From Alphaproteobacteria bacterium (GTDB lineage: Bacteria; Pseudomonadota; Alphaproteobacteria; Rhizobiales; Aestuariivirgaceae): a DNA stretch of 38,693 nucleotides. Below the pieces are notes generated by a model. The model did not search any database. It saw only the letters and a program-made list of their open reading frames with translations, and was not told the origin of the DNA. Location: positions 1 through 38,693 of the forward strand of contig JAGRLX010000180.1 in NCBI GenBank assembly GCA_020441605.1, read 5' to 3'. The translations under genes and the position numbers were made by a program. Below are positions 1 through 38,693 of the stretch, one piece after another; positions within the stretch are counted from its first letter, which is position 1, and the number at the start of each line of letters is the position of its first letter.

Positions 1-25
1 GAGCGGGCGCTGTCAGGCGCTCACC

Positions 26-45
26 GCCAGCTTACACAAGCTGGC
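26..45. repeat. Perfect short hairpin downstream of the MATE gene
   Basis: GCCAGCTT (26-33) and AAGCTGGC (38-45) form a perfect 8-bp stem with a 4-nt loop (ACAC). There is no T-run on either side, so it is not a classical intrinsic terminator. It may be an extragenic repetitive element or part of the unseen neighbouring locus. No gene is visible in positions 1-175. Confidence 0.45.
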
Positions 46-70
46 ACACTGCGCCGGGCTGCGCCCGCGC

Positions 71-95
71 CTCCCTTCCACTCAAGCGAAGGGAG
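71..95. repeat. Inverted repeat after the MATE gene, possible terminator or intergenic repeat
   Basis: CTCCCTTC (71-78) pairs perfectly with GAAGGGAG (88-95) around a 9-nt loop. It lies about 80 bases past the stop of the minus-strand MATE gene. No poly-T tract follows. CTCCC/GGGAG stems are common in intergenic repeats of alphaproteobacteria, so this may be a dispersed element; a genome-wide copy count would decide. Confidence 0.4.
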
Positions 96-175
96 AGTCC
101 TCACCCGGAGGGGCAAAGGCCACCCTCCTCAAGGATCAATCACGTCAGCGCTTCCCTGCTCTTTGAAACCGTTCA

Positions 176-1516
176 TCAGGCAAAGGCGCGCCTTTCGAGC
201 GACGGCATGCGGCTGGCAAAGGTAAGCCCGCGCGCCACAAAGAAGATATTGAGTGCTGCCCACAGACCGTGGTTGCCATAACGGGCTTCAAGCAACCACC
301 AGGCGCCCATGAAGATCGCCAGTGAGACAATCATCATGTTGCGCATGTCCTTGGTGGCCATGGCGCCGGTAAAGATCCCGTCGAACTGGAAGGCGATGAC
401 ACCAAGCACCGGCGAGATGGCCGCCCATGGCAGATAGACACGGGCTGTCTCTCGCACGTCGGGGCTGACCGACATCCAGTCGATGACCACCGGACCGAAA
501 AGCCATACGGCAAGCGAGCAGACGATGCCCACCACCATGGCCCAGACGCTTGTCAGCCAGACGGCATCGCGGAAGCGCTTGCGGTTGCGGGCGCCCACCG
601 ATTGGCCGACCAGAGCCTCGCTGGCATAGGCGAAGCCGTCGATGAGATAGGCCGAAACCTCGAAGAGGTGCATCAGCACGGCATTGGCTGCGATGACCAC
701 GTCACCGGCCCGGGCGCCGCGGGCTGTGAACCATGTGAAGGCGAAGACGAGGCAGAGCGTTCTGACCATCACGTCCCCGTTCATGCCGAGCGTGCGGGTC
801 AACGCCTTGCCTTCCAGCATGCGCGACCAGACGGGGTGGGCTCCCATGTGCCGCAAGAGGCTGAAGGCAATGGCCAATCCCAACACCGCCGCCGCCCATC
901 CCGACATGAGAGCAGCCAGGCCGACTCCGTCAGACGTCATGCCAAGGACCAGGACGAAGAAAGCCGAAAGCGCCATGTTGGAAACATTGAGGAACAACTG
1001 CACCAGAAAGGCGAGCCGGGCTTTCGCCTGCCCCACGAACCAGCCCATGACGCAGTAGTTGGCCAGGGCCGCCGGCGCCGACCAGATCCGGTAATTGAAG
1101 TAGGTTTCGCCATGGGCACGGATGTCGGGCGAGCCACCGATGAGATCGAAGGCGACGGTTCGGATCAGCGGCGACAGGGCGATCAGCGCCAGACCAGCGA
1201 TGGCGGCGATCATCAGGGAACGGCCGAGCACGGCCACCAGTTCTGCCGTGTCGCCGGCGCCGGTGGCCTGGGCGGAAAGTCCGCCCGTCGACAGGCGCAG
1301 GAAACCAAAACCCCAGAAGATGAAGGAAAAGATCAGGGCCCCCACGGCGATGGCGCCAATGTAATAGGGGTCCGGCAGCTGCCCAATGACGGCAGTATTG
1401 ACGACCCCGATCAGCGGCTCGGAGACATTGGACAGCATGATCGGTACCGCAACCGCGAGCACGGAGTGATGTGTCACGGGCGCAGCCGGCGGGGAAGCGT
1501 GGTTGGGACCTGCCAT
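176..1516 (-). CDS. MATE family efflux transporter (DinF-like)
   Basis: This 446-residue protein is a polytopic inner-membrane exporter of the MATE superfamily, which normally couples Na+ or H+ influx to export of cationic drugs or metabolites. Hydrophobic segments run through nearly the whole length, consistent with the usual 12 helices. The N-terminal half carries the typical VPIMLSNVSEPLIGVVNTAVIG-type first helix (quoted only in part: PIMLSNVSEPLIG). The second half has DGFAYASEALVGQ, a signature of the DinF branch of MATE rather than NorM. Length is normal for the family. The gene is divergent from the helicase, with 44 bases between the two start codons, so the promoters must overlap. 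The substrate cannot be told from sequence. Confidence 0.9.
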   Translation of the reverse strand: MAGPNHASPPAAPVTHHSVLAVAVPIMLSNVSEPLIGVVNTAVIGQLPDPYYIGAIAVGALIFSFIFWGFGFLRLSTGGLSAQATGAGDTAELVAVLGRSLMIAAIAGLALIALSPLIRTVAFDLIGGSPDIRAHGETYFNYRIWSAPAALANYCVMGWFVGQAKARLAFLVQLFLNVSNMALSAFFVLVLGMTSDGVGLAALMSGWAAAVLGLAIAFSLLRHMGAHPVWSRMLEGKALTRTLGMNGDVMVRTLCLVFAFTWFTARGARAGDVVIAANAVLMHLFEVSAYLIDGFAYASEALVGQSVGARNRKRFRDAVWLTSVWAMVVGIVCSLAVWLFGPVVIDWMSVSPDVRETARVYLPWAAISPVLGVIAFQFDGIFTGAMATKDMRNMMIVSLAIFMGAWWLLEARYGNHGLWAALNIFFVARGLTFASRMPSLERRAFA

Positions 1517-1560
1517 GGGTTCAGTTGCTTTGATCCCGATCCCAAGTCAAGCTGCCGGCC

Positions 1561-4029
1561 ATGAGTCTCCCGCAAGGCTTCAACGACTGGTTCGCATCGC
1601 GCGGCTGGGCTCCTCGCCCTCATCAGCTCGCGGTGCTTCATCATGTTGATCGCGGCGACAACGTCCTGCTGATTTCACCGACCGGCGGCGGCAAGACCCT
1701 GGCAGGATTTCTTCCCAGTCTCATAGACCTCGCCGGCCGGCAGCAGCGGCGCGGCATCCATACGCTCTATGTATCGCCGCTCAAGGCCCTGGCGGTCGAT
1801 ATCGCCCGCAATCTGGAAACGCCGGTCCGGGAGATGGGCCTCGCCGTCACCATCGAGACCCGCACCGGCGATACGCCGCAGCATAAGCGCCAACGCCAGC
1901 GCCAAAACCCGCCTGACATCCTGATCACCACGCCAGAGCAGGTTTCGCTCCTGGTCGCCGATCCCCATGCGGCGCATCTCTTGCGCGACCTCCGCCTGAT
2001 CGTGTTGGACGAACTGCACTCGCTGGTGACGTCCAAACGCGGTGTGTTGCTGTCGCTGGCCCTCACGCGGGTCCAGACCCATGCCCCCGAAGCCCGGCGG
2101 ATCGGTTTGTCGGCCACGGTGGCGGACCCGGATGCGCTCCGCGCCTGGCTGGTCCCCGCCGGAATGGAACCGGCACCGCTGGTTATGGGTTTGCCCGGCG
2201 CGACGCCGCGCATCCGCATCCTCAAGTCGGTGGAGCGCGTCCCGTGGTCCGGTCATTCGGCACTCTATGCCATCCCGGAAATCTATGACGAAATCCGCCA
2301 GGCCCGGCTGACGCTGATTTTTGTCAACACCCGCAGCCAGGCGGAGATGGTGTTTCAATCCCTGTGGGAGGCCAACGACGACCACCTCCCCATCGCCATC
2401 CATCACGGATCACTGGATGTCAGCCAGCGCCGCAAGGTGGAGGCCGCGATGGCTGACGGTAAGCTGCGCGCCGTCGTCTGTACCTCGACGCTCGAACTTG
2501 GCATCGACTGGGGCGATGTCGATCTGGTGATTCACGTTGGTGCGCCCAAGGGATCCAGCCGGCTCCTGCAGCGAATCGGCCGGTCAAATCATCGGCTCGA
2601 CCTTCCGTCGGAGGCACTACTGGTGCCATCAAACCGCTTTGAAGTGCTGGAATGCGAAGCAGCGCTCCAGGCCGCCAGGGCCAATGCGCAGGATACGGAC
2701 TATCCTTGCGTGCTCAAGCTCGATGTTCTGGCTCAGCACATCCTTGGGCGGGCCTGCGCCAGCTCCTTCGTGCCCGAACAACTCTACCAGGAAGTGACAA
2801 GCGCCTGGACCTACCGCCATCTCTCGCGGGCTGACTACGACTTGGCGGTGGATTATGTCGCCACCGGTGGCTACGCGCTCAAAGCCTATGAACGCTATGC
2901 GAAGCTGAAACGCCAGGCCGATGGATCGCTGCGCCTCGCCCATCCCCGCCTGATCACCTCTTACAAGCTCAACGCAGGCACCATCGTCGAGGACGAGATG
3001 CTGAAGGTCCGGTTGGCCCATGTGAAACGGCGTCTTGGCAAACGGATAATCACTGGTGGGCGGGTGCTGGGCGAAATGGAAGAGTGGTTCCTCAGTCAGT
3101 TGTCGCCCGGCGATACTTTCCTCTTTGCAGGAGAAGTGTTGCGTTTCGAAGGACTGGACGAATTCGGCGCTCTGGCCTCGCGTGGCGGAGCCAGCGATCC
3201 CATGATCCCATCCTATCAGGGCGGAAAGTTTCCGCTTTCGACCTATCTGGCGCAGAGGGTTCGTGAAATGCTGGCAGACCCTCAAGCCTGGAAGGCCCTT
3301 CCTCTTCAGGTGCAGGACTGGCTGTCGCTGCAGCGGTTCAAGTCGGTCGTGCCGCGCGCCAACCAGATGCTGGTCGAAACCTTTCCGCGTGCCGACAAGC
3401 ACTATCTCGTCTGCTATCCCTTCGAAGGGCGACTGGCCCACCAGAGCCTCGGCATGCTTCTGACCCGCCGGCTCGAACGCTGGGGTGCACAGCCCCTCGG
3501 CTTCGTGGCCTCGGAATATGCGCTGGTCATCTGGACAGTGCGCGACCTTTCGCTGTTGATAACAGCGGGTCGGCTTTCACTGGCCAGGCTTTTCGACGAA
3601 GACATGCTGGGCGACGATCTCGAGGCCTGGCTGGCCGAGTCCAGTCTCATGAAGCGCACCTTTCGTAATGCCGCGATCATTGCCATGCTGATCGAACGGC
3701 GCCAGCCCGGTCTGGAGAAGACCGCCAGGCAGATGACTGTCAGCACAGACCTGATCTACGATGTGCTGCGGTCCCATCAACCCGACCATATTCTGCTGCG
3801 AGCCGCCTGGGATGATGCCGCCGAAGGCCTTATCGATGCCCAGCGTCTGGCCATGCTGCTGAAGCGTGTCCGCGGGCAGATCGTTCATCGATCACTTGAA
3901 ATCGTTTCACCGCTGGCGGTGCCAGTGCTGCTTGAGATCGGCCGCGAATCCATCTACGGCGAAGCGCATGATGCCCTTCTCGCTGAAGCCGCGAACAGTC
4001 TCATCGACGAGGCCATGCGGCTTGTCTGA
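1561..4029 (+). CDS. Ligase-associated DEXH-box DNA helicase (Lhr-like)
   Basis: This is an 822-residue superfamily 2 helicase of the Lhr-like 'ligase-associated' type, expected to unwind DNA during repair. Visible motifs are Walker A SPTGGGKT (residues 39-46), the DEXH box DELH (150-153), motif III SAT (184-186) and motif VI QRIGRSNHR near residue 345, followed by the long C-terminal Lhr-core region. Length matches the family (about 800-850). No good ribosome binding site precedes the ATG at 1561, but the protein begins directly with the family-type N terminus. Its stop overlaps the start of PdeM, the usual partner of this helicase. The ATP-dependent ligase and the exonuclease that often accompany the pair are not in this window. 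Confidence 0.93.
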   Translation: MSLPQGFNDWFASRGWAPRPHQLAVLHHVDRGDNVLLISPTGGGKTLAGFLPSLIDLAGRQQRRGIHTLYVSPLKALAVDIARNLETPVREMGLAVTIETRTGDTPQHKRQRQRQNPPDILITTPEQVSLLVADPHAAHLLRDLRLIVLDELHSLVTSKRGVLLSLALTRVQTHAPEARRIGLSATVADPDALRAWLVPAGMEPAPLVMGLPGATPRIRILKSVERVPWSGHSALYAIPEIYDEIRQARLTLIFVNTRSQAEMVFQSLWEANDDHLPIAIHHGSLDVSQRRKVEAAMADGKLRAVVCTSTLELGIDWGDVDLVIHVGAPKGSSRLLQRIGRSNHRLDLPSEALLVPSNRFEVLECEAALQAARANAQDTDYPCVLKLDVLAQHILGRACASSFVPEQLYQEVTSAWTYRHLSRADYDLAVDYVATGGYALKAYERYAKLKRQADGSLRLAHPRLITSYKLNAGTIVEDEMLKVRLAHVKRRLGKRIITGGRVLGEMEEWFLSQLSPGDTFLFAGEVLRFEGLDEFGALASRGGASDPMIPSYQGGKFPLSTYLAQRVREMLADPQAWKALPLQVQDWLSLQRFKSVVPRANQMLVETFPRADKHYLVCYPFEGRLAHQSLGMLLTRRLERWGAQPLGFVASEYALVIWTVRDLSLLITAGRLSLARLFDEDMLGDDLEAWLAESSLMKRTFRNAAIIAMLIERRQPGLEKTARQMTVSTDLIYDVLRSHQPDHILLRAAWDDAAEGLIDAQRLAMLLKRVRGQIVHRSLEIVSPLAVPVLLEIGRESIYGEAHDALLAEAANSLIDEAMRLV

Positions 4030-4699
4030 ATCGCATCGCATCACCCTGGCAGGCATGGACATGATCCCCGATCTCTCCGGTGCGCTCTATGTGCCAGACT
4101 TTGCGGCCCTGCTCGTTGCCGACCTCCACCTGGAAAAGGGCACGAGCCTCGCGGGCCGGGGCATCCACCTGCCGCCCTACGACACGCGGGAGTCGCTCGG
4201 TCAGCTCGCGGCCGTAATGGCCGGTACCGCTCCAAGACGGCTGATTTTCCTGGGCGACAGTTTTCATGACGAGACCGCCCGCGAGCGGATCGACGCGCGC
4301 GATCTCGCCGACCTCCGCGCCATTGCCAATGCGGTAGAAACCTTCTGGATCACTGGCAACCACGACCCGGTTCCGCCCGGCGATGTCGGCGGCAGCATAC
4401 ACGAGGAGATGGCCCTCGGCGGCATCACGCTCCGCCATGAGCCTCAGGCCCTGGCCGACGGTATGTCAGAGATCGCCGGGCATCTTCACCCGGGCGCCAC
4501 GGTGCATCAGCGCGGCCGCCGCATACGCTGCAGGTGCTTCATCGGCGATCACCGGCGTCTCATCATGCCGGCTTTCGGCAGCTACACGGGAGCTCTGGGC
4601 GTGAATTCCCCGGCATTCGACCGCCTGTTCGACGACTATTGGGTGTGGATGCTGGGCAGCGCCGCCATTCACCGCTTTCCGGCTTCGAAGGTCAGATAA
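4022..4699 (+). CDS. pdeM: Ligase-associated DNA damage response endonuclease PdeM
   Basis: This 225-residue calcineurin-type metallophosphoesterase is expected to act as a DNA phosphodiesterase with the upstream helicase. Metal-binding motifs run in the expected order: DLH (34-36), GD (78-79), GNHD (112-115) and GHLHP (153-157). LEKG and LPPYDT after the first motif are characteristic of PdeM. I chose the TTG at 4022, which overlaps the helicase stop (TTGTCTGA), because homologues begin only about 15-25 residues before the GALY segment. The frame stays open upstream to 3866, but that part lies inside the helicase and does not look like a PdeM sequence. The next in-frame ATG (4055) would remove the first beta strand. 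The 3' end overlaps the convergent DUF3429-like gene by 8 bases. Confidence 0.88.
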   Translation: MSESHRITLAGMDMIPDLSGALYVPDFAALLVADLHLEKGTSLAGRGIHLPPYDTRESLGQLAAVMAGTAPRRLIFLGDSFHDETARERIDARDLADLRAIANAVETFWITGNHDPVPPGDVGGSIHEEMALGGITLRHEPQALADGMSEIAGHLHPGATVHQRGRRIRCRCFIGDHRRLIMPAFGSYTGALGVNSPAFDRLFDDYWVWMLGSAAIHRFPASKVR

Positions 4700-5153
4700 C
4701 GAGGCTCACCAGCATTGCGATCAAGGCTGTCACCGCGCCCGAGGTCAGGAGGGTGCGGAGCGTCCCAAACCACTTGGGCAGTTTTCCTGACTCGACGCTC
4801 ATCACGTCCCACAGGGCCTGCATGAGGAACGCCGAGATCAGGAGCGCAATCCCCAGAATCTCGGGAAGAAGCACCGCCGCAACACCGGCGAGAGATGGCA
4901 AGACCCCTAGGGCAAATTCCAGTCTGTGGCGTCGCCAGGCCATGCCACCAACGGCGACACCCCATCGGATGCCCCCCAAAAAAGACAGGATCACAGCGCC
5001 GTAGACGATACCCGCCCGAAAAGCGAGATCACCGGGAAGCCACTCATGATTCCAGTATTGCGACACGGCGGCGGCCCAGAACGGCAGCACGCCGGCAAGG
5101 CCAAGCCCCAGGGCCAGACCGGGTATTTGTTCATGGGCGACAAGGCGGCTCAT
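4692..5153 (-). CDS. DUF3429-like integral membrane protein
   Basis: This small membrane protein has 153 residues and about five hydrophobic segments. It includes SFLGGIRWGVA, which with the PEILG and QALWD segments resembles the DUF3429 family of inner-membrane proteins of unknown function. No catalytic motif is visible. It overlaps the end of the convergent pdeM gene by 8 bases and lies 45 bases downstream of the PodJ-like gene on the same strand, so it may be cotranscribed. No Shine-Dalgarno sequence is obvious before the ATG. The family assignment comes from memory of the sequence pattern. Confidence 0.75.
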   Translation of the reverse strand: MSRLVAHEQIPGLALGLGLAGVLPFWAAAVSQYWNHEWLPGDLAFRAGIVYGAVILSFLGGIRWGVAVGGMAWRRHRLEFALGVLPSLAGVAAVLLPEILGIALLISAFLMQALWDVMSVESGKLPKWFGTLRTLLTSGAVTALIAMLVSLVI

Positions 5154-5198
5154 CGGCGCAGCTTTGCGCAGCGCCCGTGGAAATTCAAGTTTTGTGGA

Positions 5199-8100
5199 TC
5201 AACTCGACTTGCCGCGCATTGCCTCCAGCAGCTCTGGAGTAATCTCTCCCGTCACCTTTCGGCCGGACTGAAGTTCGAACAGCCGAATAGCATTCTGGGT
5301 CCTGACCCCCATTTTTCCGTCGGCATCGCCAACATTGAATCCCAAACCGTTCAGCAGCTGTTGGGCCTCCATCACCGGATTGGGTGGCTCTCCTGTTGCA
5401 ATGTCCTCCTTGGGGGCCATGGCGGCAGAGTTCCAGCTCGGGTCGGTAATGGCCACGACGTTAGCATCGTCCGAGGACGGGCTTGCCGACCACGAAGCCA
5501 GACGGGCGTTGAATGCGCCGGACTCGTCTGCGGAGAGTGAAGCGGCGAGCTGCTCACCACGCTTGGCGGCATCCTGGTCACCCTGACGTGCGGCGAGGGT
5601 ATACCACAGCAAGGCTTCGGACTTGTCGATTCTTGTGCCCAGCCCGCGCTCATAAAGTACCGCGAGATTGAACTGGCTGTCCTTCAGGCCACGTTCGGCT
5701 GCTTCCTTGAACCAGCGGAAAGCCTTGTCATAGTTTGGTGTGCCGACTTGGTTGCTGGCAGCGATGACAGCGGCGTTGTGCATGGCCTTGACGTTGCCTC
5801 CACCGGCGGCGCGCTCGTACCATACAAGAGCCGTCGCAACATCCTGGGGTACACCCTTGCCACGTTCGAACATGGTGGCCAGTCGGTACTGGGCAGGCGC
5901 AAGGCCATGGGCAGCCGAGAGCTGATACCAACGGGCCGCGGCGGGCAGGTCCTGTTCAACGCCTTCGCCATCGAGATAGCGGCTGCCGACGATGAACTGC
6001 GCCTTGGCGTCGCCATTCGCGGCCGCCTGCCGGAGGGCGGCGGTGCCGACGGACGGCGGCGGCATTTCGGCCGTCTCTACCACCGTTCCAGGTTCGGCCA
6101 CCAGCGCCGACAGCGAAGCGTCGGTCTTGCCGGCAGGCAAGGAGCCAGTAACCAGCACTTCGCTCAACAGGCCGTCGAGATCGTCCAGACTGTGATTCGC
6201 CGCCGAGGGGGCCACCGGAGCTGGCTCCATCGCGACCTGGGGTGCGATCGCCGCGGGAAGGGAATCGACCGGCATTTCGATCGCCGAGCTTTGCTTGACC
6301 GGCTTCGTGCTCTTTGCAAGCATATTGAACGTCACAGCGGACACGGCCGCGAGAAGAACGATACCTGCGAGAATCAGCTTGCGACGCTTGTTGGTGTTGC
6401 GGGCGGTCTTGGGATTTTCCTCAACGACCGGTTTCCCGCCGACATAGGTGATCGGCTTCTGCTGCTTCTCGCCCTTCAGGAACGGTAGGGAGAACTTGAA
6501 ACGGCTGTTGGCGCCAGCCTTAAGGGCCGGCTTGCTATCGGCACCGACAACGTTACTGCGGGAGGCGGCAGCCTGAGCCGCCCGGCGGGCCGCGGCGATA
6601 AAGTCATCGCCTGGCTCCATGCCAGCGGTTCCACCCGCGGCAAAATCAGGCCCTGGGGTGGATGGAGCCGGGTGCGATACCATCGGCTCTTCAGCGTCAA
6701 CCGCCGGCGCATTGAGCGAGAAATCGGGGACGGTGGGTGCCGATGCCGGTTGAGCCACGGGCTGCGGCGGCACCCCGAAGCTCACATTCGGAAACGCGCC
6801 AGCCGGATCGAAAAAACCACTTAGATTTGCAGCTTCGGCGCGTTCAGTCGCCACGCCTGCCTCGGGCTGCTCCGTCTTCCATAACCGATCCGAAGCTGCT
6901 GGAGCAGCCCCCGATGCACCTGGCTGTTGCGCCATATTGGCGGCGAACTGGTGCCCGGCGGCCGAAGTCTCGAGTTCCGCAAGCTTGTTGACGATCTGTT
7001 CGAGTGTCTCGTGGACTGCCTCAAGCGTTTCCTGGTTGCGTTGATCGGCATTGGCCGCACTTTCCCGCACGGCCCGCAGACCGTCTTCCAGGGCTTGCAA
7101 TTCGTGCGACGGCGCTGAAGTCTTGGTATCGTGCGCTGCCATGACCCGTTCAACAGCGCGGGTCGCCGCATCTTCAGCCGTCTGGCTGGCGAGATTGCGG
7201 CTTTCCTCCAATCCCTCATAGAGCTGGTGGATGGCCCGCTCCATGGTTTCGAGATGGTTCAATTGCTCTTCAGTGCGGCTCAGACGCTCGCTAACAGCAC
7301 CAATTTGTTCCTCCAAAGCGTTCAAAGCCTGGCCATCACCTTGCAACCGCATGGCATCCGCCAAGCGATGATCTAACTCGGCGACGCGCCGTTCGAGCTC
7401 GCCGTATTGCGGCAGGTTGCGGACAGCGCTCTGGGATTGCTCCAGCCGGCTGGTGAGTTCACCGAGCCGCTTGTCCATGTCAGCGAGTGGACGCAAGTCG
7501 GGACCCTGTGCTACGCGAGTCGACAATTGCTCGACTGCGACACGCAAGGCATGAACATCGCGGTCGCTGGCCGCCGTCGAACCGATGTCATCCAAACGCT
7601 TGTTGAGTGTACCGATGTCGGCACGGAGATTTTTGAGATCCGTGGCCGAGGCGGACTGGCCTCCCAAGGTCGTTTGGGCCTCCTTGAGCAGACCGAGGAT
7701 GCGCCCTTCGATGTCACGCAGTTCCCGCTGGGCAGCTCCGACGGCCGCAGCCTGAGCCTTGCCGGAAGCAGTTTCCGATGCCTGACGCACCAATTCGATA
7801 CGGTCTGCAAGCTGATTGAGCTCGGTGCGAACCATTTCTGGCAAGTTGTGCTGCTGTTGCTCGGACCGCTGCAACCGAGTTGCAAGTTCGCTCATGCGGG
7901 ACTCTAGCGATACGAAGGCCGGCGCCTGGCGGAGAAGGTCGTCGGTCTCGGCCTTGTTGGCACGTTGCGACATTTCACCGAGCCTGTCCTGCATCGTCCG
8001 CAGGCTGTCGCGGGTGCGCTTTTCACTCAGTTCGATGTGTTCCACAACATTGCGGATCGCAGTCTCGAGCGATGAGAAGCCGGGCACGTCTTCAGGCTTC

Positions 8101-8570
8101 TCAAAGATCTTTGGTTTTGCCGACATGGCGATCTGCCGACCGAGTACCGAGAGCCTGTCATTGACGGCATTAAAAGCATCGACCGTCTGGCGTTCGTTAT
8201 TGTCGATCCTGTTGATGATGCGATTGAGCGTGTCGGCATCTTGGTTGCGTGCGCGAGGCGCTTCGTAAGGAAGGATGGCTGCCGATTCGCGTTCGCGCTG
8301 GGCGAGGCGGGAGAGTTGCTGGGCAATATCCTCAAGCCGGACTGTGGTATCCTCAGGGCGCCGCACCTGTCTCTCTTCCGGGCTACGGAAAATATCTTCC
8401 TGGCGTGGAAGTTCGGCCTGTTTCTCGGTCGCCACGTCGTCGGACTGGTCGAGAATCACCGTGTTCAGCCATTCGCCAAGAGTCATCCCTGCCTTCCGCG
8501 CAGCGTGTTTCGCCGCCTCCCGAACCTCAGGTTCGATGCCCTTCACGCTCCATGGGATGCCCGGTTTCAT
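5199..8570 (-). CDS. PodJ-like polar localisation protein (coiled coil, SEL1 repeats, peptidoglycan-binding domain)
   Basis: This 1123-residue protein is predicted to be a membrane-spanning cell-polarity factor. The order from the N terminus is: a conserved segment PWSVKGIEPEVREAAK; long heptad-rich coiled coil (about 50-560); a Pro/Ala-rich linker; one transmembrane helix after NKRRK (about 730-751); about four SEL1 repeats (about 847-1010; LDGEGV, RGKGVPQD, ERGLGT); and a C-terminal peptidoglycan-binding domain (about 1065-1118; LGFNVGDADGKMG). Coiled coil in the cytoplasm with SEL1 and peptidoglycan binding in the periplasm is the PodJ architecture of Caulobacter and rhizobia. I chose the ATG at 8570; the frame extends to 8624, but MKPGIPWS is the family-type start. 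The upstream region holds a CtrA-like box. Confidence 0.8.
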   Translation of the reverse strand: MKPGIPWSVKGIEPEVREAAKHAARKAGMTLGEWLNTVILDQSDDVATEKQAELPRQEDIFRSPEERQVRRPEDTTVRLEDIAQQLSRLAQRERESAAILPYEAPRARNQDADTLNRIINRIDNNERQTVDAFNAVNDRLSVLGRQIAMSAKPKIFEKPEDVPGFSSLETAIRNVVEHIELSEKRTRDSLRTMQDRLGEMSQRANKAETDDLLRQAPAFVSLESRMSELATRLQRSEQQQHNLPEMVRTELNQLADRIELVRQASETASGKAQAAAVGAAQRELRDIEGRILGLLKEAQTTLGGQSASATDLKNLRADIGTLNKRLDDIGSTAASDRDVHALRVAVEQLSTRVAQGPDLRPLADMDKRLGELTSRLEQSQSAVRNLPQYGELERRVAELDHRLADAMRLQGDGQALNALEEQIGAVSERLSRTEEQLNHLETMERAIHQLYEGLEESRNLASQTAEDAATRAVERVMAAHDTKTSAPSHELQALEDGLRAVRESAANADQRNQETLEAVHETLEQIVNKLAELETSAAGHQFAANMAQQPGASGAAPAASDRLWKTEQPEAGVATERAEAANLSGFFDPAGAFPNVSFGVPPQPVAQPASAPTVPDFSLNAPAVDAEEPMVSHPAPSTPGPDFAAGGTAGMEPGDDFIAAARRAAQAAASRSNVVGADSKPALKAGANSRFKFSLPFLKGEKQQKPITYVGGKPVVEENPKTARNTNKRRKLILAGIVLLAAVSAVTFNMLAKSTKPVKQSSAIEMPVDSLPAAIAPQVAMEPAPVAPSAANHSLDDLDGLLSEVLVTGSLPAGKTDASLSALVAEPGTVVETAEMPPPSVGTAALRQAAANGDAKAQFIVGSRYLDGEGVEQDLPAAARWYQLSAAHGLAPAQYRLATMFERGKGVPQDVATALVWYERAAGGGNVKAMHNAAVIAASNQVGTPNYDKAFRWFKEAAERGLKDSQFNLAVLYERGLGTRIDKSEALLWYTLAARQGDQDAAKRGEQLAASLSADESGAFNARLASWSASPSSDDANVVAITDPSWNSAAMAPKEDIATGEPPNPVMEAQQLLNGLGFNVGDADGKMGVRTQNAIRLFELQSGRKVTGEITPELLEAMRGKSS

Positions 8571-8670
8571 TGTCTTTTTTCTCTCGTCTGACCACGCTCG
8601 CCCCCAGAACTGCTGGTGCCACAATGGGAGCTTCGCGCAGGATTTCCCTGTCCAAACGTTAACGGGTTTG

Positions 8671-8686
8671 GTAAAGATTCAGTTAA
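8671..8686 (-). promoter_or_regulatory. Candidate CtrA box with an internal GANTC site
   Basis: Read on the minus strand this is TTAA-N7-TTTAC, one mismatch from the alphaproteobacterial CtrA consensus TTAA-N7-TTAAC. The spacer contains GATTC on the plus strand (8676-8680), a CcrM GANTC methylation site. It lies about 100 bases upstream of the PodJ-like start. In Caulobacter, podJ is under cell-cycle control. Function here is inferred, and a single degenerate box can arise by chance. In the rest of the 293-base gap 8571-8863 I see no other gene. Confidence 0.4.
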
Positions 8687-8863
8687 GCGGTTGATCCTTG
8701 GGTGCGAATCGTCGGTCCAGAGGGGGCAAATCTGCCGTGCGCCAAGAATGTAGTGTAACCATATTGACGGGAACTGCCGTCCAGGCCTTGCGAGGCGTAG
8801 CACGCAAGCATATGTACGTAGCGTCAGCAATTATTGGATTGGCAGAAACCGCTGGAGCTTGAA

Positions 8864-9310
8864 ATGACATCAGCAGAAACCAAGGACCGGTCCAACCGTG
8901 ACCGCACCTATTCCATCACCGAACTATGTCGCGAGTTCGACGTAACCCCGCGGGCGCTGCGCTTTTACGAGCAGAAGGGACTTCTCCATCCGGCACGCCG
9001 GGGGTGGACGAGGCTCTTCAGCTACCGTGACCGGGCCCGCCTACAACTCATTTTGCGTGGAAAGAAGGTCGGCTTTGCTCTCGAAGAGATCAAGGAGATG
9101 CTCGATCTCTACAACCTGCGCGATGGCCAACTGACCCAGTTGCGGATCGCCTCCACCAAGATGCGAGAGCGCCTGGAAGCCTTGCGCAATCAGCGCGTCG
9201 AACTGGAAGAGGCCATCGCCGATCTGGAGCGTACCGTTGTCGTCGTCGACGGCATGCTCAAGGAGCGTGAAGCCGCCAGCAATACGACCAAGGTTGCTTC
9301 CGGCAGCTAA
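8864..9310 (+). CDS. MerR family transcriptional regulator
   Basis: This 148-residue DNA-binding protein has the MerR winged helix-turn-helix at residues about 16-50 (YSITELCREFDVTPRALRFY, then EQKGLL) and a dimerising coiled coil at about 90-140 rich in Arg, Glu and Leu. The effector region has no cysteine pair, so metal sensing of the MerR/CueR kind is unlikely. The N-terminal pattern resembles LiuR/PmtR-type MerR proteins of alphaproteobacteria. I chose the ATG at 8864, preceded by GGAG at 8853-8856; a TTG further upstream (8834) lacks support. An intrinsic terminator follows, so it is probably a separate transcript from nudC. Confidence 0.88.
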   Translation: MTSAETKDRSNRDRTYSITELCREFDVTPRALRFYEQKGLLHPARRGWTRLFSYRDRARLQLILRGKKVGFALEEIKEMLDLYNLRDGQLTQLRIASTKMRERLEALRNQRVELEEAIADLERTVVVVDGMLKEREAASNTTKVASGS

Positions 9311-9331
9311 CACGATCCCGCTTGCTGACGC

Positions 9332-9366
9332 AACGCGTCCGGACCAGCATGGCCGGACGCGTTTTC
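9332..9366 (+). terminator. Rho-independent terminator after the MerR gene
   Basis: AACGCGTCCGG (9332-9342) pairs with CCGGACGCGTT (9353-9363) in a perfect 11-bp stem. The 10-nt loop itself contains CCA/TGG that could extend pairing. TTTT (9362-9365) overlaps and follows the stem. It sits 21 bases past the merR stop and ends about 20 bases before nudC. Confidence 0.8.
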
Positions 9367-9384
9367 GTCTGAGAGGACCTCCAC

Positions 9385-10236
9385 ATGACACTGGCCTACG
9401 TCGGCAACCGGCTTGACCGCTGCGCCAATCTGCGCGGCAATTCCGAGTGGCTGGACGGTCAATGCCGGTCCGACAATGCCAAATTCGTGCGGATCGTGGG
9501 CGATCAAACCGTATTGCGCGATGGCAAGCTCGAAACCTCTCGGGTGGATGGCGCGGACCTATCTGTCTTTCTCGGGCTGGACGACAGTTCAACCCCGTGG
9601 TTTGCCTGCAAGACACCAGAGAAGGACGGCCTCGTCGGGCTTCGCGCCATTGCGATGGAGTGCCTGCTGAATGATGACGAAATCGGCATACTTGCCCAGG
9701 CTCGGTCACTGATCCATTGGCATGAAAGGCGGAGCTTCTGCTCGAATTGTGGCGGACGGAACGAACTGGCCGATGGGGGCTACAGGCGCCATTGTGAAGC
9801 CTGCGGCGCCGATCATTTCCCGCGCACCGATCCGGTCGTCATCATCGTGGTACGGCACGGCACCCATATACTCCTCGGCCGGCAAGCAGCCTGGGCGCCA
9901 GGAATGTATTCTGCCCTGGCTGGCTTCATGGAACCCGGCGAAACGATCGAAGACGCAGCGCGGCGCGAGGTTCACGAAGAAGCCGGGATCCGGGTCGGGG
10001 CGGTATGCTATGTGGCAAGCCAGCCATGGCCTTTTCCTGCGAGCCTGATGATCGGACTGATCGGTGAAGCGATGGACAGCACCATCCGTCTCGACGAGAA
10101 GGAGCTTGACGATGCCCGCTGGTTCAGTGCCGAGGACGCGCGGCTGATGCTGGACCGGCGCCATCCCGACGGGCTCTATGCGGCCAATCCGATGGCCATC
10201 GCCCACCATTTGGTGAGACTGGCGGTTGAGCGGTGA
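9385..10236 (+). CDS. nudC: NAD(H) pyrophosphatase NudC (Nudix hydrolase)
   Basis: This 283-residue enzyme hydrolyses NAD(H) to NMN(H) and AMP; family members also remove NAD caps from RNA. A zinc ribbon is formed by C119-x2-C122 and C137-x2-C140. The Nudix box starts at Gly180, with Glu186 and REVHEEAG at 194-201, and fits Gx5Ex7REUxEExGU exactly. SQPWPFPAS (212-220) is the NudC-specific signature downstream of the box that separates it from other Nudix enzymes. The start is supported by GAGAGGA (9371-9377). It converges on pheA, leaving 32 bases between stops. Confidence 0.95.
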   Translation: MTLAYVGNRLDRCANLRGNSEWLDGQCRSDNAKFVRIVGDQTVLRDGKLETSRVDGADLSVFLGLDDSSTPWFACKTPEKDGLVGLRAIAMECLLNDDEIGILAQARSLIHWHERRSFCSNCGGRNELADGGYRRHCEACGADHFPRTDPVVIIVVRHGTHILLGRQAAWAPGMYSALAGFMEPGETIEDAARREVHEEAGIRVGAVCYVASQPWPFPASLMIGLIGEAMDSTIRLDEKELDDARWFSAEDARLMLDRRHPDGLYAANPMAIAHHLVRLAVER

Positions 10237-10268
10237 TCAGACTGGCGGCAGCCGGCAAGTCTGCGGCG

Positions 10269-11129
10269 TCAGGCCGGCATCATGCGGCGGGCAATCTCGG
10301 CACGGAAGGGTGATGCCCGGTAGGTGCCAAGAATGCGCAGATAGCTCGAGAAGAATTCAAGCTCTTCGAGGGCGAGGCGCACATTGCGCTCGGCCGGATG
10401 GCCCTCGATATCGGCATAGAATTGGGTGGCCGAGAACTGACCTTCGAGCTGATAGGATTCGAGCTTGGTCATGTTCACGCCATTGGTGGCAAACCCGCCC
10501 ATCGCCTTGTAGAGGGCGGCCGGCACGTTTCGAACCCGGAATACGAAAGTCGTCATCACGGAGTGCCCATCGGCTGCGGCATCCTGGGGTTCGGGTGAGA
10601 GGATCACGAACCGCGTGGTATTGTGCGCTTCATCCTCGATATTCTCGCGGATGACCTTAAGCCCATAGATTTCGGCGGCAAGACGGGTGGCAATCGCGGC
10701 CCGCGACGAATCGCGCGACTGGGACAGTTCCCTCGCAGCTCCTGCGGTATCGGCCGCGACGACCGGTTTGACTCCCAATTCACGGATGATGTTGCGGCAC
10801 TGGCCGAGAGCGTGAACATGACTATGAACGGTCTTGATCCGGGCCGGATCGGCCTCCGGCACGATCATCAACTGGTGATGGACAGGTAGGAAATGCTCGC
10901 CAATAATGTGCAGGTTGGAGCGCGGCAATAGGTGATGGATATCGGCAACGCGCCCGGCTACGGAGTTATCGATCGGGATCATGGCGAGCTGCGCTTCGCC
11001 ATCCTGGACAGCCTGGAACGCATCTTCGAACGTACCGCAGGAATGCGGTTCGCAGGACGGGTAGACCTCCAGACAGGCAATATGGGAGTTGGCGCCGGGT
11101 TCGCCCTGGTAGGCGATCTTCAGTGTCAT
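10269..11129 (-). CDS. pheA: Prephenate dehydratase (monofunctional)
   Basis: This 286-residue enzyme converts prephenate to phenylpyruvate in phenylalanine biosynthesis. The catalytic domain (about 3-180) shows YQGEPGANS, PIDNSVAG (usually PIENS; the Asp is conservative) and the TTRF motif (171-174) needed for catalysis. A C-terminal ACT domain (about 190-280; GVNMTKLESY) should bind Phe for feedback control. There is no chorismate mutase domain, as is usual in alphaproteobacteria. Its start overlaps the kdsB stop by an ATGA-type junction, so the two are translationally coupled in a kdsB-pheA operon. Confidence 0.95.
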   Translation of the reverse strand: MTLKIAYQGEPGANSHIACLEVYPSCEPHSCGTFEDAFQAVQDGEAQLAMIPIDNSVAGRVADIHHLLPRSNLHIIGEHFLPVHHQLMIVPEADPARIKTVHSHVHALGQCRNIIRELGVKPVVAADTAGAARELSQSRDSSRAAIATRLAAEIYGLKVIRENIEDEAHNTTRFVILSPEPQDAAADGHSVMTTFVFRVRNVPAALYKAMGGFATNGVNMTKLESYQLEGQFSATQFYADIEGHPAERNVRLALEELEFFSSYLRILGTYRASPFRAEIARRMMPA

Positions 11130-11875
11130 GCGGGGGTCCTCAGGAGCTTGCGTGCAGTTTCAAGGTCGCCAGGCGTGTCGACACCAAGCGGCACGGAGTC
11201 GACGCTGACAACCACGATACGCATGCCATTATCAAGGGCGCGCATCTGTTCGAGCTTGCGGGCCTCTTCATGCGCCGATATCGGCAGGCTGACAAATCTC
11301 TCGAGCGTGGCGCGGCGGTAGGCGTAGACTCCGATGTGGTGCCAGTAGGGTGGGGTATGGTCCGGACGAATCTCGCGGACGAAGTCGCGAGCGAAAGCGA
11401 CTTCCCGACCCTCGTTGAGGGGTGCAATCGCCTTCACGATATTGCGGTTTAAGGCGTCGCCTTCGGTGCTGATAGGCGCGGCGATGGTCGAAATATCAGC
11501 TTTCTCGTTCACGAGGCCCGCCAGACAGCGGCGGATCGCCAGCGCATCGATCGTCGGGAGGTCACCCTGGAGATTGACAACAAAGCGGAAGCGGCCGCCA
11601 GGATCGCGTAACCGGAGGGCTTCCGCCACGCGGTCGGACCCGGAGGGATGAGATGGATCGGTTGCAATTGCATCACCGCCGTGGGCCCGTATCGCATCGG
11701 CGATCTCGGTCTCTGCTGCGGCCACCAGAACCTGGCCGATATTGGCCTCCAGCGCCCGTTTCCAGACGTGGACAATCATCGGAAGCCCGTTAATATCGGC
11801 GAGGGGCTTTCCCGGCAATCGCGTGGCAGCCATCCTGGAGGGGATGACGATGATGGTATTCTGGTTTTCGATCAT
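11126..11875 (-). CDS. kdsB: 3-deoxy-manno-octulosonate cytidylyltransferase
   Basis: This 249-residue enzyme activates KDO with CTP to CMP-KDO for the lipopolysaccharide inner core. The N terminus has the nucleotide-binding signature PSRMAATRLPGKPL (about 12-25), and later segments such as NLQGDLPTID and HHIGVYAYRR are typical of KdsB. Length is normal. It is the first gene of the kdsB-pheA pair and diverges from the cytochrome c gene across 114 bases, which must hold both promoters. No strong Shine-Dalgarno sequence precedes the ATG. Confidence 0.95.
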   Translation of the reverse strand: MIENQNTIIVIPSRMAATRLPGKPLADINGLPMIVHVWKRALEANIGQVLVAAAETEIADAIRAHGGDAIATDPSHPSGSDRVAEALRLRDPGGRFRFVVNLQGDLPTIDALAIRRCLAGLVNEKADISTIAAPISTEGDALNRNIVKAIAPLNEGREVAFARDFVREIRPDHTPPYWHHIGVYAYRRATLERFVSLPISAHEEARKLEQMRALDNGMRIVVVSVDSVPLGVDTPGDLETARKLLRTPA

Positions 11876-11989
11876 GGATTTAGGCGAAAGCGCGGCAAAT
11901 TGCTCAATAAGCTCTTATACGTATTGCGGTTGGGATGAGAAACAATTAGTTTCCGCGCCCATTCAGGGGTTTCAGGGTTATTTCCTCAC

Positions 11990-12541
11990 ATGAGCAGCAG
12001 CTTTGAATTCAACAAGATGGCTGGCGCAGTTCTCGGGACTGCGCTGATGGTCTTCGGCCTGCACAGCCTGGCTGGCATTGTCTACCACCCGGAGACGCCG
12101 GAAAAGCCGGGGTTCGCTGTCGAGGTCGCCGAAGCGGGCGGCGACCATGGCGGAGGTGGCGGCGAGGAAGTGGCCGCCGTATCGCTGGGGACGCTCCTTG
12201 CATCGGCTGACCCCGCCAAGGGGGAAGCGGGCGTGAAAGCCTGCGCTGCTTGCCATGACTTCTCCAAAGGCGGCCCAAACAAGACGGGACCCAACCTGTG
12301 GGGCGTTGTGGGCCGGAATCATGGCAGTCACGAAGGCTTTGCCTATTCGGACGCCATGAAGGCCAAGTCGGGTGAGCCCTGGACTTATGAAGCTCTGAAC
12401 GACTTCATCAAGGCGCCGAAGGAAGCCGTGCCAGGCAACAAGATGGCCTTCGGTGGCGTGAAGAAGGATCAGGCGCGGGCCGATATTCTGGCGTATCTGG
12501 CAACCCTGTCCGACTCTCCGCTGCCTTTCCCCGCCCCGTAA
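11990..12541 (+). CDS. Membrane-anchored cytochrome c (CycM/c552-like)
   Basis: This 183-residue class I c-type cytochrome is expected to carry electrons from the bc1 complex to a terminal oxidase. It has an uncleaved N-terminal anchor (about 9-31), a Gly/His-rich linker (HGGGGGEE, 53-60), one haem motif C85-A-A-C88-H89, and Met152 in GNKMAFGG as the likely distal ligand. This layout matches CycM of Bradyrhizobium. Location next to kdsB and pheA is common in rhizobial relatives. A strong terminator follows, so it is probably monocistronic. Confidence 0.92.
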   Translation: MSSSFEFNKMAGAVLGTALMVFGLHSLAGIVYHPETPEKPGFAVEVAEAGGDHGGGGGEEVAAVSLGTLLASADPAKGEAGVKACAACHDFSKGGPNKTGPNLWGVVGRNHGSHEGFAYSDAMKAKSGEPWTYEALNDFIKAPKEAVPGNKMAFGGVKKDQARADILAYLATLSDSPLPFPAP

Positions 12542-12566
12542 ACGCCGCAAAGCTTTTCAAGATTTC

Positions 12567-12600
12567 ACACCGGCAAGTTTCTTGCCGGTGTTTTGATTTG
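12567..12600 (+). terminator. Rho-independent terminator after the cytochrome c gene
   Basis: ACACCGGCAAG (12567-12577) pairs perfectly with CTTGCCGGTGT (12581-12591) around a TTT loop, followed by TTTGATTTG. It is the best intrinsic terminator in the window, 26 bases past the stop codon, and separates the cytochrome gene from the yej operon. Confidence 0.93.
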
Positions 12601-12652
12601 TGCCGGCACTTGTTTAAGTTCGGAGTCGAATCATCTTCGGAGTGCCTGACCC

Positions 12653-14512
12653 ATGCCTTTCAGCCGCCGCTCACTCCTGAAACTCGCCGGACTTTCGCCG
12701 CTGGCAAAGCTCGCCGGCATCCAGATCGCGCGGGCCGATGATCGCGACTTCCGCCATGCTCTGACGCTCTTCGATGACATCAAATATGGTCCTGACTTCA
12801 TACATTTCGACTATGTGAACCCGGATGCGCCAAAGGGCGGTCGGGTGAGGTTTGGCATCGTTGGGTCCTTCGATAGCCTCAACCCTTATACGTTCAAAGG
12901 CGAAGCCGGCGTGGCCGTCAGCAATGAGAACCTGCTGACATCCTCACTCGACGAGCCATCCACCGAATATGGCCTGGTGGCCAGCGAAGTGTGGCATCCT
13001 GAGGATCGTTCCCTTGTCGTCTATCGGCTGCGGCCTGAAGCACGTTTTCATGACGGTAAACCGGTAACGCCGGACGATGTGATCTGGAGCATGCAGGCGC
13101 TGAAGGAGGCCCACCCATCCTATAACTTCTACTACAAGAACGTGCAGAAGGCCGAGCAGACCGGCGAGCATGAGGTCACTTTCACATTCACCGAGAAGGG
13201 CAATCGTGAACTGCCACTGATCACCGGGCAGCTACCGGTGCTCCCCAAGCACTGGTGGACGGCTAAAGATGAGAAGGGCCGGCAACGCGACATTCGTGAG
13301 ACGACGCTGGAAGTTCCGCTCGGGTCAGGAAGCTATGTTGCGACCGAAGTCCGGCCAGGTGTCTCGATCAAGATGAAGCGGGTACCCGACTACTGGGGCA
13401 AAGACTTACCGGTCAGCCGCGGAACCGACAATTTCGATGAGATCGAGTATATCTATTTTCGCGATGCCAACGTGGCTTTCGAGGCTTTCAAGGGCGATCA
13501 GTATGACTGGCGGCTGGAGAACTCTTCAAAGATGTGGGCCACCGGATACGACTTTCCGGCTGTCCGGGATGGGCGGGTGGTCAAGGAGGACATCCAGCTG
13601 CAACAGGTCGAAGGCATGCAATGCTGGGCGATGAATATCCGCCGCGCGAAATTCCAGGATGTCCGGGTACGGGAGGCACTCAATTTCGCCTTTGACTTCG
13701 AATGGTCCAATACCAACTTGTTCTATGGGCAATATGCGCGGTCTCGCAGCTACTTCAACAATTCGGACATGGAGGCGAAGGGCCTGCCGTCCAAGGAGGA
13801 GCTGGCGATTCTCGAGCCGCTGAGGGACCAGTTGCCGGAAGAAGTCTTCACTAAAGAGTATGCGCCACCATTGAACGATACCCCACAAAACCGGCGCAAG
13901 AATCTGCGGCAGGCGACCATGCTCCTCGATGCTGCGGGGTGGAAGGTCACGCAGGAGGGCGGCAAGTCGATTCTCAAGAATGGCAATGGCGAGGGGCTGG
14001 ACATCGAGTTCCTGCTCGATTCGCCGTTGTTTGAGCGTATCGCGCTGCCCTACAAGCAGCAGTTGGAGTTACTCGGCATCAACGTGACGGTAAAGACGGT
14101 GGACAGCGCTCAATATGAACGACAGGTCCAGACCTTCGATTACGATATCGTCGTCGGAAACTGGCCGCAGTCACTGTCGCCAGGCAACGAACAACGCAAT
14201 TTTTGGTCAAGTGATTCCGCCGACCGCAATGGCAGCCGCAATCTCGTAGGTATCAAGAACCCAGCCATCGACAAGCTCGTCGAGACGGTGATCTTCGCAC
14301 CTGATCGGCAAGCGCTTATCATCGCCTGCCGGGCACTTGACCGCGCACTCATCTGGAATCATTACGTGGTTCCGATGTGGTACATCGCCTATGAGCGGAC
14401 CGCTCGCTGGGACCGCTTCGGTCGGCCGCCGATACTGCCCATCCTGTCAACGGGATTCCCGACCGTCTGGTGGTGGGATGAGGAGAAGGCCAGGAAGGTA
14501 GCAACCAAGTGA
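12653..14512 (+). CDS. yejA: YejA-like oligopeptide ABC transporter binding protein (first copy)
   Basis: This 619-residue extracellular solute-binding protein (family 5) of a Yej-type importer binds peptides in the periplasm; relatives handle microcin C, antimicrobial peptides or muropeptides. The N terminus SRRSLLKLAGL is a twin-arginine-type signal, with cleavage likely after IARA (about residue 28). HFDYVNPDAPKGG just after the signal is a YejA hallmark shared with the next gene. The C terminus PTVWWWDEEKA is also typical. It is the first gene of an eight-gene run; the 61 bases after the upstream terminator must hold the promoter. Two adjacent GANTC sites lie there (12623-12632). Confidence 0.9.
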   Translation: MPFSRRSLLKLAGLSPLAKLAGIQIARADDRDFRHALTLFDDIKYGPDFIHFDYVNPDAPKGGRVRFGIVGSFDSLNPYTFKGEAGVAVSNENLLTSSLDEPSTEYGLVASEVWHPEDRSLVVYRLRPEARFHDGKPVTPDDVIWSMQALKEAHPSYNFYYKNVQKAEQTGEHEVTFTFTEKGNRELPLITGQLPVLPKHWWTAKDEKGRQRDIRETTLEVPLGSGSYVATEVRPGVSIKMKRVPDYWGKDLPVSRGTDNFDEIEYIYFRDANVAFEAFKGDQYDWRLENSSKMWATGYDFPAVRDGRVVKEDIQLQQVEGMQCWAMNIRRAKFQDVRVREALNFAFDFEWSNTNLFYGQYARSRSYFNNSDMEAKGLPSKEELAILEPLRDQLPEEVFTKEYAPPLNDTPQNRRKNLRQATMLLDAAGWKVTQEGGKSILKNGNGEGLDIEFLLDSPLFERIALPYKQQLELLGINVTVKTVDSAQYERQVQTFDYDIVVGNWPQSLSPGNEQRNFWSSDSADRNGSRNLVGIKNPAIDKLVETVIFAPDRQALIIACRALDRALIWNHYVVPMWYIAYERTARWDRFGRPPILPILSTGFPTVWWWDEEKARKVATK

Positions 14513-16323
14513 TCCGGCCGGGACTTGCTCTTGCTGTCGTGTTGATCGGCGCGACGGCAGCCATGGCGGCTCCACGCCATGGTCTCTCGGTCTTTGGTAC
14601 GCTCAAATATTCCGAAAACTTTCAGCACTTCGACTATGTAAACCCCGACGCGCCGAAGGGTGGCAAGATGTCGCTCATCGGGCCGGTGCCGCGGGAGACT
14701 TTCGACAGCTTCAACGGCTACATCCTGCGTGGCGATCCGGTTCAGGGTTTCGAATTGATGTTCGATTCGCTGATGGCACGGGCCATGGACGAACCCGATG
14801 CGGTCTATGGGTTGGTGGCTCGATCCGCGGATGTCGCCGACGACCGCATGAGCGTGACATTCGCGCTGCGCCCCGAAGCGGCGTTCGCCGACGGCACGCC
14901 ACTCACGGCGGATGACGTCTGTGACAGTTTCCGACTGCTGTCGACCGAAGGAAACGAGCGCATCAAGATTACCATTCGCGATGTCACGTCATGCGACATC
15001 CTGGGGCCGCACGAAGTCCGCTATCGTTTCCATGGCAAGAAGACCCGCGATCTTCCCCTCACCATTGCCGAATTGCCGATCTTCTCGAAAGCCTACTACA
15101 GCAAGGTCGATTTCGCGAAATCGACCCTGGAGCCGCCGCTCGGGTCCGGTCCCTACAAAGTCAGGGACTTCAAGCCCGGTCAGTATGTCGCCTATGTGCG
15201 GCGGACGGACTACTGGGCCCGCAATCTACCGGTCAATGCAGGTCGCTTCAATTTCGACGAAGTTCGCTTCGAGTATTTTCGCGAGAGAACCGCCGGACTC
15301 GAAGCCTTGAAGACCGGCATTCTGGATCTCCGGGAGGAATACACGTCCCGCGACTGGGCGACGGCCTATGATTTTCCCGCACGGCGCGATGGGCGAGTGA
15401 TCCAGGAGGTGCTCCCCGACGAGACCCCGTCCGGGGCCCAGGGATTCTTCTTCAATCTGCGAAGAGACAAATTCCACGACGTCCGGGTTCGGAAGGCACT
15501 CAATCTCGCCTTCGATTTCGAGTGGTCCAATGCCAATCTCTTCTATGGGCTGTATAGGCGGACCGAAAGCTTTTTCGAGCTTTCGCCACTCAAGGCCGAG
15601 GGACCGCCTTCGGACGCTGAACTGGTCCTACTCTCGCCTTATCGCGACACAATTTCCCCCGAGGTCTTCGACATTCCGGAACCACAACCCGTCAGTGACG
15701 GATCGGGACAGGATCGCAAGCTGCTGCGGCGAGCGTCGCAGTTGCTCGACGATGCCGGTTGGACGACGGAGGGCTCAGAACGGCGCAACAGCCGCGGCGA
15801 AACGCTGAGTATAGAGTTCCTGATCGATAGCCCGGTCTTCGAGCGGATCATCGCTCCCTATGTGAAGAACCTTAGGCTCTTGGGAATCGACGCAGCCATC
15901 CGCAGCGTCGATGAAGCGCAATATCAGTCGCGCATCAAGAGCTTCGACTACGACATCGTCTCCAGCCGCTTTGCGACAGGGTTGACGCCGGGCGACAGCC
16001 TCAGGATCTTCTTCGGATCTGCCTCGGCCAATGCGCCTGGCAGCTACAACATGTCCGGTATCGCATCACCAGAACTCGACGCACTCATCGATCACATCGT
16101 CGGCGCGGAAAACCGGGAAGACCTCGAGGTGGCCGGGCGAGCGCTCGACCGGGTGCTGCGAGCAGCCCATTTCTGGGTGCCCAACTGGCACAAAGGGAGT
16201 CACTGGATTGCCTATTGGGACAAGTTCGGCAGGCCGTCGACTAAACCAAAATACGACCGTGGCATCGTCGATACCTGGTGGTATGACGAGGTCAAGGCCG
16301 CGCGAATCGCACAAGGAAACTGA
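14509..16323 (+). CDS. yejA: YejA-like oligopeptide ABC transporter binding protein (second copy)
   Basis: This second family 5 binding protein has 604 residues and is homologous throughout to its neighbour (shared HFDYVNPDAPKGGK, FEWSNANLFYG, DTWWYDE). It starts at a GTG overlapping the upstream stop (GTGA), so translation is coupled. Its signal is a plain Sec type (MIRPGLALAVVLIGATAAMA), unlike the twin-arginine signal of copy one. Different export routes and diverged sequences suggest two ligand specificities feeding one YejB/YejE channel. Tandem yejA genes are known in Rhizobiales. Confidence 0.9.
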   Translation: MIRPGLALAVVLIGATAAMAAPRHGLSVFGTLKYSENFQHFDYVNPDAPKGGKMSLIGPVPRETFDSFNGYILRGDPVQGFELMFDSLMARAMDEPDAVYGLVARSADVADDRMSVTFALRPEAAFADGTPLTADDVCDSFRLLSTEGNERIKITIRDVTSCDILGPHEVRYRFHGKKTRDLPLTIAELPIFSKAYYSKVDFAKSTLEPPLGSGPYKVRDFKPGQYVAYVRRTDYWARNLPVNAGRFNFDEVRFEYFRERTAGLEALKTGILDLREEYTSRDWATAYDFPARRDGRVIQEVLPDETPSGAQGFFFNLRRDKFHDVRVRKALNLAFDFEWSNANLFYGLYRRTESFFELSPLKAEGPPSDAELVLLSPYRDTISPEVFDIPEPQPVSDGSGQDRKLLRRASQLLDDAGWTTEGSERRNSRGETLSIEFLIDSPVFERIIAPYVKNLRLLGIDAAIRSVDEAQYQSRIKSFDYDIVSSRFATGLTPGDSLRIFFGSASANAPGSYNMSGIASPELDALIDHIVGAENREDLEVAGRALDRVLRAAHFWVPNWHKGSHWIAYWDKFGRPSTKPKYDRGIVDTWWYDEVKAARIAQGN

Positions 16324-16331
16324 CGTCATCC

Positions 16332-17441
16332 ATGGGCGCCTATATCCTGAAACGCATATTGCTGATGATACCGACCTTGTTCGGCATCATGCTGATGACT
16401 TTCGCTGTCATCCAGTTCGTTCCGGGCGGACCGGTGGAGCAGGTCATCGCCAAGATGCAGGGAACCGATTCCGATTCAACCGGCCGGATTAGCGGCAACA
16501 CCGGAAGCGAAGCCGGTGGCGGCAGCCAGGCGCCGGGCGGCAGCGATGCGACTACGTTCAAATACCGCGGCGCCCAGGGCCTTGACCCCGAATTCATCAA
16601 GTCTCTGGAGCGGCAATTCGGCTTCGACAGGCCCGCGCATGAGCGGTTCCTGCTGATGATTGGGAATTACCTGACCTTCAATTTCGGTGAAAGTTACTTC
16701 CGCGACCGCAGCGTGGTGAGCCTGATTGTCGAGAAGATGCCGGTATCCATTTCACTGGGTCTGTGGCTGACACTCATCCAGTATCTGGTGTCCATTCCGC
16801 TCGGCATCCGCAAGGCAGTGCATGACGGGTCCAATTTCGACATATGGACGTCGGGCGTCATCATCATCGGCTACGCCATCCCGAGCTTCATCCTGGCGAT
16901 CATGCTGATCGTGCTCTTTGCCGGCGGAAGCTACTTCAACTGGTTTCCGCTGCGGGGCCTCACCTCTGACAATTTCAGCCAGCTGAGTGTGTTGGGGAAG
17001 ATTGCCGACTATGCCTGGCATTTGGCGCTACCCCTCTTCGCTATGGGTATCGGCAGCTTCGCAACTATGACGATGCTGACCAAGAATTCGTTCCTGGACG
17101 AAATAAGGAAGCAGTATGTCACGACGGCGCGGGCCAAGGGCCTCACCGAGCGTCAGGTGCTCTATGGTCATGTTTTCCGGAATGCCATGCTGCTGGTGAT
17201 TTCCGGTTTTCCAGGCGCCTTCATCGGCGCCTTCTTTGCCGGCTCACTGCTGATTGAAACCATCTTCTCGCTCGATGGCCTGGGCTACCTGTTCTACAAG
17301 GCGGCTCTCGACCGCGATTATCCGATCGTCTTCGCCAACCTCTACATTTTCACATTGGTCGGCCTCGTTGTGCAGCTCATCTCCGATTTGACTTATACCT
17401 GGATCGATCCTCGTATCGATTTCGAAAAGCGGGACGTCTAG
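16332..17441 (+). CDS. yejB: Yej-type ABC transporter permease YejB
   Basis: This 369-residue inner-membrane permease is close to the length of E. coli YejB (364). The N terminus YILKRILLMIPTLFGIMLM is the first helix, followed by a long periplasmic insertion rich in Gly and Ser (about 50-80) that is typical of YejB rather than DppB. The EAA-type cytoplasmic loop TTARAKGLTERQVLYGHVFRN contacts the ATPase (only part quoted: ARAKGLTERQVLYGH). It lies 8 bases after the second yejA and 3 bases before yejE. Confidence 0.94.
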   Translation: MGAYILKRILLMIPTLFGIMLMTFAVIQFVPGGPVEQVIAKMQGTDSDSTGRISGNTGSEAGGGSQAPGGSDATTFKYRGAQGLDPEFIKSLERQFGFDRPAHERFLLMIGNYLTFNFGESYFRDRSVVSLIVEKMPVSISLGLWLTLIQYLVSIPLGIRKAVHDGSNFDIWTSGVIIIGYAIPSFILAIMLIVLFAGGSYFNWFPLRGLTSDNFSQLSVLGKIADYAWHLALPLFAMGIGSFATMTMLTKNSFLDEIRKQYVTTARAKGLTERQVLYGHVFRNAMLLVISGFPGAFIGAFFAGSLLIETIFSLDGLGYLFYKAALDRDYPIVFANLYIFTLVGLVVQLISDLTYTWIDPRIDFEKRDV

Positions 17442-17444
17442 GCG

Positions 17445-18548
17445 ATGCGGCCCTTCAGAGTTTCAGCGCTCAATGCCCGGCGCTGGCAATTGTTCAAGGC
17501 GAACCGCCGCGGCTACTGGTCGTTTTGGATCTTTTCGATCCTCTTCCTGCTCTCGGTTTTTGCACCGTTTCTTGCCAACGACCGGCCGGTTTTGGTGTCA
17601 TACAAGGGTGAGTTCCTCTATCCAACCTTTGTTGACTACCCGGAGTCCAAGTTTGGCGGGTTTCTTGCCCGTACCGATTTCCGCGACCCGGTCAATCAGG
17701 AGGAGATCGCGGCCAATGGCTGGATCCTCTGGCCGCCCATCCGCTATTCCTACAACACGGTGAACAACGAGCTCCCGCAACCAGCGCCTTCGACACCTGT
17801 GTTCCGCCTCAGCCGCGAGGAGGCCTGCGCCAAATATCCGGCCCGCGCCGAGGATCCCAATTGCACCTTTGGCAACATGAATTGGCTAGGTACCGACGAC
17901 CAGGGGCGCGACGTGGTCGCCAGACTCATCTACGGATTCCGGATTTCGGTGGCCTTCGGTCTGATTCTGACGATCTTCTCCTCGATCGTCGGCATGGCCG
18001 CCGGAGCGGTACAGGGTTATTTCGGCGGCTGGACCGATCTCATATTCCAACGCTTCATCGAGATGTGGACGTCGATGCCGACGCTGTATCTTCTCATCAT
18101 TCTCGCCGCCTTCATCACACCCACCTTCTGGATCCTGTTGCTCATCCTCCTGCTATTTTCATGGACCGGCCTGGTCGGGTTGGTGCGGGCGGAATTCCTC
18201 AGGGCACGGAACTTCGAATATGTCAGGGCAGCTCGCGCCCTTGGTCTGTCAGACACCAAGATTATGTTCAAGCATCTCCTACCCAATGCGGTGGTTTCAA
18301 CCATCACGTTCATGCCGTTCATTCTATCCGGGTCGGTGACGACGCTCACGTCGCTTGACTTCCTCGGCTTCGGACTGCCGCCCGGTTCGCCTTCGCTCGG
18401 CGAGTTGATTGCCCAGGGCAAGAACAATCTGCAAGCCCCGTGGCTCGGCCTAACCGGCTTCTTCGTGGTTTCGGTCATGCTGTCGCTACTGGTATTCATA
18501 GGCGAGGCGGTGCGCGACGCACTTGACCCCCGGAAGACCTTCACATGA
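17445..18548 (+). CDS. yejE: Yej-type ABC transporter permease YejE
   Basis: This 367-residue permease is the partner of YejB. The N-terminal region includes RRGYWSFWIFSILFLLS and a large periplasmic segment (about 40-145) containing NEELP-like and PAPSTP motifs. MNWLGTDDQGRDVVAR (about 144-159) is characteristic of the DppC/YejE class. The EAA loop is VRAARALGLSDTKIMFKH. Its stop overlaps the next ATG (ATGA), giving coupled translation. Confidence 0.94.
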   Translation: MRPFRVSALNARRWQLFKANRRGYWSFWIFSILFLLSVFAPFLANDRPVLVSYKGEFLYPTFVDYPESKFGGFLARTDFRDPVNQEEIAANGWILWPPIRYSYNTVNNELPQPAPSTPVFRLSREEACAKYPARAEDPNCTFGNMNWLGTDDQGRDVVARLIYGFRISVAFGLILTIFSSIVGMAAGAVQGYFGGWTDLIFQRFIEMWTSMPTLYLLIILAAFITPTFWILLLILLLFSWTGLVGLVRAEFLRARNFEYVRAARALGLSDTKIMFKHLLPNAVVSTITFMPFILSGSVTTLTSLDFLGFGLPPGSPSLGELIAQGKNNLQAPWLGLTGFFVVSVMLSLLVFIGEAVRDALDPRKTFT

Positions 18549-19543
18549 GCGAACCGCTTCTCAGCGTTCAGGATCTTTCGGTCGCTTTCGCACAGGGCGG
18601 CCGAACATCGCTTGCGGTCGATAGGGTGTCGTTCTCAATCGATAGGGGCGAGACGCTGGCACTTGTCGGGGAGTCCGGTTCAGGCAAGTCAGTATCGGCA
18701 CTATCAATTCTCAAGTTGCTCCCCTACCCGGCAGCCTCGCATCCATCGGGATCTGTTGTTTTCAAGGGGCAGCAGCTGCTCGATTCCGACGAACGCGACC
18801 TGCGGCGTGTGCGCGGTAATGACATTACAATGATTTTCCAGGAACCGATGACCTCGCTCAACCCGGTGCGGACCATCGGCGACCAGATCGCCGAAGCCAT
18901 CGGCTTTCACCGGCCGGTATCGCGCCGGCAGGCGCTCAACGATGCGGCCGAGCTGCTGAGCCTGGTCGGCATTCCCGAGGCGCGGCGGCGGCTGTCGAGC
19001 TATCCCCATCACCTCTCAGGCGGCATGCGGCAAAGGGTGATGATTGCCATGGCGATCAGCTGCGAGCCGCGGGTCATCATCGCCGACGAGCCGACGACAG
19101 CCCTCGACGTGACGGTCCAGGCGCAAATCCTGGAACTGCTCAAATCCCTGCAGAAGCAGACCGGCATGGCGATGATCTTCATCACCCACAACCTGGGCGT
19201 GGTCGCGGAAGTGGCCGACAGGGTGATGGTGATGTATGCTGGACGCCTTGTGGAGGAAGCACCGGTCGGCGCGCTCTTTGCCCGGCCGCTCATGCCCTAT
19301 ACCTCTGCCCTGCTGAAATCGGTGCCGCGCATGGATACCGCGGGGCGGCGAGACGTGGCCCTGGAGGCCATCCCCGGCACGGTGCCCGACCCGTCTCATC
19401 AGCCGCCGGGTTGTGCCTTCCATACCCGGTGCAGGTTCCATCAGCCGGGTCTGTGCGATGGGTCCATTCCGCCCGTGAGCGAGGCGGCCGAAGGCCATAG
19501 ACTGCGTTGCTTGCGCTGGCGCGAGATTGGCGGGCGGACATGA
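18545..19543 (+). CDS. Peptide ABC transporter ATP-binding protein (YejF N-half equivalent, DppD-like)
   Basis: This 332-residue ATPase drives the YejB/YejE importer. Walker A GESGSGKS is at 42-49, the signature LSGGMRQRV near 158-166, and Walker B IIADEP with TTALD follows. The C-terminal oligopeptide-transporter extension has cysteines in [10 protein letters not shown] and LCDG, where related DppD proteins hold an iron-sulfur cluster. In E. coli both ATPase halves are fused in YejF (529 residues); here they are two genes joined by ATGA overlap. Confidence 0.92.
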
Positions 19544-20571
19544 CCGGGACCTCGCCCTTGCTCACGGTCGCCGACCTTAAGAAGCATTTCGCCGTGGGCT
19601 CGCAATTCTTCGGCGGCAAGAAATCGGTCAAGGCTGTCGATGGTATCAGCTTCACGCTGGACCGCGGCGAGGTTCTTGGCCTTGTGGGGGAATCGGGTTC
19701 GGGAAAGTCGACCGTGGGACGCACGGTCTTGCGGCTTCTGCGTCCCGATGCCGGCCGGATCGTGTTCGACGGCGAGGACATCACCGATCTCAGTCGCTCA
19801 GCACTTCGGGGCATAAGGCGCAAGATGCAGATGGTGTTCCAGGATCCGTTCAGTTCGCTCAATCCGAGAATGACGGTCGAGGACATTCTTTCGGCACCGC
19901 TCAATATTCATGGGCTGGAGCGGGGCGATACGGCACGGCGCAAACGCGTCAGCGAGCTGCTCGAACTGGTCGGCCTGTCGGCCAGCCATGCCGAGCGCTT
20001 CCCGCACGAATTCTCGGGCGGCCAGCGCCAGAGGATCGGCATCGCGCGGGCGCTGGCGGTCAACCCGGAATTCCTCGTCGCCGACGAGCCAGTCTCGGCT
20101 CTCGATGTGTCGATCCAGGCCCAGGTGGTAAAGCTGCTCCTCGAGATCCGCCAGCGGCTCGGGCTGTCGATCCTGTTCATCGCCCATGATCTTGCCGTGG
20201 TCGGCTATATCTGCGACCGGATCGCGGTCATGTATCTTGGCCGCATCGTCGAGATCGCGCCGACCACGCGCCTGTTCCAGGCCCCGCGGCATCCCTATAG
20301 CGAGGCGCTTTTCTCGGCTGCGCCGGTTGCCGATCCTTCGGTGAAGCGCCAGCGTATCGTTCTGGCCGGCGACATACCGAGCCCGCTCGATCCGCCGTCG
20401 GGCTGTGCCTTCCGGACCCGCTGCCGCTATGCCCTGCCGGCCTGCGCTGCCAGCGTGCCGCCGTTGCGGGAGGTGGCGCCGGGCCATGCGATGGCCTGCA
20501 TTCGCGATGATCTGGCGCTGCAGAACTGGGATGGCAAGCCCGGCGAACCAATGTCACAGGGAGAGCCATGA
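19540..20571 (+). CDS. Peptide ABC transporter ATP-binding protein (YejF C-half equivalent, DppF-like)
   Basis: This 343-residue second ATPase has Walker [10 protein letters not shown], signature FSGGQRQRIGIARAL, Walker B FLVADEPVSALD, and a C-terminal Cys-containing extension (GCAFRTRCRY, ALPAC). I chose the ATG at 19540, overlapping the upstream TGA as ATGA. The frame stays open to a TTG at 19507, but that lies inside the upstream gene and has no support. The stop overlaps the start of the RidA-family gene, again as ATGA. Confidence 0.92.
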   Translation: MTGTSPLLTVADLKKHFAVGSQFFGGKKSVKAVDGISFTLDRGEVLGLVGESGSGKSTVGRTVLRLLRPDAGRIVFDGEDITDLSRSALRGIRRKMQMVFQDPFSSLNPRMTVEDILSAPLNIHGLERGDTARRKRVSELLELVGLSASHAERFPHEFSGGQRQRIGIARALAVNPEFLVADEPVSALDVSIQAQVVKLLLEIRQRLGLSILFIAHDLAVVGYICDRIAVMYLGRIVEIAPTTRLFQAPRHPYSEALFSAAPVADPSVKRQRIVLAGDIPSPLDPPSGCAFRTRCRYALPACAASVPPLREVAPGHAMACIRDDLALQNWDGKPGEPMSQGEP

Positions 20572-20975
20572 TGAAAAGACAACTGATCTCGTCCGGGTCG
20601 AAGCTCGAAGAACTGGCGAGCTATAGCCGGGCGCTGCGCTACGGGAACCAGGTCTATCTTTCCGGCACCACCGGTTACGACTATGCCACCATGACCATCA
20701 GCCCCGACGCGGCCGAGCAATGCCGGCAGATCTTCCGCAACGCCGAGAAGGCACTCGCGGCGGCGGGCGCAACGCTCAGGGAGGTCGTCCGCATCCGGAT
20801 CTATTGCCCGACGGCCGAAGACTTCGAAAAGATCACGCCGGTCCTGGGCGAGAAATTCCGCGGCATCATGCCGGCCTCCACCGGTGTCGTTGCGGCGCTG
20901 GTTCGGCCGGAAATCCGCGTCGAGATCGAGATGGAGGCAATCATCGGATCGGCCGGCGACGGGACCGTGGCGTGA
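20568..20975 (+). CDS. RidA/YjgF-family protein lacking the catalytic arginine
   Basis: This 135-residue protein of the YjgF/YER057c/UK114 fold is normally a trimer. Classical RidA deaminates reactive imines using an Arg in a PARS/T motif. Here the equivalent segment is MPASTGVV (101-108), with Ser104 where that Arg is expected, although VEIEMEAI (118-125) keeps the C-terminal signature. It therefore belongs to a divergent Rid subgroup and may not deaminate imines. It is translationally coupled at both ends (ATGA with the ATPase, GTGA with the next gene), so it is a stoichiometric member of the yej operon. Confidence 0.88.
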   Translation: MMKRQLISSGSKLEELASYSRALRYGNQVYLSGTTGYDYATMTISPDAAEQCRQIFRNAEKALAAAGATLREVVRIRIYCPTAEDFEKITPVLGEKFRGIMPASTGVVAALVRPEIRVEIEMEAIIGSAGDGTVA

Positions 20976-21298
20976 CCGGAGATGTGACTGCAAGACTCAT
21001 GGCGGCGGCCTTGCCGGGGGATCTTTCTCCGCCCCTGCAGGCGCTCTGGTGGCTCTACCGGGGTGGATTCAAGATGGGGCCGGAGTGGCAGGAAGCCCAT
21101 GCCATCTGCCAATCGGGTGAGGGCCAGCGCAACCATGATCTCGTTCATGCCCTGGCGCACTGGATCGAAGGCGACATGGGCAACGCGGCCTATTGGTACC
21201 GCCGCGTGGGTGAGAGGCGCGCCGAAACGATTGCGATTGAGTGGCGCCGGATCGCCCTGGAAATTGGCGGGTCGTCCGGCGATCATTCCGTCAGATGA
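20972..21298 (+). CDS. Small conserved-type protein of unknown function
   Basis: This 108-residue soluble protein starts at a GTG that overlaps the RidA-family stop (GTGA). The frame is open further upstream to 20720, but only inside the RidA gene. Visible features are LQALWWLYRGGF (22-33), EWQEAHAICQ (38-47), and a Trp/His-rich segment ending in GDMGNAAYWYRRVG (67-80). I recall similar GDLGNAxYWYRRAG proteins annotated as hypothetical in many bacteria, but no function. Tight coupling to the yej-RidA operon argues for a linked role. Confidence 0.72.
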   Translation: MTGDVTARLMAAALPGDLSPPLQALWWLYRGGFKMGPEWQEAHAICQSGEGQRNHDLVHALAHWIEGDMGNAAYWYRRVGERRAETIAIEWRRIALEIGGSSGDHSVR

Positions 21299-21494
21299 GG
21301 CAATAGCTCTTCCCTCTGGCTGGTGTCGCGCGGGGCGCGCCGCCGCTGCCCTGGTTTCCGTATTCGTCAAGTTTCGGGCAGGTTCCGCGTCCTAGCAGTG
21401 GAAACGAAGCCCGATTCGTCGCGGCTTATGTCAGTTGTCAGCGCGTTGCCCGCCACTCTCTCCTCACTCTGTCCCCCCGCTCGGAGAATGCGAC

Positions 21495-24029
21495 ATGTCG
21501 ATCGTTGGCAACCTCACAAACCGGCAGATCGCCGCCCTGTCCACCACGGCCATCCGTCAGCTTTCGACCACCGACATCACAGAACTGACCTCGACCCAGG
21601 TGTCGGCGCTCTCTGCCACCCAGATCAACGCGATGGAGACCGAAGATCTTCAGACGTTGAACGCAACCCAGGTTCAGGGCATCTCGACGACGGCAATCAA
21701 GGGCCTGGTGGCCGATACGCTGATCGCCATGACGGATACGCAGACTGCGTCTTTTGCCACCAACCAGATTGCTGCCATGCAGGCCTATGCCCTGGAAGCG
21801 CTGGACGCCACCGACCTGCAGGGTTGGGACGCGACGCAGCTGGGGGCGATCACCTCCCGGCAACTGGCGGGATTGACGACCACGGCCTTGGCCGACTTCT
21901 CCGACACCCAGCTCGGCAGCCTGACGGCGACCCAGGTGAAGGGGCTGACCACCTCGCAGCTCAACAGCCTTGCCTCGACCCAGCTCAACGCTCTCAACGT
22001 GGCCGATCTCTCGACCACCCAGATCAAGGGCATGACGGCGACGGCCCTCGAAGCGCTGTCCACCACCCAGGCGCAATCGCTGACCACGGCGCAGATCGCG
22101 GTACTCACCACCGCCGGGCTCGACGCCCTCAGTTCCGACGAAGTCCAGGGCTGGGATGCGACGCAACTGGGAGCGCTGACTTCCCGGCAGCTGGCGGGGC
22201 TTTCGACCACGGCCTTGGCCGACTTCTCCGACACCCAGCTCGGCAGCCTGACGGCGACCCAGCTCAAGGGCCTCACGACGAGCCAGCTCAACAGCCTCGA
22301 AACCACCCAGCTCAATGCGCTGAATGCTGCCGATCTGTCGACCACCCAGATCAAGGGCATGACGGCGACGGCCCTCGAAGCGCTGTCCACCACCCAGGCG
22401 CAGTCGCTGACCACGGCGCAGATCGCGGTGCTGACCACCGCCGGGCTCGACGCCCTCAGTTCGGACGAGGTGCAGGGCTGGGATGCGACGCAGCTGGGGG
22501 CGATCACCTCCCGGCAGCTGGCGGGGCTTTCGACCACGGCCTTGGCCGACTTCTCCGACACCCAGCTCGGCAGCCTGACGGCGACCCAGCTCAAGGGCCT
22601 CACGACGAGCCAGCTCAACAGCCTTGCCTCGACCCAGCTCCAAGCCTTGAACATCGCCGATCTCTCCACCGTCCAGATCGCCGGGCTCAACGCAACCGGC
22701 ATCGGCAATCTCTCGACCACCCAGGCGCAGGGCTTCACCACGGCCCAGGTCGCGGTGCTCTCCGCCACCGCCCTTGGCGCCCTGGTGTCCGACGATCTCC
22801 AGGCCTGGGGCACGGCCCAGCTGGCGGCGATCACCACGCGCCAGCTGGCGGGGCTTTCGACTACGGCGCTGGCCAACTTCTCCGACACCCAGCTGGGCAG
22901 CCTGACCACGGCCCAGGCGCAGGGCCTGACCACTTCGCAGCTCAATGATCTGGGCAGCACCCAGCTCAACGCCCTCAACGTGGCCGATCTCTCGACCACC
23001 CAGATCAAGGGCATGACGGCGACGGCCCTCGAAGCGCTGTCCACCACCCAGGCGCAATCGCTGACCACGGCGCAGATCGCGGTGCTCACCACCGCCGGGC
23101 TCGACGCCCTCAGTTCCGACGAGGTCCAGGGTTGGGACGCGACGCAGCTGGGGGCGATCACCTCCCGGCAACTGGCGGGATTGACCGAAACCGCACTCGA
23201 AGAGTTTTCGACAACGCAGATCGGCGATCTGACCTCGACGCAGGTTCGCGGGCTTTCAACGAGCCAGCTCAATGCAATCGACTCGGCCTATTTGCAGGCC
23301 TTCGAGGTGGAGGACCTATCGACCCAGCAGGTGGCGGGCCTCGATGCGACGGCGATCGGCAACCTGTCGAGCACCCAGGCCCAGTCCCTGAGCACCGGCC
23401 AAATCTCCGCACTGTCGGCCACGTCGGTTGGCGCACTCGCCTCCGACGATATTCAGCAATGGGACGCCGGACAGCTCGGCGCGGTGACAGCCACGCAGCT
23501 CGGCGGCCTCTCGACGACCGATATCGCCGATTTCACCGATACCCAGCTGGGGAGCCTTACCGCCACGCAGCTGCGTGGCCTCACGGCAACCCAGCTCAAC
23601 GACCTCGGCACCACGCAGCTCAATGCGCTGAATGCTGCCGATCTGTCGACGGCGCAGGTTTCGGGGCTGACCGCCACGGGAATCGCCGGATTGACCGATA
23701 CCCAGGTCGCCTCGCTCTCAGCTTCACAGTTCGGGGTGATCGCCGCTTCGGCGCTCGACGCTCTGTCCACCGACGCCCTGGCGGCGCTCACCACGGACCA
23801 GGCCGCCGCGCTGACCGCAGCCCAGATCGGCGGCCTCAGCACGACCAATTTTGCGGCTCTGAGCAGCACCACGGGCATTCCATCTCTCAGTGCGGCCGGA
23901 ATCGCCGGAATATCGACAAGCCAGATCGCGGCGCTGTCGAGCACCCAGGCCAATGCATTCACCACCACCCAAATCGGGACGATGAGCGGCGCGCAGATCG
24001 AGGCCCTGATCGCCGCTGCCAACGCATAG
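21495..24029 (+). CDS. Giant octapeptide-repeat Ser/Thr-rich protein, proposed glycosyltransferase substrate
   Basis: This 844-residue protein is made almost wholly of 8-residue units with consensus S/T-x-T-Q-(I/L/V)-x-x-L (about 100 units). Thirteen octads plus a 5-residue spacer (NVADL, NAADL, NIADL or EVEDL) form a 109-residue super-repeat. Six complete copies are followed by diverged units. By my count 32 of 109 residues in the second block are Ser or Thr. There is no cysteine and no classical signal peptide; each block has one Trp near its middle (QGW, QAW, QQW). I chose the ATG at 21495 with GGAGAA upstream; the frame opens at 21435. The upstream 196-base gap shows no recognisable element. 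A GT41 glycosyltransferase follows after 19 bases. I do not recognise a characterised homologue. A surface or secreted structural role is inference. Confidence 0.85.
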   Translation: MSIVGNLTNRQIAALSTTAIRQLSTTDITELTSTQVSALSATQINAMETEDLQTLNATQVQGISTTAIKGLVADTLIAMTDTQTASFATNQIAAMQAYALEALDATDLQGWDATQLGAITSRQLAGLTTTALADFSDTQLGSLTATQVKGLTTSQLNSLASTQLNALNVADLSTTQIKGMTATALEALSTTQAQSLTTAQIAVLTTAGLDALSSDEVQGWDATQLGALTSRQLAGLSTTALADFSDTQLGSLTATQLKGLTTSQLNSLETTQLNALNAADLSTTQIKGMTATALEALSTTQAQSLTTAQIAVLTTAGLDALSSDEVQGWDATQLGAITSRQLAGLSTTALADFSDTQLGSLTATQLKGLTTSQLNSLASTQLQALNIADLSTVQIAGLNATGIGNLSTTQAQGFTTAQVAVLSATALGALVSDDLQAWGTAQLAAITTRQLAGLSTTALANFSDTQLGSLTTAQAQGLTTSQLNDLGSTQLNALNVADLSTTQIKGMTATALEALSTTQAQSLTTAQIAVLTTAGLDALSSDEVQGWDATQLGAITSRQLAGLTETALEEFSTTQIGDLTSTQVRGLSTSQLNAIDSAYLQAFEVEDLSTQQVAGLDATAIGNLSSTQAQSLSTGQISALSATSVGALASDDIQQWDAGQLGAVTATQLGGLSTTDIADFTDTQLGSLTATQLRGLTATQLNDLGTTQLNALNAADLSTAQVSGLTATGIAGLTDTQVASLSASQFGVIAASALDALSTDALAALTTDQAAALTAAQIGGLSTTNFAALSSTTGIPSLSAAGIAGISTSQIAALSSTQANAFTTTQIGTMSGAQIEALIAAANA
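21684..23645 (+). repeat. Six tandem 327-bp in-frame super-repeats
   Basis: Unit starts are at 21684, 22011, 22338, 22665, 22992 and 23319, each exactly 327 bases after the last; a diverged seventh begins at 23646. The second, third and fifth units are nearly identical at the DNA level. The fourth and sixth resemble each other more in their first half (GNL, GAL, SDD-x-Q-x-W). Because 327 is divisible by 3, copy-number change by recombination would keep the reading frame. Confidence 0.92.
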
Positions 24030-24048
24030 CCGCGGCAGGAGACCGACC

Positions 24049-26097
24049 ATGCACAGAACCATTGCCGATCTCTTTCGCGATGCTGAGCGGCTTGAAACCG
24101 GAGGCCAGGCGACCGCCGCCCTCGACCTCTACAAGGCATGGATCGCCTTCCACCCGGATGATCCGCATCTCCATGCGGCGATGTTCAACCATGCCGTGGT
24201 GCTGGCGCGGAACGGCGACAAGCTTGCCGCCATCACCGTGCTGCGCGACTGCATCCGGCTGAAGCCCGATTTCCAGCCTCCTTACATCAACCTGGGTCGG
24301 CTGCTCGAAGACATGGGGCAAGCGGGTGCTGCAGTGGGCCAGTGGCTCGGACTGGTGAACCAGCTGGCGCCGCTCAATGGCGAGGGCATGCGCCACAAGC
24401 TCATGGCGTTGCAGCAGATCGGTCGGGTGCTCGAGAATAACCACGTGGATGGGCCCGCCGAAGATGCGCTGCGCCAGTCGCTCGAACTGGACCCCGATCA
24501 GCCGGAAGTAGCGCAGCACTGGATCGCGCTCCGCCAGAAGCAGTGCAAGTGGCCCGTGGTGCAAGGCTGGGAGGGCGTTTCAAAGCACCGGATCCTCGCC
24601 AATATCTCGCCGCTTTCGACGGCGGTGATGTTCGACGATCCCGTGCTTCAGCTTGGCCGGGCCTGGCGCTATGCCCGGCAGTCGATCGCCATGCCTACGA
24701 TGCCGCCGTCGGACTTCACATCGCGGCGGGGGGCGCGGCCAGACAAGCTGCGGATCGGCTACGTCTCATCAGATCTTCGTGAACATGCCGTGGGCTTCGG
24801 ACTTTCCGAGGTGATGGAGCTTCATGACAGATCGCGCCATCGGGTCCACGCCTATTATTGCGGCATTGCGCGCGAGGACAAGACCAAGGCACGGATCCGG
24901 GCGAGTGTCGACAGCTGGGTCGACATCAACGGCCTGAGTGACGATGACGCTGCACGACGCATCTCCGATGACGGCATCGACATCCTGATCGATGTGAATG
25001 GCTATACGCGCGACGCGCGGACCGCGGTCTTTGCCCGGCGTCCGGCGCCCATCCAGGTAAACTGGTATGGTTTTCCGGGAACGATGGGCACGCCGTACCA
25101 CCATTATGTGATCGGCGATGCGCAGGTGATCCCTCCGGAGCACGAGAAATATTTCACTGAAAAGGTGCTGCGCCTGCCCTGTTACCAGCCCAACGACCGC
25201 CGGCGGACCGTGGCGCAAGAGACACCAGTGCGGCGCGATGAAAACCTGCCTGACCACGGCTTCGTCTTCTGCTGCCTCAATGGCAGCCAGAAGATCACCG
25301 CTACGATCTTCGCGGCCTGGATGCGCATTCTGGCCGGCGTTCCCGACAGCGTGCTGTGGCTGCTGGACTCCGCTGCGGACACCATGGCGAGGCTGCGGCA
25401 GATGGCGGAGGAGCAGGGGATTGCCGCACACCGCCTATGCTTTGCGCCGAAGCGGCCCAACCCGCAGCACCTGGCGCGGTATCGTTTGGCCGATCTGTTT
25501 CTTGATACCTTTCCATATGGCGCACATACGACCGCTTCCGACGCCATGTGGATGGGCGTGCCGGTGGTGACCATGCCGGGAACGAGCTTTGCCGCAAGGG
25601 TTTGCGCCGGGCTGGTCCAGGCGGCCGGCCTTCCAGACCTGATCTGCGCCGATGTCGATGGCTATGTCGCGCGGGCCGTCGCCATCGGCCGCGATCCGGA
25701 CGCATTGTCGGCGCTGCGCCAGAGGCTCGAATTGCAGCGGGACAGCTCTGTCCTGTTCGACACGCCGCGGCTCGTGCGCCATCTGGAATCGCTCTACGAC
25801 GAGATGTGGAACGATTTCGCCGAGGACCGCCAACCCGTGCCCGACTTGCGCAATCTGGATGTCTACGAAGAGATCGCCATCGCGATCAACTGCACTGACC
25901 AGGCCTTCAGCGAGGAACGTTATCGCGATCGGCTGCAGCACTGGAATGGCCATTACCCGGTGGCGCCCGACAATCGGCTCTGGAGATGGAATGACGTGGC
26001 GCCAATGGCATCGCCGGCGCGGCGGAAACCGGTTCGCCCCACCTCGAAGCTGACGGACGGAGAGACCCAGCCCCGCTGGTTGCAGAAGTCCGCCTGA
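24049..26097 (+). CDS. TPR-containing GT41 glycosyltransferase (OGT/SPINDLY type)
   Basis: This 682-residue cytoplasmic protein glycosyltransferase has TPR-like repeats at about 10-165 and a GT41 catalytic region at about 230-600. Motifs aligning with human OGT are RIGYVSSDLREHAVG (235-249, with His246), VNWYGFPGTMGTP (337-349), NGSQKI (411-416, with Lys415 matching the UDP-contacting lysine) and DLFLDTFPYGAHTT (482-495), followed by GVPVVTMPG (503-511). Family members transfer GlcNAc, glucose or fucose to Ser/Thr or Asn; the donor cannot be told here. It sits 19 bases after the Ser/Thr-rich repeat protein with a clear RBS (GGAG at about 24038), which suggests that protein as acceptor. Confidence 0.9.
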   Translation: MHRTIADLFRDAERLETGGQATAALDLYKAWIAFHPDDPHLHAAMFNHAVVLARNGDKLAAITVLRDCIRLKPDFQPPYINLGRLLEDMGQAGAAVGQWLGLVNQLAPLNGEGMRHKLMALQQIGRVLENNHVDGPAEDALRQSLELDPDQPEVAQHWIALRQKQCKWPVVQGWEGVSKHRILANISPLSTAVMFDDPVLQLGRAWRYARQSIAMPTMPPSDFTSRRGARPDKLRIGYVSSDLREHAVGFGLSEVMELHDRSRHRVHAYYCGIAREDKTKARIRASVDSWVDINGLSDDDAARRISDDGIDILIDVNGYTRDARTAVFARRPAPIQVNWYGFPGTMGTPYHHYVIGDAQVIPPEHEKYFTEKVLRLPCYQPNDRRRTVAQETPVRRDENLPDHGFVFCCLNGSQKITATIFAAWMRILAGVPDSVLWLLDSAADTMARLRQMAEEQGIAAHRLCFAPKRPNPQHLARYRLADLFLDTFPYGAHTTASDAMWMGVPVVTMPGTSFAARVCAGLVQAAGLPDLICADVDGYVARAVAIGRDPDALSALRQRLELQRDSSVLFDTPRLVRHLESLYDEMWNDFAEDRQPVPDLRNLDVYEEIAIAINCTDQAFSEERYRDRLQHWNGHYPVAPDNRLWRWNDVAPMASPARRKPVRPTSKLTDGETQPRWLQKSA

Positions 26098-26253
26098 TCC
26101 GGACGAGAGTCGACTGGCGCGGCTGATCCCGAAGGCGCCAAGGCAATCATGACACGCGCCCAGTCTCCAGCCTGGAACTGACTGGCCCAGGGCCATTGGT
26201 TGGGGCAGGTGGCCAGTTGCGATCGGCGGAGTGGCCTTTGCTCCAGAAGGCCG

Positions 26254-26282
26254 TTGACAAGTCGCGCGATCTTGAATTGTAT
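26254..26282 (+). promoter_or_regulatory. Candidate promoter of the GntR-racemase operon
   Basis: A perfect -35 hexamer TTGACA (26254-26259) is followed after 17 bases by TTGTAT (26277-26282) as a possible -10. Transcription would then begin at about 26289-26293, at or next to the ATG at 26293, giving a leaderless or nearly leaderless message. No Shine-Dalgarno sequence is present. A GGCCTT/AAGGCC hairpin (26233-26252) lies directly upstream. The rest of the gap 26098-26253 has an ACTGGCC/GGCCAGT inverted repeat (26181-26217) and no visible gene. Confidence 0.5.
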
Positions 26283-26294
26283 ACAGCGTACAAT
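26276..26294. promoter_or_regulatory. Candidate GntR/FCD operator overlapping the start codon
   Basis: ATTGTA (26276-26281) and TACAAT (26289-26294) form a perfect inverted repeat with a 7-nt spacer (centre TACAGCG). TTGTATAC-like palindromes are typical operators of FCD-type GntR regulators. The site covers the putative -10 and the first bases of the ATG of the GntR gene, the expected geometry for autorepression. Confidence 0.55.
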
Positions 26295-26973
26295 GGACAA
26301 TACACATTACATACGCCTGAACCGGGTCATCCCCGAAGAACTCGCGGACATTCTTCAGGCCGAGATCATTCATGGCCGGCTCACGCCGGAGTCCCGCCTG
26401 ACGGAAGAGGAGATCGCCCTGCGCTACGGGGTGAGCCGGTCGCCGGTGCGCGAGGCGCTGCGGTTGCTCGAGGCGGACGGATTGGTGGTGCGGGCCGCAC
26501 GGCGTGGCATCTGGGTGGCGCCACTGTCCCTGCGCGATCTGGATGAGATCTACGCTTGCCGGGTGTCGCTCGAAGGGATCGCGGCGGAGCAGGCGGCGAA
26601 GTCGGACAAGGCGGCGCTCAAGGAAAGGCTGGTAAGGCTCTTGCCCGCGATGCAGGCCGCCGCCGATGCCGGCGACGTGGAGGCCTTCTTCGATCGCGAC
26701 GTCGACGGATCGGCGCTGATCTATCAGCTTGCCGACAACACCACTCTCAATCGACTGCTGCGGGGGCTCAACAAGCAGGCGTTGCGCTATCGCTATTTCG
26801 CCTATTCACGCCGCAAGAGCACGGTAAGCCTGTCGATGAAAGGTACCGCAGCGATCGTCCATGCCATCGCCGAGAGCCGTGCGGCCCGGGCTCGGACGCT
26901 CACCGAGGAGCTGATCGGGCAGATCTGGGAGGAAATGCGTCCGGTCCTGTCCGACATGCTGGGACCGGATTGA
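26293..26973 (+). CDS. GntR family (FCD-type) transcriptional regulator
   Basis: This 226-residue regulator has an N-terminal winged helix (about 14-75; LTEEEIALRYGVSRSPVREA, then LRLLEADGLV) and an all-helical FCD effector domain (about 85-215; DEIYACRVSLEGIAA). FCD regulators usually respond to small organic or amino acids and control the adjacent catabolic operon. I chose the ATG at 26293; a TTG at 26200 gives only unrelated residues. Its stop ends 1 base before the racemase ATG, so they are cotranscribed. The operator at the start codon suggests self-regulation. Confidence 0.92.
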   Translation: MDNTHYIRLNRVIPEELADILQAEIIHGRLTPESRLTEEEIALRYGVSRSPVREALRLLEADGLVVRAARRGIWVAPLSLRDLDEIYACRVSLEGIAAEQAAKSDKAALKERLVRLLPAMQAAADAGDVEAFFDRDVDGSALIYQLADNTTLNRLLRGLNKQALRYRYFAYSRRKSTVSLSMKGTAAIVHAIAESRAARARTLTEELIGQIWEEMRPVLSDMLGPD

Positions 26974-26974
26974 C

Positions 26975-27946
26975 ATGAAACTCGCCCATAGTTTCTCGGT
27001 CATCGATTCGCACACCGCTGGCCACCCGACGCGGGTGATCCTCAGCGGCCTGCCAGCGATGAAAGGCGAAACCGTTGGCCAGCAGCGCGATCATTTTCGC
27101 GACCATCATGACCGGCTGCGCGGCCTCCTGCTGCACGAACCACGCGGCCATGCAGCGATGGTGGGACTGGTGCCGGCGGTCTCCCGGACGGCCGACTTCG
27201 GCGCCTTCTTCATCTCCTCCTACATCTATCTCGACATGTGCGGGCATGCCACGATCGGCTATGCCAAGACGTTGGCGGCGACCGGGCAACTTCCGCCGGG
27301 GACGCCGGGGTTCAGCCTCGAGACCCCCGCCGGGGTGGTCGACGTTGGCTTGACCTGGGCCGCAGATGACGAACTTGCAGCGGTCACGCTCACCAATGTC
27401 CCCAGCTATTGCGCGGTCAGGGACGTGCGGCTCGATCTTGCCGATGGCCGGAGCATCTCCGCCGATCTTGCCTATGGCGGCGTCTGGTACGCCATTGTGG
27501 ATGCGGCGGCGGCGGGCCTCAGGCTGGAACCCGATGGCGTGAGTGAGGCGCTGCGGCTGGGTGCCGAGATCAAGGCGCGCTTCAAGGGCCGGACGGATCT
27601 GCCCGCCACCGAGCCCAGCATCATGTTCATTGCCGAAGACAGTCCGCTGGAGGCTCGCCACCTCGTGGTTCTGGCCGGCAACAAGTTCGACCGCTCGCCA
27701 TGCGGAACCGGCACTTCGGCGCGTTTGGCCCAACTTCACGCCCGTGGCCGCCTCGCGGAAGGCCAGTCCTACAAGGCCAAGAGCATTCTGGGCACGTCCT
27801 TTGACGCGATCATCCGGGCGACAGGCGTTCACGAGGGCATGCCAGCGATCACGCCGCAAGTCACCGGCATGGCGCATGTGACTGCATTCAGCACAATCAT
27901 CTGCGAGGGAAGCGATCCCCTCGCGCAAGGGTTTCTATGCCGGTGA
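26975..27946 (+). CDS. Proline racemase-fold epimerase (hydroxyproline 2-epimerase/proline racemase type)
   Basis: This 323-residue cofactor-independent enzyme inverts the alpha carbon of proline-type amino acids using two cysteines. DSHTAGHPTRV (11-21) is the family N terminus. MCGHATIGYA (88-97) gives Cys89, and DRSPCGTGTSA (239-249) gives Cys243. Because Cys89 is present, and not Ser or Thr, it should be an epimerase or racemase and not a trans-3-hydroxyproline dehydratase. Substrate choice between proline, 4-hydroxyproline and another amino acid is not settled by sequence. It follows the GntR gene after 1 base and precedes an amino-acid importer. Confidence 0.9.
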   Translation: MKLAHSFSVIDSHTAGHPTRVILSGLPAMKGETVGQQRDHFRDHHDRLRGLLLHEPRGHAAMVGLVPAVSRTADFGAFFISSYIYLDMCGHATIGYAKTLAATGQLPPGTPGFSLETPAGVVDVGLTWAADDELAAVTLTNVPSYCAVRDVRLDLADGRSISADLAYGGVWYAIVDAAAAGLRLEPDGVSEALRLGAEIKARFKGRTDLPATEPSIMFIAEDSPLEARHLVVLAGNKFDRSPCGTGTSARLAQLHARGRLAEGQSYKAKSILGTSFDAIIRATGVHEGMPAITPQVTGMAHVTAFSTIICEGSDPLAQGFLCR

Positions 27947-28012
27947 GCCGCGGCGCGCAGGCATGGGAAGGCGGACGAACCGTCTCAATTCGGGAGGAAA
28001 CAGGAGGAAGAC

Positions 28013-28861
28013 ATGAGGAGATTTGATTTTCGATCGCTGACATTGCTGATCATGGCGCTGGCTGTCGCACTGATGACCAGTGTGGTACGGCCGGCCATGG
28101 CCGATGACGATCCTTTCGGTGTGCTGAACCGGATCAAGTCGGCCGGCGTGCTGAAGGCGCCGGTGATGGTGGGCGAGGAGCCCGGCTACATCAAGGATCC
28201 GAACACCGGCGAGTGGAGCGGCTTCTACGTCGAATGGGCCAACGAGATTGCCGAACTTCTCGGCGTGAAGGTCGAGACCGTCGAAACGACCTGGGGCAAC
28301 CTTGCCGCCGACTTCCAGGCCGGAAAGATCGACATCGCCATCGGCCTCAACCCCAATCCCAAGCGTGGCCTCGTCGTCGACTACCTGACGGTGCCGCTGT
28401 TCACCGACGCCTGGGCCTTGTCGGTGCCGGAAGGTTCGACCCTCAAGACCTGGGCTGAACTGAACGATCCGAAGATCCGTCTCGTGGTGCAGAAGGGCAG
28501 CACCATGCAGGTGGTCGCCGAAGCGCTGGCGCCAAAGGCCCAGATCACGCCGGTCGAAGACCGCAACCTCGCGGTACTCGAACTCAAGTCCGGCCGGGCC
28601 GATGCCATCGTGCTCGCGGTATTCGATGCGCTCCAGGTCAAGAAGGAAGGCATCGGCGAGATCGTGCTGCCGGAGCCCCTGTTGCGCAACCCGGCAACAA
28701 TCGGCGTGGCCCGTCAGCCGGGCAACTCCGGCTACATCAACTTCCTGACCAACTGGGTGCAGCAGCAGCGGGCACTCGGCCTGGCCCAGGGCAAGCTGAA
28801 TGCAGCCTGGGAAAAGGCCGGCATCGACCTGTCGGCGCTGCCGCCTGGCTTCAGCTTCTAA
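28013..28861 (+). CDS. Amino-acid-type ABC transporter substrate-binding protein
   Basis: This 282-residue periplasmic binding protein (family 3) has a Sec signal MRRFDFRSLTLLIMALAVAL with cleavage likely after RPAMA (about residue 36). GVLKAPVMVGEEPGY, FYVEWANEIAELLGVKVE and NLAADFQAGKIDIA are the typical first-lobe elements (shortened where long). A very strong RBS (AGGAGGAAG) directly precedes the ATG. It is followed by a stem-loop before the permease gene, a common device to raise binding-protein levels. The ligand is probably a polar amino acid, as the cluster suggests. Confidence 0.9.
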   Translation: MRRFDFRSLTLLIMALAVALMTSVVRPAMADDDPFGVLNRIKSAGVLKAPVMVGEEPGYIKDPNTGEWSGFYVEWANEIAELLGVKVETVETTWGNLAADFQAGKIDIAIGLNPNPKRGLVVDYLTVPLFTDAWALSVPEGSTLKTWAELNDPKIRLVVQKGSTMQVVAEALAPKAQITPVEDRNLAVLELKSGRADAIVLAVFDALQVKKEGIGEIVLPEPLLRNPATIGVARQPGNSGYINFLTNWVQQQRALGLAQGKLNAAWEKAGIDLSALPPGFSF

Positions 28862-28878
28862 GCGAATGAACGACACAG

Positions 28879-28905
28879 GGCCACGCCGGAACAGCCGGCG
28901 CGGCC
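28879..28905 (+). repeat. Intercistronic stem-loop after the binding-protein gene
   Basis: GGCCACGCCGG (28879-28889) pairs with CCGGCGCGGCC (28895-28905), 10 of 11 positions, around a 5-nt loop (AACAG). No T-run follows, so it is more likely an mRNA-stabilising or attenuating hairpin than a full terminator. Confidence 0.6.
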
Positions 28906-28933
28906 ACCCGATCCCTGCGATGCGAGGCCGGCC

Positions 28934-29596
28934 ATGCAGACCTTCGACTTCTCGGTTCTCAGCCAGAATGCCCATCTGATTGGCATGGGCCTGCTGATCA
29001 CCGCCTATTACACGGTGATCACCATCACTGCCGGACTGATGATCGGATTATTGGTCGGCCTGCTGCAGCTCGCCCGCAATCCCATCCCGGTCGTTATCGG
29101 CCGGATCTATGTCGAATTCTTCCGCAATATTCCGCTGTTGGTGATTCTGCTGTGGACCTATTATGCCCTGCCGATCTTCGTCGGGGTGAACATCACCAAG
29201 GGCTGGGCGGGCTTTCTCGCCTTGAGCTGCTATATCGGGGCCTTCTATGCCGAAATCCTGCGGGCCGGCGTGCAGTCGATCGATGCCGGGCAGACCGACG
29301 CCTCGGTGGCGCTGGGAATGTCCTATCGCCAGCGGATGCGGCGGATCATCCTGCCCCAGGCTTTCCGCCGCATGATCCCGCCGCTGGCCGGCCAGTCGAT
29401 CATCCAGATGAAGAACACCACGCTGCTGTCGATGATCACCGTTCCCGACCTGCTTTACCAGGCCGGCTATATCAGCAGCTTCACCTATCGGCCGATGGAG
29501 GTTTACACCGCCGTTGGCGCTATCTTCCTGATCATCCTGACGCCGCTGACCATGTTGTCGCGCCGGCTCGAACGCCGCGAGGACCGGATCGCATGA
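28934..29596 (+). CDS. Amino-acid ABC transporter permease (HisM/GlnP type)
   Basis: This 220-residue inner-membrane permease has about five helices. The EAA loop DASVALGMSYRQRMRRIILP (about 114-133) contacts the ATPase. FFRNIPLLVILLWTYYALP is the family's conserved early segment. There is only one permease gene, so the channel is presumably a homodimer. The stop overlaps the ATPase start as ATGA. Confidence 0.93.
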   Translation: MQTFDFSVLSQNAHLIGMGLLITAYYTVITITAGLMIGLLVGLLQLARNPIPVVIGRIYVEFFRNIPLLVILLWTYYALPIFVGVNITKGWAGFLALSCYIGAFYAEILRAGVQSIDAGQTDASVALGMSYRQRMRRIILPQAFRRMIPPLAGQSIIQMKNTTLLSMITVPDLLYQAGYISSFTYRPMEVYTAVGAIFLIILTPLTMLSRRLERREDRIA

Positions 29597-30441
29597 CCGA
29601 CAATGAACAGCAGGTCCTCCGGCTCGAGAATATCCACAAGCGCTTCGGCGCCCACCAGGTCCTGAACGGCATCGACCTCACCATCCGGGCGGGGGAGGTG
29701 GTGGTGGTGATCGGTGCCAGCGGCTCGGGCAAGACGTCGCTTCTGCGCTGCGTCAATCTGCTCAACGTGCCCGATGCGGGCCGCATAGTGATCGATGGCG
29801 AACCGATCTTCCACAAGGATGGTTCGGGTGTGGATCAGCTGAGGCTCGGCCAGAGCGAGATCAACCGGATCCGGGTCAAGACCGGGATGGTGTTCCAACA
29901 GTTCAACCTGTTTCCGCACATGTCGGTGCTGCAGAACGTCATGGAGGGACCGGTCACGGTCAAGCGGCAGCCGAAGACTGAGGCCGAGGCGGCCGCGCGC
30001 GCGATCATCGACCAGATGGGGCTGTCCGATCATGTATCGAAGCGGCCGGCGCAACTGTCGGGTGGACAGCAGCAGCGCGTGGCCATCGCCCGTGCGCTGG
30101 CGATGAGTCCAAGGATCATGTTGTTCGACGAACCGACATCGGCCCTCGATCCGGAACTTGTCGGCGAAGTGCTGAGGGCCATGCTGGAACTGGCCCGCTC
30201 GGGCATGACGATGATGGTCGTGACCCATGAACTGGGCTTCGCCTTCGAGATCGCCGACCGGGTGGTGTTCATCGACAATGGCAAGGTTGCGGCCGACGGT
30301 CCACCGGCTGAGGTCCTGCTCAACCCTCACAATGACCGGCTGAAGAGTTTCGTCGGCCGGTTCCACGATAGCGCCCAGATGCTGCGGCCGTTTCTCGAAG
30401 CCAGAGCCCGGCCCATCGGGCCATCGACGGACGGGGCCTGA
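29593..30441 (+). CDS. Amino-acid ABC transporter ATP-binding protein (GlnQ type)
   Basis: This 282-residue ATPase has Walker A GASGSGKT (41-48), signature LSGGQQQRVAIARAL, and Walker B IMLFDEPTSALDPE. I chose the ATG at 29593, which overlaps the permease stop; an open frame extending back to 29152 lies inside the permease gene and does not resemble the family. It is about 35 residues longer than usual because of a C-terminal tail after FVGRFHD, of no visible function. Confidence 0.93.
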   Translation: MTDNEQQVLRLENIHKRFGAHQVLNGIDLTIRAGEVVVVIGASGSGKTSLLRCVNLLNVPDAGRIVIDGEPIFHKDGSGVDQLRLGQSEINRIRVKTGMVFQQFNLFPHMSVLQNVMEGPVTVKRQPKTEAEAAARAIIDQMGLSDHVSKRPAQLSGGQQQRVAIARALAMSPRIMLFDEPTSALDPELVGEVLRAMLELARSGMTMMVVTHELGFAFEIADRVVFIDNGKVAADGPPAEVLLNPHNDRLKSFVGRFHDSAQMLRPFLEARARPIGPSTDGA

Positions 30442-30479
30442 CGTGGCGGCTCGCATCGACAGCAGGTACGGAGCTGCCC

Positions 30480-32180
30480 TTGGACTTTGATATTGTCATC
30501 GTTGGTGGAGGATCGGCCGGCGCGGTGCTGGCCGGGCGGCTGTCAGCCAACGCCCGGCTGAAGGTGGCGCTCGTCGAGGCCGGTCCCGATACCCCGCCCG
30601 ACGACATTCCAGCGACCATTGCCGACAGCTATCCGGGGCTGGCCTATTTCGATCCCCGCTATCATTGGCCGGACCTCAGGGTCTATACGGTGTCGCCCGA
30701 CTCAAACAGCACGTCCGCACGACCCTCCAAACTGGAGCAGGCACGGGTGATGGGGGGAGGCTCGAGCATCAACGGCCAGTTCGCGGTGCGGGGCTATGCC
30801 GAGGACTATGACGAATGGGCGTCACTCGGCCTTGCAGGCTGGGACTATGCCAGCATGTTGCCCTATCTGCGGAAGCTGGAACGGGACCAGGATTTTCCCG
30901 GCGGGGTCCACGGCGACCGAGGCCCGTTGCCGATCCGCCGGGTGTTCCCCGAACACTGGGCGGGCTATACGACGGCGATGCACGACGCCATGCGTGCGGC
31001 GGGCTTTGCCTATGAGGCCGATCTCAACGGCAACGAACGTGACGGCATCTTTCCCTTGCCGCTGGTCAATGAACACGATCGCCGGGTGTCGACGGCCATG
31101 GGCTATCTCACGGCGGAGGTCCGCGCGCGGCCCAACCTCGCAATCTTCCCGCATTCTCAGGCCATCGACCTACGATGGAACGGCACGCGGGTGACGGGGG
31201 TCGAAATTCTGCGCGGCGAGCGGCGCGACTTGCTCAATGGCCGGGATGTGGTGATTTCGGCGGGAGCGCTGCACACGCCAGCCTTTCTGATGCGGGCCGG
31301 GGTGGGGCCCGCGGCCCACCTGAAGGCCATGGGGCTCGGCGTGATTGCCGACCGGCCTGGCGTGGGCGGGAACCTCATGGATCACCCGCATATCTCGGCT
31401 GGCACATTCCTGCTTCCCCAGGCCCGCCTGCCTGCCGGACAGCGGCGCCATATCTTCCTCGGCCTGCGCTATTCTTCCGGTATCGAAGGCGGTACCGCGG
31501 GCGACATGCTGATGATGCCGGCCAACCGGACGGGCTGGCATCCTCTCGGGATGCGGATCGGGTCGCTCGGTGTCTGTGTCAACAAATCCTTCTCGCGTGG
31601 GACCGTGCGCCTGGCGGGTCCGGACTTCCGGACGGAGCCGCGGGTCGATATCAACATGCTTTCCGACGGGCGCGATCTCCGCCGTCTGGTCGACGGCTTC
31701 AAGCGGATCTACCGATTGATGGAATCGCCACAGGTGAAGGCCGTGACCGACGGGTGGTTTCTCGCTGGCTATACCGATGAGGTGAGAGCGCTGCAGGTGC
31801 GCTCGGTGGTGAACTGGTTCAAGACCATCGGTGCCGCTGTGCTGATCGACCTGAGCCCTGCAACGAGGTCAATGCTCTACCGGAGCCGCTTCGGTGCGCA
31901 GGACAAGCTTCATGCGATGGCCCGGGATGACCAGGCGATCGCAGACTGGATCAGGTCCTCGGTGTGGTCGGGCTGGCATGTGTCAGGCACCTGCCGCATG
32001 GGACCGGATCATGATCCCCAGGCCGTGCTTGATGCGCGTTGCCGGGTGCGCGGCGTGGAAGGCCTGCGGGTGGTCGATGCCTCGGTGATGCCCAGCATCG
32101 TCAGGGCCAACACCAACATCAGTACCATCGCCATCGCCGAGAAGGCGAGTGATCTCATTCTCGAAGACAGTTGCAGCTAA
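30480..32180 (+). CDS. GMC family FAD-dependent oxidoreductase
   Basis: This 566-residue flavoprotein of the glucose-methanol-choline family oxidises an alcohol, sugar or amino alcohol. The FAD site is IVGGGSAGAVLAGRLS (near 7-22). GGGSSINGQFAVRG is GMC signature 1, and GALHTPAFLMRAGVGP is signature 2. The C-terminal catalytic region has WHVSGTCRMG (His) and ANTNIS (Asn). The start is TTG at 30480, with GGAG about 6 bases upstream; no ATG fits the N terminus. It is an unexpected member of an amino-acid operon, suggesting a hydroxylated substrate or an alcohol intermediate. Confidence 0.9.
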   Translation: MDFDIVIVGGGSAGAVLAGRLSANARLKVALVEAGPDTPPDDIPATIADSYPGLAYFDPRYHWPDLRVYTVSPDSNSTSARPSKLEQARVMGGGSSINGQFAVRGYAEDYDEWASLGLAGWDYASMLPYLRKLERDQDFPGGVHGDRGPLPIRRVFPEHWAGYTTAMHDAMRAAGFAYEADLNGNERDGIFPLPLVNEHDRRVSTAMGYLTAEVRARPNLAIFPHSQAIDLRWNGTRVTGVEILRGERRDLLNGRDVVISAGALHTPAFLMRAGVGPAAHLKAMGLGVIADRPGVGGNLMDHPHISAGTFLLPQARLPAGQRRHIFLGLRYSSGIEGGTAGDMLMMPANRTGWHPLGMRIGSLGVCVNKSFSRGTVRLAGPDFRTEPRVDINMLSDGRDLRRLVDGFKRIYRLMESPQVKAVTDGWFLAGYTDEVRALQVRSVVNWFKTIGAAVLIDLSPATRSMLYRSRFGAQDKLHAMARDDQAIADWIRSSVWSGWHVSGTCRMGPDHDPQAVLDARCRVRGVEGLRVVDASVMPSIVRANTNISTIAIAEKASDLILEDSCS

Positions 32181-32195
32181 GCGAAAGGCAGGACC

Positions 32196-32978
32196 ATGCG
32201 CGAAAACAATATCAGGACAATCTGGGCAAATGGCGGAACGGTGATCAACGGCTGGCTCGCCATTCCATCGTCGATCTCGGCCGAACTCATGGCCCTGCAG
32301 GACTGGGACAGTGTCTGCATCGACCTCCAACATGGCGCCATCGGCTATGAAACCGCCCTGACCATGCTGCAGGCGATTTCGACCACCAGCAAGACCCCGA
32401 TCGTGCGGGTACCGGCCAATGAGAGCGGCATCATCGGCAAGATGCTCGATGCAGGCGCCTACGGCGTGATCTGCCCGATGGTGAATTCGCGCGCGGAAGC
32501 GGAGAGCTTCGTGCGCTCATGCCGCTATGCGCCGGTCGGACAGCGGAGCGTCGGGCCGCTGCGCGCGTCGCTCTATGCGGGGGCGGACTACGTCAAGCAT
32601 GCCAATGACACGGTGCTGACCATGCCGATGATCGAATCGGCGCTGGCAATGGAGAACCTCGACGAGATCCTGGCGACGCCGGGTCTCGACTCGGTCTATG
32701 TCGGGCCGTCCGACCTATCGGTGAGCATGGGCGAGAGCGCGGGCTTCGACCCGATGTTCCCGGAGGTGCTGAAGGCCATCGAAACCATTGCTGCGCGGGC
32801 CAACAAAGCGGGTGTGGTGCCGGGCATCCATGTCGGCTCGGTCGCCTATGGCAAGCGTTGCCGCGACATGGGCTATCGGCTGATCACCTATCTGAGCGAC
32901 TTCAGAATGCTGCAACAGGCGGCGGCCCGCGGCATCGCGGCGATGCGGGCCTTCGAGCCCCAGCCGGGGGTGGCGTGA
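32196..32978 (+). CDS. HpcH/HpaI family class II aldolase
   Basis: This 260-residue metal-dependent aldolase typically cleaves 4-hydroxy-2-oxo acids to pyruvate (or a related oxo acid) and an aldehyde. CIDLQHG (41-47) gives the catalytic His46; RVP gives Arg71; PMIESA gives metal ligand Glu147; VGPSDLSVSMG gives metal ligand Asp173. All key residues are present. Gln45 precedes the His where many HpaI proteins have Glu (DGEH), a variation seen in other subgroups. It lies 15 bases after the GMC gene and 18 before the DadA-like gene. Confidence 0.92.
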   Translation: MRENNIRTIWANGGTVINGWLAIPSSISAELMALQDWDSVCIDLQHGAIGYETALTMLQAISTTSKTPIVRVPANESGIIGKMLDAGAYGVICPMVNSRAEAESFVRSCRYAPVGQRSVGPLRASLYAGADYVKHANDTVLTMPMIESALAMENLDEILATPGLDSVYVGPSDLSVSMGESAGFDPMFPEVLKAIETIAARANKAGVVPGIHVGSVAYGKRCRDMGYRLITYLSDFRMLQQAAARGIAAMRAFEPQPGVA

Positions 32979-32996
32979 GCGGACGCTGACTACACC

Positions 32997-34247
32997 ATGA
33001 ACGGGAGCAAACGGCTTGCGGCAACGGTGATCGGCGCGGGGATCGTCGGGATCTGCTGCGCCTCCTATCTTCAGCGCGAGGGCTATCAGGTCGAGATCAT
33101 CGATCCGGAACTGCCGGGCACCCAATGCTCCCATGGCAATGCCGGTGGCGTCTGTCCGGGCTCCTGCGTGCCCATCGCCATGCCCGGCATGTTGCGGAAG
33201 GTTCCAGGCTGGCTCATGGATCCGGAAGGACCGCTGTTCATCAGGCTGTCCTACCTGCCGCATGCCATGCCGTGGATCGCGCGGTTCCTTCTGGCCGGGC
33301 AGCGGCGCCATGTCGAGCGGATCTCGACCGACATGCGGAACCTGCATCGGCTGACGTTCGACTGCTACGAGCCGCTGCTGCGCGATGCCGGCTGTACTGA
33401 CCTGGTTGAGCAACGGGGCCAGCTCTTCGTCTACGAGACGCCCAATGCCATCGACATGTCCGACTATGGCCTATCGCTGCGCCGGGCGCGGGGCGTCAAG
33501 GTGGAGATCCTCGATCGCGACGCGCTGCGCGCGCTCGAACCGGCGCTGGCGCCTTTGTTCCATACCGGTGTCTATCTCCCCGAGCAGGGGCAATGCAGCA
33601 ATCCGGGCCGGCTGGTGCGGATGCTGGCCGAACATCTGGCGCGACAGGGTGCCACCTTTACCCGGAGCCGGGTCGAGGGCTTCGAATTCGGTGACCATGG
33701 CGTGACGGGTCTGGCTACGGATGGGGGCCGAAGGCCGGTGCAGAACGTGGTGGTGGCGGCCGGCGCATGGTCGGGGCGGCTGGCCGCGCAACTCGGAAGC
33801 CGAGTGCCGCTGGAGAGCGAGCGCGGATATCACGTGATGGTGGAAGGCATGGATGCGGGGCTGCGCATCCAGACGATCTGGTCGGAACGGAAATTCGTGG
33901 CAAGCCCCATGGAAGAGGGGATGCGCTTTGCCGGGACGGTGGAATTTGCCGGTCTCGCCGCGCCGCCGGACATGGCGCGTGCCGACGTGCTGCTGCGGCA
34001 GGGACTGCGCATGTTCCCGCAACTGAAACCGGACAAGGTCAGCCGATGGATGGGCCATCGCCCGGGAATGCCGGACACGATCCCGGTGATCGACCGGTCG
34101 CGGCACCATCGCAACGTCTACTTCGCTTTCGGCCATGGTCACATGGGGTTGATCGGCGGCAGTGTCACCGGCAAGCTGATTTCGGAACTGGTCGCCGGCA
34201 AGCCGACCAGCATCGATGTACATCCCTATCGCGCCACCCGGTTCTGA
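32997..34247 (+). CDS. D-amino-acid dehydrogenase-like FAD oxidoreductase (DadA family)
   Basis: This 416-residue DAO-superfamily flavoenzyme is expected to oxidise a D-amino acid to an imine or oxo acid and pass electrons to the respiratory chain. VIGAGIVGICCASYL (11-25) is the FAD-binding motif. GNAGGVCPG is typical of the DadA/hydroxyproline-oxidase branch, and YFAFGHGHMGL near the C terminus is the usual closing signature. Cis-4-hydroxy-D-proline dehydrogenases belong to this family, which fits the upstream epimerase. It is the last gene of the operon. Confidence 0.9.
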   Translation: MNGSKRLAATVIGAGIVGICCASYLQREGYQVEIIDPELPGTQCSHGNAGGVCPGSCVPIAMPGMLRKVPGWLMDPEGPLFIRLSYLPHAMPWIARFLLAGQRRHVERISTDMRNLHRLTFDCYEPLLRDAGCTDLVEQRGQLFVYETPNAIDMSDYGLSLRRARGVKVEILDRDALRALEPALAPLFHTGVYLPEQGQCSNPGRLVRMLAEHLARQGATFTRSRVEGFEFGDHGVTGLATDGGRRPVQNVVVAAGAWSGRLAAQLGSRVPLESERGYHVMVEGMDAGLRIQTIWSERKFVASPMEEGMRFAGTVEFAGLAAPPDMARADVLLRQGLRMFPQLKPDKVSRWMGHRPGMPDTIPVIDRSRHHRNVYFAFGHGHMGLIGGSVTGKLISELVAGKPTSIDVHPYRATRF

Positions 34248-34266
34248 TCTCCATCGCGGCTGGAGC

Positions 34267-34300
34267 GCATGGCTTCCTGCGGGCCCAGCAAGAGCCATGC
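34267..34300. terminator. Possible bidirectional terminator between convergent genes
   Basis: GCATGGCT (34267-34274) pairs perfectly with AGCCATGC (34293-34300). The 18-nt loop contains further pairing (TGC/GCA around GGGCCC). It sits between the convergent stops of the DadA-like and kinase genes. No T-run is present, so the assignment is tentative. Confidence 0.4.
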
Positions 34301-34304
34301 AGAT

Positions 34305-35195
34305 CTAGACAAGCGCCCCATAGGACTGGATGACCCGCCCCGCCGTGACATGGGCTTTGCGGGTGGCCGCGACCGGATCGTCGCCTGAGAGGCGGGCCGC
34401 GATATAGGCGCCATTGAAACTGTCGCCGGCGCCGGTGGTGTCCACCGGCGTGATCGGCCTCTCGGGTGCTACACGCTCCTGTCCTCCGGGCCAGGACACC
34501 AGGGCCGCGTCTGGGCCGGCCTTGACCACCACCTCGCTCACGCCGGCCGCGCGATAGCGCTGTGCCGTGGCCTCCGCATCACGGTCTCCAAAGAGCTCGC
34601 TTTCGTCGGAGAGCGTCGGCAAGGCCAGTGTCGCAACTCTGGCCGCCTCGAGAATTGTCTTCCGGGCCGTGTCGGCATCGGTCCAGAGACGGAGGCGCAG
34701 GTTACTGTCGAAGGCAATTATCGCGCCATTGGCCCGCGCGGCCTCAGCCGCCGCGAGGAGGCGGGCGCGGCCCTCGGGCGGCAGAATCGCCAGGGTTATG
34801 CCGGAAAACATGATCGCGTCGGCGCCGGCCATCGCGTCCGCGAGGGCTGAAGGGTCGTCGGCCAAGCCGCGGGCGGCGGAGGTGTCGCGCCAATAGGTGA
34901 AGCTCCGCTCGCCATTGTTCAGTTCGATCAGATAGAGACCGGGCCTGCGGTTGGCGAGCCGCCTGATGCGGTCAGTCTCCACGCCCTGTTCGGCCATGAA
35001 CGTCAGCATGCGCCGGCTGAGGCTGTCGTCGCCGACGGCAGTAAAATAGGCAACCGTCCATTCGCCCGGCAGGGCGCGCCGGGCATGCCAGGCCGCGTTG
35101 AAGGTATCGCCGGCAAAACCCAACCGGAATGTGCCTTCTCCGGTTGCCGACATCTCCACCATGCATTCACCGATCGAAACCATGCGCCGTGTCAT
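34305..35195 (-). CDS. kdgK: PfkB-family sugar kinase, 2-keto-3-deoxygluconate kinase type
   Basis: This 296-residue ribokinase-fold enzyme probably phosphorylates 2-keto-3-deoxygluconate to KDPG. SIGECMVEM and FAGDTFNAAWHARR near the N terminus, and DTTGAGDSFNGAY (catalytic Asp near 257), are typical of KdgK. I chose the ATG at 35195, with AGGAG upstream; an open frame to 35258 does not resemble the family. It converges on the DadA-like gene and diverges from the SelA-like gene, which could supply its substrate. Confidence 0.85.
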   Translation of the reverse strand: MTRRMVSIGECMVEMSATGEGTFRLGFAGDTFNAAWHARRALPGEWTVAYFTAVGDDSLSRRMLTFMAEQGVETDRIRRLANRRPGLYLIELNNGERSFTYWRDTSAARGLADDPSALADAMAGADAIMFSGITLAILPPEGRARLLAAAEAARANGAIIAFDSNLRLRLWTDADTARKTILEAARVATLALPTLSDESELFGDRDAEATAQRYRAAGVSEVVVKAGPDAALVSWPGGQERVAPERPITPVDTTGAGDSFNGAYIAARLSGDDPVAATRKAHVTAGRVIQSYGALV

Positions 35196-35309
35196 GCGGG
35201 GAGTCTCCTGCAAATTCGTCACGCTGTTGCTGTAGCGAGGCTTGCGGCCATCGAGCAAGGACTACCGGAAACAAAATGGCCCGTGGTAACACGTTTGTGG
35301 AAGGTACAG

Positions 35310-35328
35310 CCGCAGGCGCCGCCTGCGG
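35310..35328. promoter_or_regulatory. Perfect palindrome in the kdgK/SelA-like divergent region
   Basis: CCGCAGGC (35310-35317) and GCCTGCGG (35321-35328) form a perfect inverted repeat around GCC. A second smaller palindrome, CGTG-GTAA-CACG (35282-35293), lies just before it. Either could be an operator for a shared regulator of the divergent genes. No regulator gene lies in the gap. Confidence 0.35.
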
Positions 35329-35374
35329 ATGATGGTGGAATGGGAGCAAACTGCAACATGACGACGGTAAAGCC

Positions 35375-36607
35375 ATGACGATCTACCGCGAACTGGGCGT
35401 GAGGCCGGTGATCAACGCCAAGGGTCCGGCGACTCGGCTGTCCGGCGGTCCGATGCGGCCGGAGGTGGCCGCCGCAATGGTCGAGGCCTCACAGCATTGT
35501 GTCGATATGGCCGAGTTGCAGGCGGCGGCCTCGCAGGAGATTTCCCGGCTGACAGGCGCGGAGGCCGGTTATGTGGCCTCCGGCGCGGCAGCCTGCCTTC
35601 TGCTGGGGACGGCGGCCTGCATGGCGGGCCTCGATCCGGGCCGGATGTCCAGACTGCCCGATGGCCGCGGGATGAAGACCGAAGTCATCATGGTCCGGAG
35701 CCAGCGCAATTTCTACGACCATGCCGTGCGGGCCGCAGGGGCCACGATCGTCGAAGTGGGTTTGCCGGATCGCTATGCCGGCGCGGGCGTGCGCGATGCC
35801 GAGGCCTGGGAAATTGCCGACGCCATCACCTCGCGCACCGCCGCTATCTTTTACGTGGCCGACATTCAGTCGCAACCGCCGTTGCCGGTTGTGACGCGCC
35901 TGGCGAAGAAGCACGGCATCCCGGTGATCGTCGATGCCGCGGCGCAGCTTCCGCCGCAATCCAATCTCAAGCGGTTCGTCGCCGATGGCGCCGATCTCGT
36001 GGCCTTCTCCGGAGGCAAGGCCATCGGTGGCCCGCAGGCGAGCGGTGTGCTGTGCGGTCGGCGCGATCTCATCATGTCGGCAGCCCTGCAGCATCTCGAC
36101 CTCGATATCTACGCCGACATGTGGGCGCCACCGAGAAGCCTCATCGACCGGCGCAAGCTCAAGGGCATTCCACCTCATGGGATCGGCCGGACGTGCAAGG
36201 CCGGCAAGGAGGAGATCGTGGGCCTGCTCACAGCACTCAGGCTCTTCGTGGCCGAAGGCGATGCCAGCCGCCATGCCCGCTGGCTGGCGCTGATCGGCGA
36301 TGTCGTGGCGGGCCTTGGCAAGGTCAAACAGGCGGAGGTGACGATCATCGGCGGACGCCAGCGGACCGCAGTGCCCATGTTGCAGCTTGCTTTCCATTTG
36401 CCATCGTCGGCGGCTGAAATGGCCCGCAAGCTCAGCCGAGGGAGGCCGGCCATCCACGTTGACGCCGCGCAGCGTGACAAGGGCCATCTGGTCATCAATC
36501 CCATGTGCCTCAGGCCTGAGGATGTTGCAATACTTGTCCGGGGACTGCGGCAGGCGCTAACGGATTCGTCCTCGACGCGACGGCCGGTCCGCAATAATCT
36601 TGCATGA
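35375..36607 (+). CDS. SelA-like PLP-dependent enzyme (D-glucosaminate ammonia-lyase type candidate)
   Basis: This 410-residue fold-type I PLP enzyme is from the SelA/DgaE-like group. YRELGVRPVINAKGPAT (4-20) is the group's N terminus. DAAAQ (187-191) holds the PLP-ring Asp, and FSGGKAIGGPQASG (211-224) gives Lys215 as the Schiff-base lysine. Selenocysteine synthase is unlikely because it is shorter and lacks selenium neighbours. Related enzymes dehydrate and deaminate D-glucosaminate(-6-P) to a 2-keto-3-deoxy acid; the divergent kdgK supports this, but the substrate is inferred. A 6-codon open frame (35358-35378) overlaps its start. Its last codons overlap the frame of the next gene. Confidence 0.8.
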   Translation: MTIYRELGVRPVINAKGPATRLSGGPMRPEVAAAMVEASQHCVDMAELQAAASQEISRLTGAEAGYVASGAAACLLLGTAACMAGLDPGRMSRLPDGRGMKTEVIMVRSQRNFYDHAVRAAGATIVEVGLPDRYAGAGVRDAEAWEIADAITSRTAAIFYVADIQSQPPLPVVTRLAKKHGIPVIVDAAAQLPPQSNLKRFVADGADLVAFSGGKAIGGPQASGVLCGRRDLIMSAALQHLDLDIYADMWAPPRSLIDRRKLKGIPPHGIGRTCKAGKEEIVGLLTALRLFVAEGDASRHARWLALIGDVVAGLGKVKQAEVTIIGGRQRTAVPMLQLAFHLPSSAAEMARKLSRGRPAIHVDAAQRDKGHLVINPMCLRPEDVAILVRGLRQALTDSSSTRRPVRNNLA

Positions 36608-36668
36608 CGTTAAACCGGCCGCGCAGAAGTGTCTGCCGGCTAAGACAGATGGAATCCAGCGGATCGTC

Positions 36669-37646
36669 ATGGCGAAAGCTCCCTATGCAATGGCTGCACT
36701 GTCGGCTGGCCCTCCATCCGTACTGCAGCGGGTAGAGCTTCACCTTAACGGGCCTGGACCCGGCGAAGTGCAGGTCGAGCACCGGGCCATAGGGGTCAAT
36801 TTCATCGACTGCTACTTTCGCTCCGGCCTTTATCCATGGCCCGATCCGGCGCGCCTTGTACCGGGCGCAGAGGCGGCCGGGGTGGTGACCGCGGTTGGCG
36901 CGGGCGTGACCGCTGTCAAGGCAGGCGACCGGGTGGCCTATACGCTGCCCAATAATGCCTATGCCACCCATCGCAACATCGCCGCGGCCCATGTGGTCGC
37001 CATTCCTCATGGCATATCAGATGTCGTTGCAGCGGCCGTGATGCTGAAAGGGCTGACGGCCCGCTATCTTCTGAACGACAGTTTTGCGCTTCGCCCCGGC
37101 CACAAGGTGCTGTTTCACGCCGCCGCCGGCGGCGTGGGGCTGATTGCCGGTCAATGGATCAAGGCCATCGGGGCCAACGCCGTCGGCACCGCCGGAGGGC
37201 CGGAGAAATGCGCCTTGGCGCTTGCCAGCGGCTATGATCGTGTGATCGACTACCGGTCCGAGGATTTCGTCACGCGGGGCAGAGACCTGGAGCCGGATGG
37301 ATTTGACGCTGTCTATGATTCGGTCGGCAAGGATACGCTGGTACGCTCACTCAAGTGCCTGAAGCTCCATGGCACGCTGGTCAATTTTGGCCAGTCGTCG
37401 GGTCCGGTAACGGATTTCAAGGTCTCGGATCTGGCTGCCGGATCCTTTCATCTCACGAGGCCGGTACTGTTCCACTTCACATCGAACCGGACATGGCTCG
37501 AAGCGGCGGCGGACGCGCTGTTTGGCATGATCCTCGATGGTCACATCCGCATCCAGAGCCGGACGGCGCCCTTGACAGACGTGGCCCACGTCCATGAAGA
37601 TCTCGAGGGCCGCAAGACGACAGGCTCGATCGTTCTCATTCCCTGA
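36669..37646 (+). CDS. Quinone oxidoreductase (zinc-free MDR family, QOR type)
   Basis: This 325-residue NAD(P)H-dependent oxidoreductase of the medium-chain family reduces quinones or enones. VNFIDCYFRSGLYPWP near residue 45 and the nucleotide-binding loop HAAAGGVGLIAGQW near 150 are the QOR signatures. No zinc-ligand cysteine pattern is present. I chose the ATG at 36669 because the resulting length equals the usual 324-327; the frame opens at a TTG at 36600 that overlaps the SelA-like stop. It is probably cotranscribed with that gene, with no clear pathway role. Confidence 0.9.
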   Translation: MAKAPYAMAALSAGPPSVLQRVELHLNGPGPGEVQVEHRAIGVNFIDCYFRSGLYPWPDPARLVPGAEAAGVVTAVGAGVTAVKAGDRVAYTLPNNAYATHRNIAAAHVVAIPHGISDVVAAAVMLKGLTARYLLNDSFALRPGHKVLFHAAAGGVGLIAGQWIKAIGANAVGTAGGPEKCALALASGYDRVIDYRSEDFVTRGRDLEPDGFDAVYDSVGKDTLVRSLKCLKLHGTLVNFGQSSGPVTDFKVSDLAAGSFHLTRPVLFHFTSNRTWLEAAADALFGMILDGHIRIQSRTAPLTDVAHVHEDLEGRKTTGSIVLIP

Positions 37647-37684
37647 GAAGGGTTTTTGCCGGCCTTTCGCCGCTCAGGGTCGGC

Positions 37685-38693
37685 TCATGATCCGCTGGCC
37701 AATTGCCTCACCTCTTCCCAGCGCGGGTGGGCATGCAGCGGATTGAGATCGGAATCGGCCAGTATCCACAGCTTCATCTCGGTGTTGCTGACCGGCAGCA
37801 GTTCCATCAGCATGTCGAAGGCTTGGGTGAGCTTGCCGCAGACGCTGTAGAAGCAGGCAATGTTGTATCGCGTGAGATAATCGTTCGGCGCAATCGACAG
37901 CGCCTGCGCCGCCCAGTGTTCCGCCCGTGCAACGTCGCCGAGCTTGGCAAGGGCGGTCGCGATGAAATAGGCGGGCCTCGGGTTTTCTGGGTTTCTGGCA
38001 AATTCCCTTTCGGCCCGTTCAACCCCGCGCTGGGCCACCCGCGTGGCGTCGCCGGACCTGCCCAGCGAGACATAGACCTGGTTGAGAAGGATCAGCGACT
38101 GGTAATCATCCGCCTTGATTTCCGCGGCGCGCTCCCAGTGGACGATGGTCGTGTCCAGGTTGCCCTGATCGTAACAGGACCGGCCGTAGAAGAACCGCAA
38201 CTCAAAATGATCGGGATTCAGTGCCATGGCGCGCTCGAACTCGCGCCTGGCTTCGGCGTAGCGCCGGGCGGCCGAGAGGGCAAGACCGCGCGAAGCCCGC
38301 GCCTCAACCAGCTCAGGCTCGAGCGCCAGCGCCTTCTCGCTGTTGGCCAGCACCTCGGCGATCAGATCCTCGCTGTAATCCATGTAGAGAAAGGCGTTGC
38401 AATCCGCCAGGCCCGCATGGGCTCGGGCAAAGCCAGGATCAAGCGCGATGGCCCTGGCAAACATCTGCTTGGCCATTTCGTAGTGGGACTTGGACCCGCG
38501 ATGGAAGAATTCACGGCCCTTGAGGTAGTGGGTATAGGCTTCGACATTGCTGGTGGCAGCATGCTCGATCGATTCGCGCTCGGCCGGCAGAAGCCTGACC
38601 TTCAACTGGTCGACAATGGCCTTGGTGATCTCGTCCTGGGTGGCGAAGATGTCGACCAGATCGCGGTCATAGCGGTCGGCCCAGAGATGGCCG
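37685..38693 (-). CDS. C-terminal part of an adenylate-cyclase-type TPR protein (runs off the window)
   Basis: The reading frame is open to the last base of the window, so the start and catalytic part lie beyond it. The first visible residues, GHLWADRYDRDLVDIFATQD, then EIT, are the typical linker found before the TPR tail of class III adenylate/guanylate cyclases and related TolB-like regulators. About nine TPR-like helical repeats follow (for example ALDPGFARAHAGLADC, ALEPELVEARASRGLA, ALNPDHFELRFFYGRS). The end, HPRWEEVRQLASGS, is the family's common closing motif. The N-terminal domain cannot be named from this window. It converges on the quinone oxidoreductase gene. Confidence 0.8.
   Translation of the reverse strand, partial: GHLWADRYDRDLVDIFATQDEITKAIVDQLKVRLLPAERESIEHAATSNVEAYTHYLKGREFFHRGSKSHYEMAKQMFARAIALDPGFARAHAGLADCNAFLYMDYSEDLIAEVLANSEKALALEPELVEARASRGLALSAARRYAEARREFERAMALNPDHFELRFFYGRSCYDQGNLDTTIVHWERAAEIKADDYQSLILLNQVYVSLGRSGDATRVAQRGVERAEREFARNPENPRPAYFIATALAKLGDVARAEHWAAQALSIAPNDYLTRYNIACFYSVCGKLTQAFDMLMELLPVSNTEMKLWILADSDLNPLHAHPRWEEVRQLASGS

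Follow-up and report, generated by a model that had tools for sequence, protein, structure and literature searches.

An ALTTAQ octad-repeat protein and its neighbouring GT41 enzyme as a probable O-glycosylation unit in an alphaproteobacterium

Introduction

That a glycosyltransferase can be encoded together with its exported substrate is already known from HMW1C of Haemophilus influenzae, a GT41 N-glycosyltransferase of asparagine that is encoded with the adhesin HMW1 (PMC3983070, available part of the text). A second described system is FlmG of Caulobacter crescentus, which combines tetratricopeptide repeats (TPRs) with a GT-B O-glycosyltransferase of flagellins (PMC7591256, available part of the text). 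For XcOGT and TtOGT, the structurally solved OGT-like GT41s of bacteria, the available sections of PMC9715652 identify no bacterial acceptor, and in vitro assays of these enzymes are reported to have failed. The residue at the position of human OGT Cys917 has been proposed to set the size of the donor pocket and this position has been linked to donors smaller than GlcNAc; XcOGT carries Tyr463 there (PMC9715652, same sections).

Here we describe a locus from an alphaproteobacterium, found in a window of 38,693 nucleotides (the whole stretch of DNA that was analysed), in which a GT41 gene follows a gene for an octad-repeat protein. The locus resembles HMW1C/HMW1, in which a cytoplasmic GT41 and its large exported substrate are encoded together, with modification and export being what we infer here. 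HMW1C has an AAD fold and HMW1 uses two-partner secretion (PMC3983070, available part), whereas the enzyme described here has TPRs and its acceptors look like Thr. With FlmG it would share a cytoplasmic, TPR-guided O-glycosyltransferase that targets an exported filament protein; FlmG, however, uses pseudaminic acid and flagellins, and neither an octad array nor the term “GT41” is mentioned in the available text of PMC7591256. XcOGT is the closest solved sequence to our enzyme and shares its HTT motif, its Lys and the Tyr at the Cys917 position; here, a candidate acceptor is encoded beside the enzyme. The octad protein belongs to the same repeat family, PF20080, as HeliScrew4 (PDB 9zem). We found no description of the octad array/GT41 pairing in the open-licence literature. 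Within that literature, what is new is a putative acceptor scaffold, a candidate natural substrate for an enzyme of the OGT type, and a sequence-level sign of the acceptor positions.

Results and discussion

An octad-repeat gene directly followed by a GT41 gene

The array gene (21495..24029, + strand, ATG start) encodes a protein of 844 residues, P0001, which has no Cys and contains 145 Thr as well as 85 each of Ser and Gln. A PSSM fit places 98 octads over 784 of the 844 residues, in agreement with the initial annotation of this DNA, which had described an 844-residue, cysteine-free octad protein. Octads follow each other at a spacing of 8 in 88 of 97 cases and of 13 in six, the latter owing to an extra 5-residue spacer that is of the LN-x-AD type in most. 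That annotation knew of no characterised example of the repeat, yet the repeat is already named in Pfam: PF20080 (ALTTAQ repeat) matches P0001 in 22 stretches with E 1.3e-92 and 303.6 bits against a cut-off of 26.4. At the DNA level, 327-bp tandem units (4.2 copies, 81% match) occupy 21819..23179 (+ strand) inside the gene. Octads at the N- and C-terminal ends are similar across the closest homologues. The array begins at the N-terminus, and visual inspection shows no sign of a signal peptide there. Just upstream lies a small ORF of 107 aa without a Pfam match (20975..21298, + strand).

A gap of 19 bases (24030..24048, + strand), in which an AGGAG resembling a ribosome-binding site is seen by eye before the next start, leads to the gene for P0002, a TPR-GT41 glycosyltransferase of 682 aa (24049..26097, + strand). 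P0002 matches the GT41 model PF13844 at E 6.2e-79 (266.1 bits, cut-off 25) and the TPR model TPR_14 at E 3.9e-8 (33.7 bits, cut-off 23.5). Among solved sequences it comes closest to XcOGT of Xanthomonas (299 bits), followed by human OGT (268) and SPINDLY of Arabidopsis (204); HMW1C-like enzymes score at most 31 bits. Lys415 and the HTT motif (H493-T494-T495) align with their XcOGT counterparts; the TPR-GT41 gene 19 bases behind the array, its lysine at 415 and its HTT motif were all read correctly at the outset. In the active-site columns of 99 GT41 sequences, K415 is kept in 99 and H246 in 97. Within the clade of the window enzyme, K415, H246 and H493 are each present in 22 of 22 rows, and in the sister clade plus L056 the His of HTT is replaced by Gly in 48 of 49.

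Two other identities were considered for P0002 and set aside. An HMW1C/NGT-type N-glycosyltransferase is rejected by the score against NCBIfam NF049992, 34.3 bits where the cut-off is 1000. An OGT proper would have the roomy N-acetyl pocket of the Cys917 type, and this place is taken by Tyr490, a Tyr being found in all 22 rows of the clade. A Tyr is also common to P0002 and SPINDLY (the 744 position), although SPINDLY scores below OGT and XcOGT.

The pairing recurs across loci and genomes

A scan of genome contigs with this GT41 as query retained 80 loci, and an HMM built from the octads detected an array in 33 of them. Loci L001-L018, whose best-segment identity is at least 48% and which are mostly labelled Alphaproteobacteria or subgroups, all have an array upstream on the same strand; it lies directly upstream of the GT41 gene in 16, and an extra ORF intervenes in L016 and L017. 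One further locus (L055, 52%) starts within its GT41 gene, leaving its upstream side out of view. Among sister-clade loci, the array is directly upstream in 13, convergent in L053 and far downstream in L052. In a tree of the 99 GT41 rows, labelled for an array according to each fetched locus (L052 being labelled “none”), the array label is carried by 22 of 22 rows of the window clade, 20 of 48 of the sister clade, none of the 28 distant GT41s (Planctomycetota, Paraburkholderia, Selenomonadaceae and others) and not by L056. The label changes eight times on the tree, against a mean of 32 when shuffled.

Genome surveys addressed the same pairing; since their samples overlap and kinship was not removed, the p-values are descriptive. 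In the order of Aestuariivirga (genome G003, locus L006; 199 genomes), PF20080 occurs in ten genomes, seven with at least 22 matches and three with one or two, and GT41 (E 1e-10) in 32. The set of genomes whose GT41 reaches 600 bits coincides with the seven array-rich ones (Fisher p 4.5e-13), and an array adjoins this GT41 in each; in G150 the contig of the glycosyltransferase carries a 262-aa array piece and a larger array lies on another contig. No PF20080 match at E 1e-3 was found in the 25 genomes of this order with other GT41s. In a sample of 398 Pseudomonadota, the phylum of G003, arrays (E 1e-6) are present in 21 genomes, and GT41 (E 1e-30) accompanies them in 19 of the 21 versus 102 of the 377 others (p 6e-9), the two array genomes where none was found being G711 and G529. 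In most of the 19 the two genes are on different contigs; at least eight (G003, G673, G691, G390, G448, G399, G422 and G457) have both on the same contig, 0.1 to 29 kb apart. Window-type GT41s in this sample, defined as at least 530 bits and so assigned by score, not by tree, occur in 15 genomes, 12 with arrays and three (G520, G442 and G490) without one even at E 1e-3. Weaker evidence comes from two further samples: in the order of Duganella (G012, L021; 150 genomes) all five array genomes have a GT41 versus 80 of 150 overall, with array and GT41 at most 10 kb apart in four and on separate contigs in G307; and in the class of G717 (L034; 350 genomes), where GT41 was scored in the array genomes, all four of these (E 1e-6) have one.

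A lack of such co-occurrence had been named beforehand as the finding that would speak against the pair. What was found is a GT41 in seven of seven array-rich genomes of the order and in 19 of 21 array genomes of the phylum, and these comparisons indicate that the pairing is real and exceeds chance. Enzyme and substrate is the relation that has the best support, and we consider it quite likely for the GT41 and the octad protein.

One alternative is that both take part in the same process, for example the building of a matrix or capsule, and are co-regulated while the enzyme modifies another secreted protein or a glycan. Such a reading would accommodate the many GT41s without an array (28 of 48 sister-clade rows by the label of the fetched locus), some of which adjoin sugar genes or another GT41, as well as the three window-type genomes without an array. 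However, for three of three array-less sister-clade loci that were checked (L030, L042 and L046), array ORFs of about 3,200 aa are encoded elsewhere in the genome; the two genes stay closely linked while the neighbours downstream of the pair otherwise vary; and Ser/Thr at two octad positions depends on the presence of GT41, as described below. We regard mere co-regulation as unlikely.

A different objection would make P0002 a true O-GlcNAc transferase or a SPINDLY-like O-fucosyltransferase with broad regulatory targets in the cytoplasm, among which the octad protein would be just one. Its membership in GT41, the HTT and Lys that it has in common with OGT, and XcOGT followed by human OGT as best PDB matches are what such an enzyme would show. 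Yet Y490 replaces the human Cys917, and in the order of Aestuariivirga the window type of GT41 is confined to the seven array-rich genomes, although an array is missing from three of the 15 genomes with this type in the sample of the phylum. A broad regulator is, in our judgement, very improbable.

Octad positions 3 and 4 vary with the GT41

An AlphaFold2 model of P0001, computed from its sequence and nine homologues, has a pLDDT of 92.4 and a pTM of 0.52. It contains 100 helices, 98 of them 4-6 residues long, with a start-to-start spacing of 8 in 91 of 99 cases. Each octad forms one helix turn in the model, the helices starting at octad position 3, and the protein is probably shaped as a long corkscrew of one-turn helices. 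Over the 100 helices, the preceding residue (octad position 2) is Ser in 39 and Thr in 38, N1 (position 3) is Thr in 44 and Ser in 17, N2 (position 4) is Thr in 56 and Ser in 8, and N3 (position 5) is Gln in 65. We take the Ser/Thr of position 2 to be the N-cap and the Gln of position 5 to complete a capping box with it. Its modelled place as N-cap is the reason to discount the Ser/Thr of position 2 as an acceptor; positions 3 and 4 would be first-turn positions without evident structural need for Thr. The earlier proposal of hundreds of hydroxyl acceptors is narrowed by this, as not every hydroxyl would serve: about 125 Ser/Thr, those at positions 3 and 4 (44+17 and 56+8), are plausible.

Acceptors at positions 3-4 would be expected to make the Ser/Thr content there follow the presence of a GT41. 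Positions were counted with an octad finder that fixes the hydrophobic anchors only, not positions 2-5. For 41 array genomes of known GT41 status, represented by stretches around the best matches and not always by the array nearest to the GT41, the Ser/Thr fractions of positions 3 and 4 sum to 0.79-1.90 in the 36 with a GT41 and to 0.09-0.47 in the five without. This separation is complete (permutation probability 1.3e-6; Mann-Whitney 3.6e-4), whereas Ser/Thr at position 2 spans 0.50-0.86 over array genomes with and without the enzyme. The five in which no GT41 was found, with P0002 at 1e-10 and with PF13844, are G711, G529, G134, G163 and G211. Since G134 and G163 nearly duplicate each other, the repeats of G134, G163 and G211 are looser and G529 encodes a LysM/SH3 protein, this side of the contrast amounts to about three independent lineages.

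One possible explanation is that Thr at positions 3-4 arose from folding, solubility or homogenisation of repeats in one set of lineages, with the octad protein unglycosylated and the GT41 hitchhiking. Arrays do homogenise, as the 327-bp units attest, and the set without GT41 is small. Against this, arrays without a GT41 retain Ser/Thr at position 2 and have mainly Pro/Ala at position 3 and Glu/Asp/Ala/Ser at position 4. HeliScrew4, which matches P0001 at E 3.6e-9 and was compared by sequence alone, likewise has Pro-Glu/Asp at positions 3-4 where P0001 has Thr. In window-type arrays, moreover, Thr is much commoner than Ser at position 4 (59% versus 8%), whereas the two are about equally frequent at position 2 (39% versus 38%). 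We hold this explanation to be improbable; the Ser/Thr at octad positions 3-4 are likely the acceptors, as the comparison of arrays suggests.

The register of Ser/Thr also differs between the two enzyme groups, with array type assigned by best match for L128, L129, L131-L133, L134 and L135 and by tree for the others. At position 4, the Ser/Thr fraction is 0.22-1.0 in 27 window-type arrays (at least 0.55 in 23 of 27, and 0.48 in L133) versus 0.04-0.29 in 20 of 20 sister-type arrays (Mann-Whitney p 1.3e-8). At position 3 it is 0.33-0.95 and 0.62-1.0, respectively. Cereibacter (L091), an alphaproteobacterium, pairs a sister-clade GT41 with the sister register (0.96 and 0.12 at positions 3 and 4), which argues that the register tracks the enzyme rather than the taxonomic class. 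In Rhizobium, the main array of L015 as well as L093 and L095 have window-clade enzymes yet reach only 0.22-0.26 at position 4; a second array of L015, which adjoins the GT41 gene, stands at 0.55.

Candidate sugar donor

Tyr490 of P0002 shares an alignment column with XcOGT Tyr463, and a donor sugar smaller than GlcNAc is therefore expected; the residue argues against GlcNAc itself, as judged from the alignment. A gene for UDP-glucuronate decarboxylase (UDP-xylose synthase, UXS) lies near eight of the 25 window-type loci examined (L001-L018, L092, L093, L095, L128 and L131-L133), namely L001, L002, L007, L011, L012, L092 (the query itself), L132 and L133. No UXS at 55% identity or more was found in the 62 loci L019-L080, where the best match has 34%. 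Two UXS-like copies that were tested match UXS1 structures with 426 and 375 bits, and three that were scanned fall below every NCBIfam cut-off, so that the name depends on the annotation of the structures. The Rhizobium loci L015 and L095 have a UDP-galactopyranose mutase in place of UXS, and the present window contains neither gene. These neighbourhoods make UDP-xylose the leading candidate donor in part of the window clade.

Export

A pair of ABC transporter and HlyD genes occurs in 23 of the 80 GT41 loci, seven of the 33 with arrays and 16 of the 47 that lack one. None of 19 outgroup loci has it. It adjoins the array and the GT41 gene on plasmids of Cereibacter, Pseudoroseomonas and Pseudomonas and in G691, sits between the two in G399, and is absent from two Rhizobium plasmid loci. 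One HlyD and one PrtD-type ABC protein score above their NCBIfam cut-offs, and two HlyB-type ABC proteins below. Plasmid pA of Cereibacter sphaeroides 2.4.1, a standard laboratory strain, bears the set of array (WP_011836189.1), GT41 (WP_011836188.1) and type I secretion system (T1SS); the array of KD131, which is related, has Ser/Thr at 0.96 in position 3 and 0.12 in position 4. Gene neighbourhoods make type I export likely for this kind of array and GT41; for the organism at hand it is less certain, the window having no ABC and HlyD pair. The octad protein may serve as a surface or matrix scaffold. In G520, one of the genomes without an array, the contig with the GT41 gene is just 12.5 kb long and carries T1SS genes; an array may have been lost there.

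A model for the pair

Together, these results lead us to a model in which the pair is a unit dedicated to O-glycosylation, with positions 3 and 4 as sites and with probable export, which we consider probable as a whole. Co-occurrence, adjacency and the link of Ser/Thr at positions 3-4 to the GT41 lend support to the dedicated glycoprotein system that the initial annotation had proposed, the modification being what we infer. The GT41 would modify the octad protein in the cytoplasm, at Thr and less often Ser of octad positions 3 and 4, that is, N1 and N2 of each one-turn helix as predicted, and Ser/Thr of position 2 together with Gln of position 5 would cap the helix in a structural role. Since the folded screw might hide the acceptors, modification would have to precede folding. 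The attached sugar is probably smaller than GlcNAc, with UDP-xylose as the leading donor candidate in part of the clade, and the sugar-coated screw would then probably be exported to act as a scaffold on or outside the cell, with type I secretion as the likely route in relatives.

It is tempting to go further: the GT41 might add a pentose (xylose, by way of the linked UDP-glucuronate decarboxylase) to the N1/N2 Thr of every helix of a secreted screw, giving a regular sugar-studded rod, and the enzyme subfamily might have co-evolved with the register of the acceptors, at position 4 or at position 3. We offer this only tentatively. If the pentose reading is true, the OGT-like enzymes of bacteria would gain a class of natural substrates, and GT41 a member that uses a new donor.

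The octad protein is a rare candidate natural target for the bacterial relatives of human O-GlcNAc transferase. This type of locus offers bacterial OGT-like GT41s a candidate acceptor made of some 100 nearly identical units and, in relatives, a candidate donor pathway; together with the array/GT41/T1SS set of C. sphaeroides 2.4.1, these make the question testable. Positional covariation of the kind used here allows acceptor sites to be deduced directly from sequence, and a helical rod that bears glycans at regular intervals would make a useful protein material.

The octad repeat also occurs in other protein contexts. Many PF20080 members in the databases bear calpain-type or other domains as well, and several array proteins of the sister clade terminate in a non-octad domain.

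Fusion proteins and possibly expanded systems

In the 472-aa database protein P0101, the TPR/N-terminal part of a GT41 is joined straight to ALTTAQ octads, and the C-terminal end falls inside these octads. P0101 is either a real GT41-octad fusion, which would be a Rosetta-stone sign, or a chimaera.

Three loci encode fusions of GT41 to a GT2 domain (L019:7890-11123, L031:7884-10715 and L026:4506-7847), and in L019 a methyltransferase is part of the fusion as well. These architectures suggest that one polypeptide could extend and methylate the first sugar.

Among the matches listed, three genomes of the 398-genome Pseudomonadota sample (G415, G448 and G457) carry multiple array ORFs, with lengths of 2,600-6,400 aa in many cases, and also very large GT41-bearing ORFs of about 2,460-3,780 aa. 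Judged from these ORFs, it looks as if the array/GT41 system has been greatly expanded there.

Neighboring genes in relatives and in the window

A small SAM methyltransferase gene lies close to the array/GT41/T1SS (ABC and HlyD) set at five loci (L091, L092, L094, L096 and L181), and its target is possibly the glycan or the repeat. In two Rhizobium loci, an uncharacterised protein is encoded between GT41 and UDP-galactopyranose mutase (L015:9718-11256, with a PF12248 match, and L095:14004-15257; 70% identity to each other). Both loci (in L015 the main array) also show the other putative acceptor register, with Ser/Thr scarce at octad position 4.

In the window, the pair is flanked by peptide-importer genes (12653-20571), which include YejB (above its NCBIfam cut-off) and an ABC ATPase of the oligopeptide type, together with a Rid-family protein, and by a GntR regulator and a proline racemase (26200-27946). 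Neither flanking group has an evident tie to the octad/GT41 pair. Further away, the minus strand encodes a 1141-aa protein (5199-8624) that combines Sel1 repeats with a peptidoglycan-binding domain at its C-terminus and is possibly a polarity or envelope factor. A ligase-associated DEXH helicase (1561-4029) scores above its NCBIfam cut-off.
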